From: Methylococcus mesophilus | Lineage (GTDB): Bacteria > Pseudomonadota > Gammaproteobacteria > Methylococcales > Methylococcaceae | Direction of reading: 5' to 3' | DNA length: 64,000 nucleotides | Assembly (NCBI RefSeq): GCF_026247885.1 | Contig: NZ_CP110921.1 | Span: forward strand, 3,293,501 to 3,357,500 | Part shown: in pieces, positions 1 through 64,000 of the stretch | Numbering within the stretch: position 1 is the first letter of the stretch | Layout of the letters: every line of letters starts with the position of its first letter | Notes under the pieces: model-generated | What the model saw: only the letters and a program-made list of their open reading frames with translations | The model's database searches: none | Told to the model about the DNA's origin: nothing | Position numbers and translations under genes: made by a program

Positions 1-915
1 GTGCAGTACGTCAACCGGCCTCACCTCGACTTCCGCGGCTACAGCGGCACCGTCGCCGCCGGGGTGTTCAAACCGGGCGACCCGGTCCTGGTGCTGCCGG
101 CCAGGACGACCAGCCGGATCCAGTCCATCGTCACCTACGACGGCGAACTGGAGGCAGCCTTCCCGCCCCAGGCCGTCACCCTCACCCTGGAGGACGAGAT
201 CGACGTCAGCCGCGGCGACCTCCTGGTGCACCCCGACCGCCTGCCGCACCTCGACAGCCGCTTCGAGGCGCATCTGGTGTGGATGACCGAAGCCCCGCTG
301 ATTCCGGGGAAGCAATACCTCCTCAAGCACGCCACCCGGACCCTCACCGGCTCGGTGGCCGCCATCCGCCACCGGATCGACGTCAACACCTTGGAACAGC
401 ACCCGGCCGGCCAGCTCAATCTCAACGAGATCGGTTTGTGCGAGCTGGCATTGAGCGCTCCGCTGGCATTTGACGCCTATGCCCGCTGCAAGGATACCGG
501 CGCCTTCATCGTCATCGACCGCCTGACCAACGTCACCGTCGGCGCCGGCATGATTTCAGGTCCGGTCCAGGGCGAAACCGGCTTCCGCAAGGTCACCGCC
601 GAGGAGCGCGCCGCCCGCTTCGGCCAGAAGGCCCTCACCGTCTGGCTCACCGGACCCCAGCGTCATGAGATGGCTTATCGGCTCGAGCGGGCGCTGTTCG
701 ATATCGGCCATCCGGCGACGGTGCTCGAGGATGAGGCCTTCGGTGCCGAGCTGATCCGGGCGGCGCAACTCGTCAACCACGCAGGGCTGATCTGTTTGTG
801 CCCACTGGCGCATGGCGAGCTCGGTTCGGGCGAGGGGCGGGTGGTGCTGTCCGTGGACGGACGGGACGTGGCCGAGCTCATCGAGGCGCTGCGCCAGCAG
901 GGGATTCTGTCCTAG
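1..915 (+). CDS. cysN: Sulfate adenylyltransferase large subunit, C-terminal part, with degenerate APS-kinase-like tail
   Basis: The window opens inside this gene, so the GTPase domain is missing and the GTG at base 1 is an internal Val codon. Residues 1 to about 195 match the C-terminal beta-barrel domains of CysN, the GTP-dependent subunit that activates sulfate to APS with CysD ([18 protein letters not shown] at the start). From about residue 200 the protein enters an APS-kinase-like fold (ALTVWLTGP ... ALRQQGILS). The ATP-binding P-loop expected after WLTG is replaced by PQRHEM, the DGDN substrate motif is absent, and the domain is only about 100 residues instead of about 180. The tail therefore cannot be an active kinase as read. 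It looks like a remnant of a CysNC fusion. Confidence 0.88.
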
Positions 916-3247
916 GCGCGGTATCGTGCCAGTAGCGGCGATGGCTCAGGCGATAGGGAATGAGTTCGGGTCCCGTACCATCGGCACCGGGCGGGACGGT
1001 CAATGCGCCGCCGCTGGCGGTGTCGAATACCCGGATGCCGAGGCGCCGGTAGCGTTCCATCACCTGAGGACTCGGAAATCCCCAGCGGTTGCGATAGCCG
1101 GCCGAAACCAGAACGGTGGACGGCCGCACTTCGCTCAAGAATTCCGGGGTGGACGAGGTCTTGCTGCCGTGATGCGGCGCGACCAGTACCGTGCTGGCCA
1201 GTGCCGCGGCATAGCGCGTTACCAGGCCGGACTCGGCGCCGCGTTCGATGTCGCCGGTCAGCAGGGCGCCGCCCTGAGTGGCGCTGATCTTCAGCACGCA
1301 GGACGTGTCGTTGTCATCGTCGGCCGTGCCTTCCCCCTCGGCTCCCTCCGGGGTGGGCGGCCACAGCATCTCGAACCGCGCTCCGTCCCATTCCCAGCTT
1401 TGCCCGGCCCGGCAGCTTTTCGCGGCGGGATGTGAAAGTTTGTCCGGCACGCTGCTCAGTGCCGCGGCGACCGGGAAGCGCTGCAGCAGGGTGGCGGCTC
1501 CTCCGATGTGGTCGTTGTCGCCATGACTGACCACGAGGGTATCGATGGCCGAGATGCCGCGGCTGCGAAGATAAGGCTCCAGCACCGCCGTGCCCATGTC
1601 GAAGCTGTCGCTCAGGCGTGCGCCGGTGTCGAACACCAGCGTATGGGCATGGGTTTCCACTACGCTGGCCAGCGCCTGGCCGACGTCCAGCACGGTGAGC
1701 CGGTAGCTGCCTTCGGGCGGCGGGCCGGGGGCATAGGTCGCAGCCGGCAGCAGCAGGAACAGGCCCAGCCAGCGTCCCGGAATGCCGCGCGGAATCATCA
1801 GCACCGCTGCGCCAAAGGCCGCGAGCAGCGCCATCGGTAACGGTGGGGCGGCATGCTGCCATTGTGCCCAGGGGAGGGCGGAGAGCCATTCGAGCGCTTT
1901 CCAGGTCCAGGCGACAAGCGTTTCCGTGAATCCCATCAAGACGATCCCTGCCGCGGGCCAGACCAAGAGCACCAGGGCGCCGAACAGCGCCAGAGGCGTG
2001 ATCGCCAAGCCCAGCACCGGGACGGCGAACAGATTCGCCAGGGGCGATATCAGTGAGATCTGGCCGAAGAAGAACAGCAGCACCGGCGCGAGGCCGAGGC
2101 TGGTGGCCCAGTTGGTCCAGGCCAGCCCCCGCACGAATCCGGCGCGATGCAGCCGGCCGGTCAGCAGATAGAGAATGAACCCGACCGCCAGGAAGGACAG
2201 CCAGAATCCCGGCGAGGTCACGGCGAGCGGATCGAGCAGGACGACGGCTGCGAGCGCCCATGTCAGCGTATGGACCGGGCGGAGATGGCGCTGGGCGATG
2301 ATGCCGCCCATGGCGATCGCGATCATGATCAGCGCCCTCTGCGTAGGTATGGCGAAGCCGGTGAGAGCGGAATAGCCGCTTGCCGCGGCGACCGCTGCCA
2401 CGGCGGCCACGGCCGGAGGCGGCCAGTGCATCACTTGCAGCAGGGAGGCGGCCCCTGCAGCGATGCCGTAGGCGAGGAGGGCGATGAGGCTGATGTGGGA
2501 GCCGGAAATGGCGATCAGATGGGCGGTGCCGGTGCGCCGCAGCACCTCCCACTGGGCAGGGGTGATCGCGTCCTCGGCGCCCATGACCAGCGCCCGGATC
2601 ACGCCGTCGAACGGGCTGTCGGCCAGGGCCGCGTGGATGCGATCCGACAGCTGCTGGCGCCAGGCGCCGGGCAGCCAGGGGTTCGCCGGCTTCAGCAGCA
2701 CGTTGCCGGTGGATTCGCGCACGTAGCCGAGGGCGCGGATGTTCCGGGAGAACAGCCAGAGTTCGTAGTCCATCCCTCCGGGGTTGAGCATGCCGTGCGG
2801 GCGTTTGAGCCGGACGGTGAGGCGCCAGCGCTCGCCGGCGCGTACGGTCCGGCCGGTGTCGTACCAATTCAGGCGGAGATGTCCGGGGACGCGGGCACCG
2901 TCCGGGCTGACGCTCCGGCCGACGTCGAATTCGAAGCGCACGCCCCGTTCATGCGGCTCCGGCAGGCTGGCGATGGCGCCTTCGATGATGATGTCCTGGC
3001 CTTCGAGAGCGTGGGGCAGGGCGTCGTGCAGGCGGACGAGGGCGAAGGCCGCGGCCCAGGCAAAGCCCAGTAGCAGCGCACAGGCGAGAAACCGGTGGAA
3101 GAAGTACAGGATCAGTGCGGCGACGGTGAGGCCGGCAAGCAGCATTGGCGACGGAAGTTCCGGTAGCGCCTGCACCGCGATACCGCCGCACACGAATGCC
3201 AGCAGCGCCGGGATGCCGTTGCGACCCTCCTTGGCGCTCGCTTTCAT
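878..3247 (-). CDS. comEC: ComEC/Rec2-family DNA uptake channel protein
   Basis: A 789-residue inner-membrane protein expected to carry transforming single-stranded DNA into the cytoplasm. The order is ComEC-like: an N-terminal membrane pair with an OB-like region (about 10-190), a hydrophobic competence domain with many membrane helices (about 210-490), and a C-terminal metallo-beta-lactamase-like domain (about 515-770) with [11 protein letters not shown] and [10 protein letters not shown]. The ATG at 3247 (MKASAKEG) is chosen because a longer frame from 3328 would run across the start of the divergent DUF2062 gene. The 3' end overlaps the cysN 3' end by 38 bases, convergently. No other competence gene is in the window. 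Confidence 0.87.
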
Positions 3248-3308
3248 CTTTGCAAACGGAGCACGTACAATAGCCGCCCCGGCCGACAACCTCATCGCCA
3301 AACGCACC

Positions 3309-3905
3309 ATGCCCAAGAAGATTCTCAAGCGTTACATGCCGGACCGGCAACGGATCAGGGAAATCAAGAGCCTCGAGTTCCTGGGGGAAAAACTGCACGC
3401 CCCGAATCTTTGGCATCTGAACCGGCGGTCGGTGTCGCGGGCGTTTGCGGTTGGGCTGTGGGCGATGTATACGCCGCCGCTGCCCTGGCAGATGGTCATC
3501 GCCGCCATCCTTTCGATCTATTTCGATGCCAACGTACCCCTGGCGGTGGCGCTGGTATGGATCACCAACCCTCTGACCTGGGTGCCGATGTACTATTTCG
3601 CCTATCTGGTCGGAACCTGGGTGCTGGGCCTGGATTCGTTCACTTTTACCGAATTTTCCTCATTCTTCAGCATCGAAACGGCCTGGAGCCTGGGAGCGCC
3701 ACTCCTGGTCGGCTGCTTCACCCTGATGAACCTGGGGGCGGTGCTGGGCTATTTCTCCATCCGCTGGCTATGGCGGCGCTCGGTACGGCAGCACTGGGAA
3801 TTCCGCAAGCTGCGGTCCAAGCCGCTGAACAGCCATTATCTGGTGAATCTGAGCTATCGGGCGTATCGGAAGCTGTTGCACCTGCATCACGCCGACAAGC
3901 TGTAA
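3309..3905 (+). CDS. DUF2062 family membrane protein
   Basis: A 198-residue protein of the DUF2062 family, starting MPKKILKRYMPD. It has a basic N-terminal arm, a conserved central segment with at least two membrane helices (RAFAVGLWAMYTPPLPWQM, then TNPLTWVPMYYFAYLVG), a third hydrophobic segment near 135-160, and a basic C-terminal tail. The family's function is not established. The gene is divergent from comEC, with a 61-base gap between the starts, and convergent with lolD. Confidence 0.85.
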   Translation: MPKKILKRYMPDRQRIREIKSLEFLGEKLHAPNLWHLNRRSVSRAFAVGLWAMYTPPLPWQMVIAAILSIYFDANVPLAVALVWITNPLTWVPMYYFAYLVGTWVLGLDSFTFTEFSSFFSIETAWSLGAPLLVGCFTLMNLGAVLGYFSIRWLWRRSVRQHWEFRKLRSKPLNSHYLVNLSYRAYRKLLHLHHADKL

Positions 3906-3912
3906 GTCTCTT

Positions 3913-4593
3913 TCAGGGCTGGACCAGCCGCCCGTCCTCCATGTGGAGGACCTCATCCATTTTGTGTGCCAGCACCGCATCGTGGGTCACGATCAGGAAA
4001 CTGACCCCGAATTCCTGGTTGAGTTCGAGCATGAGCTGATAGACCTGCTCCGCGGTCTTGCTGTCCAGGTTGCCGGTGGGCTCGTCCGCCAGCACGCACT
4101 TCGGGCGCGTCACCAGCGCCCGGGCGATCGCCGCCCGCTGCCGCTCGCCGCCGGACAACTCACCCGGCTTGTGCTCGAGGCGCTTCCCCAGCCCTACTCG
4201 CTGCAATAGCGCCGCGGCGCTTTCCCTCGCTTCGGAGACGGACGTCCCGCCGATCAGGAGCGGCATGGCGACGTTCTCCAGCACCGTGAATTCGCCGAGC
4301 AGGTGATGGAACTGGTAGACGAAGCCTAAGGTCTTGTTGCGCAGGCCCGCCAGCCGGCGCTCGTTAAGGGAGGCCAGATCGACGCCGTCCATCAGGACTG
4401 TCCCGCTGCTGGGGTTGTCCAGTCCGCCCAGGAGATGCAGCAGGGTACTCTTGCCGGACCCGGAGGCGCCCATGATGGCTATACGCTGCCCTTGCCGGAC
4501 GCTCAGATCCACCCCGTGCAGAACCTCGACGTCGAGGATGCCCTGGACGAATCGCTTGTGCAGCGCGCGGCATTCAAGGACCGGCTTATTCAT
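3913..4593 (-). CDS. lolD: Lipoprotein-releasing system ATP-binding protein
   Basis: A 226-residue ABC ATPase that powers release of outer-membrane lipoproteins from the inner membrane. Visible motifs are Walker [10 protein letters not shown] (about 43-51), the Q-loop region [12 protein letters not shown], the signature LSGGERQR, Walker [13 protein letters not shown] and the H-loop [18 protein letters not shown] is characteristic of the LolD branch. The start at 4593 overlaps the upstream lolC/E stop by 8 bases, so the two are probably translationally coupled. Confidence 0.93.
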
Positions 4594-5833
4594 AGCGCAG
4601 TTCCTCCGCCGGACGCACCCGCGAGGCCTGCCAGGCCGGATAGAGGGTCGCCAGCAGGGACAGCAGGAAGGCCATGCTGGTGATCTGGAAGACATCCGTC
4701 CAGTTCAGCTTGGACGGCAGCTCGCTGATGTAATACACGTCGGCGGACAGGAATTTCATGCTGAGCTGGCTCTCGATCCAGTTCACGATCTCGGACACGT
4801 TCAAGGCCAGGACCACGCCGCCGATGCCGCCGATCAGGGTGCCTACCGCGCCGATCACGGTGCCGAGCACCATGAAGATGCCCATCACACTGGCCGGTGT
4901 CATGCCCTGGGTGCGGAGGATGGCGATGTCGGCCCGCTTGTCCGTCACCACCATGACCAGGGTCGAAACGATGTTGAACGCGGCCACGGCGACGATCAGC
5001 AGGAGGATCATGAACATCACCCGCTTCTCGGTCTTGATGGCGCGGAAGAAGTTGGTGTGGGCCTGGGTCCAGTCGGTGACGTAGTAGTCACCGGGCAGCT
5101 TCGGCCCGAGGTCGCGGGCGATGCGGTGGGCGTTGAACAAGTCGTCGAGCTTGAGCCGCAGTCCGCTGATCCCGCCCTCCATGTGCAGCAGGCGGGCCGC
5201 GTCGTCGAGGTGGATCAGGGCGAGGTTCCGGTCGTATTCGAACATGCCGACCTGGAACGTACCGATCACGGTGAAGCGCTTGAGCCTGGGGAGGATGCCC
5301 GCTGGCGTCGAGGTGACCTGGGGCGTGATGACCGTGACCTTGTCGCCAGTGGATACGCCGAGATAAGCCGCCAGCTCGGCGCCCAAGATGATGCCGAACT
5401 GGCCGGGCGCCAAGTCGGCGAGCTTGCCGAGCTGCATGTGGTTCGCCACGTCCGAGACCCGCGGCTCGTAGTCCGGCAGGATGCCCCGCAGCATCGCGCC
5501 GCTGGCACGCCGGTCGGAGCTCAGCATCGCCTGGCCTTCGATGTACGGCGCCCAGCCCAGGATGCGGGGGTCTTCGCGCAGCGCCGGCTCCAGCACGGGC
5601 CAATCGCTCAGGGTGCCGCCGGGGCCGGAAATCGAGGCGTGCGAGGTCATGCCCAGAATGCGTTCACGCAACTCCGCTTCGAAGCCGTTCATCACCGAAA
5701 GCACGGTGATCAACGCCGTGACGCCCAGCGCGATGCCCAGCACCGAAGTCAGCGTGATGAAGGAAATGAAGCGGGTACGGCGTTTGGCGCGCGTATAGCG
5801 CAGGCCGATGAACAGGACGAGCGGCTTGAACAT
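4586..5833 (-). CDS. lolC: Lipoprotein-releasing system transmembrane protein (LolC/LolE)
   Basis: A 415-residue FtsX-like permease of the LolC/LolE family that partners LolD. It has one N-terminal membrane helix ([19 protein letters not shown]), a large periplasmic domain (about 50-260) and three C-terminal helices, ending [17 protein letters not shown]. The ATG at 5833 gives the usual start [19 protein letters not shown]; the open frame upstream is not family-like. Only one permease gene is present, so the complex may be a homodimer, as in bacteria with a single LolF-type subunit. LolC versus LolE cannot be decided by eye. Confidence 0.9.
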
Positions 5834-5862
5834 GGAAGGATTGGAAAGAACCTTGAGAAAGG

Positions 5863-6291
5863 TTAGGGAGCGGTGTCCGTCCGGCAGTGCGCGCAGACGC
5901 CGTAGAGGCAGAGCGAGTGGTCGGTCAGGGCGAATTTGAGGTTTTTCGCAATCTCCTTTTGCCGGAGTTCGATCATCTCGTCGCTGAATTCCTCGACTCT
6001 TCCGCACTTGATGCAGACGATATGGTCGTGGTGTTCGCCGCGGTTGAATTCGAAGATCGAATTGCCGCCTTCGAAATGGTGACGCTTGACGAGACCGGCC
6101 GCCTCGAACTGGGTCAGCACCCGGTACACTGTCGCCAGGCCGATCTCCTCGCCCTGCTGGATCAGCCGCTTGTACACATCTTCCGCAGTCAGATGCCGCT
6201 CCTGGTCGGACTGCTCCTCGAGCATTTCCAGTATCTTGATCCTGGGCAGTGTGACCTTGAGGCCGGCATTGCGAATGTCTTGCGTTTCCAT
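5863..6291 (-). CDS. fur: Ferric uptake regulator Fur
   Basis: A 142-residue Fur-family repressor. The N-terminal winged helix (about 1-85) includes [15 protein letters not shown] and [19 protein letters not shown]. The dimerisation and metal domain contains [12 protein letters not shown], the HHDH cluster, a CIKC pair and a second CAHC pair close to the C-terminus. Length and motif order match true Fur rather than Zur or PerR. It stands next to bamE in the common gammaproteobacterial order and is divergent from it. Confidence 0.95.
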
Positions 6292-6380
6292 GGGGCTCGA
6301 GCGCGCTATGTCTTCAAAATCCTCGATCGGGTATCATGCGGCATGGTGCCGCTAAAAACCGGCTGCGATTTCTTCCCGTC

Positions 6381-6821
6381 ATGCAACCACATCGTACCAT
6401 AATCTCCCTGATCGCCGTTCTTCCGCTGGCCGCGTGCACCTACGTTGACCGAATCCCCTTTCTTTATCACCTGGACATTCATCAGGGGAATATCGTCTCC
6501 CAGGAAATGGTGGACCAGCTCAAACCCGGTATGAACAAGCGTCAGGTGACGTTCATCATGGGGACGCCGCTCACGGTGAGCCCATTCCATGACAACCGCT
6601 GGGACTACCTTTATTCCAACCAGCCGGGCGGCGAAGATCGCCTGCAGCGTCGGATATCGCTCATGTTCGACCAGGACGAACTGGTCGGCCTCCAGGGCGA
6701 CTTCAAGCCGGGCGAACTGCCCTCCCTGGACGCCAGCAAGGATGTGAACCTCGACATCCCCAAGATCGAGCGGGACCAGAGTCTGTGGGGACACATCAAG
6801 AGCTGGTTCGGCAACGGCTAG
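6381..6821 (+). CDS. bamE: Outer membrane protein assembly factor BamE
   Basis: A 146-residue SmpA/OmlA lipoprotein that helps the BAM complex fold outer-membrane barrels. The start [13 protein letters not shown] leads to a lipobox LAAC with the lipidated Cys near residue 19. The conserved core follows: [26 protein letters not shown] and the W-D-Y-L-Y segment. An in-frame ATG at 6336 would add 15 polar residues before the signal peptide and is rejected. Its stop overlaps the stop of the convergent rnfH across the palindrome CTAG. Confidence 0.93.
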
Positions 6822-7123
6822 GCTTTCTCTTCGCCCTTCTTGGCCGCCCGCTGGCGGCGCGATTCCTTCGGGTCGGCGATCAGTGGCCGGTAGATCTCCA
6901 CCCGGTCGCCCTGCTTCAAGGGTTGATCTGCACCGCAAGCCTTGCCGAAGATGCCGATCTTGTTCGCCGCAAGGTCGATTTCCGGGAATTTATCCAGCAA
7001 TCCCGAGGCCTCGATGGCCGCCGCTGCGGAGCTTCCCTCTGCGACGCGGACCGGCACAATGACCTGGACGTCGGGCCGGGCGTAAGCGACTTCGACGCGG
7101 ATGCCTTCGGCTGGGCCCGTCAT
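6818..7123 (-). CDS. rnfH: RnfH family ubiquitin-fold protein
   Basis: A 101-residue small beta-grasp protein of the RnfH (UPF0125) family with [18 protein letters not shown] at the N-terminus, a central KIGIFGK segment and [10 protein letters not shown] before a Lys/Arg-rich tail. Its biochemical role is unsettled. Family members usually sit near smpB, ratA and bamE, as here, but no ratA is present. The ATG shares one base with the upstream transporter stop (TGATG), indicating coupled translation. Confidence 0.88.
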
Positions 7124-8481
7124 CAGACCAGGTCCATCGCTTTCAGGAATATGATGCCCATGCCAGCGGGGGCGACGTAGCGCACCAGGAACCGCCAGGC
7201 TTCGTAGCCGCGCGGGTCGGCCATTTCCAGTTCCTCTTCGGTGTCCTTGCGGCTCAGGACCCAGCCGGCGAATACCGCCACCAAGAGGCCACCCGCGGGA
7301 AGCATGATGTCGGCGGTGAGGAAATCGAGCAGTTCGAACAGGTTCCGGTCGAAGAATCGGACGTCCGACCAGGAACTGAAAGACAGCAGGGTGCCCAGCC
7401 CCAGTCCCCAGCAGGCCAGGCCGCTCCAGGCACTGGCGGCTTCCCGGCTTAGCCGTCGGTTTTCGGTCAGCCAGGCGACCGCGGGTTCGATCATGGCGAT
7501 CGAGGAAGTCAGAGCGGCGAAAAAAACCAGAACGAAGAACAGGGCGCCGAAAAACGATCCGCCCGGCATGGCACCGAAAGCGATCGGCAACGTCTGGAAA
7601 ATCAGGCCAGGTCCCATGCCGGGTTCCAGGTGGTTGCTGAACACGATGGGGAAAATCGCCAGACCCGCAAACAATGCGACCGTGGTATCGGCAGCCGCAA
7701 TGAATATCGTAGATCGGGCGATGGACACATGGCCGGGCAGGTAGGAACCGTAGACCATGATCGAGCCCATCCCCAGCCCCAGTGAGAAGAAAGCCTGGCC
7801 CATGGCGGTCAGCACGCTTTCCCCGCTCAGCCTGGAAAAGTCGGGCAGGAACAGGAAAGCGACGGCCCGGCCGAAGCCTTCGGTGCCCACGGCATAGAGG
7901 ACCAGGACGACCAGCATGACCAGCAGTGCCGGCATCAGGTAGCGCGTGCCTTTCTCCAGTCCGCCACTCACGCCGCGGCTCACGATGGCCACGGTAGCCG
8001 CCATGAACAGAGTGTGCCAAATGACCTGGATTTGGGGATCGGTGCGGAATTCGTCGAAGCGGCGCGCTGCAGTTTCGGGGGTGACGTGGGTGAACAGTGC
8101 ACTGTTCATCTTGAAAACATACGCCATGGCCCAGCCGGCGATGACGCTGTAGTAGGACAGAATCAGGAAACCCGAAACCATGCCCAGCCAGCCCGCATAC
8201 TGCCAAGCCGGGCTGGCCTTGGCTGCCTCGGCAAGACTCAGCATGGCGTTGATCGGGCTTTGCCTCCCGCGCCGCCCGAGCAGGGTTTCGGCGATCATGA
8301 TCGGGATGCCGATGGCCGCGACACAGAGCAGGTACACCAGTACGAATGCGCCGCCGCCATTTTCACCGGTGAGATAGGGAAATTTCCAGATATTGCCCAG
8401 GCCGATGGCCGAGCCGCTCGCGGCCAGAATGAAGGCCAGTCGAGACGACCATTGCACGTGGACGAATCGTTGATCGGTCAT
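7123..8481 (-). CDS. Sodium-dependent transporter, SNF/NSS family
   Basis: A 452-residue inner-membrane transporter of the neurotransmitter:sodium symporter family (LeuT-like). The first helix has the hallmark ASGSAIGLGNIWKFPYLTGENGGGAF, given here as overlapping pieces AIGLGNIWKFPYL and GENGGGAF. About 11 to 12 hydrophobic segments follow, including QAFFSLGLGMGSIMVYGSYL. The substrate (probably an amino acid or amine) cannot be told. The start MTDQRFVHVQWSS is the usual family position. The gene occupies the place between rnfH and smpB where ratA is common. Confidence 0.88.
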   Translation of the reverse strand: MTDQRFVHVQWSSRLAFILAASGSAIGLGNIWKFPYLTGENGGGAFVLVYLLCVAAIGIPIMIAETLLGRRGRQSPINAMLSLAEAAKASPAWQYAGWLGMVSGFLILSYYSVIAGWAMAYVFKMNSALFTHVTPETAARRFDEFRTDPQIQVIWHTLFMAATVAIVSRGVSGGLEKGTRYLMPALLVMLVVLVLYAVGTEGFGRAVAFLFLPDFSRLSGESVLTAMGQAFFSLGLGMGSIMVYGSYLPGHVSIARSTIFIAAADTTVALFAGLAIFPIVFSNHLEPGMGPGLIFQTLPIAFGAMPGGSFFGALFFVLVFFAALTSSIAMIEPAVAWLTENRRLSREAASAWSGLACWGLGLGTLLSFSSWSDVRFFDRNLFELLDFLTADIMLPAGGLLVAVFAGWVLSRKDTEEELEMADPRGYEAWRFLVRYVAPAGMGIIFLKAMDLV

Positions 8482-8608
8482 GGGTATCCTCGTGGGTATG
8501 GCATCCGTGTTGTCGAAACACGCTCGTTCAAGTTCGGAGCATGGCCGCCAGTGGGGTAAAATCGCCACAGGATAACAAACCGAACCGAACCGAAGAAATC
8601 CCGCCGTC

Positions 8609-9082
8609 ATGAGCAGCAAGAAAAGCACCGCAGGAAGCGCCAACATCGCCCAGAACCGCCAGGCGACCCATGAATATTTCATCGAGGAACGCTTCGAAGC
8701 GGGCCTGGTGCTGGAAGGCTGGGAGGTCAAGAGCCTGCGGGCGGGCAAGGCGCAGCTCAAGGAGAGTTATGTCGTGCTCAGGAACGGTGAGGCTTGGCTG
8801 TTCGGCGCGCATTTCTCGCCCCTCCCTTCGGCCTCGACCCATGTGCAGCCTGATCCCACTCGTACCCGCAAGCTCCTTCTGCACGCGGAGGAGTTGAGCC
8901 GACTGATCGGACAAGTGGAGCGAAAAGGATACACTCTGGTGCCCTTGTCGTTGTATTGGAAACAGGGCCGGGCCAAGCTGGAAGTCGGCCTGGCGCGGGG
9001 TAAGCAGCAGCACGACAAGCGCGCAACCGAGAAGGCGCGCGACTGGCAGCGGGAGAAGCAGCGAGTCATGCGGCGGGGTTGA
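8609..9082 (+). CDS. smpB: SsrA-binding protein SmpB
   Basis: A 157-residue partner of tmRNA in trans-translation. Conserved pieces are [49 protein letters not shown], the RTRKLLLH segment and the basic C-terminal tail [16 protein letters not shown] that reaches the decoding centre. The gene is divergent from the transporter with a 127-base gap. I see no ssrA gene beside it. Confidence 0.96.
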
Positions 9083-9171
9083 CCGGTCGTTTTGCCTCTT
9101 GCCCTTTTCGTGGCGGGGGCGACAATGAAAATAAAAGGGATTGTTTCGTCAGTTCATCGGAATCTTGAGTG

Positions 9172-10251
9172 ATGTCGCGCCGTCTTTTTCGTGTTGTCTG
9201 GGTTATTTGTGCCGCTGCAATGGGTTGGGTTGCCGAAGGAGCCTTGGCTGGGCCTTATTCGGCGCTGGTCATGGAAATCGAGTCGGATCGGGTGCTGTAC
9301 GAGCAGAATGCCGACGAGATCAGGCACCCCGCCTCCCTGACCAAGATGATGACTCTCTATCTGGTGTTCGAGGCGCTCGAGCAGGGCAGGGCTTCGTTGC
9401 ATGACACCTTGTACGCTTCCAGCTATTCGGCTTCCCGGTCCCCGTCCCGCATCGGTCTCAGGCCGGGCGATCCGCTGACCGTGGAAGAGGGAATCCTGGC
9501 CCTGGTCACTTGCTCCGCCAACGACGCCGCGGCGACGCTGGGCGAAGGCTTGGCCGGCTCGGAGCCGGCGTTCGCCGCGATGATGACGCGAAAAGCGCGC
9601 GAGCTGGGCATGAGCCAGACCGTCTTCCGCAATGCCTCCGGGCTGCCGGATCCGGAGCAGGTCACGACGGCGCGCGACATGTACCGGCTCGGCAAGGCGC
9701 TGTTGAAGCATTTTCCCCAGTACTATCCGTATTTCTCCACGTCTCGCTTCCAGTACCGGGGGCGGAGCTTCCACAACCACAATCATCTGCTCGAGAACTA
9801 CTACGGCGCGGACGGAATCAAGACCGGCTTCGTCAACGCTTCGGGCTTCAACCTGGTGGCGTCGGCCCGCCGCAATGGCGTCCGCCTGGTCGGCGTGGTG
9901 TTCGGCGGCAATTCGTCATTCCGCCGGGATGCCCACATGCGCGACATTCTCGATGACGGATTCGCTCAGATCGAAGGCCGCGAGCCCAGCGTGCAGTTCG
10001 CCGGCTTCGACCGGGGCTGGTCGCCACGGCTTCTGGCGCGTCCGGGGGAACGCTATTCCCCGGCCAGAGGCGCGAAGAAAAAACGGGTTGCGGCCAAACT
10101 CGCGGGGACTCGATGGGTTACCCATCGGATTCTCAGCCACCGACCTCGCCACGCGACGAAGGCGTCTGCTGCGAAAAGTAAACCGGCCAAGGCGAAGTCT
10201 TCACCCGTGCGCGTCAAGTCTTCGAAGACTTCGGCCACGGCGAAGCGTTGA
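9172..10251 (+). CDS. dac: D-alanyl-D-alanine carboxypeptidase (PBP5/6 type)
   Basis: A periplasmic serine peptidase of about 359 residues that trims the terminal D-Ala of peptidoglycan stems. It has a signal peptide (to about residue 26, ending LAG), then the three penicillin-binding motifs: SLTK with the nucleophile Ser, SAN and KTG. The PBP5 C-terminal beta domain is not recognisable; a Lys/Arg/Ser-rich tail of about 60 residues follows (AKSKPAKAKSS ...) that may bind the envelope electrostatically. A GTG at 9169 directly precedes the chosen ATG. Confidence 0.88.
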   Translation: MSRRLFRVVWVICAAAMGWVAEGALAGPYSALVMEIESDRVLYEQNADEIRHPASLTKMMTLYLVFEALEQGRASLHDTLYASSYSASRSPSRIGLRPGDPLTVEEGILALVTCSANDAAATLGEGLAGSEPAFAAMMTRKARELGMSQTVFRNASGLPDPEQVTTARDMYRLGKALLKHFPQYYPYFSTSRFQYRGRSFHNHNHLLENYYGADGIKTGFVNASGFNLVASARRNGVRLVGVVFGGNSSFRRDAHMRDILDDGFAQIEGREPSVQFAGFDRGWSPRLLARPGERYSPARGAKKKRVAAKLAGTRWVTHRILSHRPRHATKASAAKSKPAKAKSSPVRVKSSKTSATAKR

Positions 10252-10288
10252 GGCGGACGACGACCGAGGAATTGGAAACGGCCTGAAC

Positions 10289-10319
10289 GAGCTGCGCCCC
10301 GACGTGCGGGGCGCAGCTC
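10289..10319. terminator. Strong hairpin between convergent genes
   Basis: A perfect 12-base-pair inverted repeat (arms 10289-10300 and 10308-10319, GAGCTGCGCCCC and its complement, 7-base loop) between the dac stop and the stop of the convergent cytochrome gene. No U-tract follows on either strand, so it is not a canonical intrinsic terminator. It probably still blocks read-through or protects the mRNA ends. Confidence 0.55.
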
Positions 10320-10347
10320 GGTGGAGCGGGTAACCGGGGAAGCGAGC

Positions 10348-10719
10348 TTAGGGCGCTTTCTCGAGTTCGCCTGCCGGCACAGTGCCGTCGGAACGGCCCT
10401 TGATGTAGGTATAGAGGTCGTCGATGCCTTCTGCCACTTTCTTGTTGGCTTCGAACGGAGGCATGGCGTTGCGGCCTTTCAGAACCACGGTTTTGAAATC
10501 GTCCTTGCCCAGGTTCTTGAGGCTGTTCAGCAGGTTGGGGAATGCCGCGCTGCCTTCGCCGGTGGCGCCGTGGCAGGTCTCGCAACGCTGCTGCTTGTAG
10601 ATCTTGAAGCCATTGTAGGTGGCCTGGTCGACGGGAGCCGAGAAGGCGGGGGCGGCCACGGCGCCGAGCACCAGGGTGGCCAGAGCGGTTGTCCGGATAG
10701 ACGTCTTCTTGTGATCCAT
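10348..10719 (-). CDS. Small periplasmic c-type cytochrome, XoxG/PedF-like
   Basis: A 123-residue exported monoheme cytochrome. The signal peptide ends at AFSA (about 28). The heme site CETCH is near residues 46-50, and the probable axial Met lies in GRNAMPPF. The layout (GFKIYKQQ-CETCH-GATGEG ... AFPNLLNSLK ... LYTYIKGRSDG) resembles the cytochromes that take electrons from PQQ-dependent alcohol dehydrogenases. That resemblance is an inference, since no dehydrogenase gene is in the window. It stands alone. Confidence 0.78.
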   Translation of the reverse strand: MDHKKTSIRTTALATLVLGAVAAPAFSAPVDQATYNGFKIYKQQRCETCHGATGEGSAAFPNLLNSLKNLGKDDFKTVVLKGRNAMPPFEANKKVAEGIDDLYTYIKGRSDGTVPAGELEKAP

Positions 10720-11004
10720 TGCGTTTCTCTGTTATCTGTTTTCGGGTATTGACCGGGAGCTTTTCATCGTCTGCCTTGGCGGGTACGGCGGCGGATAGGA
10801 TGACAGTCCGCCGGCAAGCCTGCCAAGGGAAAAATATCCCGGATGTTTGCTGCCAAAGAGCGCGCGTCAGAATACCCAAGACCTACATCTCTTGTAAATA
10901 CAGGCGCTAACGTCTGGACGCGGTTTCGTCCCCCTGGCAGAAGGGGCGTGGCGACCGTAAACTAGCCCGGCATCGTGCACCACATCATGGAGCTGGAGAC
11001 GGAA

Positions 11005-11268
11005 ATGAGCGAGAAAGACCTCTTGGAAACCTTGGAACAGCTGCGGGCGCAGGTTGCGGCGCTGGAGGCGGATAATGCTTCCAAGGCGCGTCTGGAGTCT
11101 TTGATCGGAACGCTGGAGCAGCGGCTGCAAGGCGCAGGCAGCGAAGAGCACCATGTGCATCTGGTGGCGGAGCTCAAGGAGGCGATCTCGCATTTCGAAG
11201 TCGAGCATCCCCGCCTGACCGGCATACTCAACGATCTCATGGTGACGCTGAGTAACATGGGCATCTGA
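11005..11268 (+). CDS. DUF4404 family small coiled-coil protein
   Basis: An 87-residue soluble protein. The N-terminal half is a heptad-like helix (EKDLLETLEQLRAQVAALEA) and the C-terminal half has AELKEAISHFEVEHPRLTG and LNDLMVTLSNMGI, the DUF4404 pattern. Function unknown. The ATG at 11005 follows GGAGACGGAA, a good ribosome site; the in-frame ATGs at 10975 and 10987 lack one. Confidence 0.75.
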   Translation: MSEKDLLETLEQLRAQVAALEADNASKARLESLIGTLEQRLQGAGSEEHHVHLVAELKEAISHFEVEHPRLTGILNDLMVTLSNMGI

Positions 11269-11328
11269 GGACGCACCGGCCCGGCTGGTCGCGTCGCGGG
11301 CCTGCACGGCTCTTTCGTCCCGAAAATT

Positions 11329-12090
11329 TCAGACCGGTCCGGAATCGAAAAACCTGCGTTCCACCAACCGCGCACGCTGGGCGAGGTAATCCGGCCGGTG
11401 CATGGGGCCGACCAGGAGGAGGCCGGCGAGGAAACCGCCGACATGTGCCCAGAACGCCACTCCGCCGCTGGCGCCGCCCAGGGCCGGCAGGCCGCTGATG
11501 AGCTGGATGAAAAACCAGTAGCCGAGCATGGCGAATGCCGGGACGGCGACTGTGGTCCAGTAGAAGCCAAGGAATATCAGCGTAATGACCTGGGTGCGCG
11601 GGAAAAGGCGGGCATAGGCGCCCATGACGCCGCCGATGGCGCCGGAGGCGCCGACCATCGGCACGGCGGCGGCCGGGTCCGAGGCGATCTGCACCGCCGC
11701 CGCTGCCAGGCCGCACAGCACATAGAACGCGACGAAGCGCACCGGCCCCATCGCGTCTTCCACATTGTCGCCGAACACCCACAGGAACCACATGTTGCCG
11801 ATGATGTGGAACCAGCCGCCGTGCAGGAACATGTGGGTCACGAGGGTCCAAACCGAGGCGTCGCCGTCGAGCTGGCAACCGAAATTCTGGCTGACCGGGA
11901 TAATGGTGCCGACCGGCGCCAGCTTGAGCAGTTCGCCGGGTATGAGCGCATACTCACAAAGTGATCGCGCCAGCGGCTGGTCCTGTCCGAGGCCTTGCAC
12001 GACTGCCCACGCGCCGACGTTGAACAGCAAAATCAGCATGACGGCGATGGGGCGGCGCAGGGCCGGGTTGATGTCGCGCAGCGGAAACAT
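11329..12090 (-). CDS. Rhomboid family intramembrane serine protease
   Basis: A 253-residue membrane protein with six or seven helices. It carries the rhomboid catalytic pair: Ser in GASGAIGGVMGAY and His in FWAHVGGFLAG, with the family's HGGWFHIIGNMWFLWVFG between helices. This is the longer bacterial type with an extended loop 1 (DASVWTLVTHMFLH). Substrates cannot be predicted. The start at 12090 is supported by AGGGGA seven bases upstream on the minus strand. Confidence 0.9.
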   Translation of the reverse strand: MFPLRDINPALRRPIAVMLILLFNVGAWAVVQGLGQDQPLARSLCEYALIPGELLKLAPVGTIIPVSQNFGCQLDGDASVWTLVTHMFLHGGWFHIIGNMWFLWVFGDNVEDAMGPVRFVAFYVLCGLAAAAVQIASDPAAAVPMVGASGAIGGVMGAYARLFPRTQVITLIFLGFYWTTVAVPAFAMLGYWFFIQLISGLPALGGASGGVAFWAHVGGFLAGLLLVGPMHRPDYLAQRARLVERRFFDSGPV

Positions 12091-12254
12091 GACGGTCCCC
12101 TGGGTCGGTTGGAGTGATGGTCGGTGCCCGGTCGTGGGCTTTTCTCCGCAGGTTACACGGGGAAAGGTGCCAAGTGAGTGTGCAGGGCCGTCCACGGATT
12201 GCGTCGCCCCGACTTCGTCCCCCGCGGGGCTCGGCGGTATCGCCGAGAGGGGTG

Positions 12255-12917
12255 TCAGTGCCCGAGGTCGGAAAACGGTACATCGAGGATGGCATATTCC
12301 TGCCATAAGGCATAGTCGTAATGCCACCATTCACGGGGATGAACGCTGAAGCCTTCGGCTTCCATCGCGGCCCGCAGCCGGTCGCGATGTTCGCGTGCCG
12401 CCGCCGTGCCGCCGTCATAGGTGGGGTAGGCGCGCTCGGTCATCTCGTCGTAATCGGACGGCATAGCCACCGCCTGGCCAGTCTTCAGATCGTAGAGGCT
12501 CAAGTCGACGGCGCAGCCGCGATTGTGGCGGGAGCCCTCGCGGGGGTCGGCCACGAACATCCGCTGGGTGCCGCTGGTCGACTCCCAGAACAGACGCGTC
12601 ACGGACCAGGGGCGATAGCCGTCGAACAGGATCAGGCCGTAGCCCTGCGGTTTCAGCCGGGCGTTGACTCTGACGACGGCTTCGGCCGCCGGCCGCTGCA
12701 GGAACACCCGCGGTTCGGCGTAAACGGCCTTGTGGACGAAGTTGTTGGGCGTGGCATAGCGCACGTCCAGCTTGATCGAGGGGTCCAACTGCGCGATTTC
12801 GACCAGTTCCGGCGTCCGGAACGGGCCGGTTTCCATGGGTGGCCGCAGCGGGGCCGCGGTGGCTTCCGCGCTCATCAACATCACGGTGGTCATGAATCCG
12901 ATTCCGAACTTAAACAT
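12255..12917 (-). CDS. D-alanyl-D-alanine dipeptidase, VanX family
   Basis: A 220-residue exported zinc peptidase (M15D). After a signal peptide (MFKFGIGFMTTVMLMS ... ATA) come the VanX/DdpX motifs FDGYRPWSV, SRHNRGCAVDLSLYD (metal His and Asp) and HPREWWHYDY (catalytic Glu and metal His). With no VanA or VanH nearby it more likely recycles peptidoglycan D-Ala-D-Ala than confers resistance. The start overlaps the stop of the upstream thioredoxin gene by 8 bases, so the two form a coupled pair. Confidence 0.88.
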   Translation of the reverse strand: MFKFGIGFMTTVMLMSAEATAAPLRPPMETGPFRTPELVEIAQLDPSIKLDVRYATPNNFVHKAVYAEPRVFLQRPAAEAVVRVNARLKPQGYGLILFDGYRPWSVTRLFWESTSGTQRMFVADPREGSRHNRGCAVDLSLYDLKTGQAVAMPSDYDEMTERAYPTYDGGTAAAREHRDRLRAAMEAEGFSVHPREWWHYDYALWQEYAILDVPFSDLGH

Positions 12918-13725
12918 AGAGGGCGTTGGAAAGCTGGCCACGGTAACGGCGGGTGAGTTCATGGCCGTCGCCCAGCAGCCGGAAGATCGCCACGCAGGCT
13001 TTGCGGGCACCGCCGTCGTCATAGCTGCGGGCTTTCCGCACCAGCTCGATCAACTGGTCCAGTGCCGGTTCGTAGTCTTCTTCCCGGACTTTCCGGATGG
13101 CGTCGAGATAGGCGGATTTGGCTGGCGCCTCCTCCAGCCGTTCCGGATGATCCAGCAGCCCGAACAGCCGCGCCAGCGTGCGCAAACCTTCGGCGGCATC
13201 GCTTTGATCGGAATCCGGACCGATGGGCCTGATGGCGGCGAGCGCCTCGTCGGGGGCGGCCTTCAGCAGTAGATAGGCCAGCAGCACGGCGGCGCGGTCG
13301 TTGCCCGGCTCAGCGGCAAGGATCTGTCGCAGCACCGGCTCCGCTTCGCCCGCCCGCCCGGCCCCCATCAGGCCTTCGGCCAGCTTCAACCGTCCCCGGT
13401 GCGGGCTGGGCAGCGCGCGTTGCAGCCAGTCTTCCACGGCCGACTCGGGCAAGGCGCCGGTGAATTCGTCGGCGACGGCGCCGTCGACGAAAAGCTTGAC
13501 GTTGGGAATTCCGCGCACGCCGTACTGCTGGGCGACTGCCGGGTACTCCTCGGTGTTCACCTTGACCAGTTCGAAGCGGCCGGCCAAGCGCGCGGCGACG
13601 GCTTCCAGTGCGGGCGTGAGGGCGCGGCAGGGCGCGCACCAAGGTGCCCAGAAATCCACCAGCACGGGGATGGTAAAGCTGGCATCGATGACGGCACGGT
13701 CGAAATCAAATGGGGAATCGGACAT
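12910..13725 (-). CDS. cnoX: Thioredoxin-domain chaperone, CnoX/YbbN type
   Basis: A 271-residue protein with an N-terminal thioredoxin domain (about 1-110, active site WCAPC, cis-Pro in RGIPNVKLF) and a C-terminal TPR-like half (about 115-271). This is the CnoX/YbbN plan. E. coli CnoX has SxxC, whereas both redox cysteines are kept here, so thiol-disulfide activity is likely. The start at 13725 (MSDSPFDFD) fits the family; the upstream extension has no family-like sequence. Confidence 0.87.
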   Translation of the reverse strand: MSDSPFDFDRAVIDASFTIPVLVDFWAPWCAPCRALTPALEAVAARLAGRFELVKVNTEEYPAVAQQYGVRGIPNVKLFVDGAVADEFTGALPESAVEDWLQRALPSPHRGRLKLAEGLMGAGRAGEAEPVLRQILAAEPGNDRAAVLLAYLLLKAAPDEALAAIRPIGPDSDQSDAAEGLRTLARLFGLLDHPERLEEAPAKSAYLDAIRKVREEDYEPALDQLIELVRKARSYDDGGARKACVAIFRLLGDGHELTRRYRGQLSNALYV

Positions 13726-13838
13726 GGAAAGAGTTCGGGCAAGGCAATATGACAGGGGAATGACCGAGATTTTCGCAAATTGCCGGAGGGGTTGAACAGC
13801 CCGCGTTGCAGCCGGTCTCCGACAAACTGCGCACAAAG

Positions 13839-13861
13839 TTATCCACAGATTCTGTGGATAT
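13839..13861. promoter_or_regulatory. Inverted pair of DnaA-box-like sites
   Basis: In the 443-base gene-free stretch 13726-14168, bases 13840-13848 (TATCCACAG) and 13852-13860 (CTGTGGATA) form a perfect inverted repeat around ATT. The left side extends to TTATCCACA, the DnaA-box consensus, and the right side matches 8 of 9. A run of seven T follows at about 13885. I see no gene or structured RNA in the rest of this gap. Confidence 0.5.
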
Positions 13862-14168
13862 CGCAGGCTGTATCAGCATCGGCTTTTTTTCTCGTCAAGA
13901 CCTTGATTTCTTGGCCCTGTGCGGGTAGACAACTATGGAAGGTGGGATGAAAGCGCTTGCAAAACAGAGTCATGTGTTCTATCGGCTCCCATGGGAGGCG
14001 ATCGCCGCCATTGTTTCCTCTCACTCCGAAGGTGGGTTCCCAGTCGGGCCATTCGCCGATTTCAGCCCGCAAAAATGCATTTTGTCCACAGCTTGGAAAA
14101 ATCAGAAATTCGTGATTCACTTCGGTCAAACCGACCCGGCCAGGGTGCCCGGAATCTACGAGGCGAAC

Positions 14169-14594
14169 ATGAACAGATGGCTGCAAGCCCTCACGCTGGC
14201 GATATCGTTACCGAGTGCGCCGACTCTCGGCGGTGAGCTCCTTGGCATCACTCCCGACGAACTGGAAACGCTGAAAGCTCAGGGCGTACCAGTGGTGGAC
14301 GTCCGGACACCCGAGGAGTGGCACAAGACCGGCGTCATCGAGGGAAGCAAGCCGCTGACTTTCTTCGATTCCAAGGGTGCTTACGACGCCGCCGCGTGGA
14401 TGCGGCAGCTCAAGACGGTCGTTCCCGATGCCGCCCGGCCGGTGGTGCTGGTCTGCCGTTCAGGTAACCGCACAGCCGTGGTCGGAAAGATGCTCGCCCA
14501 GGAGCCGGGCTACGAGCGCGTCTACCATCTGGAGAAGGGGTTGCAGGTCTGGAGCGCGGAGGGGCACAAGCTCACCCCCTGCGGGAGCTGCTAA
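14169..14594 (+). CDS. Rhodanese-like domain protein, probably exported
   Basis: A 141-residue single-domain rhodanese. A short hydrophobic N-terminus ([18 protein letters not shown]) suggests a signal peptide or anchor. The domain has [16 protein letters not shown], the catalytic loop CRSGNRTA and the C-terminal [15 protein letters not shown]; the last residues include a CGSC pair. It probably handles sulfane sulfur or a periplasmic thiol, but the substrate is unknown. The ATG at 14169 is preceded by GAGG at the right distance. Its stop overlaps the stop of convergent cysE. Confidence 0.85.
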
Positions 14595-15349
14595 CGCGGT
14601 TCGCCGGGGTCGAGCTGGCAGTCGTCCAATTCGGGCAGGGGACCTTCCGCCAGGTCGATGCCGCGTTCCCGCAATGCCTGCTTGAGGCTCGCGAGTTGCT
14701 GATCCAACGCCTGGATGTGGTCGAGCATGTGGTTAACGGCGTGGGCGACCGGGTCCGGCATGTCCGGCGTCATGCCATAGGCATCGAAGCCGAGCTTGCT
14801 GGCGATTGCCAGGCGCTGCGCTTCCTGGGCCTTCCGGTCCGGGTTGATGATGTGGCCGGGAATGCCGACCACCGTGGCGCCGGCGGGTACGGCGCGCAGC
14901 ACGACCGAATTGGAGCCGATGCGCGCGCCGTCGCCCACGCTGATGGGGCCGAGCACCTTGGCGCCCGCGCCGATCACTACCCCGTTGCCCAGAGTGGGGT
15001 GGCGTTTGCCTTTCTGCCAGCTGGTGCCGCCCAGGGTCACGCCGTGGTAGAGCGTGCAATCGTCCCCGATCACCGCGGTTTCTCCGATGACAACGCCCAT
15101 ACCGTGGTCGATGAACAGCCGGCGGCCCAGCGTCGCGCCGGGATGGATCTCGATGCCGGTCGCCCAGCGCCCGAGATAGGACAGGACCCGCGCGGGCCAG
15201 CGCAAGCCGTGGTTCCAGAGCCAGTGGCTGAAGCGGTGGATCAGCACCGCGTGGACGCCTGGGTAGACCGTCAGTATCTCGAAAAACGACTGGGCCGCGG
15301 GGTCCCGGGCGAAGATGCAGCTGAACTCTTCTCTAATTTTCTTCAGCAT
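14591..15349 (-). CDS. cysE: Serine O-acetyltransferase
   Basis: A 252-residue enzyme making O-acetylserine, the precursor of cysteine. The N-terminal helical part ([19 protein letters not shown]) is followed by left-handed beta-helix hexapeptides with [41 protein letters not shown] and [20 protein letters not shown]; the catalytic His lies in IDHGMG. The C-terminal extension after about residue 190 is longer than in many homologues. It overlaps the upstream trmJ end by 17 bases, so they are cotranscribed. Confidence 0.94.
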
Positions 15350-16070
15350 TGCGGATTCCGGCGGCGCTGTGCTGGGCCGCGGTCAGGATGCCCCGCAGCA
15401 GGTGGATTTCCTGGGCTTCGATCTGCGCGCTGTTGAAGATACGGCGCAGCCTGCGCATGATCGAGGGCGAGGACCTGCGCTCGTGCAGGAACCCGACATC
15501 GTACAGCGTCCGCTCCAGATGATCGAAGAACGAGGCCATCTGTTCGCCGTCCGCCAACGCGGCCCCGGAACGGCTGGCTCCGTTCTGCCCGGCCGCAAGG
15601 TAGAGCTCGTAGGCGACGACCTGGACCGCGCAGGCGAGGTTGAGTGAACTGAATTCCGGGTTGGAGGCGATGTGCAGCAGGTAGTGGCAGCGCTCCAGCT
15701 CCTCGTTGGTGAGCCCCGAATGCTCGCGCCCGAACACGACGGCGGCGCGGGTGCCCTCCGGCAGGCTGGCGATCTTCGCCGCGGCGGTTCTGGGGTCGAG
15801 TTCCGGCCAGGCGATGGTTCGAAGGCGGGCACTGGCGCCGATGACGACCTGGCAGTCCGCGATGGCTTCCTCCAGCGAGCCGACCAAGCGGGCCGCGGCG
15901 AGCAGATCGTCGGCACCGGAGGCGCGGGCGGTGGCCTGTTCGCTGGGGAAGATTTTCGGCGAGACCAGGGCCAGGTCGCTCAGGCCCATGTTCTTCATGG
16001 CACGCGCGACGCCGCCGATGTTGCCGGGATGGGTGGTTTCGACCAGTACGATGCGTATATCGGGGAGCAC
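15333..16070 (-). CDS. trmJ: tRNA (cytidine/uridine-2'-O-)-methyltransferase TrmJ
   Basis: A 245-residue SPOUT methyltransferase that 2'-O-methylates position 32 of certain tRNAs. Motifs are [20 protein letters not shown], the knot motif [15 protein letters not shown] and [16 protein letters not shown]. The C-terminal tail ([13 protein letters not shown]) is the TrmJ-specific extension. It is the first gene of a trmJ-cysE pair and is divergent from suhB with a 97-base gap. Confidence 0.93.
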
Positions 16071-16167
16071 GGTCGAGTTTTTGCGCTCGGGATTTTTTGG
16101 GAACGGAAAATGGTATCAGAATTTTGGTAGGCTATCCGGCTTTTCGACAGAACTAGGGCAGGTCGCT

Positions 16168-16980
16168 ATGGATCCCATGCTGAACATCGCCATTCGCGCG
16201 GCACGCGCCGCCGGCGATTTGATCGTCCGCTACGTCGACCGGATCGATACGCTCAAGATCGCTCCCAAGGGCCGTAACGATTTCGTCAGCGAAGTGGATC
16301 GCCAGGCCGAGCAGGAAATCATACAGATTCTGCGCAAGGCCTATCCCGGCCACGTCTTCCTCGGCGAGGAGAGCGGGCGGCAGGGCGCCGCGGGCGACGA
16401 ATACGTCTGGATCGTCGACCCGCTGGACGGCACCACCAATTTCTTGCACGGCTTCCCTCAGTTCGCCGTTTCCATTGCCTTGATGCATCGCGGCGTTCCC
16501 GAAGCCGGGGTGATCTACGATCCCATGCGGCAGGACCTGTTTACCGCCAAGCGCGGTGGCGGCGCCACCCTGAACAACCGGCGCATCCGGGTGACCAAGT
16601 TGACCAGTCTGACCGGCGCCTTGCTCGGCACCGGCATCCCTTTCAAGGATCAGACTCACCTCGATGCCTATCTGGGCATGCTGAAGGCGCTGATCCGGGA
16701 CACCGCCGGCATCCGCCGGGCCGGGTCGGCGGCGCTCGATCTCGCCTATGTGGCGGCCGGCCGTCTCGACGGCTTCTGGGAGCTGGGGCTGCAGAAATGG
16801 GACATTGCGGCGGGCGTTCTGCTGATCAAGGAAGCCGGCGGGATCGTGACCGACCTTGACGGTGGCGAGGGCTACATGGACAGCGGCAATGTGCTGACTG
16901 CCAGCCCGCGCCTGCATCAGTGCATGCTGGAAGCCATCAGGCCCCATCTGACGGAAGCGCTCCGGGCGCAACCGGGCTGA
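16168..16980 (+). CDS. suhB: Inositol-1-monophosphatase family protein SuhB
   Basis: A 270-residue Mg-dependent phosphatase. Motifs: EEIIQ-type helix, FLGEESG, the metal-binding DPLDGTTNF and the second site WDIAAGVLLIKEAGG. In gammaproteobacteria this protein also acts with Nus factors in rRNA antitermination. The ATG at 16168 (MDPMLNIAIRAARAAG) is the family start. Its last 44 bases overlap the convergent MscS-type gene. Confidence 0.93.
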   Translation: MDPMLNIAIRAARAAGDLIVRYVDRIDTLKIAPKGRNDFVSEVDRQAEQEIIQILRKAYPGHVFLGEESGRQGAAGDEYVWIVDPLDGTTNFLHGFPQFAVSIALMHRGVPEAGVIYDPMRQDLFTAKRGGGATLNNRRIRVTKLTSLTGALLGTGIPFKDQTHLDAYLGMLKALIRDTAGIRRAGSAALDLAYVAAGRLDGFWELGLQKWDIAAGVLLIKEAGGIVTDLDGGEGYMDSGNVLTASPRLHQCMLEAIRPHLTEALRAQPG

Positions 16981-19378
16981 GCTGCGGTGCACCCAGCCTC
17001 GCCAGCAGCCGGGCCAACTGCTCCTGGTCGAAGTCCAGGTGCACGTCACGCTGCGGGTAGGGCATCGACAACCCGTCGCGGCGGCAGGCCGCGTCGATCT
17101 CGATGCAGAGTTCGCTGGTCACCGACTTCATGGTGTCGACGTCGGCGACGAAGGCGATGACTTCGAAGTTCATCGAACTGGGGCCGAACTCCTTGAAGAA
17201 CACGAAGGGACCGGGCTGACGCAGCACTCTGGGGTGGGCCGCGGCCACCTGCATCAAGGTTTCGCAGGCCTTCCGCGCGTCGGTGCCGTAGGTGAAGCTC
17301 ACCGGGATCACGATTCGCCCCACCTTGTCGGCGTAGGTCCGGTTCGTCACCGGGTGGGCGATGAGTTCGGAGTTGGGGATGAATACCGAAGCGCTGTCGA
17401 AGGTGAGCACTTCGGTGGCGCGCACGCTGATCTTCTTTACATAGCCCTGGGTCTCGCCCACCACGATCCAGTCGCCCACCTTGATCGGCCGCTCGGCCAG
17501 CAGGATCAGTCCGGACACGAAGTTGTTGACCACGTTCTGGAGTCCCAGGCCGATGCCGACCGACAGCGCGCCGGCGATGATGGCGAGCTGCGACAGATCG
17601 AAGCCGGCTGCCGAGATCAGCGTGAGCAGCGCCAGGGTGAATCCCAGGTAGCCGACGGCGGTGCGGATGCTGTGCTGCAGGCCCGGATCGATGCGGGTGC
17701 GAGGCAGGATGCGGTGTTCCAGCGTCCGCTGGACGAAGCGGGTCAGAACCAGCATCCCGCCGAACAACAGCAGCCCGAATGCCAGATCGGCCAGGGACAC
17801 GGTGATGTTTCCGATCTTGAATCCGAACACCGCTTCGTACAGCCAGGCGTTGAGGTCGCTGCCGCCTGCGCCCCACAAGACCAGCAGCGCCAGTATGCCG
17901 GCCAGGCCGACGCTCAGCCGGACCAGCCCGGTGAGCCAGAAATTCAGGGTGTCGATGCCGTCGGACGAGATTTCCAGGTTGCTGCGCAGATGTCTGCCGA
18001 CGATGGCATTTTCGCTCAGCGTATGGTTGACGAACTCGTCGCCGATCTTGGCCAATACGGTGACCAGTACGTAGAGGCCGATCGACAGCACGAGCTGGAT
18101 GGCGAGAAGCCGCGACAGCACCACGTAGCCCGGCAAGGCGGCGATCGGAATGGCGTAGACGAGCAGGGTCAGCGCGTAGCGCAGTCCCGGCCACCGTGCG
18201 GCGCCCGCCTCGGATTCCCAAATCCGCCGCCGCAGGATCACCAGCAGCAGCAGCGCGATCGACAGGCCTGTCACGAAGTTGTGTAAGGCCATGAGTTCCA
18301 CGGACCACTCGAACCGCTCGCCCCAGACGTTGACGACGGCGTCGATGGCGAATACCGCCGTCATGGCCGTAACGATGCGGGCGATGACCTTGGCGCTGTG
18401 GTCGCCGAGTGCGACCAGCCGCCACAGCGGTTCCCCGGGCGCCAGTGCCGCCCGGCAGAAAGCCACGACGAAGAAGAACATCGCCAGCATGGCCGCCAAC
18501 GGTTCCGCGATGGCCTGAATGCGGTCCGAAACCAGATTGCCGGCGGTGAATCCCAGATAGAGCGCCAGGACGGCCGCCGACGGGATCAGGGTGCGGATGA
18601 CGCCGGTGACCAAGGCGGTCCGGAGCCGCTGGCCATAGCTCGGTTCAGCGGTAAGCTCGACGTAACCGAAGCGCCGGACGAACCACAGCCGCAGTGGCCA
18701 GGCGATGAGCACGGCCGTCAGCACGGCGAGAGGCAATTGCCAGCGCATCTGGCGGAGATTGGCGGCGGTGCCGTCACCGGCCAGCCAGGCCGCGAAATCC
18801 TGGCGCAGGGCTGTGGCTGCTTCCGCCATTTCCTGAACCCCTTTGCGCCACACGGACGGGGAGAGCGGCGAGGGGCCGCGGGTCAGCACCCGCTCGGTAA
18901 AGCGCGAGCGGCGCAAGGCCTGAAGTCTTTCGGTCAGGCCATCGGCGCGGGTGATGACGAGATCGGCCTCCTTCAAGCTGCCTTCCATGTTGGCCAGACG
19001 TTCGCTGATCGCCTTGCGCTTGGCGGCGATGCCCGCCGCCTCCGGCGGCTCCACCTCGCCCGGAGGCGGCCCGAGTGCCGCCAGTTCGTCCCGCGTGGCT
19101 TGCACCAGCGGCTGGGCCAGATCGGCGGCCGAACGGGCTTCGAGGCGCAGTGAGGCCAACTCGGTACGGATTTCGACCAGCCGGTCGTCATCAAGATCGC
19201 CTTTGGCGAGGGTTTTCTCGTAACGGTCGAGCAACGCCTGCCAATCCTTGACCTGGGCGGCCAGCGGTTTCTCCCCTGGCGGTTCCTGGGCGTGGACGCA
19301 AATGGGCGCCAAAATCGAGGCCAGCGCCAAAAACAGCGAGAGGACGAGCCGGAATTTATTCAAGCATGTATGGATCAT
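16937..19378 (-). CDS. Large mechanosensitive channel protein (DUF3772-MscS)
   Basis: An 813-residue inner-membrane protein. A signal peptide (ending CVHA, about 30) leads to a periplasmic coiled DUF3772-like region (about 40-200), then about ten membrane helices, and the MscS pore and beta domains (about 600-790: GLGLQNVVNNFVSGLILLAERPIKVGDWI and FIPNSELIAHPVTNRT, given as short hallmark pieces). It should open on membrane tension to release solutes. It resembles the long MscK/YbiO-type channels rather than short MscS. Confidence 0.88.
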   Translation of the reverse strand: MIHTCLNKFRLVLSLFLALASILAPICVHAQEPPGEKPLAAQVKDWQALLDRYEKTLAKGDLDDDRLVEIRTELASLRLEARSAADLAQPLVQATRDELAALGPPPGEVEPPEAAGIAAKRKAISERLANMEGSLKEADLVITRADGLTERLQALRRSRFTERVLTRGPSPLSPSVWRKGVQEMAEAATALRQDFAAWLAGDGTAANLRQMRWQLPLAVLTAVLIAWPLRLWFVRRFGYVELTAEPSYGQRLRTALVTGVIRTLIPSAAVLALYLGFTAGNLVSDRIQAIAEPLAAMLAMFFFVVAFCRAALAPGEPLWRLVALGDHSAKVIARIVTAMTAVFAIDAVVNVWGERFEWSVELMALHNFVTGLSIALLLLVILRRRIWESEAGAARWPGLRYALTLLVYAIPIAALPGYVVLSRLLAIQLVLSIGLYVLVTVLAKIGDEFVNHTLSENAIVGRHLRSNLEISSDGIDTLNFWLTGLVRLSVGLAGILALLVLWGAGGSDLNAWLYEAVFGFKIGNITVSLADLAFGLLLFGGMLVLTRFVQRTLEHRILPRTRIDPGLQHSIRTAVGYLGFTLALLTLISAAGFDLSQLAIIAGALSVGIGLGLQNVVNNFVSGLILLAERPIKVGDWIVVGETQGYVKKISVRATEVLTFDSASVFIPNSELIAHPVTNRTYADKVGRIVIPVSFTYGTDARKACETLMQVAAAHPRVLRQPGPFVFFKEFGPSSMNFEVIAFVADVDTMKSVTSELCIEIDAACRRDGLSMPYPQRDVHLDFDQEQLARLLARLGAPQLSPVAPGALPSDGA

Positions 19379-19434
19379 CGTTACCGTGAACTTGCAGGGA
19401 TTTCCCCGGGAAACTTAGCAAGTGCCGCGCCCGA

Positions 19435-21510
19435 TCAGTCCCTGACCCAGTTTTCGGCCAGCCGGCTCGGAATGTGGGGCGACTCGCTGCTGGGCGGATG
19501 CGGGCGCCCGGCGAACACGCAGTAGCAGACCCTCAGCGTGTCCGCGACCAGGACCCAGCTCAGCCCCAGGAAGGCCGCTGTCAGCGCGGCATCGAGATAA
19601 TCGTTGAAAATCAACTGCGGCGCCTTGGCGGCCTGGTCCGCCGAAAGCAGGCCGGCCGCCAGCTTATCGCTCAGGTCGCGGGCATGCGCCAGGAAGCCCA
19701 CACGCAGTTCGGGGCTGAACAGTTTTTCCCAGGCCGCGCTGCTGGTGACCACGATCAGCCAGGACAGCGGCAGGGCAGTGATCCAGGCGTGGGAAGCCTT
19801 GCCGGTCTTGACCAGAATGGTGGTGGCGACGCACAGGGCGATGGCGGCCAGCATCTGGTTGGCGATGCCGAACAGCGGCCACAGGCTGTTGATGCCGCCC
19901 AGCGGGTCGATGGTGCCCATGTACAGGAAATAGCCCCAGCCGGCGACGACCAGCGCCGAGGTGAACAATACGCCGGGATACCAGCCGGTCCGTCCCAGCG
20001 CCGGATGCCAGTTGCCCAGCAGATCCTGCAGCATGAAGCGGGCGACGCGGGTGCCGGCGTCCAGCGTGGTCAGGATGAACAAGGCCTCGAACATGATGGC
20101 GAAGTGGTACCACAGCGACAGCAGGCCGTCGCCGAAAGCGCTGGCAAACAGGCTGGCCATTCCCACGGCCAGCGAGGGGGCGCCGCCGGTGCGGGCGAAC
20201 AGGCTCGCCTCTCCCATCTCCCGTGCCAAGGCTGCCATTTGCTCTACATCGACTGGGAAGCCCCAGGACGAGATCGTCGCCACTGCGTCGGCAGCTTCCT
20301 TGCCGACCACGCCCGCCGGGCTGTTGATGGCGAAATAGACGCCGGGATCGAGCACGGTCGCCGCGATCATGGCCATGATGGCCACGAAGGATTCCATTGC
20401 CATCGCGCCGTAGCCGATGAAGCGGGCGTCGGCCTCGTTGGCCAGCAGCTTGGGCGTGGTGCCGGAGGAGATCAGTGCGTGGAAGCCGGACACCGCGCCG
20501 CAGGCGATGGTGATGAACACGAACGGAAACAGCTTGCCGCCGAAGATCGGGCCGGTGCCATCGATGAAGGCGGTGAGCGCCGGCATCTTGATGTCGGGAT
20601 GCAGGATCAGGATGGCGACGGCGAGGGCGGCGATGGTACCCAGTTTCATGAAGGTGGACAGGTAGTCGCGCGGCGCCAGCAGCAGCCACACCGGCAGGAC
20701 CGCGGCGGCGAAGCCGTAGGCGATGATCATCAGTGCCAGGGTGGGGGCGTCGTAGTCGAACCAGGTCCGGATCGCCGGATGGTGGTCGATCCAGCCGCCG
20801 CCGGCAACCGAGAGGATCAGCAGAGTGACGCCGATCAGCGTCGCCTCGATCACCCGGCCGGGGCGGATCTCGCGCATGTACAGGCCGATCAGCACCGCGA
20901 TGGGAATCGTCGCCGCCACCGTCGAAGTCGCCCAGGGGCTGTGCTTCATGGCGTTGACCACGACCAGGCCGAGCACCGCGATCAGGATGATCATGATCGC
21001 CATCACACCGACGAGCGCCGCCGAGCCGCCGATGGGGCCCAACTCATCGCGGGCCATCTGGCCGAGCGAACGGCCGTCGCGGCGGACCGAGCACACCAGC
21101 ACCACGAAGTCCTGCACGCAGCCGCCGAACACAGCGCCGATCAATATCCACAGCGTGCCGGGCAGGTAACCGAACTGTGCCGCCAGGGTCGGGCCGATCA
21201 GTGGGCCGGGGCCGGCGATCGCGGCGAAATGGTGGCCGAACACGACCCACCGGTTGGTGGGTACGAAGTCGCGGCCGTCGTTGAAGCGTTCCGCGGGCGT
21301 GGCGCGGCCGGCGTCCAGCAGCAGCACGCGGCTTGCAACAAATGCGCTGTAGAATCTATAACCCAGGGCATAGACGCAGACCGCCGCGGTGACGAACCAG
21401 AGGCTGTTGACCGATTCGCCGCGGTTGAGCGCGATTCCTCCCAGCGCGGATGCGCCGAGCAGCGCGACGGCGCACCAGGTCAGGATGGCTGTGGGATTGC
21501 GAGGGGGCAT
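19435..21510 (-). CDS. cstA: Carbon starvation protein CstA family transporter
   Basis: A 691-residue membrane protein with about 16-18 hydrophobic segments. It has the CstA hallmarks [53 protein letters not shown] and [21 protein letters not shown]. coli members import pyruvate or peptides; the substrate here is not known. No YbdD-like small partner gene is adjacent. The ATG at 21510 is chosen because it starts [12 protein letters not shown] just before the first helix. It is divergent from glgA. Confidence 0.92.
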
Positions 21511-21683
21511 GGCGTGTTTCCTTGTTGATTGTCCATTCGCCCGGATTCTCCAGGAATCCGGTGAAGGTTCGGCGGGGTAGCAGCGTATTATGCACAGTCG
21601 ACGAGCGGTCGAGGTAGGCGCTAGCGGCATTTGAGCGTACGCCTGCCCGAATGAATTCGAGAGAGGCCATCCGGAGGACACAC

Positions 21684-23738
21684 ATGGCTCGAAAACCCAA
21701 AGCGCCAACGGCCCCAGCATCGGGGTCGACGAAAGCATCCGCCAAAGGAGACAAGCCGGTTCAGGCTCCGCCGCCGGTACCGGAGAAGCCGGCCAAGCCG
21801 AAGCCGCGCGCCGCCGCCACTGCGAATGTCGCCGCGGGAGGCAAGGCAGAGGCCAGCGTCGAGAGCGCTTCGCCCGAACGCAGCGCCGCAGCCATTCCGT
21901 CACCCCCGCCGGCAGCAGCCGGTACACCGGCTCCCGCGACCGCCGGCCATTCGGGCCGCGCGGTGTCCGAAACGCCGGTGGCCGCGGTCGACACGGCGCG
22001 TGCAGCGGTTCCGGCGCCGGTGGTCGAGCCGGAATCTGCCGAAGCGTCTGGCACAGCCGTGGGCGCACGGGTCGAAACCGACACCGGTGCTACCGGACCC
22101 GAAATTGCGCTCCCCCCGAAGGGCGTGGATACGGCCGAGGAGGCCCTGCCCGAATCTCCCCACGCCCCCGAATGGTCGCCTCCGGTCGCTGCAGAGATGC
22201 CGGAAATCCAGCCCGAGGCTTCGCCGGAGCCGTCGCCCCAGCCGCACATCCAGCACCGGCCCTCGCTGTTCGTGGTCCACATTACGCCCGAACTGGCGCC
22301 GGTGGCGAAGGTTGGCGGCTTGGCGGACGTGGTGTTCGGGCTCGGGCGGGAACTGGAGATCCGTGGCAACCACGTCGAGATCATCCTGCCCAAGTACGAC
22401 TGCATGCGCTACGACCAAATCTGGGGTCTGCAGCGCACCTTCGACGACCTTTGGGTGCCGTGGTACGGCGGGGCCATCCACTGCTCCGTCTATTTCGGCT
22501 TCGTCCACGGGCGCAAGTGCTTCTTCATCGAACCGCACTCCCAGGACAATTTCTTCAACCGCGGCGCGGTGTACGGCTTCCACGACGACATTCTCCGTTT
22601 CGCCTTCTTTTCGCGGGCGGCGATGGAGTTCCTGTGGAAGTCCGGCAAGCGTCCCGACATCATCCACTGCCACGACTGGCAGACGGCGCTGGTGCCGGTC
22701 TATCTATACGAGATCTACCAGCCGATGGGAATGGGCCGTCCTCGGGTCTGCTTCACCATCCACAACTTCAAGCACCAGGGCGTCACCGGGGCTCAGGTGC
22801 TGCACGCCTCCGGACTCAACCGCCCGGAATACTATTTCCACTACGACCGTCTCCGCGACAACCACAATCCGCACGCCATCAACCTGATGAAGGGCGGCAT
22901 CGTCTACGCCAATTTCGTGACCACGGTGTCGCCGCGCTATGCGATGGAAGCCAAGGATCAGGGCCAGGGCTTCGGACTGGAGCCGACCCTGCACATCCAC
23001 CACATGAAATACGGCGGGGTGGTGAACGGAATCGACTACGACGTCTGGAATCCGGAGATCGACCCGCACATCCCCGTGCATTTCGGCGTGGCGACGATCG
23101 AAGGCAAATATGCCGACAAGAAGGCGCTGCGCGACCGGCTGCTGCTTGCCGACAACGAGAAGCCCGTCGTGTCCTTCGTCGGCCGGCTCGATCCGCAGAA
23201 GGGCATCGAGCTGATCCGCCATGCATTGTTCTACACGCTGGGCCAGGGCGGCCAGTTCGTCCTGCTCGGCTCCAGCCCGGACGGGGCGATCAACGGCTAT
23301 TTCTGGGGTCTCAAGCGGCAGTTCAACGACAATCCGGACTGCCATCTGGAGATCGGCTACAACGAGGAGCTGGCGCATCTGGTTTACGCCGGCTCTGACA
23401 TCATGGTGGTGCCCAGCCGCTTTGAGCCCTGCGGACTGACTCAGCTCATTGCCATGCGCTACGGCACCATTCCGGTGGTGCGCGAAATCGGCGGCTTGGC
23501 CGACACCGTGATCGACAAAGACTTCTCGCACCGTGCGTTGCACGAACGCAACGGCTACGTTTTCCGCGACTACGACGAGCGCGGGCTGGAGTCGGCGCTG
23601 GGACGGGCGATCGCCTGTTACTACCAGTACCCGGACCATTTCCGCGAACTGATGAAAAATGCGATGCGCTACGACTATTCCTGGAACCACCCGGGGCAGG
23701 ACTACCTCAACATTTACGACCATATCCGGGACAAGTAG
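21684..23738 (+). CDS. glgA: Glycogen synthase with long Ala/Pro-rich N-terminal extension
   Basis: A 684-residue GT5 enzyme. The ATG at 21684 is set by GGAGGA just upstream. Residues 1 to about 200 are a low-complexity Ala/Pro/Glu/Lys-rich extension with no visible domain. The catalytic part begins at [19 protein letters not shown], with the ADP-glucose-binding KVGGLADVV, and continues to the GT-B C-terminal half with [20 protein letters not shown]. Typical GlgA is about 480 residues, so the extension is the oddity. A GH13 gene follows after 6 bases. Confidence 0.9.
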
Positions 23739-23744
23739 CCGGCC

Positions 23745-25010
23745 ATGAGGATCTACAATCTGTTTCCCCTGCTGGCGGGCCGCTTCTCGCAATGGACGCC
23801 CCATCTCGAACGGGCCGCGGCGATGGGTTTCGACTGGATATTCGTCAATCCGATTCAGCAGACCGGCCGTTCGGGCAGCTTGTATTCGATCAAGGACTAT
23901 TTCGGCATCAATCCGGCTTTTCTCGAGGCTCAACCCTCGGCGGAAGAGCAGGTGAAAGCGATGGTCCGGGCCGCGAACGGACTCGGCATGAAGGTGATGG
24001 TGGATTTGGTCATCAATCACTGCGCCTACGACTCGCCCTTGCCCGGCGCCCACCCGGAGTGGTTCGTCAGGGAAAACGGACAAATCGTCCATCCCTCCTG
24101 CGACCAGGACGGCCGGCGGGTGGTGTGGGAGGATCTCGTCCAGTTCGATTTCGGTCGGGGAGCGGAGCGCGAGGCATTGGTGCGGTACTGCCTCGAAGTC
24201 GTCCGCTTCCTGTGCCGGCTGGGTTTCAGCGGGTTCCGCTGCGACGCGGCTTACCAGTTGCCGCCGGAAGTCTGGGAGCGCCTGATCCGGGAGATCAAGC
24301 GGGAATGGCCGGAAACGGTGTTCGTCGCCGAGACCCTGGGGTGTTCCCCCGACCAGACCCGGCGGACCGCCCAGGCCGGTTTCGATGCCATCTTCAACAG
24401 CTCCAAGTGGTGGGATTTTTCCAGTCCCTGGCTGCTGGAGCAGTACCAGCTTACCCGCGAGGCCGCTCCCTCGATCGGCTTTCCCGAGAGCCACGATACG
24501 CCGAGGCTCATGGAGGAGGCGCACGGCAACGTGGACGCCTTGAAGCAGCGCTACCTGTTCGCCGCGCTGTTCTCAGGCGGGGTGATGATGCCGGTCGGCT
24601 ACGAATTCGGATTCCGGCGGCCGCTGCATGTGGTCGAAACCCGGCCTGAGGACTGGGAGCCTCCGGCCTGCGATCTCACCGGCTTCATCCGGGTGGTCAA
24701 CGAGGTCAAGGCCCGCTGCCCGGTGTTCCAGGAAGACAGTATCACTCAACTCCTGCCGCACCCGAATCCGGCGATCCTGCTGATGTGGAAGGCCGGGCGC
24801 AGACAGGGGGAGGAAGCATTGCTGGTATTCAACAAGGATCCCTGGAACCGCCAGTATTTCCGGGCCGACGATATTTACCAGTACGTTCAGGGAAGGACGC
24901 CCCTGCGGGACCTGTCGCCGGAATGGCGGCTCGATTATGTTCCGGCGCCATTCGAGTTCGAACTCGGGCCGGGCATGGGGCGGGTCATGGTGACCGAAAT
25001 GGGGAATTGA
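23745..25010 (+). CDS. GH13 alpha-amylase-family protein
   Basis: A 421-residue protein with a complete GH13 barrel signature: VMVDLVINH (region I), GFRCDAAYQ (nucleophile Asp, region II), VFVAETLG (acid/base Glu, region III) and FPESHDTPR (region IV). No signal peptide is present, so it is cytoplasmic. Coupling to glgA suggests glycogen or maltooligosaccharide remodelling. The ESHDTPR region and small size recall GlgE-related maltosyltransferases, but the GlgE N-terminal domain is absent, so the exact activity is open. Confidence 0.84.
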   Translation: MRIYNLFPLLAGRFSQWTPHLERAAAMGFDWIFVNPIQQTGRSGSLYSIKDYFGINPAFLEAQPSAEEQVKAMVRAANGLGMKVMVDLVINHCAYDSPLPGAHPEWFVRENGQIVHPSCDQDGRRVVWEDLVQFDFGRGAEREALVRYCLEVVRFLCRLGFSGFRCDAAYQLPPEVWERLIREIKREWPETVFVAETLGCSPDQTRRTAQAGFDAIFNSSKWWDFSSPWLLEQYQLTREAAPSIGFPESHDTPRLMEEAHGNVDALKQRYLFAALFSGGVMMPVGYEFGFRRPLHVVETRPEDWEPPACDLTGFIRVVNEVKARCPVFQEDSITQLLPHPNPAILLMWKAGRRQGEEALLVFNKDPWNRQYFRADDIYQYVQGRTPLRDLSPEWRLDYVPAPFEFELGPGMGRVMVTEMGN

Positions 25011-25150
25011 ACTTTTTCTCGGCGCGATAATCCATACCAACAAGTCGTCTGGATTCGACGCGCAATCTACTCATCGTCTCCCTTGTGAGTAGCCTATGCA
25101 ACCCCGGCTCCCCCTAGCCGGGCAATCACGCCCTCCGGAGCGTCCCCCCT

Positions 25151-25783
<633 letters not shown>

Positions 25784-25948
25784 GAGGGGTGGGAGGATCG
25801 TTGCAATGCAATGACGACATTCTACACTGCGGTCCCCGTCCGGGATGCTCGGTGTTGACTTTTCAGGGCGATCCCTATTTGATTCGCGTGTTTTGTCATG
25901 AGTACGGTCGGCCGACCATGGCCCGCTATTTTTTGAGATAATTCGCTG

Positions 25949-26566
25949 ATGAAAACAATGACGATCAAGGCGCTGGCGTTCAGTTTCGGCCTGGTGACGC
26001 TGGGGGCGGGGCCCTGGGCGCACGCGGAGGGAAATCCCACTGCGGGCAAGAAGAAGGCCGAGACCTGCTCGGGCTGCCACGGCGAGGACGGCAACAGCAA
26101 TGCGCCGATTTTTCCCAAACTCGCCGGCCAGCATGCCGCCTATCTGACCAAGCAGTTGCAGGAGTTCAGATCCCAGAGCCGGGGCGAATCCACCATGGCG
26201 GCCATTGCCGAGCCGCTGAGCGACGAGGACATCGCCGACCTCAGCGCTTGGTTCGCCAAGGGCTCCGTGCACATCGAAGAGGAAGAGGGCGACTATTCCG
26301 CCGGCGAGCGCCTTTACCGCGGCGGGGACTTGGCGAAGGGCATTCCCGCTTGTTCGGCTTGCCATGGTCCGCATGGCGAGGGTAATGGGGAAGCCGGTTT
26401 CCCGGCAGTGCGGGGCCAGTATTCGGCCTATGCTGCCAAGGCCTTGCGCGAGTTCAAGGCCGGCGAACGGCGCAACGACCGCAACCAGATGATGCGCGAC
26501 ATCGCGGCGAAACTGAGCGAAGAGGACATCGGCGCGGTTTCGGATTTCGTTTCGGTTCTGAAATGA
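25949..26566 (+). CDS. Diheme cytochrome c4
   Basis: A 205-residue periplasmic cytochrome with a signal peptide (ending AHA, about 26) and two similar halves, each with a heme site: CSGCH (about residues 40-44) and CSACH (about 132-136). Downstream Met residues (ESTMAAIA, NQMMRDIA) are probable axial ligands. Cytochrome c4 carries electrons to terminal oxidases. An intrinsic terminator follows directly. Confidence 0.92.
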   Translation: MKTMTIKALAFSFGLVTLGAGPWAHAEGNPTAGKKKAETCSGCHGEDGNSNAPIFPKLAGQHAAYLTKQLQEFRSQSRGESTMAAIAEPLSDEDIADLSAWFAKGSVHIEEEEGDYSAGERLYRGGDLAKGIPACSACHGPHGEGNGEAGFPAVRGQYSAYAAKALREFKAGERRNDRNQMMRDIAAKLSEEDIGAVSDFVSVLK

Positions 26567-26572
26567 TCCGCG

Positions 26573-26596
26573 GGCCCGGCGGTGCCGGGCCTTTTC
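26573..26596 (+). terminator. Intrinsic terminator after cytochrome c4
   Basis: An 8-base-pair stem GGCCCGGC / GCCGGGCC with a GGT loop, followed by TTTT, four bases beyond the cytochrome c4 stop codon. Confidence 0.82.
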
Positions 26597-26655
26597 AAGA
26601 CTTATCGATCGTATGAGCTTCGGGCCGCGGCGCGGACCGATTCGGAGGAGAATTC

Positions 26656-27318
26656 GTGAATACAGGCATCCACATGTTACGCACCGGTTTGGGACTGGCG
26701 TTTCTGGCTCTGTTTTCCTCATTGCTGTCTGCGGCCCCCGCGGAAACCAAGGAATACGCCGCGGGCAAGGACTACGAGGTGATCAATCCTCCCCAGCCGA
26801 CCTCGGACCCGTCCAAGGTGGAAGTCCTCGAATTCTTCTGGTACGGCTGCCCCCATTGCTTCCACTTCGAGCCGGACTTGAACGCCTGGCTGAAGACCAA
26901 GCCGGACAACGTGGCTTTCGTCCGCCAGCCGGCGGTTTTCAACGAGCGCTGGGCGGCGCACGCCAAGATGTTCTACACGGCGGAAGCATTGGGTGTCCTG
27001 GACAAGCTGCATCCGCAGTTCTACGAGGCCATCCAGGTCAAGAAGCTGGCGCTGGCCAGCGAAGAGGAACAGGCCAAATTCTTCGCCGACAATGGTGTTG
27101 CCAAGGATGCCTTCCAGAAGGCCTACAAGTCGTTCGCGGTGGATGCCAAGATGCGCCAGGCCGAGGGCATGGGAGCGCGCTACGGCATCAGCGGCACGCC
27201 GACGCTGGTGGTGAACGGCAAGTACCGCGTGTCCGGTTCGCTCGCCAAGTCCTACCCCAATATGATCGCCATCACCAACTACCTGATCGCCAAAGAAAGC
27301 GGCAAGCCGGCGAAATAA
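26656..27318 (+). CDS. dsbA: Thiol:disulfide interchange protein DsbA
   Basis: A 220-residue periplasmic oxidase that introduces disulfides in exported proteins. It has a signal peptide ending near LLSAAPA (about 28), the active site CPHC in FFWYGCPHCFHFEP, and the cis-Pro loop ISGTPTLVVNGKY. The GTG start at 26656 is set by GGAGGAG five bases upstream; the first ATG (codon 7) has no ribosome site. The EEP nuclease gene follows after 5 bases, as in Pseudomonas. Confidence 0.93.
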   Translation: MNTGIHMLRTGLGLAFLALFSSLLSAAPAETKEYAAGKDYEVINPPQPTSDPSKVEVLEFFWYGCPHCFHFEPDLNAWLKTKPDNVAFVRQPAVFNERWAAHAKMFYTAEALGVLDKLHPQFYEAIQVKKLALASEEEQAKFFADNGVAKDAFQKAYKSFAVDAKMRQAEGMGARYGISGTPTLVVNGKYRVSGSLAKSYPNMIAITNYLIAKESGKPAK

Positions 27319-27323
27319 GGGAG

Positions 27324-28178
27324 ATGTCCATGGGGGGGGCTCTGGCAGTCCGGGAACGCGTCGGGGATGCGCTTCCCGAACCGGCGAACGCGGATACGGC
27401 GCCGGTCGTGCTCCGTCTGGCCAGCTTCAATATCCAGACCGGAATTTCCACTTCCAGCTACCGCGATTACATCACGGGAGGCTGGCGGCACGTGTGGCCA
27501 TCGACCAAGCGCCTGCCGAACCTGAACCGCATCGCCCAGCTCCTCAAGCCGTTCGACATCGCCGGTCTGCAGGAGGTGGACGGGGGCGGAATGCGCAGCC
27601 ACAACATCGTCCAGACCCAGTACCTGGCCGAGCATGCGGGTTTCGCCTACTGGCACAACCAGGTCAACCGCCGGATCGGCAATCTGGCGCTGCACAGCAA
27701 CGGCCTGCTCAGCCGGATCCGTCCCGACTTCGTTCATGACTATCCGCTTCCGGGTATGCCGGGGCGCGGCGCTCTGCTGGCCCGTTTCGGCCGTGATCCC
27801 CGCAATGCGCTGTACGTCTGCGTGGCGCATCTGGCCTTGAGCCGCCGGGCGCGCCTCAAGCAGCTGCGCTTCATCAGCGATCTCATCGGCCATCTGCCTT
27901 ACGTGGTGATGATGGGAGACCTCAACTGCGAGCCGAATACCCCGGAACTCGACCTGCTGCTGGAGGCGACCCATCTGAACGACCCGGTCTGCCGCCTGAA
28001 GACCTTTCCGAGCTGGCGGCCGCACAAGATGCTCGATCACATCCTGGTCACACCTTCGTTGAGCGTCAACCGGCTGGAAGTGATCGATTTCGCCTGCTCC
28101 GACCATCTGCCGGTGTCGATGGAAGTGGTGCTGCCGGACGCACTGGCGCATATCCGCGAGGCGAGGCAGGCAGCCTGA
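27324..28178 (+). CDS. Endonuclease/exonuclease/phosphatase (EEP) family protein
   Basis: A 284-residue soluble protein with the EEP fold: LASFNIQTGI, the metal Glu in GLQEVDGGG, VAHLALS, GDLNCEP, DHILV and the catalytic SDHLPV. No signal peptide is evident. The family is a conserved neighbour of dsbA, but its substrate (nucleic acid or phosphoester) is not established. The start at 27324 (MSMGGALAV) is preceded by AAGGGAG. Confidence 0.82.
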   Translation: MSMGGALAVRERVGDALPEPANADTAPVVLRLASFNIQTGISTSSYRDYITGGWRHVWPSTKRLPNLNRIAQLLKPFDIAGLQEVDGGGMRSHNIVQTQYLAEHAGFAYWHNQVNRRIGNLALHSNGLLSRIRPDFVHDYPLPGMPGRGALLARFGRDPRNALYVCVAHLALSRRARLKQLRFISDLIGHLPYVVMMGDLNCEPNTPELDLLLEATHLNDPVCRLKTFPSWRPHKMLDHILVTPSLSVNRLEVIDFACSDHLPVSMEVVLPDALAHIREARQAA

Positions 28179-28186
28179 GGCTGCGC

Positions 28187-30541
28187 TCAGGCCTTCTTTT
28201 CCGAATAGTCGGCAAAGGCTTTGAGGCGGGAAACGGCCAGCCGGTTCACCGTGCGCGCCGCCTTTCCGGTCATCAGCTCGAGGGCTTCGTCCGCGGTATG
28301 AACCGCGTAAACCGCGAATTTTCCCTCGCTCACAGCTTCGGCCACCTCGGTCTTCAGCATCAGATTACGGATGTTCCCGGCCGGGATGATGACCCCCTGT
28401 CCTGCGGCGAAGCCGCGCGCCCGGCATAGCCGGAAAAAGCCCTCGATCTTCTCGTTGACGCCGCCCACGGCCTGCACATCGCCGTGCTGGTTCATCGAGC
28501 CGGTGACCGCCAGACTCTGCCGGATCGGGATGCCCGTCAGGGCCGACACCAGGGCGCAGAACTCCCCGAGCGATGCGCTGTCTCCGTCGATGTAACCGTA
28601 GGACTGTTCGATGGCGAGGTGAGCCGAGAGCGCAAGCGGGAAGTCGCGGGCATAGCGGAAGGCCAGATAGCCGGAGAGGATCAGGACGCCCTTGGAATGG
28701 ATGGCCTGGCCCAGTTCGGCCTCGCGTTCGATGTCCACCACGCCGCGCTCGCCGGGCGAGACCGTGGCGGTGATGCGGGCCGGTGTGGCGAAGCAGGTTT
28801 CGCCCGCTTCCAGCACGGTGAGGCCGTTGACGCAACCGGCCTTCTCCCCCTCCGTGGCGATGAGCAGGACGCCTTCCATCACGTCATCCAGCAGTTCCTG
28901 GTTCAGCCGGTCCAGGCGCCGTTCGCGCGCAGCCAGCGCCCGGCAGACATGGTCGGCCCGGGTCGTCTCGGCGCCGTCCCGAAGCCGTTCCAGGTCGGCT
29001 TCGGCGAGAACTTCGCAGATATCGCCGATGCGCGCCGACACCCGGCTCTGGTGTTCGGCCAGACGGGCGCCGTATTCCAGCAGCGCGGCGATGCCGCAGG
29101 CGGAAACGTCGCCGTGCCCGGCCTGCGCCGCTTGGCTCTTGATCAGACGGGCGAAGTCCAGCATCGACTCCGGCGTGAGGGGGAAGTGATCGTCGAAGTC
29201 TACGGGGAGCCGGAACAGCTCCTTGAAATCGGGGTCGGCCGCTTCCAGCAGGTAATACAGATCCCTCGACCCTACCAGCACCAGCTTGACCGAGAGCGGA
29301 ATGGGCGCGGGCAGCAGCGTCTGTGTCCTGGCACCGCCGACCGCATCGGCCGGGAGCGGCTCGATGCAGAGCTGGCCGGTCTTGAGCGCCCGCTTGAGCG
29401 CTGGCCAAGCCTCGGCATCGCCGACCAGTTGTTCGGCTTCCACGATCAGGCAACCGCCGTTGGCCTGATGCAGGAGGCCGGGAAAGATCAGCCGCGCATG
29501 GGCGCGTGAGGCTTCCTGTTCGCCGGGCGGTTCGATCCGGCCGAACAGGTTGGGATAGCTCGGGTTGGGGGCGAACAGCACCGGCGCTCCGCCTTGGCGG
29601 TCGTGGCTGACCAGGAGGCAGGGGGCATAGCGGTCCAGCAACTGATTGCGGCGGTTCGCCTCCTCGCGTGCGTCCTGGCTGCGGTCGTCGAGCAGGTATT
29701 CCGCCACGGTGCGGTCCAGATGCTCGCCCAGGACGGCGATATGAGCGGTCAGGGCCGCGCAGCCGGTATAGGGCGCGCTCAGGCGCGCCAGCAAAGGCGC
29801 CGCCGCCTGTTCGATCGTCTCCCGGTTCAGCGCCCGCAGCGATTCGGTGGCCTCCCGCTTCCACTGGGGGAGTTCCAGCAGGGCCTCGTGCAGGTCGTCC
29901 TCGAGTTCCCGAACCTGACCGTGGAACTCCGCTTTCTTTGCCTCCGGGAGGGCGGCGAAAGCCGCTTCGTCGAGCGGTGCGTCGTCCCCCCTCGGCGTGA
30001 AGGAGATGTCGTCGCCGTCGCGGAACAGCAGAATGCCCCGCTGCTCCGCCTTCCTCCCCACCGCCTCCACGGCGGCGTCGAAGCGCCGGGAAAATTCCCG
30101 GTCGATCGCCGTCCGGCGTCGCTGGTAGGCCGGGTTGTCGAATGCCGCCGGAAAGGTTGCCAGCAAGCTGTCGACGAAGGTTTCGACGTCGGCGGCGAAG
30201 CGGCGACCCGTGCCGGCGGGAAGGGAAATGGCGATCGGTTCGCGCGGATTGTCGAACCGGTTGAGGTACAGCCAGTCACTGGGGGCGGGCTGTCCGGCAG
30301 CCCGGCGTTCGAGCAGCCGTTTCACCAGCGACAGGCGGCCGGTGCCTGGATCGCCCATGACATAGAGATTGTAGCCGGGGCGGCGCATGGCCAGGCCGAC
30401 GTCGATGGCTTCCTGCGCCCGCTGCTGGCCCAGGATGTGGTCGAGCGGCTCCAGTTCGGCGGTTGAAGCGAAGGGCAGGTCGGCCGGCGAAATGACGGTT
30501 TTCAGGGCAGCGGCGGGTAATGAGGTCGGCGGTCTGGACAT
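28187..30541 (-). CDS. Lon-related ATP-dependent protease
   Basis: A 784-residue protein of the Lon-related AAA family (LonB-like, AAA_32). The N-terminal nucleotide-binding part has GDPGTGRLSLVKRL (about 62-75) in place of a canonical GKT Walker A; a long helical insert follows (about 130-300). The C-terminal Lon protease domain holds catalytic Ser in DGDSASLGE and Lys in VNEKIEGF. It is convergent with the EEP gene. The GTG-R-L Walker A variant (Arg for Lys) is worth noting. Confidence 0.88.
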   Translation of the reverse strand: MSRPPTSLPAAALKTVISPADLPFASTAELEPLDHILGQQRAQEAIDVGLAMRRPGYNLYVMGDPGTGRLSLVKRLLERRAAGQPAPSDWLYLNRFDNPREPIAISLPAGTGRRFAADVETFVDSLLATFPAAFDNPAYQRRRTAIDREFSRRFDAAVEAVGRKAEQRGILLFRDGDDISFTPRGDDAPLDEAAFAALPEAKKAEFHGQVRELEDDLHEALLELPQWKREATESLRALNRETIEQAAAPLLARLSAPYTGCAALTAHIAVLGEHLDRTVAEYLLDDRSQDAREEANRRNQLLDRYAPCLLVSHDRQGGAPVLFAPNPSYPNLFGRIEPPGEQEASRAHARLIFPGLLHQANGGCLIVEAEQLVGDAEAWPALKRALKTGQLCIEPLPADAVGGARTQTLLPAPIPLSVKLVLVGSRDLYYLLEAADPDFKELFRLPVDFDDHFPLTPESMLDFARLIKSQAAQAGHGDVSACGIAALLEYGARLAEHQSRVSARIGDICEVLAEADLERLRDGAETTRADHVCRALAARERRLDRLNQELLDDVMEGVLLIATEGEKAGCVNGLTVLEAGETCFATPARITATVSPGERGVVDIEREAELGQAIHSKGVLILSGYLAFRYARDFPLALSAHLAIEQSYGYIDGDSASLGEFCALVSALTGIPIRQSLAVTGSMNQHGDVQAVGGVNEKIEGFFRLCRARGFAAGQGVIIPAGNIRNLMLKTEVAEAVSEGKFAVYAVHTADEALELMTGKAARTVNRLAVSRLKAFADYSEKKA

Positions 30542-30571
30542 GGATGTCGGCTGGGGGCGCGGTCGGCTGAA

Positions 30572-30979
30572 TCAGCGGTGCGTGGCTATGGCCACGACTT
30601 CCGCGTCTCCGAGCCCTTTGTCGTCCCGGCTTTTCAGGTGGGCCAGCGCGCGCTGGAATTCACTCTGCAGGCGCGGGAGGACTTGGAGCGACTCGGCCGT
30701 GTAGTACACCACCTCGAAGGGCACCGGAGCGTCCAGGCTGCTCCGACGGCCGGGACGGAACGCTTGCCAGGCCATCTGGATGTGGCGGGGGCCGGCGCCG
30801 TCGACGAACACGATCTCGAGGTCGTCGGCCACGGCCAAATAAAGCATGCTTCGGATAGGGACGAACAGCGGATCGGGGCGGCGGCGTCCGAGCAGAACCC
30901 GGCTGAGGTTGTACGTCGCTCCGCCGAGCAGGCGCGCCTCGCGTCTGAGTTCGCGCGAACGATAGAAGGTTTCCTGCAT
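30572..30979 (-). CDS. Hypothetical protein
   Basis: A 135-residue soluble protein I do not recognise. It has a basic N-terminus ([12 protein letters not shown]), a central beta-rich stretch ([23 protein letters not shown]) and a C-terminal helix ([20 protein letters not shown]). No signal peptide or cysteines are present. It lies 30 bases upstream of the Lon-related gene on the same strand, so the two may be cotranscribed. Codon use looks normal for the window, supporting a real gene. Confidence 0.65.
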
Positions 30980-31260
30980 CTGGACCGGCGCCGCTTGCTT
31001 GTTCTTGGATTAAGCTATCAGCCTTGGCGCGCGGAGGGCAAGAACTGGACGCTCGGCCCGGCGCTTTGCTATATTGGCCGCGCTTTGTTTTGGCAGATTC
31101 CCCGGAGAATGCTCGATTCTCCCTCGCTGAGGCCCACAGCTGTCAGGCCGGGACGGCCTCGAACGCTCTCCCCACTCCACTCCGCCGGCCGCCAAGGGTT
31201 CGAGGGCTCTCGCGCATAACGACAATTCCTCATTTTTTCAGCAAATTCTGGAGCAGGGCA

Positions 31261-32271
31261 ATGACGATTAAGATTGCAATCAATGGATATGGGCGTATCG
31301 GCCGCAACATCCTGCGGGCGATTTACGAAGCCGGGCGCAAGGATGTTGAGATCGTCGCCATCAACGACCTGGGCGATGCCCAGATCAACGCCCACCTCAC
31401 CCGCCACGACACCGTGCACGGCCCGTTCCGGGGAACCGTGGAGGTCGGCGAGGGCGAAATCGTAGTCAACGGCGACCGCATCAAGGTTTTCTCCGAGAAG
31501 GATCCTTCCAAGCTGCCCTGGGGCGCACTGGGTGTGGACGTCGTGCATGAATGCACCGGGGTGTTCCGCACCAAGGCCAAATGCCAGCCGCATCTCGATG
31601 CCGGCGCCAAGAAGGTGATCATTTCGGCTCCGGCCGACAAGAACGAGTGCGACGCGACCATCGTTTACGGAGTCAATGATCACACGCTGAAGGCCGTCCA
31701 TACCGTCATTTCCAATGCTTCCTGCACCACCAACTGCCTGGCTCCGCTGGTCAAGCCGCTGATGGAAAAGATCGGTATCGTGTCCGGCCTGATGACCACC
31801 GTGCATTCCTACACCAACGATCAGGTGCTCACCGACGTCTATCACAAGGATCTGTACCGGGCGCGGGCGGCGGCCCTGAACATGATCCCGACCAAGACCG
31901 GCGCGGCGCAGGCCGTGGGTCTGGTCCTGCCGGAGCTGGACGGCAAGCTGTCCGGTTTTGCCATCCGTGTGCCGACTGCCAACGTATCGGTTGTGGACTT
32001 GACCTTCATAGCGGCCCGGGAGACCGGCAAGGACGAAATCAACGCCGTCCTCAAGGCCGCGTCGGAAAACGAGCTGAAGGGGATCCTCGCCTACAACGAC
32101 CAGCCGCTGGTCTCCAGCGATTTCAACCATACGACGACATCGTCCAATTTCGATTCCACCCAGACCAAGGTGGTCGGCAATCTGGTGAAAGTGCTGAGCT
32201 GGTACGACAATGAGTGGGGTTTCAGCAACCGCATGCTGGATACCACGGTCGCCCTGATGAATGCCAGCTAG
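31261..32271 (+). CDS. gap: Glyceraldehyde-3-phosphate dehydrogenase, type I
   Basis: A 336-residue glycolytic/gluconeogenic enzyme. The NAD site [10 protein letters not shown] is at the N-terminus, the catalytic Cys lies in [12 protein letters not shown], and the C-terminal [10 protein letters not shown] is intact. GGAGCAGGGCA precedes the ATG. The 281-base gap upstream (30980-31260) holds no gene and should contain the promoter. pyk follows after 6 bases, so the two form a lower-glycolysis operon. Confidence 0.96.
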
Positions 32272-32277
32272 CGCCCG

Positions 32278-33744
32278 ATGAAAACCAACATTCGCCGCAC
32301 CAAGATCATCGCTACGCTGGGGCCGGCTTCCGAGTCCCCGGAGATGCTCGAGAAGATACTGAAGGCCGGCGCCGACGTGGTCCGGCTGAATTTCTCCCAT
32401 GGCACGGCGGAGGAGCACCGCGCCCGCGCCGAGCGGGTGCGGGAAATCAGCCGGCGCATGCAGCGCTATGTCGCCATCCTGGCCGACCTGCAGGGCCCCA
32501 AGATCCGCATCGCCCGCTTCAAGGACGATCGCAAGATCGTGCTGGAGGAGGGCCGGCCTTTTGATCTGGACACCGCGTTTCCACCGGATCAGGGCGATGA
32601 AACTCAGGTCGGCTGCGCTTACGAGGCCTTGCCGGCGGATGTCGAGGCCGGCGACACGCTGCTGCTCAATGACGGCCTGATCGAGCTGAAGGTCAAGGCG
32701 GTCGAAGGGACCCGGGTCAAATGCGTCGTCAGCGTGGGCGGCGTGTTGTCCAACCACAAAGGCATCAACAAGCTGGGCGGCGGGTTGTCGGCCCCTGCCC
32801 TGACCGAGAAGGACAAGGCGGACCTGATCACCGCCGTGAGCATCGGTGCCGATTATCTGGCGATCTCCTTTCCGCGCTCGAAGGAGGACATGCTGGAAGC
32901 CCGCGAGCTGTTGCACCGGGCCGGCGGCAACATGGGGCTGGTGGCCAAGATCGAGCGCGCGGAGGCGATCAGGGACGGGGTGATCGAAGGCATCATTGAC
33001 GCCTCCGATGCCATTATGGTGGCGCGCGGGGATCTGGGCGTGGAAATCGGCGATGCCCGCCTGCCGCATGAACAGAAGAAACTGATCAGCTTGGCGCGCA
33101 CCCGCAACAAAGTCGTCATCACCGCCACCCAGATGATGGAGTCGATGATCGAGAACCCCCAGCCGACCCGGGCAGAAGTGTCCGATGTCGCCAATGCGGT
33201 GATCGATGGCACCGATGCCGTCATGCTGTCCGCCGAAACCGCGGCGGGCAAATTTCCGGACCGCACCGTGGCGGCCATGGTGCGGGTTTGCAAGGAAGCG
33301 GAAAAATATCCGCGGACGCGCCAATCGAGCCACCGGATGGACGAGAAATTCCACCGCATCGACGAAGCCATCGCGATGTCGGCGATGTACATCGCCAATC
33401 ATCTGCCGGTCAGGGCCATCGGCGCGCTGACGGAATCGGGGTCGACGCCCTTGTGGATGTCGCGCATCAGTTCCGGCATCCCCATCTTCGCCCTGACGCC
33501 GCACGAGAGTGTGTGCCGGCGCGTGACGCTGTTCCGGGGGGTTTATCCGATCTTTTTCGACGAGAAGGATATTTCGGATCACCATGTACTCAACCGGGCG
33601 ATCGCCGAAGAGTTTCTCAAGCGCAACCTGGTGAAGATGGACGATCTGGTGATTCTGACCAAGGGCGATCTGACCGGCCGCACCGGCGGCACCAACGCCC
33701 TGAAGATATCGCGGATCAGCGACGTGATCGCCGCCGCGCCTTAG
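32278..33744 (+). CDS. pyk: Pyruvate kinase
   Basis: A 488-residue enzyme converting PEP to pyruvate. Conserved pieces: RRTKIIATLGPAS at the start, LNFSHGTAEEH, the active-site KIERAEAI (catalytic Lys), MVARGDLGVEIG and ATQMMESMI. The length and C-terminal domain fit the PykA-like type. It is coupled to gap and convergent with the HNH nuclease gene. Confidence 0.96.
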   Translation: MKTNIRRTKIIATLGPASESPEMLEKILKAGADVVRLNFSHGTAEEHRARAERVREISRRMQRYVAILADLQGPKIRIARFKDDRKIVLEEGRPFDLDTAFPPDQGDETQVGCAYEALPADVEAGDTLLLNDGLIELKVKAVEGTRVKCVVSVGGVLSNHKGINKLGGGLSAPALTEKDKADLITAVSIGADYLAISFPRSKEDMLEARELLHRAGGNMGLVAKIERAEAIRDGVIEGIIDASDAIMVARGDLGVEIGDARLPHEQKKLISLARTRNKVVITATQMMESMIENPQPTRAEVSDVANAVIDGTDAVMLSAETAAGKFPDRTVAAMVRVCKEAEKYPRTRQSSHRMDEKFHRIDEAIAMSAMYIANHLPVRAIGALTESGSTPLWMSRISSGIPIFALTPHESVCRRVTLFRGVYPIFFDEKDISDHHVLNRAIAEEFLKRNLVKMDDLVILTKGDLTGRTGGTNALKISRISDVIAAAP

Positions 33745-33756
33745 ACGGGAGTTTTT

Positions 33757-34347
33757 TCAGCTCGCCCGTTCGTGCAACGGGCTCTTGCGGGGGAAGTGAG
33801 CCTTGAGAAATTCCATCTGGTCGGCGAGTACGCGGCGGCCCTGCAGATAGATGTATTCGGCGTGAGTCGGCATGAAGGGGATGGCGAGCAGCTGCATCTT
33901 CGCCTCCTCCGGCGTCCTGCCCGCCTTGTGGTTGTTGCAGCGCTTGCAGGCGGTTACGACGTTGTTCCAGGTGTCCGAGCCGCCGCGGCTGGTGGGCTGG
34001 ATATGGTCTCGCGACAATTCGCTGTGGCGGAAGTTGTTGCCGCAATAGAGGCAGATGTGGCCATCGCGGCGGAACAGGGCGGCGTTATTGAGCGGCGGCA
34101 CATAGCTCAGATCGATCTTGTAGCCGCTGTTGGCATGGCCGAAGGTGGCTACGATCGAATTCACCTCGATCCGGCTGCGTTGCCCCGTCCTGGCGTTGAC
34201 GCCTCCCCGTAGCCGGAACAGAATGCTACCGCAACCGTAGGCGACCTGTTCCAGATAATAGAGCTTGGCGGCTTCCTGATAGCCTATCCATTCGAGCGGC
34301 ATTCCCGAGGCATCCGTGCGCAATACCTGAAGGTGGCGATGATGCAT
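33757..34347 (-). CDS. HNH endonuclease family protein
   Basis: A 196-residue protein with a complete HNH/zinc-finger core: CLYCG, then SRDHIQPTSRGGSDTWNN and CKRCNNHKAGRTP. The N-terminal 95 residues (EWIGYQEAAKLYYLEQVAYG) are those of the stand-alone chromosomal HNH proteins common in proteobacteria. There is no nearby phage or restriction gene, so a housekeeping or repair role is more likely than mobility. Confidence 0.85.
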   Translation of the reverse strand: MHHRHLQVLRTDASGMPLEWIGYQEAAKLYYLEQVAYGCGSILFRLRGGVNARTGQRSRIEVNSIVATFGHANSGYKIDLSYVPPLNNAALFRRDGHICLYCGNNFRHSELSRDHIQPTSRGGSDTWNNVVTACKRCNNHKAGRTPEEAKMQLLAIPFMPTHAEYIYLQGRRVLADQMEFLKAHFPRKSPLHERAS

Positions 34348-34432
34348 GGTTTCTCCTGCGGCTGAGGTATTTTCAAAAATTGTTCATGAATCTTGACAAA
34401 TCGGGTCCAAAACGGGGTCTTTCTGCAATGAC

Positions 34433-34647
34433 TTATGCACAGTGTACAGAAATGCCCGGCGAAGTTGAAACTGCCCTGCCAAACGATTCGGCCAGTTCGC
34501 GGGCGATTGGTCTAACTTATTGTTTTTACGCCGGCTATGTCTGGCTGGTCAAGACCTCGACAGTTTGACCGTAGCCCAGAAAAAATGCGGGCTCGCGGAC
34601 TTATCCTGGCGTCGATGCACAGACTTTTCCACAGGATTTGTGGATAA
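34433..34647. promoter_or_regulatory. DnaA-box-like cluster upstream of priA
   Basis: The 349-base gap 34348-34696 is gene-free and more AT-rich than its surroundings. It holds TTATGCACA (34433-34441, matching TTATNCACA), TTTTCCACA (34625-34633), and TTATCCACA on the minus strand (34639-34647). The last two face each other across GGATT. They end 49 bases before the priA start, so DnaA control of priA is possible. Confidence 0.5.
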
Positions 34648-34696
34648 GTTCGTTTCGTCGCCGAACTACGCGTGGGTTCAAGCGTAACGGCGGATT

Positions 34697-36913
34697 ATGA
34701 CGATCAGCCGCACGGAAAAAGTTGTCAGGGTTGCCGTTCCCATTCCGGCGTACCGATGTTTCGACTACCTTCCTCCATCGGGTGTCGGCCTCTCGGAATT
34801 GCTCCCCGGTATCCGCCTGCGCGTCCCTTTCGGTAACCGGACCCGCGTGGGCTATCTCATAGCCGTCGCGGAAACTCCCGACTGCGACGTCGAGCGGCTG
34901 CGCGCGGCCGAGGCGGTTCTGGACGACAAGCCGCTGCTGTCCGAGACCGATGTGAAGCTGTTGCAATGGGCGGCGCGCTATTACCACCATCCGCTGGGGG
35001 AGGTTTTTCAGCTCGCGTTCCCCGTGCATCTGCGGGAAGGGCGTTCGGCGGAAGTCGCCCGCCCTCGGGGATTAGCCCTCACGCCGGCCGGCGCCGCCCT
35101 CGATTCGCCGGCGTTGAAGCGCGCTCCCTCTCAGCGGCGGCTGCTCGAAACCTTGCGCGGCGCGGAGAATCCATTACCGGCATCCCGATTGGCGGAGACA
35201 GGGAGCTCGGCCCGCGCGGCCCAGGATGCCGCCCGGCGTCTGGTCGAGCGCGGTTGGGCCGAATGGGTGGATTTGCGGGACGGAAGGATTCCCGCCGCCG
35301 TTCGGCCGCCGTTGCCGCTCAATGTGGCCCAGCTCGCGGCAGTCGACGCGGTTTCGGCACACCTGGGCCGTTACGGCGCCTTCCTGCTCGAAGGGGTGAC
35401 CGGCAGCGGCAAGACCGAGGTCTATCTCGAAGTGATCCGGCGGGTCATCGGTCGCGGCGAGCAGGCGCTGATCCTGGTGCCCGAGATCAGCCTCACCCCG
35501 CAACTCGAGCAGAGGCTGCGCGAGCGGATCGAGGCGCCGCTGGCCGTGTTCCATTCCGGGTTGAACGAGACGGAGCGCACCGCCGCCTGGCTGGGTTTTC
35601 AGCAGGGCGACCTCCGGGTGCTGCTCGGCACCCGTTCCGCCGTGTTCGTGCCTATGCGCAGGCCGGGAGTCATCATCCTGGACGAGGAGCACGACCGCTC
35701 TTTCAAGCAGCAGGAAGGATTCCGCTTTTCGGCGCGGGATGTAGCGGTGATGCGTGCACGCATGGCGGATATCCCCTTGGTCGCGGGATCGGCTACGCCT
35801 TCGCTGGAGTCGATCCGCAATGTCCAGCGCGGGCGCTATGCCCGCTTGAGCCTGCCGGCGCGGGCCGGCGTTGCCGTGGAGCCGCGCTACCGTTTGCTCG
35901 ACATCCGCTCGCGCCGCTTGCAAGAAGGACTGTCCGAAGCCTTGATCGCGGCGATCCGTGAAACCCTGGCCGAGGGCGGGCAGGTGCTACTGTTCCTCAA
36001 CCGCCGGGGGTTCGCGCCGGCGCTGATCTGTCACGGCTGCGGATGGGTCGCGCAATGCCGGCGCTGCGATGCCAACCTGGTGCTGCATGCCCGCGAGGCC
36101 CGGCTGCGCTGCCATCACTGCGCCGCCGAGCATGGCCTGCCGGCGGGCTGTCCGGCCTGCGGACAGGAAGACTTGCGTCCGTTGGGAATCGGTACCGAAA
36201 GGGTCGACCAGGCTTTGCAGCGACTGTTCCCGGAGGTCGGCGTGGCGCGGATCGACCGCGACAGCACCCGAGGGCGCCACAGTCTGGCGCGGATACTCGA
36301 CCGGGTGCACCGAGGCGAAGTGCGGATACTGCTGGGGACCCAGATGCTGGCCAAGGGACATCATTTCCCCGGCGTGACTCTGGTCGGAATCCTCGATGTG
36401 GACGCGGGCTTTTACAGCACCGATTTCCGCGCCGCCGAGCATACCGCCCAGCTGATCGTGCAGGTGGCCGGACGTGCCGGTCGGGGCGAAAAGCCCGGCA
36501 CGGTGCTGCTCCAGACCCGGCATCCGGATCATCCATTGCTTCAGCGGCTGCTGCGCGAAGGTTATCCCGGCTTCGCCGCCGCGGAGCTCGCCGAGCGCGA
36601 GTCGGCCTGCCTGCCGCCCTTCGGATATCAGGCTCTGTGGCGGGCGGAGTCTAAAGAGCTCGCGCTGTCGATGGACTTCCTCGCGCGCCTGCGCGAAGAG
36701 GCCGATGGAACGAATGGCGCGGTGCATTGGCTCGGGCCGGCGCCCGCGCCGATGCCGAAGCAGGCCGGGCGCTACCGGGCTCAGCTTTGGCTCAAGAGCG
36801 CCCGGCGCGAGGTTCTGCACGCCAGCTTGACCGATGCCCTGGCCCGGCTGCAGGAAACGCCGGAGCGGCGCGTGCGCTGGTCGCTGGACGTCGACCCGGT
36901 GGACTTTTACTGA
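34697..36913 (+). CDS. priA: Primosomal protein N' (replication restart helicase PriA)
   Basis: A 738-residue 3'-5' helicase that reloads the replisome at stalled forks. The N-terminal 3'-DNA-binding domain (about 10-105) is followed by helicase motifs: Walker A GVTGSGKTEVY, DEEH, SATPSLES, and GTQMLAKGHHFP. The two zinc sites are in the Cys cluster CHGCGWVAQCRRC ... CHHC ... CPAC. The stop overlaps the convergent nspC stop by 7 bases. Confidence 0.96.
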   Translation: MTISRTEKVVRVAVPIPAYRCFDYLPPSGVGLSELLPGIRLRVPFGNRTRVGYLIAVAETPDCDVERLRAAEAVLDDKPLLSETDVKLLQWAARYYHHPLGEVFQLAFPVHLREGRSAEVARPRGLALTPAGAALDSPALKRAPSQRRLLETLRGAENPLPASRLAETGSSARAAQDAARRLVERGWAEWVDLRDGRIPAAVRPPLPLNVAQLAAVDAVSAHLGRYGAFLLEGVTGSGKTEVYLEVIRRVIGRGEQALILVPEISLTPQLEQRLRERIEAPLAVFHSGLNETERTAAWLGFQQGDLRVLLGTRSAVFVPMRRPGVIILDEEHDRSFKQQEGFRFSARDVAVMRARMADIPLVAGSATPSLESIRNVQRGRYARLSLPARAGVAVEPRYRLLDIRSRRLQEGLSEALIAAIRETLAEGGQVLLFLNRRGFAPALICHGCGWVAQCRRCDANLVLHAREARLRCHHCAAEHGLPAGCPACGQEDLRPLGIGTERVDQALQRLFPEVGVARIDRDSTRGRHSLARILDRVHRGEVRILLGTQMLAKGHHFPGVTLVGILDVDAGFYSTDFRAAEHTAQLIVQVAGRAGRGEKPGTVLLQTRHPDHPLLQRLLREGYPGFAAAELAERESACLPPFGYQALWRAESKELALSMDFLARLREEADGTNGAVHWLGPAPAPMPKQAGRYRAQLWLKSARREVLHASLTDALARLQETPERRVRWSLDVDPVDFY

Positions 36914-38067
36914 GCGGCAGGCTCCCCCGCCCATTGCCTCCGGAAGTCTTCGTAGCCATAGCTTTGTTCGAGGTGCAATGCTTCCCCGTCCCAGCGGTAG
37001 ATCGAAGGCAGGTTGTGGCCGTTGAAGCGGTTGGCCTTGATCAGGGTGTAGGCTCCGACATCCTCGAAGACCAGACGGTCGCCCACCCGGGGGGGCGACG
37101 GGAGGGCGTACTCGCCGAACAGGTCTCCCGCCAGGCAGGTGCCGCCGGCCAGGATCGCGTTTTCTCCCCCTTCCTCGCAGGTCTCGGCCAAGCGGGGGCT
37201 GCGCTGGTATTCGAAGACCTCCGGATGGTGGTTGATACTGGTGTCCAGGACGGCCACCGTCTTTCCCGCGCTGTCGAACACGTCGAGGACGCTGGTGACC
37301 AGATAGCCGGCAGGCCCTGTCACCGCTTTGCCCGGCTCGAAATAGACCTCCAAGCCGTAATTGCGATGCAGCCGGGCGGAAAGGCCGGCCAGGCGTTCCC
37401 GGTCCGTGCGCCGGTCCAACCGGTAGCCGCCGCCGAAATTGATCCATTGCAGCCGCCCCAGATGATCGCCCAACTGCGCTTCCAGCTCGGCCAAGGTTTC
37501 GGCTAACGGTTCGAAACTGGGCGTGTCGAAGACCGTATGGAAATGCAGGCCTCGCAGCCTCTTGCCGAGTCCGGCCAGGGCGGGTTTGAGCCGGTCGAGC
37601 GGAACCCCGAGTTTCGAGTGGGGGCGGCAGGGGTCGTAACGGGGGTCGGGGGCGAAGGACCGCTGCGGATTCACCCGCAGTCCCACGCTGGCCGTGCCTT
37701 CCGTTCGGGCCGACCAGCGGTCGAACTGTTCCAGCGAGTTGAAGCTCACGAAATCGCAGAGCCTGCCGATTTCATCGATCTCGCCGGGCCTGAATCCCGG
37801 CGTCGTGATGTGCAGGCTGCCCGGCCCTGCCAGCGCCTCGGCGCAGAGCCTCGCCTCGAACAGCGAGCTGGCCGAAAAGCCGTCGACGCGTGGCGCGATC
37901 CGCCGCAACAGAGGCAGGAATGGAAACGATTTGACCGAATAAAGCAGCTTGGGGCCGGCCTCTCCGGTCGCTTCTTTGAAGCGCGAAAGGGTTCGGTCGA
38001 TGGCGGTCTGGTCGTAGACGAAAGCCGGGGTGTCCGGCAAGAGGCGCTTCAGGGTTCCGGTCAACAT
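36907..38067 (-). CDS. nspC: Carboxynorspermidine/carboxyspermidine decarboxylase-like, PLP fold III
   Basis: A 386-residue fold-type III PLP decarboxylase. The PLP Lys lies in LLYSVKSF; later motifs are GLHFHTVFD, INFGGGYRLD, FEPGKAV and the catalytic-Cys loop GGTCLAGD. The closest family is NspC, which makes norspermidine or spermidine. The partner dehydrogenase is not in the window, and ornithine/arginine or diaminopimelate decarboxylases share the fold, so the substrate is inferred. Its ATG overlaps the ATG of a 32-codon ORF on the other strand. Confidence 0.82.
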   Translation of the reverse strand: MLTGTLKRLLPDTPAFVYDQTAIDRTLSRFKEATGEAGPKLLYSVKSFPFLPLLRRIAPRVDGFSASSLFEARLCAEALAGPGSLHITTPGFRPGEIDEIGRLCDFVSFNSLEQFDRWSARTEGTASVGLRVNPQRSFAPDPRYDPCRPHSKLGVPLDRLKPALAGLGKRLRGLHFHTVFDTPSFEPLAETLAELEAQLGDHLGRLQWINFGGGYRLDRRTDRERLAGLSARLHRNYGLEVYFEPGKAVTGPAGYLVTSVLDVFDSAGKTVAVLDTSINHHPEVFEYQRSPRLAETCEEGGENAILAGGTCLAGDLFGEYALPSPPRVGDRLVFEDVGAYTLIKANRFNGHNLPSIYRWDGEALHLEQSYGYEDFRRQWAGEPAAQ

Positions 38068-38164
38068 GGCAAATCCACTTGGGGCGCGCAAGGATAAAGA
38101 ATCCGCGGAGTCCTGGCCAGACGAGCCGATGCCTGTGCGGAACGAAGACGCAAACCCGGCTTGA
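38066..38164 (+). CDS. Putative 32-residue microprotein (copy 1)
   Basis: An ATG-to-TGA frame of 32 codons that aligns without gaps to a second 32-codon frame at 42709. Sixteen of 32 residues are identical: MAN at the start, GARK at 6-9, K11, S13, P18, E20-P21, P23 and N26-E27-D28. Several codon differences are synonymous (AAA/AAG, CCG/CCA), and similarity starts at the ATG and ends at the stop, which supports coding. It is hydrophilic with no signal peptide. The start is back-to-back with nspC. Function unknown. Confidence 0.5.
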   Translation: MANPLGARKDKESAESWPDEPMPVRNEDANPA

Positions 38165-38328
38165 CGAGCAATGCAGCCTGGAGCCTGCGTCGAATCCCCT
38201 GGCATCTGTGTGAATTCACGCGATCCGCGGGCCACTGGGTTCAGTACGAGGGCTGTAAGCGCCTGATTCCGGTTCTTGGCATCGACGTTGCTGGGCTGGC
38301 TCTACGGAATCCTCCGAACGATAACCCT

Positions 38329-39876
38329 ATGAACGCAATCCGCTGCTATGCCGTCCTGGCCGTCGGGCTCGCCGCCGCGCTGCCGCCAAGCGCCTTCGCC
38401 GCCCGACTGAGCTATTCGGAAGCCTATGTCGAAAAGCTCAAAGGCGGCGAGAAGACCGGTACTGAACTGCTGGTCTTGAAAGGTCATGTCGAATTCGGCG
38501 ATCGGACAAGTCCTGCCGACCTGTCCGCCGAGACGGTCTGGTCCGTCGCTCTGCAAGGAAATCTCCTGGTCTCGGGTGCCCTGGGCGACGGTGCCAAGCG
38601 GAGCTTCGGGGCCAAGGGCGGCAAGTCCGTAATCCTCCTGTCCGGCGGCGGTACCCTGAAGTTTGCCTGGAACGCGGAGGGGATCGATTTCATCCTGAAA
38701 TGGAAAGGCGGGCCGGGCCTGGCCGCGCGGTACAGGGGAGAAACCACCGGTATTTCGGCCTCGGGGTATCCGGTGGACATTGCCATCGGCCGCCTGAAAG
38801 GCTATTTCGACGTGTCGGCGACGGGGCAGGCGAAAACCAGGACGAAGAAGGGGGTGGCGCTGTCCAGCATTGCCCTGAAGGGGGCGGCGACTTCGGCGGG
38901 GCTGGAGGCTCCGGACAGGGATGGCGACGGCTATGCCGCCGACGTGGATTGCGGCGATTTCGAGGCCGCCATCAACCCGGGTGCGGCGGAAGCCATGCTG
39001 GACGGGCTCGACTCCAACTGCGACGGCCGCGATTCCGGGGTGCCGGAAGTGATCGATACGTTTAGCGTGGGCGGCAACTTCACCAGTCCGGCCGTCAGTT
39101 TCGCCAGGCCGGATGCTCCCGGTTCAGCGCGCGATTTTTCCGGTTGGGACAAGACCTTTGTTTTTCCCTCCGTCGGCAAACGTTCGTTCTACGATCCGAG
39201 CGTCGGCAACTATTACAACGACGATACGATGACGCCGGTGACGGACGGCCAGATCATCTGGCGCGGATGGCCCCATACCGGCAAATGGGGATTTTTCTAC
39301 GGTTCCGCCGGCAACCGGATCACCTTGACCCTGGAGCCCGATGCCTCGGTCGAAGCACTGGGGACCCACCCGGCCTTCATACTGTTCTGGCGGCCGGAAG
39401 GCGGGCCTCTGACCTGGGAGGGTACGCAGGACATCGATGCCGGCCAGACGGTTCCGGAAAACTCCGACATCATCCCTGCCCACAACATGCCGCAGCGGGC
39501 CGATTGGACTATCCGGGGCCTGCCGGCGAAAACCGATCACACCGCGCCGTCAGGGGTGGACACCGTGCTGTATCCCATGGGTGCCGCCAGCTACACGCTA
39601 TACCATGTCGATGCCGGTTACGACGCCGACAAATACGTGGCGGGCAACGTGCTCCTCATGCATTCCACCGCTTTGAATTCGATCGCAGTGAGCGACGGCG
39701 CCGCCGGCAAGCTCAGCAAGACCCTCGTTCTGCCCAAGGACGGTTACTACCTGCTTTATGTCGGCAATGTGCTGGAATTGGCCGGCTGGAGCCTGAGCGA
39801 CAGCGGCAAGCTCCAGACCGTCGATGAAATTGCGCCGCCGGCTATTCACATCGACGTCACGATTTCAAAGCCTTAA
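38329..39876 (+). CDS. MopE-like copper-site surface protein (paralog A)
   Basis: A 515-residue exported protein. The signal peptide ends at PPSAFA (about 24) and the mature part opens ARLSYSEAYVEKLK. Near 195-236 is a MopE-type Asp-rich metal motif (DRDGDGYAADVDC ... LDGLDSNCDG). The C-terminal domain has GWPHTGKW, with Trp314 and His316, then HNMPQ with His385, 69 residues on. MopE of M. capsulatus binds copper through a modified Trp and His two residues apart and a His about 71 residues later. It is the most divergent of three paralogs here. Confidence 0.82.
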   Translation: MNAIRCYAVLAVGLAAALPPSAFAARLSYSEAYVEKLKGGEKTGTELLVLKGHVEFGDRTSPADLSAETVWSVALQGNLLVSGALGDGAKRSFGAKGGKSVILLSGGGTLKFAWNAEGIDFILKWKGGPGLAARYRGETTGISASGYPVDIAIGRLKGYFDVSATGQAKTRTKKGVALSSIALKGAATSAGLEAPDRDGDGYAADVDCGDFEAAINPGAAEAMLDGLDSNCDGRDSGVPEVIDTFSVGGNFTSPAVSFARPDAPGSARDFSGWDKTFVFPSVGKRSFYDPSVGNYYNDDTMTPVTDGQIIWRGWPHTGKWGFFYGSAGNRITLTLEPDASVEALGTHPAFILFWRPEGGPLTWEGTQDIDAGQTVPENSDIIPAHNMPQRADWTIRGLPAKTDHTAPSGVDTVLYPMGAASYTLYHVDAGYDADKYVAGNVLLMHSTALNSIAVSDGAAGKLSKTLVLPKDGYYLLYVGNVLELAGWSLSDSGKLQTVDEIAPPAIHIDVTISKP

Positions 39877-40017
39877 GCCCTGTCTACCCGGAGCGGAGCC
39901 TTGCGGGCGGCGGGAGCGCCGGCAGATTTCCCCGCGCTTTCTCCTGCCGTCTCGTGGGAAGAACCGTCCGCGTGAAACCACGCAGTCGCCGTGAGTTTTC
40001 GCGCGGAACCCGTGTTA

Positions 40018-40070
40018 TTTGTAAGCAACTTATTGATACTAATGGCTATTGATATTGGTATCCTTTTTGC
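40018..40070 (+). promoter_or_regulatory. Shared upstream element, HAF-repeat gene
   Basis: TTTGTAA (40018-40024), a 25-base spacer, TGAT (40050-40053), then GGTATC (40057-40062) and TTGC. The same parts with the same 25-base spacing precede the diheme peroxidase gene at 44292. The region is AT-rich against a GC-rich background. The element ends 49 bases before the start codon. The gap 39877-40119 holds no gene. Confidence 0.45.
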
Positions 40071-40119
40071 AGCAAGGGGCGCTGGATCAATCGATGATTT
40101 GCTTGACGAGTAGAACGGT

Positions 40120-42588
40120 ATGAAACATCCAATCGGATACATCTTCGCGCTGGGCCTTGTCGTGGCGCAGCTGTCGGCAGCCGCTTCGGCGGGGGTTTCC
40201 TACAACCTGAACAATTACGACGGCACGGGCGATTCGGGGGGCGACGGGAATCTTCCCGCCATCTGGACCAACCCGGTGGCTACCGACACGTATGCGGGCA
40301 CGTTGAATGCCATGTGGATTGCCGATTTCTCGACAAGCCCGGAGACGCTCGTATTGTCCACCGCGGATGCGCTTACCCGAACCTTTACGTCCAAGGGGGC
40401 GACGGCGAACACGCCCGCCGATTATTGGCTGGCGGTCGGGGCCAAGTCGTGGTTCGACGAATCTGCCGGGAACGGATGGGGGCATGCGCTGGACTTCGGC
40501 CTGGTGAACCTGCCTGAAGACGGCAATCTGACCATCACCGTGGAGGCCGACGGTTCGGAGCTGGTTCCGGCCCTGAGCGTCTACAAGGGCTGGGACACCA
40601 GCAAATCCTCATCCCGCCATGCCGAATTCAAGGACAAGGAGGACAACCCGCTGTCGGGCACCTCGGGTCTCGTCTATCTCAACAGCAAAGCCGCTTCCGC
40701 CGCCGGAAAAGCCGTGACCCTGACCCTCACCGGGCTCAAGGCGGGCCAATACGAGGTGTTCGTGGGCGGCAACAACGGCACGGCGGGAGGCAGGTACAAA
40801 GTGACGCTCGCGACCTCGCCGGCGCGCTACCGCATCACCGACCTTGGCACCTTGGGCACGGGCGTCAACAGCGTTGCCAATGGCGTCAACAATCGTGGCG
40901 AAGTCGTGGGCTACTCGCGTTACAACGCGAACTTCAACGCGACCCACGCTTTCAAGTACGGCAACGGCGCCATGACCGATCTGGGCACGCTGATACCCGG
41001 CGGAGAGGTACAGGGCGGCACCTACTCCAGGGGGTACGGCATCAATGATGCCGGTGTCGCGGTCGGCTACAGTTATCTCGATACCGGCGGGTTGAAGCTT
41101 TCCTACCCCGCGGTCCGCTACAACGCCGACGGTACCATTACCCAACTCGGGACTTTCCGCACCGACGCCAGCGGGGGCGGCACGGCCCATGACATCAACG
41201 CCGCCGGCGTCATCGTCGGTTATGCCTCGTCCGGCGACAGCAGCTCCAACCACTACGATCCGTTCATCTGGAAAGACGGCGTCCTGACTTCGTTGGGTTC
41301 GCTCGGCGGAACCCGCGGCAAGGCTTTGGCCGTGAACGACTCCAACGAGGCGGTCGGGTGGTCTTTCACCGCGGGCGACGCCGCCACGCACGCCTTCCTC
41401 CATACGGGCGGCGCCATGCACGATCTGCACGACACGTTCGCCTCTTCCGTGGAGGGCGCGACAGGCTCGGCGGCGAGCGACATCAACGCGGAAGGGACGG
41501 TCGTCGGATCGGTCAACACTTCCAACGGCAGTCACGCGGTGCTCTACCGCCAGGGCATCGTCACCGATCTGGGTTGGCTGCCGGGAGGCAGCAGCGGCAG
41601 CGCCGCCGGAATAAACAACGAATCCCGGATCGTGGGCTCCGCGTCGGTTTCGGGCGTTGACGGCGCAACCCATGCCTTCCTGTACGAGGACGGCAAAATC
41701 TACGACCTGAACAATCTGCTGGAGATCAACCCCGGCTGGGAATTGACCGACGCGTCCGCGATCAGCAATACGGGCTACGTCGTGGGCACCGGCGACATCA
41801 ATGGCACGTATCACGCCTTCCTGCTGTCGCCCATACCGAACCAGATGAAACTGGATCTGGCTATCGCCGGTTCCGGCAAGGTGCAAAGCGATCCGGCGGG
41901 TTTGGATTGCGCCCTGACCTGCGCCGGCAGTTTCGATGAAGGCGCGCAGGTCAGCTTGTCGGCGGCGCCCGCGGCCGGGTTCGCGTTTTCCGGCTGGGCC
42001 GGCGCCTGCTCGGGCAACGGTACCTGCACAGTCACGATGGATGGCCACAAGTCTGTGACCGCTACGTTCGCCGCCGTTCAGAAATCGCTGGCCGTGGCGA
42101 TCGCCGGGGCCGGGTCGGTCAAAAGCAGTCCGGCGGGTTTGAATTGCGTGGGAGGGAGCTGTGAAAGCGGCTTCGACCAGAACGCGCAGGTCACCTTGTC
42201 CGCGGTCCCTGAGCCGGGGTACGTGTTCCTGGGATGGTCCGGCGGCTGCACCGGCACCGGCGCTTGTATCTTGACGATGGACGGCGACAAATCCGTGTCG
42301 GCGAAGTTCATTTCTTCTTCGACCCCGCAATACAAGCTTCGCGTCAGCAAGCCCCAAAAAGGCACGGTGACCAGCAGTCCGGACGGAATCCACTGCGGCG
42401 GCTCGGGCAAGTCGTGCAAGGCCTCGTTTTATCAAGGTACGGAAGTGACGCTGATCGCCATGCCGAAAGACGGTCAATACCTGAAGCGTTGGGTGGGCTG
42501 CACTTCCTCCGAAGGAGCGGTGTGCCGGGTGGCGGTTAGCGGGAAGAGCCGTCTGGTCACGGCCAAGTTTGCCAAGCTGCCGAAGTAA
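40120..42588 (+). CDS. Secreted HAF-repeat / InlB-like B-repeat protein
   Basis: An 822-residue exported protein with signal peptide to about residue 24. Residues 25-235 are an uncharacterised N-terminal domain. About 240-570 are HAF-type repeats, recognised by THAF(K/L) ... DLGTL ... GIN..G.vVGY units. The last 250 residues are three B-repeats (from about 577, 655 and 738) of the type VAIAGAGSVKSSPAGLNC ... GWSG-C-G-C-TMDG-KSV-A-F, each with paired cysteines. There is no sorting signal or anchor. A role at the cell surface is inferred. It sits between the MopE-like paralogs. Confidence 0.8.
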   Translation: MKHPIGYIFALGLVVAQLSAAASAGVSYNLNNYDGTGDSGGDGNLPAIWTNPVATDTYAGTLNAMWIADFSTSPETLVLSTADALTRTFTSKGATANTPADYWLAVGAKSWFDESAGNGWGHALDFGLVNLPEDGNLTITVEADGSELVPALSVYKGWDTSKSSSRHAEFKDKEDNPLSGTSGLVYLNSKAASAAGKAVTLTLTGLKAGQYEVFVGGNNGTAGGRYKVTLATSPARYRITDLGTLGTGVNSVANGVNNRGEVVGYSRYNANFNATHAFKYGNGAMTDLGTLIPGGEVQGGTYSRGYGINDAGVAVGYSYLDTGGLKLSYPAVRYNADGTITQLGTFRTDASGGGTAHDINAAGVIVGYASSGDSSSNHYDPFIWKDGVLTSLGSLGGTRGKALAVNDSNEAVGWSFTAGDAATHAFLHTGGAMHDLHDTFASSVEGATGSAASDINAEGTVVGSVNTSNGSHAVLYRQGIVTDLGWLPGGSSGSAAGINNESRIVGSASVSGVDGATHAFLYEDGKIYDLNNLLEINPGWELTDASAISNTGYVVGTGDINGTYHAFLLSPIPNQMKLDLAIAGSGKVQSDPAGLDCALTCAGSFDEGAQVSLSAAPAAGFAFSGWAGACSGNGTCTVTMDGHKSVTATFAAVQKSLAVAIAGAGSVKSSPAGLNCVGGSCESGFDQNAQVTLSAVPEPGYVFLGWSGGCTGTGACILTMDGDKSVSAKFISSSTPQYKLRVSKPQKGTVTSSPDGIHCGGSGKSCKASFYQGTEVTLIAMPKDGQYLKRWVGCTSSEGAVCRVAVSGKSRLVTAKFAKLPK

Positions 42589-42708
42589 AGCAGGCCAAGG
42601 CACCGTTCTGGTCCCGCCACGGCCTCTCAGGCGACAGGTGCGTGGCGGCTTCCGCATCACGCCCTGTCGGCCCGGTATCGCCCGTCACCCCGGATGCCAG
42701 CGGCCGGC

Positions 42709-42806
42709 ATGGCAAATCGTTCTGGTGCGCGCAAGAATAAGGCTTCCTCCAAGCCGCGGCCAAACGAGCCAGCACCCTCATGGAACGAAGACCCGAGCCT
42801 GAACTG

Positions 42807-42807
<1 letters not shown>
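42709..42807 (+). CDS. Putative 32-residue microprotein (copy 2), coupled to a methyltransferase
   Basis: A 32-codon frame, ATG at 42709 and TGA at 42805-42807. It aligns end to end with the frame at 38066 (16 of 32 identical, no gaps). The stop overlaps the methyltransferase start as TGATG, the usual sign of coupled translation, which also sets the methyltransferase start. The protein is hydrophilic, rich in Lys, Ser and Pro, with no cysteine or signal peptide. Too short for automatic gene calling. Function unknown. Confidence 0.6.
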
Positions 42808-44149
<1,342 letters not shown>

Positions 44150-44291
44150 GCTCTCCGTCCATAAGGAAAGTCCCGCGCCTTCCCCGGATCCGCCCACGGC
44201 GGACCGGGGCGGGTGCGGTGCCTGCTGAGCGAGATGACGCAGTGATTGCGGGATATTCCGCAGTTGGTCGCCCCGGCTTTTTCGCCGGTGA

Positions 44292-44340
44292 TTTGTAACA
44301 CGCTGTTTATTAGTATTTTTTAATGATGGTATCGAACTTG
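44292..44340 (+). promoter_or_regulatory. Shared upstream element, surface peroxidase gene
   Basis: TTTGTAA (44292-44298), a 25-base AT-rich spacer, TGAT (44324-44327), GGTATC (44328-44333) and TTGC. It has the same parts and spacing as the element at 40018, except that three bases (ATT) between TGAT and GGTATC are missing. It ends about 15 bases before the start codon, so it could be a promoter or an operator overlapping one. Confidence 0.45.
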
Positions 44341-44354
44341 CCTTAGAGCGAGGC

Positions 44355-46676
44355 ATGTTCAAACTTTTCCGCCATCATCCCATGCGCTCCGGTACTTCGA
44401 GTCTTCTGGCCATCGGGTCGGCAACCCTGCTCACCCTCCTCCTGGCTGCCGCCATCTACCCCCCGGCCGCGTCCGCGCACGGGGCGCTGGTTTTCCCCTT
44501 TTCCCTGAAGAACGTCCAGCCGCCGCCCATTCCGGGCCTCGGCAAGGTCGTGAAGAACGAAAAGGCGCTGCTGGTGCTCGGCAAGGCGCTGTTCTGGGAC
44601 ATGAACGTCGGCAGCGACGGCATGGCCTGTGCGAGCTGCCATTTCCACGCAGGCGCGGACGTACGGACGAAAAACGCGCTGAATCCGGGCGGCAAGCGGC
44701 ATTTGACCGATGCCGGCGGCGATCCCCTGTATCCGGCGCTGGCCGCGGGGTTCAAGCCTACGGCTTCCGGCGGCGCCGGCGGGCCGAATTACGAACTTAC
44801 CGCCGACGATTTCCCCTTCGTCCGCTTCGCCGATCCCAACGACAACGATTCCGGCTTCACGGCGGAAACCGACAATGTCATGTCGTCTTCCGGCACCTAT
44901 GCCGGTGAGTTCAAGGGGGTAAGCAAGACCGGCAATTCCCTCGACGACTGCGACCGCGCCGGGCATGACGGCGTCTATCACGTCGGCGGCACCCGCACCC
45001 GGCAGGTCGAGCCTCGCAACACGCCGACGGTCATCAATGCGGCATTGTTTCACCGCCAGTTCTGGGACGGCCGGGCCAACAGCGTGTTCAATGGCGTCAA
45101 CGGCGACGGGCTCCGCGATACCGGTGCCGGTGTCTGGGTCGTGGTGAACGGCAAGCCGAAGAAAAAGCCGTTCCGGCTGGAGAACTCCTCGCTCGCCTCC
45201 CAGGCCGTGGGGCCGCCGACCAACAACCAGGAGATGTCCTGCAACGGCCGCACTTTCCCGGACGTCGGCCGCAAACTGCTGCAGCGCCGGGCACTGGAGC
45301 GGCAGGCAGTCCACGCCGAAGACGGCGTGCTCGCCGGCTCCCGCTCCGCGCAAGGCCAGGGCCTGGCGCAGACCTACGCAGAGCTGATCAAGAAGGCTTT
45401 CCGCAGCCAGTACTGGTCGGGCAAGGCGCCCCGCAAGAACCGGGCGATCTTCGGTACGCCGGCCGGGTCCTCCGAGCCGTACACCCAGATGGAAGCCAAT
45501 TTCGCTCTGTATTTCGGCGTGGCGGTACAGGCCTACATGCGTACGCTGATTTCCGACCAGGCCCCCGTGGACTCCGGCAAGGTTCAGGTCTGTTTCGACG
45601 GGCAGGAACTGCATCCGGTGGCGGGCTGTCCCAATTCCGACTATCTGATCGATGCCCCGCAGGCCATGACCGCCGCCCAGCTCCGGGGTCTGCAGCATTT
45701 CATCAACGCCCACTGCATCCTCTGCCATACCGGACCGCTGGCATCGACGGCAGCCAGTCCGGAGATCGTGAGGCTGGCGAACGGCAAGGCGGTCAAGGTC
45801 GACCCGAACGGCTACTCCCTGGTGGACCGCACCAACGATCCCCTGGGGAATACGCGGCTGATGGACGCGGGTTTCGTCAACACCGGCGTCACCCATTATT
45901 CGTTCGACCCCGGACTCGGAAACAACAGTGCGAGCAATTCCTCGCAGCCGCTATCGTTTGCCAAGCAGTATCTGGCGGAGCTGGTGGGGAACGGCGGCGG
46001 CGTTTTCGACGAGCTGAAAGTCCGGCCGTGCCTGTTCACTGCGCCGTTCGTGAAGACCTCGAAGTCCGACCCCTACGGCTTCCCGGATGACCAGCTGCAG
46101 CCCGATCCGCTGGGCAGCGAGGGCTGTGTTCTTTCCAAGCTGGCCATGATCCCGACCCAGGCGGCGGCCGCCGCGGAAGCGGCCAAGGCCGAGGCCGGGA
46201 GCAGCAGCCTGCTGCGGGCCGGCGTCCAGGGTACGTTCAAGATTCCCACGCTGCGCAACGTGGAGCTGACGGCGCCGTATTTCCACAACGGCTCCGTTCT
46301 CACCCTGAATCAGGTCATCGACTTCTATATCAGGGTCGGCAACTACGCCAGCCGCGACAAGGTGGTCGAGATGCCCACCTTGAGCGACATCATCGGCAAC
46401 GAGCAAGGTCCGAAGGACGACATCGCCGCCTTCCTCAAGTCCCTGACCGACGAACGGGTGCGGGACGAAGCGGCGCCTTTCGACCACCCGGCGCTCCAGG
46501 TGCCGAACGGCCATGCCGGCGACCATCAGTCCGTCAGCGATGCCGACGGGGACGGTCTGGCCGACGACGAATTTCTGGAAATCCCGGCGGTGGGCAGGAA
46601 AGGCCGCACCGCCCAGGGGCTGGGGCCGATTCAGGCCCTGCAGGGAAGCATCGAGGGATCCAACGGTATGCCTTAA
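44355..46676 (+). CDS. Surface diheme cytochrome c peroxidase-like protein (SACCP/MauG-like)
   Basis: A 773-residue exported protein. A signal peptide (ending ASAHG, about 44) is followed by two c-heme sites, CASCH (about 92-96) and CILCH (about 454-458), in the order of bacterial diheme peroxidases, with a MauG/BCCP-like C-terminal part (TLRNVELTAPYFHNGSV). It is over twice the length of ordinary diheme peroxidases, as is SACCP, the surface-associated peroxidase of M. capsulatus. A small SDADGDGLADDE calcium-like loop lies near the C-terminus. Two MopE-like genes follow, 38 and 1828 bases downstream, as SACCP precedes mopE. Confidence 0.85.
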   Translation: MFKLFRHHPMRSGTSSLLAIGSATLLTLLLAAAIYPPAASAHGALVFPFSLKNVQPPPIPGLGKVVKNEKALLVLGKALFWDMNVGSDGMACASCHFHAGADVRTKNALNPGGKRHLTDAGGDPLYPALAAGFKPTASGGAGGPNYELTADDFPFVRFADPNDNDSGFTAETDNVMSSSGTYAGEFKGVSKTGNSLDDCDRAGHDGVYHVGGTRTRQVEPRNTPTVINAALFHRQFWDGRANSVFNGVNGDGLRDTGAGVWVVVNGKPKKKPFRLENSSLASQAVGPPTNNQEMSCNGRTFPDVGRKLLQRRALERQAVHAEDGVLAGSRSAQGQGLAQTYAELIKKAFRSQYWSGKAPRKNRAIFGTPAGSSEPYTQMEANFALYFGVAVQAYMRTLISDQAPVDSGKVQVCFDGQELHPVAGCPNSDYLIDAPQAMTAAQLRGLQHFINAHCILCHTGPLASTAASPEIVRLANGKAVKVDPNGYSLVDRTNDPLGNTRLMDAGFVNTGVTHYSFDPGLGNNSASNSSQPLSFAKQYLAELVGNGGGVFDELKVRPCLFTAPFVKTSKSDPYGFPDDQLQPDPLGSEGCVLSKLAMIPTQAAAAAEAAKAEAGSSSLLRAGVQGTFKIPTLRNVELTAPYFHNGSVLTLNQVIDFYIRVGNYASRDKVVEMPTLSDIIGNEQGPKDDIAAFLKSLTDERVRDEAAPFDHPALQVPNGHAGDHQSVSDADGDGLADDEFLEIPAVGRKGRTAQGLGPIQALQGSIEGSNGMP

Positions 46677-46714
46677 TACCTCAGGACTATTGCAACACCT
46701 TTAAGAGAGACACC

Positions 46715-48325
46715 ATGAACAAAACGCATCGTTATTCCTTACTGGCCGCCGGCCTCTTTGCGGCCATGCCGCAACTGGCTGCCGCCCACGGCGGCACTCA
46801 CGACGTCACCGCGGTCGCCCACCTGAGCTATTCGGAAGCCTATTCGGAAAAGCTCAAGAAAGGCCAGGAAGTCGGCACCGAACTGCTGGTGCTGGACGGA
46901 CACTTCGAATTCAACGAACACGTCGGCATGGGCGATATCACCCCGGAAACGACCTGGTCGGCCGTCGTACAGGGCCAGACCCTGGCAACGGGTACCCTGG
47001 GCGATGCCACCAAGAAGAAATTCGGCGCCAAGGGCGGCATGGCGGTGATCAACGTGCCCGGCGGCGGCACGCTTAAATTCACCTGGAACGCCAAAGCCAT
47101 CATGCTCAAGCTGAAATGGACCGGCGAGCCGGCCCTGGCGCGGCTTTACAAGGACCAGAACACCAGCATCAATCTGCCGCAATTCCCGGTCGACATCGCG
47201 ATCGGCAGCCTGCACGGCTACTTCAACGTTCCGGTCACCGGCCAGGCGAAGGCCAAGACCAAGAACGGCACCCTGCTGTCCAAGATCGCCTTGAAAGGCA
47301 ATGCGAACTCCGCGGGCCTGGACGCGCTGGACCGGGACGGCGACGGCTCCACGGCCGACGTCGATTGCAACGACTTCGCGCCCACCGTCCATCCGGGTGC
47401 CGCCGAAGCGACGCTGGACGGCGTGGATTCCAACTGCGACGGGCGCGACTCCGCTGTTGCGGAAGTCGTCGAGACGTTCAAGAATCCGGGCACCTATTCC
47501 AGCCCGGTCATCAACTTCAAGATCTCTTCGCCGCCGGGGCCGGGAACGCCCGTCTACGGGCCGCCGCGCAACTTCTCCGGCTACAACAAGAGCTTCGCGC
47601 TGGCGATCGGCAAGACCTCGTACTACGATCCGACCACGGGCATCAAGTGGAACGACGACACCATCACGCCGGTCAGCGACGGCCAGGACATCTGGCGCGG
47701 CTGGACCCATACCGGCAAATGGTCGTTCTTCAACGGCAACGCCGGCGACAAGATCACCCTCAACGTACAGCGTGATGCGCAGGAAGCCACCCTGAGAGGC
47801 GCCCATCCGGGCTTCATCCTGTTCTGGCGGCCCGAGGGCGGTCCGCTGTTCTGGGCCGGCACCCAGGATCTCGACGAAGGCCAGACCGCGCTGCCCGCCG
47901 ACTCCGACACCGTCGTCGGCCACGTGATCGTGCAGCACGCCGACTGGACCGTACAGGGTTTGCCGGCCAAGGCCGACCATACCGCACCCGCGGGCGTGGA
48001 TGCCGAGCTCTATCCGATGAAGACGGACAGCTACACGATGTACTACGTCGATTCCGGTTATGACGCCGACAAGTACGAGGCATCGAAGAAGCTCATCATG
48101 CACCCCACGGCGTTCAAAGGGATGGCCCTGAACGACGGCACCGCCGGGGCGTTCAGCAAGTCCATCACCCTGCCTAAGACGGGCTATTACATGCTGTACG
48201 TCGCCAACGTCCTGGAAGTGGACGACTGGGGCATCGGCGCGGACGGCAAGCTCACCACCACCGGCGAAGTCTGGGAAGTGCCGGCCAAGGGCGCCTGGGT
48301 CAACATCACGATCTCCAAGCCGTAA
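46715..48325 (+). CDS. MopE-like copper-site surface protein (paralog B)
   Basis: A 536-residue exported protein. The signal peptide ends near QLAAA (about 24), followed by HGGTHDV and HLSYSEAYSEKLK. The Asp-rich MopE-type motif is at about 206-247 (DRDGDGSTADVDCND ... DGVDSNCDG). The copper-site pattern is Trp330-x-His332 in GWTHTGKW and His403 in VVGHVIVQH, exactly 71 residues apart. This is the spacing of His132-His203 in MopE, with Trp130. It lies 38 bases after the diheme peroxidase gene, so the two are an operon. Its 3' third is nearly identical to that of paralog C. Confidence 0.84.
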   Translation: MNKTHRYSLLAAGLFAAMPQLAAAHGGTHDVTAVAHLSYSEAYSEKLKKGQEVGTELLVLDGHFEFNEHVGMGDITPETTWSAVVQGQTLATGTLGDATKKKFGAKGGMAVINVPGGGTLKFTWNAKAIMLKLKWTGEPALARLYKDQNTSINLPQFPVDIAIGSLHGYFNVPVTGQAKAKTKNGTLLSKIALKGNANSAGLDALDRDGDGSTADVDCNDFAPTVHPGAAEATLDGVDSNCDGRDSAVAEVVETFKNPGTYSSPVINFKISSPPGPGTPVYGPPRNFSGYNKSFALAIGKTSYYDPTTGIKWNDDTITPVSDGQDIWRGWTHTGKWSFFNGNAGDKITLNVQRDAQEATLRGAHPGFILFWRPEGGPLFWAGTQDLDEGQTALPADSDTVVGHVIVQHADWTVQGLPAKADHTAPAGVDAELYPMKTDSYTMYYVDSGYDADKYEASKKLIMHPTAFKGMALNDGTAGAFSKSITLPKTGYYMLYVANVLEVDDWGIGADGKLTTTGEVWEVPAKGAWVNITISKP

Positions 48326-48504
48326 GTCCTCGCCTAAACCTGCGTGGTGGCATCCGCCGCCACGCTTTTCGGAAATTGCCGCGGGAGCGGCATGGGCAAG
48401 CCCGCCAGCGCTCAGGTCGTGACGTGAGCGCCTCAACGGCCCCTATGCCATGCCCTTCGGCCGCAACACTTCCATGTCTGTAGCTACTGGGAACTAGAGG
48501 CACC

Positions 48505-50082
48505 ATGAACAAAACCTGTTGTTACACCGTCTTGGCCGCTGGTCTCGCCGCCGTGTTGCCGCAATGGGCCAACGCCGCCCAGCTCACCTATTCGGAAGCC
48601 TATGCCGAATGGCTCAAAGGCGGCCAGGAAATCGGCACCGAACTGCTGGTCATAAAAGGGCACTTCGACTTCGACGGGCAAATGAGCTTTGCCGATGTGA
48701 GCGCCGCCACCGCTTGGTCAGCCGCTTTACAGGGCAAGACCCTGGTTTCGGGCAGCTTGGGCGACGGCGCCAAGCAAAACTTCGGAGTCAAAAGCGGCAA
48801 ATCGGTCATCGTACTGCCCGGCGGTACGTTGAAGTTCACCTGGAACACCGAGGGGATCGACTTCGTTCTGAGATGGAAAGGCGAGCCGGCGCTGGCCAGC
48901 CAGTACAAGGACCAGACCACCACGATCTCGGCCGCGAGGATTCCCGTCGACATCAGTATCGGCGGCCTGAAAGGCTATTTCGACGTCGCTGCGACGGGGA
49001 AGGCGAAAGCCAAGACGAAGAAGGGTGTGACGCTGTCCAACATCGCCCTGAAAGGCTCGGCGACTTCGGCCGGGCTAAATGCGCTGGACCGGGACGGCGA
49101 CAGCTATCATGCCGACGTGGACTGCAATGACTTCGCGCCCACCGTCCATCCGGGCGCCACCGAAGCGACGCTGGACGGTGTGGACTCCAATTGCGACGGG
49201 CGAGACTCCGGCGTGGCCGAGATGGTGGAAACCTTTGCTTTAAAGGGTACCGGCCGCTCCAGTCCGGTCATCAATTTCACGAATGTTTCCCAGCCTGGGC
49301 CGGGAACGCCGCAGTATGGGCCGTTGCGCGATTTTTCCGGCTATAACAAAAGCTTTTCGGCCCCGGTCGGCAAGACATCGTTCTACGATCCGACCACGGG
49401 CATCAAGTGGAACGACGACACCATTACGCCGGTCAGCGACGGCCAGGACATCTGGCGTGGTTGGACCCACACCGGCAAATGGTCCTACTTCAACGGTGCT
49501 GCGGGCGACAAGATCACCCTCAGCGTCCAGCGGGACGCATCGGAAGCCAGCCTGAGAGGCGCCCATCCGGGCTTCATCCTGTTCTGGCGGCCCGAGGGCG
49601 GTCCTCTGACCTGGGCAGGCACTCAGGACATCGCCGAAGGGCAGACGATGCCAGCAAACTCCGACATTGTCCCCGCTCATACCCTGATTCAGCATGCCGA
49701 CTGGACCATCCAGGGTTTGCCGGCCAAGGCCGACCATACCGCACCCGCGGGCGTGGATGCCGAGCTCTATCCGATGAAGACGGACAGCTACACGATGTAC
49801 TACGTCGATTCCGGTTATGACGCCGACAAGTACGAGGCATCGAAGAAGCTCATCATGCACCCCACGGCGTTCAAAGGGATGGTCCTGAACGACGGCACCG
49901 CCGGGGCGTTCAGCAAGTCCATCACCCTGCCTAAGACGGGCTATTACATGCTGTACGTCGCCAACGTCCTGGAAGTGGACGACTGGGGCATCGGCGCCGA
50001 CGGCAAGCTCACCACCAGCGGCGACGTCTGGGAATTGCCTGCCAAGGGCGCCTGGATCAACATCACGATCTCCAAGCCGTAA
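48505..50082 (+). CDS. MopE-like copper-site surface protein (paralog C)
   Basis: A 525-residue exported protein: signal peptide ending ANA (about 24), then AQLTYSEAYAEWLK. The Asp-rich motif is at about 196-237. The copper-site pattern is Trp320-x-His322 (GWTHTGKW) and His392 (VPAHTLIQH), 70 residues apart. About 300 bases before its 3' end match paralog B with one difference, while the 5' third is much more divergent, which suggests gene conversion. It is 179 bases downstream of paralog B. Confidence 0.84.
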   Translation: MNKTCCYTVLAAGLAAVLPQWANAAQLTYSEAYAEWLKGGQEIGTELLVIKGHFDFDGQMSFADVSAATAWSAALQGKTLVSGSLGDGAKQNFGVKSGKSVIVLPGGTLKFTWNTEGIDFVLRWKGEPALASQYKDQTTTISAARIPVDISIGGLKGYFDVAATGKAKAKTKKGVTLSNIALKGSATSAGLNALDRDGDSYHADVDCNDFAPTVHPGATEATLDGVDSNCDGRDSGVAEMVETFALKGTGRSSPVINFTNVSQPGPGTPQYGPLRDFSGYNKSFSAPVGKTSFYDPTTGIKWNDDTITPVSDGQDIWRGWTHTGKWSYFNGAAGDKITLSVQRDASEASLRGAHPGFILFWRPEGGPLTWAGTQDIAEGQTMPANSDIVPAHTLIQHADWTIQGLPAKADHTAPAGVDAELYPMKTDSYTMYYVDSGYDADKYEASKKLIMHPTAFKGMVLNDGTAGAFSKSITLPKTGYYMLYVANVLEVDDWGIGADGKLTTSGDVWELPAKGAWINITISKP

Positions 50083-50100
50083 AGGGTTCCTCGAAAAGCC

Positions 50101-50170
50101 CGTCATTCCCGCGCAAGCGGGAATCCATGTCTTTAGTTTTTACTGGGCTCCCGCTTGCGCGGGAGCGACG
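50101..50170. repeat. REP-like inverted repeat
   Basis: Two inverted copies of about 27 bases (50101-50127 and 50144-50170) with the shared core TCCCGCGCAAGCGGGA and flanking CGTC / GACG ends, separated by 16 AT-rich bases. This is the palindromic form of dispersed REP/RAYT-type elements in many proteobacteria. It lies just after paralog C. No transposase is adjacent, and I see no second copy in the window. Confidence 0.7.
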
Positions 50171-50262
50171 AAAAGAGGGGTGCCCTAAAGCGCTCTCCGC
50201 GATGATCGGCTCCCGGCGAGGATAGCGCTGGCGAGCTCCGAGACTTCCGGAACGCTATATCG

Positions 50263-50294
50263 AAAACCCCGTCGCTTGCGGCGGGGTTTTTTTT
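50263..50294 (+). terminator. Intrinsic terminator
   Basis: AAAACCCCGTCGC, TT, GCGGCGGGG and eight T: a 9-base-pair stem with one G-U pair and a strong U-tract on the plus strand. It closes the paralog B-C transcription unit, after the REP element. The rest of 50083-50414 has no gene. Confidence 0.8.
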
Positions 50295-50414
50295 GCCTGA
50301 GGCGTGTTGAAGGCGCAAAGATACAATCGGCGTACAAATCTCCTGCGATCGGACACATTTGGAATACAGCCAGATGTTTTACTAAGCCCGTTTCTAACGG
50401 CTGTGGAGATAATC

Positions 50415-51323
50415 ATGAGTTTACTAGGAAACTTATATGCTGCGCTTCCCTTTCACGGAGTAAAACGCCCAGTATTTATCCTTGGTTTCGGACCTTCGGG
50501 CGCGACGATCCTCGGTACTTCATTATCAAGTCATCCGGATGTCGCCTATTTGAACGAGCCCAGGGCCTTATGGGTTTCCGCGTATCCGGAAGTCGATATC
50601 TGGTCATCCAAAGCTCCGTCTCGCGGCGGAAAGCTCGTCCTCGATGCCGCAGATGCCGTATATGCCAAAAGCAAGAAGCTAAGCCGATTGTTACGGATCG
50701 AAGCCATCAAACGCGGAGGCTCGGTTCTCATCGAAAAAAACCCGGCCAATAATTTTCGCCTCGCATTCATCCGTCATATTTTTCCTGACGCTAGATTCAT
50801 CCATATCTATAGAAATGGCCTCGAAGTCGCCACATCGATTGCAAAAATGATCGAGATAGGCGGCTGGCATGGGGAGGATGCTTACAAATGGGACAAGCTG
50901 GCCGAATATGCAATGCGCTTCGACGAGACGCGCCATCTGCCCGGCTTATGTTCAACGCCGTATGAAAAAGGGTTGCTGGAGTGGAGGCTGAGCACCGAAG
51001 CGGCGGTCCGCTTTCTGCGCAGCCTGCCGGAGAATAGTTTCTTCGAGCTTAATTATGACGAGTTCATCGATCGGCCGTTCAATATATTTTCGAGGCTGAC
51101 CGAGTTTATCGGAATAGATGCCGATCCTAATATGGCGAGTTTTCTTGCAAAACGCCTGATTCGAAGAGCGCCCAAGCCGGGATATTGCAACGTATCGGAA
51201 AAAGACGAGCTTATCGGCGGGCCGCTGTTGCCCCTGTCGATGGACGGTAATGGCGGGTTGACGAGGCGTTATGTCCCGAACGCGTTTCCCGCGAACTTGG
51301 CCGGCGTACTGCGGGCGGCTTGA
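50415..51323 (+). CDS. Sulfotransferase family protein
   Basis: A 302-residue P-loop sulfotransferase. The 5'-phosphosulfate loop is GFGPSGATILGTSLSSHP (about 22-39) and the 3'-phosphate motif is FIHIYRNGLEVATS. The acceptor is unknown; surface polysaccharide sulfation is typical. GGAG lies seven bases before the ATG. Base composition is clearly less GC-rich than in neighbouring genes and it contains many A/T-ending codons, which suggests recent acquisition. Confidence 0.82.
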   Translation: MSLLGNLYAALPFHGVKRPVFILGFGPSGATILGTSLSSHPDVAYLNEPRALWVSAYPEVDIWSSKAPSRGGKLVLDAADAVYAKSKKLSRLLRIEAIKRGGSVLIEKNPANNFRLAFIRHIFPDARFIHIYRNGLEVATSIAKMIEIGGWHGEDAYKWDKLAEYAMRFDETRHLPGLCSTPYEKGLLEWRLSTEAAVRFLRSLPENSFFELNYDEFIDRPFNIFSRLTEFIGIDADPNMASFLAKRLIRRAPKPGYCNVSEKDELIGGPLLPLSMDGNGGLTRRYVPNAFPANLAGVLRAA

Positions 51324-51359
51324 TGTCCGAGGTAAACGGTATCTTTGGGCTGGGCGTAT

Positions 51360-51387
51360 AGCTGCCGCCGATATATCGGCGACAGCT
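51360..51387. repeat. 28-base near-perfect palindrome
   Basis: AGCTGCCGCCGATA and TATCGGCGACAGCT are inverse complements with one mismatch and no loop. It lies 36 bases after the sulfotransferase stop and 5 bases before the terminal CRISPR repeat. It might be a terminator without a U-tract or a protein-binding site. Confidence 0.5.
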
Positions 51388-51392
51388 GTTGT

Positions 51393-51481
51393 GCGCACTG
51401 TTCCCTATGCGGCAGTGAAGCCCGCGCCATGATATTCCGGCCGAGGAACTACCTTTCTGAGCTGCCTATGGGGCAGTGAAG
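51393..51481 (-). CRISPR. Remnant type I-F CRISPR array: two repeats, one spacer
   Basis: Read on the minus strand, bases 51481-51454 form a 28-base repeat of the subtype I-F type (TTCACTGCC, ATAGGCAGCT, AGAAA). A 33-base spacer (51453-51421) follows, then a second 28-base repeat (51420-51393) that keeps TTCACTGCCGCATAGG but loses the other half, which is typical of the last repeat of an array. The repeat is joined directly to a 5' fragment of cas1. No further repeats or cas genes are in the window. Confidence 0.8.
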
Positions 51482-51482
51482 C

Positions 51483-51569
51483 CAGCACCCGGCAATGCTC
51501 GAGGTAATAAAGATTGGCGCGCTTGGAATGGAGGATGGTCTTGAGATCGGATGGGGAGGTGTAGTCCAT
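51483..51569 (-). pseudogene. cas1: 5' fragment of cas1 (type I-F)
   Basis: Twenty-nine codons starting at ATG 51569: MDYTSPSDLKTILHSKR, then ANLYYLEHCRVL. This is the highly conserved N-terminus of subtype I-F Cas1, which continues VNGGRVEYVT in intact proteins. Here the frame leaves Cas1 at codon 30 and reads through the CRISPR repeat and spacer to a stop at 51405. CAGGAG remains in place before the ATG. It is a deletion scar; no Cas1 function can remain. Confidence 0.8.
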
Positions 51570-51604
51570 GATGCTCCTGGGTTTCTTGGGGCGGCGGTGG
51601 TTCG

Positions 51605-52597
51605 CTATTCCGGATACTTGTCGAGCCGGAACAGCCAATCCTGTTCCTGTTGCGTCCGCTCCCGCTGCTCGATGGGTGGAAGCCAAGTGGTCCGGGCGCT
51701 TTCCGTGATTTTTTCCCGCAGCCAGCGGTGGGCCGGGTCCGATTGCGCCGAGCGGTGCCAGATCATGTAGATGGGAACCCGTTCGATCTGCCAGGGGACG
51801 GGATAGCACTGGATGCCGAACTGGTCTTGGAAAGTGTGGGCGAGCCGCTGCGACGTAAAGGCCAGCAGTTCGGTTTGCGCAACGGCCAGCAGCAGGATCA
51901 TGACGTTCGGCACCTGGAGCGAGATCCGTTCGTTGACCCGGTCGAACCAGGTTTCCTGTTCGGGAATGACGCTCAGGCTGGGGTAGTGTCCGTTGACTGC
52001 GACGAAATGCTCCCGCAGCGCCTGCTCCGGGGTGAACGAGTCGCCGATGCGGGGGTGGTCCCGCCGCGCGATGATGACCATCTGGTGCTGGTAGACCAGA
52101 TCGTGAGCCAGGCTGGGGTCGGCGAACCGGTTGTAGTGCACCAGAACGTCCAGGCTGCGGTCGCGCAGTTTGCCGATCGCCTCTTTTTCGGAGTCGAGTG
52201 AGTGGACCGACAGGCGGGCATTCGGCGCTTCGCTGTGGATAGCCTGGTACAGCGCCGTGCTCATCAGGGAGCCGCCGCCATAGACCATGGACACCGAAAA
52301 ATGCCGATAGCTTTCGGCAGGGTCGAATGCGTCGTCGGCGGACAGGCCGGTCCGGATCAGATTGAGGGCCTGGTGTGTCCGGTCGTAAAGCTCGTCCGCA
52401 CATGGCGTCGGTTGCAGCCCCAGGTTTTTCCTCGCCACAAAGAGCGGGTCTTGCGTTACCAGCTTGAGCCGCCGCAGGGCGTTGCTGATGGCGGGCTGGG
52501 TCATGCGCAGGCGCTCCGCCGCCTTGAGCTGGCTGCGCTCTTCATAGACCGCTTCGAATACCGTCAACAGGTTCAGATCCGTGCCGCGCAGGTTCAT
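51605..52597 (-). CDS. LysR-family regulator, LeuO-like (1)
   Basis: A 330-residue transcriptional regulator. The N-terminal winged helix (MNLRGTDLNLLTVFEAVYEE ... RMTQPAISNALRRLK) is of the LeuO/NodD branch. The effector domain runs from about 95 to 300, followed by a Gln/Arg-rich tail. It is a close paralog of the next gene upstream (same strand, 46-base gap), differing mainly after residue 95 and in the tail. Confidence 0.87.
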   Translation of the reverse strand: MNLRGTDLNLLTVFEAVYEERSQLKAAERLRMTQPAISNALRRLKLVTQDPLFVARKNLGLQPTPCADELYDRTHQALNLIRTGLSADDAFDPAESYRHFSVSMVYGGGSLMSTALYQAIHSEAPNARLSVHSLDSEKEAIGKLRDRSLDVLVHYNRFADPSLAHDLVYQHQMVIIARRDHPRIGDSFTPEQALREHFVAVNGHYPSLSVIPEQETWFDRVNERISLQVPNVMILLLAVAQTELLAFTSQRLAHTFQDQFGIQCYPVPWQIERVPIYMIWHRSAQSDPAHRWLREKITESARTTWLPPIEQRERTQQEQDWLFRLDKYPE

Positions 52598-52643
52598 AGG
52601 GTGAGTGGCTCCGTTGTCGTTGATCGTCAGTCGCTTGCCGGCT

Positions 52644-53573
52644 TCATGCGCTCGACCCGGCGGGCCGATCCCGGATCCTCCGTACGCATTCTTTGAGCTT
52701 TTCCCGGAACCACCGGTGTGCCGGGTCCTCTTGAGCGGAACGGTGCCAGATCATGTACATGGGTACGGGCTCGTTCTGCCAAGGGACTGGGTAGCGCTTG
52801 ATGTCGAACCGCTTGCCGAAGGTATCGGCAAAGTGCCGGGAGGTGAACGCCAGCAGATCGGTCTGCGCGACCATCACCAGCGATACCATGACGCTCGGAA
52901 CCTGAAGAGCGATTCTTTCGCCGACGCGGTCGAACCATGCTTCCCGCCGCATGCCCGGGAAGTGGCCTTCCACTATGGCGAAATGCTCTTGCAGCGCTTG
53001 TTCCGGCGTCAGCGACTCGCCCAGACGCGGGTGGTCACGGCGCGCGATGACGACCAACTGATGCTGGTCGATCAGTTCGTGCGCCAGGCGGGGATCGGAA
53101 AATTTGTTGTAGTGCACGAGGATGTCGAGGCTGCGGTCGCGCAGCCTCGCTATCGCTTCTTTCTCGGATTCGATCGCATGGATAGACAAGCGGGTTTTCG
53201 GCGCATCCCGCCCGAGAGCGTGGTACAGGGGCGGGCCGATCACCGATCCGTCGCCGTGGATGATGGACAGCGAAAACTGCCGCCGGCTTTCGGCAGGGTC
53301 GAATTCATGGTCGTGGGCCAGACTGGTCCTGACAAGCTCGAGCGCATGATGGATCTGCTCGTAGATTTCGTCCGCGCGCGGCGTCGGCTGCAGCCCGACG
53401 TTTTTCCTCGCCAGAAACAGGGGGTCTTGTGCCACTAGCTTGAGGCGGCGCAGGGCGTTGCTGATGGCCGGCTGGGTCATGCACAGGCGCTCCGCTGCCT
53501 TGAGCTGGCTGCGCTCTTCATAGACCGATTCGAATACCGTCAACAGGTTCAGGTCCGTGCCGCGTAGATTCAT
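52644..53573 (-). CDS. LysR-family regulator, LeuO-like (2)
   Basis: A 309-residue paralog of the neighbouring regulator, with MNLRGTDLNLLTVFESVYEE and CMTQPAISNALRRLKL in the DNA-binding domain and a LysR effector domain behind it. The start is divergent from the LPMO-chitinase gene, with 219 bases between the start codons, so it is a candidate regulator of that gene. The duplication is in tandem. No effector can be named. Confidence 0.87.
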   Translation of the reverse strand: MNLRGTDLNLLTVFESVYEERSQLKAAERLCMTQPAISNALRRLKLVAQDPLFLARKNVGLQPTPRADEIYEQIHHALELVRTSLAHDHEFDPAESRRQFSLSIIHGDGSVIGPPLYHALGRDAPKTRLSIHAIESEKEAIARLRDRSLDILVHYNKFSDPRLAHELIDQHQLVVIARRDHPRLGESLTPEQALQEHFAIVEGHFPGMRREAWFDRVGERIALQVPSVMVSLVMVAQTDLLAFTSRHFADTFGKRFDIKRYPVPWQNEPVPMYMIWHRSAQEDPAHRWFREKLKECVRRIRDRPAGSSA

Positions 53574-53792
53574 GAGGTGAATGGCTCCGTTTACAAAATC
53601 GCAATTGGACGAACTATCAGGCGCGAACTAAACATTTACAGTCAGCAAGGCGCCCGTTCGCGGTTTCTCATCTCCGCACTCACGGGAGCGGGGCGCCTGG
53701 CTGGCAAGGCAAAGCGGCGCATCAGGCACCGAGGGACTTCGCCGGTACCCGTTCGCTTTCCTCTTCAGTTCGACGTTCACAGGAGTACGTCC

Positions 53793-56531
53793 ATGAAAAT
53801 GAAAAAATTGAGCTTGATCTGTCAAGCGTTGATCGGTACCGGCCTGGCCGTGGCTGCTACCGATGAGGGTTATGCGCACGGTTCGATGGAGGTTCCGCCC
53901 AGCCGGATCTACAACTGTTATCGGAGCAACCCGGAGAATCCGACCTCGGCTGCCTGCGCGGCCGCCAAAGCGGAGTCGGGTACGCAGCAGTTCTACGATT
54001 GGAACGGTGTGCGCCAGGGCAGCGCCAATAGTCAACATCGACAAGTCATTCCGGACGGACAGCTTTGCAGCGGCGGCGGTTCGGAATTCGCCGGTATGGA
54101 CTTGGCGCGTTCCGACTGGGAAACGACCACCATCGCTCCCAATGCCGACGGCCAGTACCAATTCGTCTATTACGCCACGGCTCCGCATGCCACCAAGTAT
54201 TTCGATTTCTACGTGACCAAAGACGGCTACGATCCGAGTCAGCCTCTGGCCTGGGACGATCTGGAAGCGGCGCCGTTTTGTTCGGTCAAGTCCGTGACGC
54301 TGAAAAACGGCCGCTACAACATGACCTGCCCCTTGCCGCAAGGCAAGAATGGGAAGCATGTGATCTACGTGATCTGGCAGCGCAGCGACAGTGGGGAAGC
54401 GTTCTACGCCTGCACCGACGTCGTGTTTTCCGCCGGCGGGACGCCCACAAACACACCTACGCCCGCGCCGACTCCCGGCGCCACCGCTGCGCCCAGCCCG
54501 ACGCCGGCGCCCACCGCCGCGCCCTCGGCTGCGGCGCCCGACGGCACCTGGGTCGGCGGCTATTATCCGAGCTGGTCGTACTGGCGGGTGCATTCCGGCT
54601 TCATGGCCAATGCCGACAACCGGTCGCTCTCCGGCTTGAGATCGGGCAGGGGCACTTTCAAGATCGTCTCGGCGAGCGCGGCCAAGCCCCAGTACGTCAC
54701 CTATGCCTTCCTGACGATCAAGACCAGCAGGAACAGCAACGCGGACGTCAGCTACGGCGGTTCCGCGATCAACTACCAGGGGGCCGCGAACGGCGCGGTG
54801 GTCGACGTCGACGAGCTGGTCGAAGCGGATGTTGCCGCCAAGAACTACGCCTATCTGCAGGACTACGTGGCCCAGACCGGCGCCATCCCCGTGGCCTCGG
54901 TCGGCGGCTGGAGCTACACCCAGCGCTTCACAGATTTCTATCAAGACTGGACTGCCAATCCGCAGGTGCTGGACACCTTCGTCACCAGCGCCGCGGCCTG
55001 GATGAAGAACCACGGCTTCAAGGGCCTCAGCATCGACTGGGAATATCCCGGTTTCGGCCACAACGGCAGCCAGGACCAGGGCAAACACCAGGGTGAGGGC
55101 GCTTTCTTCAACACCTTGATCGCCCGTCTCGGCGCCAAGCTGGCAGAGCTGTCGCAGCAGGACAGCGTACATTATTACCTGTCCGTGGCGACTTCGGTGA
55201 ATCCGTACATCGCGGCGGGGGATAATGGTTCGATCGATTGGAAGACGGTTGCGCAGCAGGTCGACTGGATCGATCTGATGGCGCTCGACATCAACGGCGA
55301 ATTCAACGCGGGCGCACCGTCTGACCAGGCGGTCGCGGCTTCCCAGGCGCCGCTGGACTACATCCAGAAAGCGCTGGATTTCTACATCACCCAGTCGGGC
55401 GTGCCGTCCAGGAAGATCGTCCTGGGCGTGCCGGCCTACGCGCGGCAGATGCTGGTGCAGGATCAGCCGGCTTCGGCCAACCAGTTCGGCTACGGCGGGT
55501 TTATGAAATATCCGGGGATCGACGGCATATTCAACACCTTCGAGAGCAATTACTACGCTGCCGGGGCCAAGTACAGCCAGGCGTTCACGGATTCGCCCAA
55601 TCCGGAGGCCTATTATCCGGCCGGCGGCGCAGTGGATTTCACTGGGGTCTATCCGTATTCGTGCTTCACCAAGCTGTTGAATCCGGGCGCCACCGTAGCG
55701 GCGGATTGCCCGATGATGCTGAACGCGACGCCCAATGGGATCGACAACCGCGGCCAGGGCGGCCAGGAACTGCCGTCGGACATCAAGGCGACCCAGGTCG
55801 GCGTCTACGACTGGCTGTACAGCCAGAGCCAGAGCGTAGTCCAGAACTTCTACGGCGGCAGCGGCTATTACCCGGCCTACCCCGTCTTCTCGCTGGAATC
55901 CAAACGCTCGCTGGATACCAAGATCGACCAATTGGTGAGGCCGTACAACCTGGGCGGGGTGTGGTTCTGGGACTATACCCAGGACTCCGTGAACGATCCG
56001 AGCATGTCTCTGGTGGTCGAGGCGTACAACAAGCTGCGCTCGTCGGCTCCGAGCCCGACGCCCGCGCCGACGGCGACGCCGAGCCCGACAGCCAGCCCAA
56101 GCCCGGCCCCGACCGTCACGCCGACTCCAGCGCCGACAGCGACGCCGAAGCCGACCGCCAGCCCGACGCCTGCGCCGACCCCGAACTATCCGAAATATGT
56201 CGATGGCAAGGCATACGCGGTGGGAGCCAAGGTCGTCGCGATCGACGGCAACGTCTACCAGTGCAAGATCGCGGGCTGGTGCAGCACCGGCGGCTGGGCC
56301 TACGCGCCGTTCGCGGGAACCTACTGGAGTTCCGCCTGGACGAAGCTCACGACCAACGGCACGCCCGATCTGACGGCCGCCCAGCCGTATCAGAACGGCG
56401 TCGGGTACAAGGCGGGCGATATGGTCAAGGTTGGGAGCCAGGTGTATTACTGCAAGCAGCCCGGCTGGTGCGGCCAGGCGGCGTATGCGCCGGGTTCGAG
56501 CAATGGCCCGATGGCCTGGGGAAAGTTCTGA
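53793..56531 (+). CDS. Secreted AA10 LPMO-GH18 chitinase fusion with two chitin-binding modules
   Basis: A 912-residue exported protein. The signal peptide (1-28) leaves His29 as mature N-terminus (HGSMEVPPSRIYNCY); with His132 in APHATKYFDF this makes the copper histidine brace of AA10 LPMOs. A Pro/Thr linker (about 223-257) leads to a GH18 barrel (about 259-745) with LSIDWEYP: catalytic Glu417 and Asp415 are kept, but the Asp two before is Ser413 and the first Asp is Lys410. A second linker (about 751-798) precedes two CBM5/12-like modules (about 799-850 and 862-912). AGGAG lies before the ATG at 53793. The protein should oxidise and hydrolyse chitin outside the cell. Confidence 0.88.
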   Translation: MKMKKLSLICQALIGTGLAVAATDEGYAHGSMEVPPSRIYNCYRSNPENPTSAACAAAKAESGTQQFYDWNGVRQGSANSQHRQVIPDGQLCSGGGSEFAGMDLARSDWETTTIAPNADGQYQFVYYATAPHATKYFDFYVTKDGYDPSQPLAWDDLEAAPFCSVKSVTLKNGRYNMTCPLPQGKNGKHVIYVIWQRSDSGEAFYACTDVVFSAGGTPTNTPTPAPTPGATAAPSPTPAPTAAPSAAAPDGTWVGGYYPSWSYWRVHSGFMANADNRSLSGLRSGRGTFKIVSASAAKPQYVTYAFLTIKTSRNSNADVSYGGSAINYQGAANGAVVDVDELVEADVAAKNYAYLQDYVAQTGAIPVASVGGWSYTQRFTDFYQDWTANPQVLDTFVTSAAAWMKNHGFKGLSIDWEYPGFGHNGSQDQGKHQGEGAFFNTLIARLGAKLAELSQQDSVHYYLSVATSVNPYIAAGDNGSIDWKTVAQQVDWIDLMALDINGEFNAGAPSDQAVAASQAPLDYIQKALDFYITQSGVPSRKIVLGVPAYARQMLVQDQPASANQFGYGGFMKYPGIDGIFNTFESNYYAAGAKYSQAFTDSPNPEAYYPAGGAVDFTGVYPYSCFTKLLNPGATVAADCPMMLNATPNGIDNRGQGGQELPSDIKATQVGVYDWLYSQSQSVVQNFYGGSGYYPAYPVFSLESKRSLDTKIDQLVRPYNLGGVWFWDYTQDSVNDPSMSLVVEAYNKLRSSAPSPTPAPTATPSPTASPSPAPTVTPTPAPTATPKPTASPTPAPTPNYPKYVDGKAYAVGAKVVAIDGNVYQCKIAGWCSTGGWAYAPFAGTYWSSAWTKLTTNGTPDLTAAQPYQNGVGYKAGDMVKVGSQVYYCKQPGWCGQAAYAPGSSNGPMAWGKF

Positions 56532-56575
56532 GCCTGACTAGACGCCGGCCCGATTCGGGCCTTGAGCGGTAGAGA

Positions 56576-56606
56576 ATCCCCGCCGCTATGCGGCGGGGAT
56601 TTCTTA
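56576..56606 (+). terminator. Terminator between chitinase and lpxD
   Basis: Stem ATCCCCGCCGC / GCGGCGGGGAT (56576-56586 and 56590-56600, 3-base loop), then TTCTTATTT. It stops the chitinase transcript and lies next to the stop codon of convergent lpxD, so it may act both ways. Confidence 0.75.
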
Positions 56607-57668
56607 TTTGGCGGAACCGAGCTCGGCGACGGCTTTTTCCAACTTCTTCAGCCGGGTCCAGATTTCGTGCAGGCGCGGCATCACCGCCATGTTCTTGAGG
56701 TATTGCTGCAAGGGCTGGGCGGGGCCGCCGGCGTACATGCCGGGTTGCTTGATGCTGGTGTTGAGGCCGGCGCGGTGCAGCAGCACGCTGTCGTCGGCGA
56801 CCGTGATGTGGTCGATCGTGCCGGTCTGGCCGGTGGCGATGACGCGCTTGCCGAAACGGGTGGAGCCGGACAGCCCGGTATGGGCACAGAGGATGCAGTC
56901 TTCCCCGATCTCGACGTTGTGGCCGAGGTGCACCAGTGCGTCGATGATGGTGCCGCTGCGGACGCGGGTCGCGCCGTAGGTGCCGCGGTCGATGGTGGTG
57001 TTGGCCCCGATCACCACGCGGTCTTCGATGACGACCTTGCCGGTGTGCGGAATGCGGTAGTTGCGGCGCTGGGCGTCCTGGGCGAAGCCGAAGCCTTCCG
57101 AGCCGATGACGCACCCTGGCTTGAGGATGCAGTTGGCGCCGATTTCACAGTCGATGCAGACGGTGACGCCGGGATGCAGCACGGTTTCCGCGCCGATGCG
57201 GGCGCCGCGCTCGATCACCGCGTTGGCCATCAGCACCACGCCCCGGCCCAGGACGACATCGGCTCCGATCACCACGCCCGGACCGATGATGGCATCGTCG
57301 GGTACTTCCACGCTGTCGTGGATCACGGAAGAAGGATGGATGCGCGGCCATTCGGTGTCGCGCACGTCGCGGTCGGCGTAGGCCTGTTTGATCAGCGCGA
57401 TGGCGAGGCGGACGTTGGGCGCGACCAGTACGGCCAGTGCCGGCGATTCGCCGAATTCGGCGGCGATGGCCGGCGTCGCGATGACGGCTGCCGGCTTGCG
57501 TTCGAGTACGTCGCCGACGTATTTGGGCTTGTCGATGAACACCAGGTCGCCGGAGGCACAGTCCTCGATCGGCGCGACCTGGGTAATGACGGCATCGGGG
57601 CCGAGCCGGTTCGCGATCAGCCCTTCCGGCTGGAAGCGTTCGAAGATTTCCGAAACGGTGACGTGCAT
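56604..57668 (-). CDS. lpxD: UDP-3-O-acylglucosamine N-acyltransferase LpxD
   Basis: A 354-residue lipid A biosynthesis enzyme. The N-terminal uridine-binding domain (about 1-100) precedes many left-handed beta-helix hexapeptides (VVIGADVVLGRGV, TVLHPGVTV, IGSEGFGFAQD) and a C-terminal helix (RLHEIWTRLKKLEKAVAEL). The catalytic His lies in LVHLGHNVEIG. It is not next to bamA, fabZ or lpxA, the usual lpxD locus, so this may be a second copy or relocated. It is the last gene of the trp block strand. Confidence 0.9.
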   Translation of the reverse strand: MHVTVSEIFERFQPEGLIANRLGPDAVITQVAPIEDCASGDLVFIDKPKYVGDVLERKPAAVIATPAIAAEFGESPALAVLVAPNVRLAIALIKQAYADRDVRDTEWPRIHPSSVIHDSVEVPDDAIIGPGVVIGADVVLGRGVVLMANAVIERGARIGAETVLHPGVTVCIDCEIGANCILKPGCVIGSEGFGFAQDAQRRNYRIPHTGKVVIEDRVVIGANTTIDRGTYGATRVRSGTIIDALVHLGHNVEIGEDCILCAHTGLSGSTRFGKRVIATGQTGTIDHITVADDSVLLHRAGLNTSIKQPGMYAGGPAQPLQQYLKNMAVMPRLHEIWTRLKKLEKAVAELGSAK

Positions 57669-57713
57669 GGTGAGTCCTCTTCGATGGCCGGAATGATTCG
57701 GGGTGAGTGCCGC

Positions 57714-58514
57714 CTAGGCGGCGAACAGCCGCTGCAGTTCGACGCCGGGCTCGGGGGCGCGCATGAAGGCCTCGCCGACCAGGAAGGCGTGCACCCCGTG
57801 TTGCCGCATCAAGGCGACGTCCGGCGGCGCCAGGATGCCGCTTTCGGTGACCACGGTGCGGCCTTCAGGGATCAGCGCCAGCAGGTCCAGGGTGGTCTGT
57901 AGGCTGACGTCGAAGCTGCGCAGGTTGCGGTTGTTGATGCCGACCAGGGGCAGCTCCAGCGGCAGCGATCGTTCCAGTTCGGTACGGTCGTGCACTTCCA
58001 CCAGCACGTCCATGCCGAGCGAGGTGGCGAGCTGGGCCAGATCGCGCATCTGCGCATCGTCCAGCGCGGCGGCGATGAGCAGGATGCAGTCCGCGCCGAT
58101 CGCCCGCGCCTCGTAGACCTGGTAAGGGTCGACGGTGAAGTCCTTGCGCAGCACCGGCAGGGCGCAGGCGGCGCGGGCCTGCTGCAGATAGTCCTCGCAG
58201 CCCTGGAAGAAGTCCCGGTCGGTCAGCACCGACAAGCAGGCTGCGCCGCCCGCGGCATAGCTGCGGGCGATCGCTGCCGGCTGGAAATCCTCCCGGATCA
58301 CGCCCTTGCTGGGCGAGGCCTTCTTGATTTCGGCGATCACCCCGGCCTGGCCGGCTTCGATCTTGGCCCGGAGGGAGCGGACTAAGCCGCGCACCGGATC
58401 GGCCTGTTCGGCCTTTGCGCGCATTTCGGACAGCGGCAGCGCCTTCGTTCGGTCGGCGATCTCCTCGGCCTTGCGCGCCAGGATCTTTTTCAGGATGTCG
58501 GGGGTGTCGCTCAT
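57714..58514 (-). CDS. trpC: Indole-3-glycerol phosphate synthase
   Basis: A 266-residue TIM-barrel enzyme of tryptophan synthesis. Visible motifs are [15 protein letters not shown] (catalytic Lys), [47 protein letters not shown], and [11 protein letters not shown]. It follows trpD with a 5-base gap, so it is in the operon. It is a monofunctional TrpC, with no TrpF fusion. Confidence 0.95.
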
Positions 58515-58519
58515 GGCGT

Positions 58520-59545
58520 TCAGCTTGCGGCGAATTGGCGGGAAAGGGCGGCCAGCGCTTCAAGCTTGGCGCGGGCCGAGCCGTCGGCGATAACGGCCTC
58601 GGCACGGCGGATGCCGGCTTCCAGCGAATCGGTCACGTCGGCGGCATAGATGGCGGCGCCGGCGTTCAGGGCGACGATGTCGCGGGCGGGGCCCGGCATG
58701 TTGTCCAGCACGCCCCGCATCATCTTCAGGCTGGCGGCGACGGTGTCGATGGCGAGTTCGCTCAAAGCGGCGCGCCTGAAGCCGAACTGCTCCGGCTGTA
58801 CGTAATAGTTGGTGATCAGGCCGTTTTTCAGCTCGGCGACATGGGTGGGTGCGGCGATGCTGATCTCGTCCAGCCCGTCCTCGGCATGCACGACCAGGAC
58901 GTGTGAGCTGCCCAATTGCTGCAGCACCCGGGCGAGGCCTTCCACCCATTGGTCGGTGTACACGCCGACCAGCTGGTTCGGCGCGCCGGCGGGATTGGTC
59001 AAAGGGCCGAGCAGGTTGAACAGGGTGCGGACGCCGAGTTCCCGGCGTGGTCCGATGGCGTACTTCATAGCGCCGTGGTGGCGCTGGGCGAACAGGAAGC
59101 CGACCCCCAAGGTTTCGATGCAGGTCTTGACCTGATCCGGGGTGAGTTCGAGGTTGATGCCGGCGGCCTCCAGCACGTCGGCGCTGCCCGAGCGGCCGGA
59201 CACCGAGCGGCTGCCGTGCTTGGCGACCCGTCCGCCCGCCGCCGCGACCACGAAGGCCGCGGTGGTGGAGATGTTGAAGGTCTTGCTGGCATCCCCCCCG
59301 GTGCCGCAGGTGTCGAGCAGATGGGGGCCCGATACCGGCACCTTGGTCGCCATTTCCCGCAGCACCTGGGCCGCGGCGGCCACCTCGTCGACGGTCTCGC
59401 CCTTGCAGCGCAGGGCGATCAGGAAGGCGCCGATCTGGGCCGGCGTGGCGCCGCCGCTCATGATCCTGCGCATGGCGGCGCGCATCGCGCTGGGACTCAA
59501 GTCCTTGCCGGCCAGCAGGGTTTCCAGGATTTCGGGGATTTCCAT
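58520..59545 (-). CDS. trpD: Anthranilate phosphoribosyltransferase
   Basis: A 341-residue enzyme transferring phosphoribosyl to anthranilate. It has the PRPP loop [53 protein letters not shown] and [17 protein letters not shown]. It lies 6 bases after trpG and 5 before trpC. Confidence 0.96.
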
Positions 59546-59551
59546 GGGCTG

Positions 59552-60139
59552 TTACCGGTGCAGAAAGTTGCGGAGCAGGTCGTGGCCCTGCTCGGTCATG
59601 ATCGATTCGGGATGGAACTGTACGCCTTCGACGTCCAGGGTCTTGTGGCGCACGCCCATGATTTCCTCGATGCCGCCATCCTCGTCCTCGGTCCAGGCCG
59701 TGACTTCCAGGCACTCGGGCAGGTTGGATTGCTCGATCACCAGCGAATGGTAGCGGGTGGCCTGGAACGGATTGCTCAGGCCGTGGAACACGCCGACGTC
59801 GCGGTGGCGCACCATCGACACCTTGCCGTGCATGATGCGCTTGGCGTGGATGATGTTGCCGCCGAAGGCGTGGCCGATGCTCTGGTGGCCGAGGCAGACG
59901 CCGAGGAGGGGATAGCGTCCGGCGTAGCGGTGGATCGTCTCCACCGAGATGCCGGCTTCCTTCGGCGTGCAGGGGCCGGGCGAAATCACGATCTTGTCCG
60001 GGGCTATGCGCTCGATCTCCTCCACCGCGATCTGGTCGTTCCGAACCACCTGGACGTCCGCGCCCAGCTCGGCCAGATACTGCACCAGGTTGTAGGTGAA
60101 GGAGTCGTAGTTGTCGATCATCAGGACGCGGGTGCTCAT
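59552..60139 (-). CDS. trpG: Anthranilate synthase glutamine amidotransferase component
   Basis: A 195-residue class I amidotransferase that supplies ammonia to TrpE, and probably also to PabB. The nucleophile Cys lies in [10 protein letters not shown]; the His-Glu pair lies in [13 protein letters not shown]. The start at 60139 ([18 protein letters not shown]) overlaps the trpE stop as ATGA. Confidence 0.95.
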
Positions 60140-61623
60140 ACGTTCTCGCCTCCTTCGATCCCGGCTTCGGCCATGGCGACCGCTCGGAAAATGGCCCGGC
60201 CCTTGTTCATCGTTTCCTCCCATTCGCTGCGCGGCACCGAGTCGTAGACGATGCCGGCGCCGGCCTGGATGTGGAGCTGGCCGTCCTTGATGACGGCGGT
60301 GCGGATGGCGATCGCCGTGTCCATGTTGCCGGACCAGCCGATATAGCCCACCGCGCCGGAATAGACCCCGCGCTTCACCGGTTCCAGCTCGGCAATGATC
60401 TCCATGGCGCGGATCTTCGGCGCGCCGCTGACGGTGCCGGCGGGGAAGGTCGCCGCCAGCACGTCGTAGGCGTCCTTGCCGGCCTGGAGCTTGCCGGTCA
60501 CGTTGGAGACGATGTGCATGACGTGGGAATAGCGCTCCACGATCATCTTGTCGGTGAGCCGCACGCTGCCGGTCTCGGAAATGCGGCCGGCGTCGTTGCG
60601 GCCCAGGTCGATCAGCATCAGATGCTCGGCGATTTCCTTGGGATCGGCCAGGAGTTCCTGCTCCAGCGCCTGATCCTCTTCCGGGCTGCGGCCGCGGCGG
60701 CGGGTGCCGGCGATAGGGCGCACCGTGACCGTGCCGTCCTCCAGCCGCACCAGGATTTCCGGCGACGAGCCGACCACGTGGAAATCCCCCAGGTTGAGCT
60801 GGTACATGTAGGGCGAGGGGTTGAGGCAGCGCAGGGCGCGGTACAGGTCCAAGGGAGATGCGGCATAGGGAATGCTTAGCCGCTGCGACAGCACCACCTG
60901 CATCACATCGCCCTCGACGATGTAGTCCTTGACCCGCCGCACCGCGTTCTCGAAGCCTTCCTGGGTGAAGCCGGAGATGAAGTCGGTTTCGTCCACCGTG
61001 CGCGGCGCCCGCGGCGTTGCGGCGAGAACCTGGCGGCAGCGCAGTTCCCGGACCAGTTCGTCCAGCCGGGCCTGGGCCTTGGCGTAGGCGCCGGCCTGGT
61101 TCGGGTCGGCATGGACGATGACCAGCAGCTTGCCGGTGAGGTTGTCGAAAACCAGCACTTCTTCCGACACCATCAGCAGGATGTCGGGCGAGCCGATCGG
61201 GTCGGGTTTGGCGGCGGCGAGGCGCGGCTCGATGTAGCCCATCGTCTCGTAGCCGAAATAGCCGACCAGGCCCCCGGTGAAACGCGGCAGGCCCTCGATG
61301 TCCGGTACCTTGAAACGGGCGCCGTAGGCCTTGATCCATTCCAGCGGATTGTCCGCCGTCAGGGTTTCGCCACGCGCGCCGTCCTGCAGGAGGGCGATCG
61401 AGTGTCCGCGCACCTCGATGCGGGTCCGGCAGGGCAGGCCGATGATGGAATAGCGGCCCCATTGCTCGCCGCCGTGGACGGACTCGAACAGATAGGAATA
61501 AGGCCCGTCTGCGAGCTTGAGATAGGCGCTCAAGGGGGTGTCCAGATCGGCGAGCACGCGCCGCGCCAGCGGGACGCGGTTGTAGCCTTGCGCGGCATGA
61601 GCCTGGAATTGTTCGGGGGTCAT
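60136..61623 (-). CDS. trpE: Anthranilate synthase component I
   Basis: A 495-residue chorismate-using enzyme that starts tryptophan synthesis. The C-terminal chorismate domain has [63 protein letters not shown], shown here as separate short motifs ([22 protein letters not shown]). The N-terminal Trp-feedback segment (LLFESVHGG-like: [18 protein letters not shown]) is kept. The 116-base gap to gph (61624-61739) could hold a promoter. Confidence 0.95.
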
Positions 61624-61739
61624 GAGAACTCCGGTGTTCGATACGAAACGATGTACGGCACGGCGGCCGTGACGGTCAAACGTCTGTGCTCAGTCCGCGC
61701 TGCGCCATCGTTGTCGGTGATCGAATCCGAATAAAGCCG

Positions 61740-62423
61740 TCATGTCAGTCGTTTCAGTAGGGCGGGAAGCTCGCCGATGGAATCCACAATGCCGTCCGCG
61801 CCCAGTTGTTCCGGCGTGGCGACCTCCCCCCGGTAGCCGTAGGGGACGCACAGTATCGCATAACCGGCGGCCCGCGCGGCCCGCACGTCGTTGTCCGAAT
61901 CGCCGACCATCAGGCAATGTTCGGGCAGGGCGCCGAACCGCTCCGCTGTCTTCAGCAGCGGCAGCGGGTCCGGTTTGATGCGTTCGAACTGGTCGCCCGA
62001 GCCGATGAAGTCCAGGTACTCGGTCACCCCGAGCTGTTCCAGCAGCGGTTCGGTGAAGCGGGCCAACTTGTTGGTGATGACGGCCGTGACATAGCCCTCG
62101 GCCTTCAGGCCCTCGAGGCCTTCCAGCACGCCGGGAAACAAGCCGCCCCGCTCGCACAGATGCGCCTCGTGGAATTCCAGGAACAGGCGCATGCCTTCCC
62201 GGAAATCCTCGGGTTCCGCTTCCGGCCACATCTGCCCGGTCATGGCCCGCTTGATCAGCATATCCGCGCCGTTGCCGATCCAGCCCCGCGCCCGTTCCAG
62301 TCCGACCGGGGCACGGCCCAGCCGCTCCAGCATGGCGTCCACCGCCCAGGCCAGGTCGGGTGCGCTGTCGACCAGGGTGCCGTCGAGGTCGAAGGCGATC
62401 AGCTCGGGCCGGAATCCGATCAT
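61740..62423 (-). CDS. gph: Phosphoglycolate phosphatase
   Basis: A 227-residue HAD-family phosphatase. Motifs are [14 protein letters not shown] (nucleophile Asp), [13 protein letters not shown] and [14 protein letters not shown]. It detoxifies 2-phosphoglycolate, from DNA repair or oxygenation by RuBisCO. The start overlaps the rpe stop as ATGA, the classical rpe-gph-trpE order. Confidence 0.93.
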
Positions 62424-63112
62424 GCGCGGGCTTGGGCCAGTTCGCCGCGCAGGGCGCGGATGATGGAGTCGTAGCGGTTCGGGTCGTCCGCCTGGCCGGC
62501 GCCGAACACCGCCGAACCGGCCACGAAGGTGTCGCAGCCCGCCGCGGCGATCTCGCGGATGTTCTTGGCGTTGACGCCGCCGTCGATTTCCAGGCGGATG
62601 TTGCGGCCGCTGGCGTCGATGCGGCGGCGGCACTCGCGGACCTTGTCCAGCACGTAGGGGATGAACGACTGGCCGCCGAAGCCGGGGTTGACCGACATCA
62701 GCAGGATCATGTCCAGCTTGTCCATGACGTGATCGAGGTAGTTGAGCGGCGTGGCCGGGTTGAATACGAGGCCGGCCTTGCAGCCGGAATCCTTGACGAG
62801 CTGCAGGCTGCGGTCGACGTGCTCGGAGGCTTCCGGATGGAAAGTGATGTAGCTGGCCCCGGCCTTGGCGAAATCGGGAATGATGCGGTCCACCGGCTTG
62901 ACCATCAGATGGACGTCGATCGGCGCGGTCACGCCGTGCTTGCGCAGCGCCTCACAGACCAGCGGGCCGATGGTCAGGTTCGGGACGTAGTGGTTGTCCA
63001 TCACGTCGAAATGGACGATGTCGGCGCCCGACTTGAGGACATTGTCCACCTCCTCGCCGAGACGGGCGAAGTCGGCGGAGAGAATCGAGGGGGCAATCCA
63101 GAATTCGTTCAT
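62420..63112 (-). CDS. rpe: Ribulose-phosphate 3-epimerase
   Basis: A 230-residue TIM-barrel epimerase converting ribulose-5-P to xylulose-5-P; in methanotrophs it also feeds formaldehyde fixation. Motifs are [50 protein letters not shown] and [11 protein letters not shown]. The ATG at 63112 ([11 protein letters not shown]) has AAGGAA upstream and is preferred over an ATG eight codons earlier. Confidence 0.95.
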
Positions 63113-63276
63113 GGCAAAGGGTTCCTTGGGACTCAACGAAAGCGCAAGCCGTTGGGCGTCACGGTCTGCGCGGGGTGTTTCCGCGCGGGGCGGTTCGGCC
63201 GGTTATTCTGGCATTTAGACCTGAGTCGGGGCAAGGCATGCGTTTGTCTTACCGGACGGCCCCTGCGGCGCGGGCT

Positions 63277-64000
63277 TCAGAATGCGAGGTCGACACCGAC
63301 GGTGCTGAGCAGGGCGGGTGTCCAGCGGGTGGTGCCGACGGCGTTCTGGACCCACATGGCGACGCGGTCGTTGAGCGTCCACAGCAGTCCCAAGCCGACG
63401 GCGTTCTGCGGCATGTGGTCGGGCTGGGTCGGGTCCCTGTGTCCGTGCGGAGCCCGTGGCAGGCTCATGTTGTTGAAGTAGCCGTGGACGAAGGCGGCGA
63501 GGGTGTCCTGGATGATGTCGCGCTGCAGCGACCATTCAAAGGTAAGCTCCCATTGCTGCTGGCCGGAAGGCTTCAGCATGCGGGTGGTTCCGACGTTGTA
63601 TTCGAATTCGATTTCGAACGGCAGGGTCTGGTCGAAGTTCGCCGCGATCGAGGGCTGGGTGCCGGAATTGAATGCCGCGCTGCCGAGCCATTCGGTCTGC
63701 ACATAGGCCTCGATGCCGGCAGCGGGCAGGAAATAATCGCGGTTTTCCAGCCAGAGATTGACCTTGGCGTCGATCGCGATGGGGGAGAAGCCCCAGGTCG
63801 GCTGGGCGCCGCCGATCCAGGTCACGCCGTTGCCGAACACCCGGAGTTCCAGTTTGTCGAGCAGCCCGTAGCGCAGCAGGTATTCCGTGTTGTACTGGGC
63901 CGGCGTCGCCGCCGCGGTGCCGTAATAGGTGAAGGGCGCGAACTCGATGTAGGCCCGGCCCTGCGGCAGGGTGTAGGCGCTGTTGGAGAAATTGGCCAGG
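63277..64000 (-). CDS. Outer-membrane beta-barrel protein, phenol-degradation meta-pathway transporter-like (partial)
   Basis: The frame is open to the right edge of the window, so the N-terminus is missing; about 240 residues are visible. It alternates polar and aromatic residues like a beta-barrel and ends with Phe (VGVDLAF), the usual outer-membrane signature. The layout (GRAYIEFAPFTYY ... YLLRYGLLDKLELRV ... WELTFEWSLQRDI) resembles the MetA-pathway phenol degradation family, whose function is not firmly known. The GTG at 63840 is internal. Confidence 0.75.
   Translation of the reverse strand, partial: LANFSNSAYTLPQGRAYIEFAPFTYYGTAAATPAQYNTEYLLRYGLLDKLELRVFGNGVTWIGGAQPTWGFSPIAIDAKVNLWLENRDYFLPAAGIEAYVQTEWLGSAAFNSGTQPSIAANFDQTLPFEIEFEYNVGTTRMLKPSGQQQWELTFEWSLQRDIIQDTLAAFVHGYFNNMSLPRAPHGHRDPTQPDHMPQNAVGLGLLWTLNDRVAMWVQNAVGTTRWTPALLSTVGVDLAF

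Follow-up and report, generated by a model that had tools for sequence, protein, structure and literature searches.

A cas1 stub fused to the end of a repeat array: a probable deletion scar of a type I-F CRISPR-Cas locus in Methylococcus mesophilus

CRISPR-Cas systems are distributed patchily among related bacteria, and as a rule it is from their absence that a loss is deduced. From E. coli and Salmonella, type I-F arrays are described that stand as orphans, with no cas genes; these arrays hold spacers against I-F cas genes, and self-targeting of cas followed by deletion of the cas genes has been proposed for them (PMC3630108). An array remaining after cas loss is also known from the genus Methylococcus itself; there the subtype is another one and, in the excerpted account, no cas stub is described. 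The word cas1 is absent from the main text of a study of nine Methylococcus genomes published in 2026 (PMC12924245), and among the papers that a literature search listed with the beginnings of their abstracts, none was seen to report a fusion of cas1 with an array. Here we describe a site in a stretch of 64,000 nucleotides of the Methylococcus mesophilus genome, the whole of which we call the window. Like the orphan arrays of E. coli and Salmonella, the site keeps I-F repeats without I-F cas genes, but it differs from them in that a cas1 stub is fused to a repeat and in that its spacer has no match in the cas operons of two sister genomes, G011 and G013; with the known case in the genus it shares an array that has outlasted cas. 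It resembles the type I-F loci of G013 and G011 in the N-terminus of Cas1f, in the 28-nt repeat, in order and orientation, and in its slot, recognised by both flanks in G013 and by the cas1 side in G011, whereas M. mesophilus is without everything between cas1 codon 30 and the last repeats.

The features of the site are collected in Table 1. Read along the minus strand from the ATG at 51569-51567, which has AGGAG upstream, the order is the 29 codons translating as MDYTSPSDLKTILHSKRANLYYLEHCRVL, one base that still belongs to the stub (51482-51569), CTTCACTGCCCCATAGGCAGCTCAGAAA, the spacer, CTTCACTGCCGCATAGG, and then unrelated sequence. A preliminary description, made from the letters alone, had placed an ATG with CAGGAG upstream at this point and had read the 29 codons behind it as the N-terminus of Cas1f; its coordinates were right, and the alignments agree with its reading. 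The stub matched the NCBIfam model TIGR03637 (cas1_YPEST) over residues 12-30 with an E-value of 5.6e-6 and 26 bits, a shortfall from the whole-protein cut-off of 150 bits that is expected for a stub. In a phmmer search of the PDB it matched four distinct sequences, all of them Cas1, over residues 1-31, the best being 9p11_F (E 8.9e-11) and 3god_A (E 9.1e-11), and a Pfam search of the fused 54-residue frame returned no Cas1 match. A database search with 261 bases around the site gave two plasmid matches and no phage match; one of the two lies under a gene annotated as cas1f on a plasmid of Vitreoscilla, with 84.3% DNA identity to the stub over 70 bases. The fused frame, previously counted as 55 codons, has 54 and a stop.

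Table 1. Coordinates of the scar and of its neighbouring genes in the window
Feature	Position	Strand	Remarks
cas1f stub, type I-F	51482..51569	minus	first 29 codons and one base (88 nt); Cas1f matches
junction of cas1 (codon 29/30) and first repeat base	51481..51482	minus	homology to G011 cas1 up to GTGCTGG; next base is repeat
fused open frame	51405..51569	minus	54 codons and stop; stub, repeat, spacer and half repeat
type I-F CRISPR repeat 1	51454..51481	minus	28 nt; agrees with the repeat of G011 and G013 in 27/28 bases
spacer	51421..51453	minus	33 nt
partial or terminal repeat 2	51393..51420	minus	first 17 nt (51404-51420) exact, 17/17; remainder 3/11
lpxD	56604..57668	minus	outer flank common to the G011 and G013 I-F loci, where cas1 directly follows lpxD
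CorA/MopE-like copper-binding protein gene	46715..48325	plus	outer flank common with the G013 array end, not with G011
sulfotransferase	50304..51323	plus	51.7% G+C vs 63.9% in the window; start as mechanically listed
LysR-family regulator	51605..52597	minus	best NCBIfam models BsrA and LeuO, neither reaching its cut-off; 35 nt upstream of the stub ATG
second tandem LysR-family regulator	52644..53573	minus	likewise BsrA/LeuO-like, below the cut-offs

The repeat of the G011 and G013 arrays is CTTCACTGCCGCATAGGCAGCTCAGAAA, and comparison with it bore out the 28-base I-F type repeat of the preliminary description, the single difference of repeat 1 falling within the predicted hairpin loop. The repeat core TTCACTGCCNNATAGG has exactly two exact matches in 4.34 Mb, both in the scar, and the reversed control had none; two further places in the genome match the core with one mismatch and were rejected as repeats, no full repeat with up to 8 mismatches being present there. 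Confirmed at 33 bases, the spacer has the length of 7 of the 181 sister spacers that lie between clear repeats (32 nt in 173 cases, 31 nt in one and 34 nt in none) and fits the type I-F length of about 32 nt; in G013 the spacing from the last full repeat to the decayed terminal repeat, one case outside the 181, would be 34 nt. That repeat 2 is degenerate in one half holds, while the added remark that terminal repeats are so has a mixed answer, since array ends vary among relatives: G030 keeps the first 8 bases, G013 is decayed mainly in the 5' part and G019 has none.

The search for an origin of the spacer found no target. With blastn, nothing beyond chance level turned up in phages and plasmids (best E 0.9 and 0.7), exact parts of 22, 18 and 18 bases had no match in viral_contigs, and the 32-base form matched itself only, both with up to 3 mismatches in the six genus genomes and with up to 9 mismatches in a set of loci that included the G011 and G013 cas operons. 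The RNA of repeat, spacer and half repeat folded no better than its shuffles (z 0.02), with the hairpin of repeat 1 present in the predicted structure, and Rfam at gathering scores had no match across the window. A functional mini-array or a regulatory crRNA was considered and is unlikely, given this folding result and given that neither Csy4 nor Csy3 was found in the genome. The short stretch from the half repeat to the sulfotransferase gene contains a palindrome (51360-51387) with 15-base arms that are 93% complementary.

The M. mesophilus genome consists of one contig of 4,343,116 bases and is given as 100% complete. In profile searches of it the stub was the only Cas1f match, so that residues 1-29 remain and a complete Cas1f is absent, and Csy3 and Csy4 were not found. 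The G011 operon, used as a DNA query, matched the stub and two short places only, one of 86 bases at 78% (3262255; on the operon side between csy1 and cas2-3) and a weak one of 52 bases (3765979, E 7.9e-4; on the operon side in cas2-3). The preliminary description had the rest of cas1, cas2-3, the csy genes and most spacers removed; the cas1 part stands with the lone stub, and the csy part does so for csy3 and csy4, Cas3f, Csy1 and Csy2 having been covered by the DNA query alone. Other Cas1 matches in the genome are at C1:654578 and, weaker, at 655549. The Cas1 at 654578 passes the general model TIGR00287, and among the subtype models I-G, I-C and I-D are best, all below their cut-offs; with a Cas1 of this other kind, the cell may possess other CRISPR immunity.

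Intact I-F loci were looked for in 38 family genomes, the M. mesophilus genome included. Some match to the Cas1f model was present in 21 of them, and in 8 it was above the cut-off. Within the genus set of six (M. mesophilus and G010-G014), G011 and G013 were above the cut-off for Cas1f, the only matches of G010 were weak ones to a different Cas1, and neither G012 nor G014 had any, G014 being 87% complete in about 210 contigs. The same two of the six were above the cut-off for Csy3, so that I-F genes are present in two of the five other genomes of the genus, and in both Cas1f, Csy3, Cas3f, Csy1, Csy2 and Csy4 all passed. Their loci run cas1, cas2-3, csy1-4, array, with 122 distinct spacers readable in the fetched G011 stretch and 59 in that of G013. 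Inside the G013 array (L021 1033-3895) and after the last G011 repeat (L041) there are genes that we take to be transposase-like. A RelE-type toxin gene sits inside the G013 operon between cas2-3 and csy1 (L021 11451-11846). The stub shares 71 of its 88 bases with cas1 of G011 and likewise 71 with that of G013, which share 73 with each other; codon differences, synonymous plus non-synonymous, are 10+4 between window and G011, 12+4 between window and G013, and 10+4 between G011 and G013. Because the stub differs from the intact genes as much as those differ from each other, it is without visible decay and the loss looks recent, as judged on only 29 codons of sequence.

The slot itself was followed through its flanking genes. 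On the cas1 side, window positions 56620-59817 align with G013 and 56620-60314 with G011, both at 95%, and at the G013 array end window positions 44234-48325 align at 92%, so that G013 has both outer neighbours, the lpxD/trp side and the CorA/MopE-like gene. G011 shares the slot on the cas1 side only: its array side had no match above 150 bases to the window flank in the fetched 962000-1037000 of the contig, array repeats aside, and four stretches between 962000 and 1035500 (L110, L116-L118) had no match to the window. In G010 and G012 both flanks adjoin without I-F genes, and no I-F repeat was found in the fetched 19 kb. The corresponding interval of the window also holds a chitinase/LPMO gene, the two LysR genes, the sulfotransferase gene and a second CorA/MopE-like gene. 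G014 shares this arrangement in part, and both of its contigs end inside the interval. The scar does lie between a sulfotransferase of lower G+C and LysR genes, as first described. An intact locus between these same two neighbours was not found in any strain examined, and the tandem LysR pair had no match in G011 or G013 at E 1e-40. A complete I-F locus at the same position in relatives is therefore borne out by both outer flanks in G013 and by the cas1 side in G011, while the immediate flanks differ.

Some features of the interval deserve mention in their own right. LeuO activates cas genes in enterics. The CorA/MopE-like copper-binding genes stand in tandem (46715-48325 and 48505-50082), a third stretch, related to them at about 70%, lies near 38407-39812, and G010 and G012 have a single copy at this place. 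In this probable methanotroph, a long frame at 53577-56531 combines an LPMO10 domain with a GH18 chitinase domain.

The stub, the repeats, the failure to find Csy3 and Csy4 in the genome and the complete loci of two sisters point to a deletion scar of a type I-F locus, as the preliminary description had proposed. We put at about 0.84 the probability that the M. mesophilus lineage once had a complete I-F locus of which a deletion left the stub and the last repeats. The ancestor would have carried cas1, cas2-3, csy1-4, leader and array in the slot flanked by lpxD and the CorA/MopE-like gene, the arrangement that G013 retains. One end of the deletion would lie at cas1 codon 29/30 and the other at the 5' edge of a repeat among the last, leader-distal ones; lost with it would be the remainder of cas1, every other cas gene, the leader and each recognisable spacer except the last. 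The corresponding cas1 codon of G013 is about 16.7 kb away from the terminal repeat, a distance that includes the transposase-like genes within the array. The array-side breakpoint is exactly on a repeat boundary. The scar is most simply explained by a deletion that took the cas operon together with almost the whole array, and illegitimate or microhomology-mediated deletion would be its most likely mechanism, the ancestral spacer that could show microhomology having been lost with it. Since Cas6f for transcript processing, Cascade, the integrase and the leader would all be gone, the remnant should be inert. The one event, the inertness and the mechanism are what we infer. In an unrooted tree of lpxD the pairs are G010 and G012 (support 0.965), M. 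mesophilus and G013 (0.89), and G011 and G014 (0.955), and a gain before the split of M. mesophilus, G013, G011 and G014, followed by loss, fits this tree of one gene. Counting against the deletion are the array side of G011, unmatched to the window flank, and the transposase-like frame after its last repeat. Also against it, the LysR, chitinase and sulfotransferase genes are absent from beside the intact loci of the sisters, so that several rearrangements have passed through the interval.

Two or more events may have made the scar, the array end first being cut within a repeat, for example on arrival of the low-G+C sulfotransferase segment, and the cas operon with the rest of the array going in a separate deletion. 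We regard this as a possible but rather unlikely variant of the deletion reading, with which it is not mutually exclusive. After 17 exact nt repeat 2 breaks off abruptly, and the half repeat may itself mark a second breakpoint; the base composition of the sulfotransferase gene and the transposase-like genes at both sister arrays are in keeping with it, although terminal repeats can decay naturally, as in G030, whose last repeat keeps its first 8 bases only, and a transposase gene at the scar was not recognised. That a fragment of a foreign I-F locus was inserted into a lineage that never had a working system seems improbable: the immediate neighbours do differ from the sister loci and G011 shares one outer flank only, but slot, order and orientation are those of the complete G013 locus, and the repeat is the same.

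The array-side precision of the cut raises the thought of a locus that deleted itself, akin to what has been proposed for the orphan I-F arrays (PMC3630108): a spacer acquired from its own cas1 would have targeted that gene or recombined with it, and the scar would be the footprint. Recombination between cas1 and such a spacer, the 3' end of which met the surviving repeat, would make the last 32-34 bases before the repeat the spacer, and the cas1 side does end exactly at the repeat boundary, to which by simple arithmetic an endpoint placed at random would come within 0-2 bases in about 3/60 of cases. The PAM of type I-F is 5'-CC. At spacer lengths of 31, 32, 33 and 35 the motif is absent (AT, AA, CA and GC), and it is present only at 34, a length with no instance among the 181 sister spacers and perhaps one before the decayed terminal repeat of G013; we hold this origin, as a recombination and as a self-deletion alike, to be very improbable. 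An assembly artefact in the form of a collapsed array might be thought of, arrays being repetitive, and is more improbable still, since the junction is not repeat-to-repeat, and searches of the genome, one contig given as 100% complete, turned up neither csy3 nor csy4 nor the remainder of cas1.

Read as the trace of a deletion, the scar adds one more clean case to a kind of loss that is already known; it is not a new system. The genus shows three states at one site, complete in G013 (and in G011 by one flank), a scar in M. mesophilus and no trace in G010 and G012, and with these three states around one site the breakpoint can be read directly.
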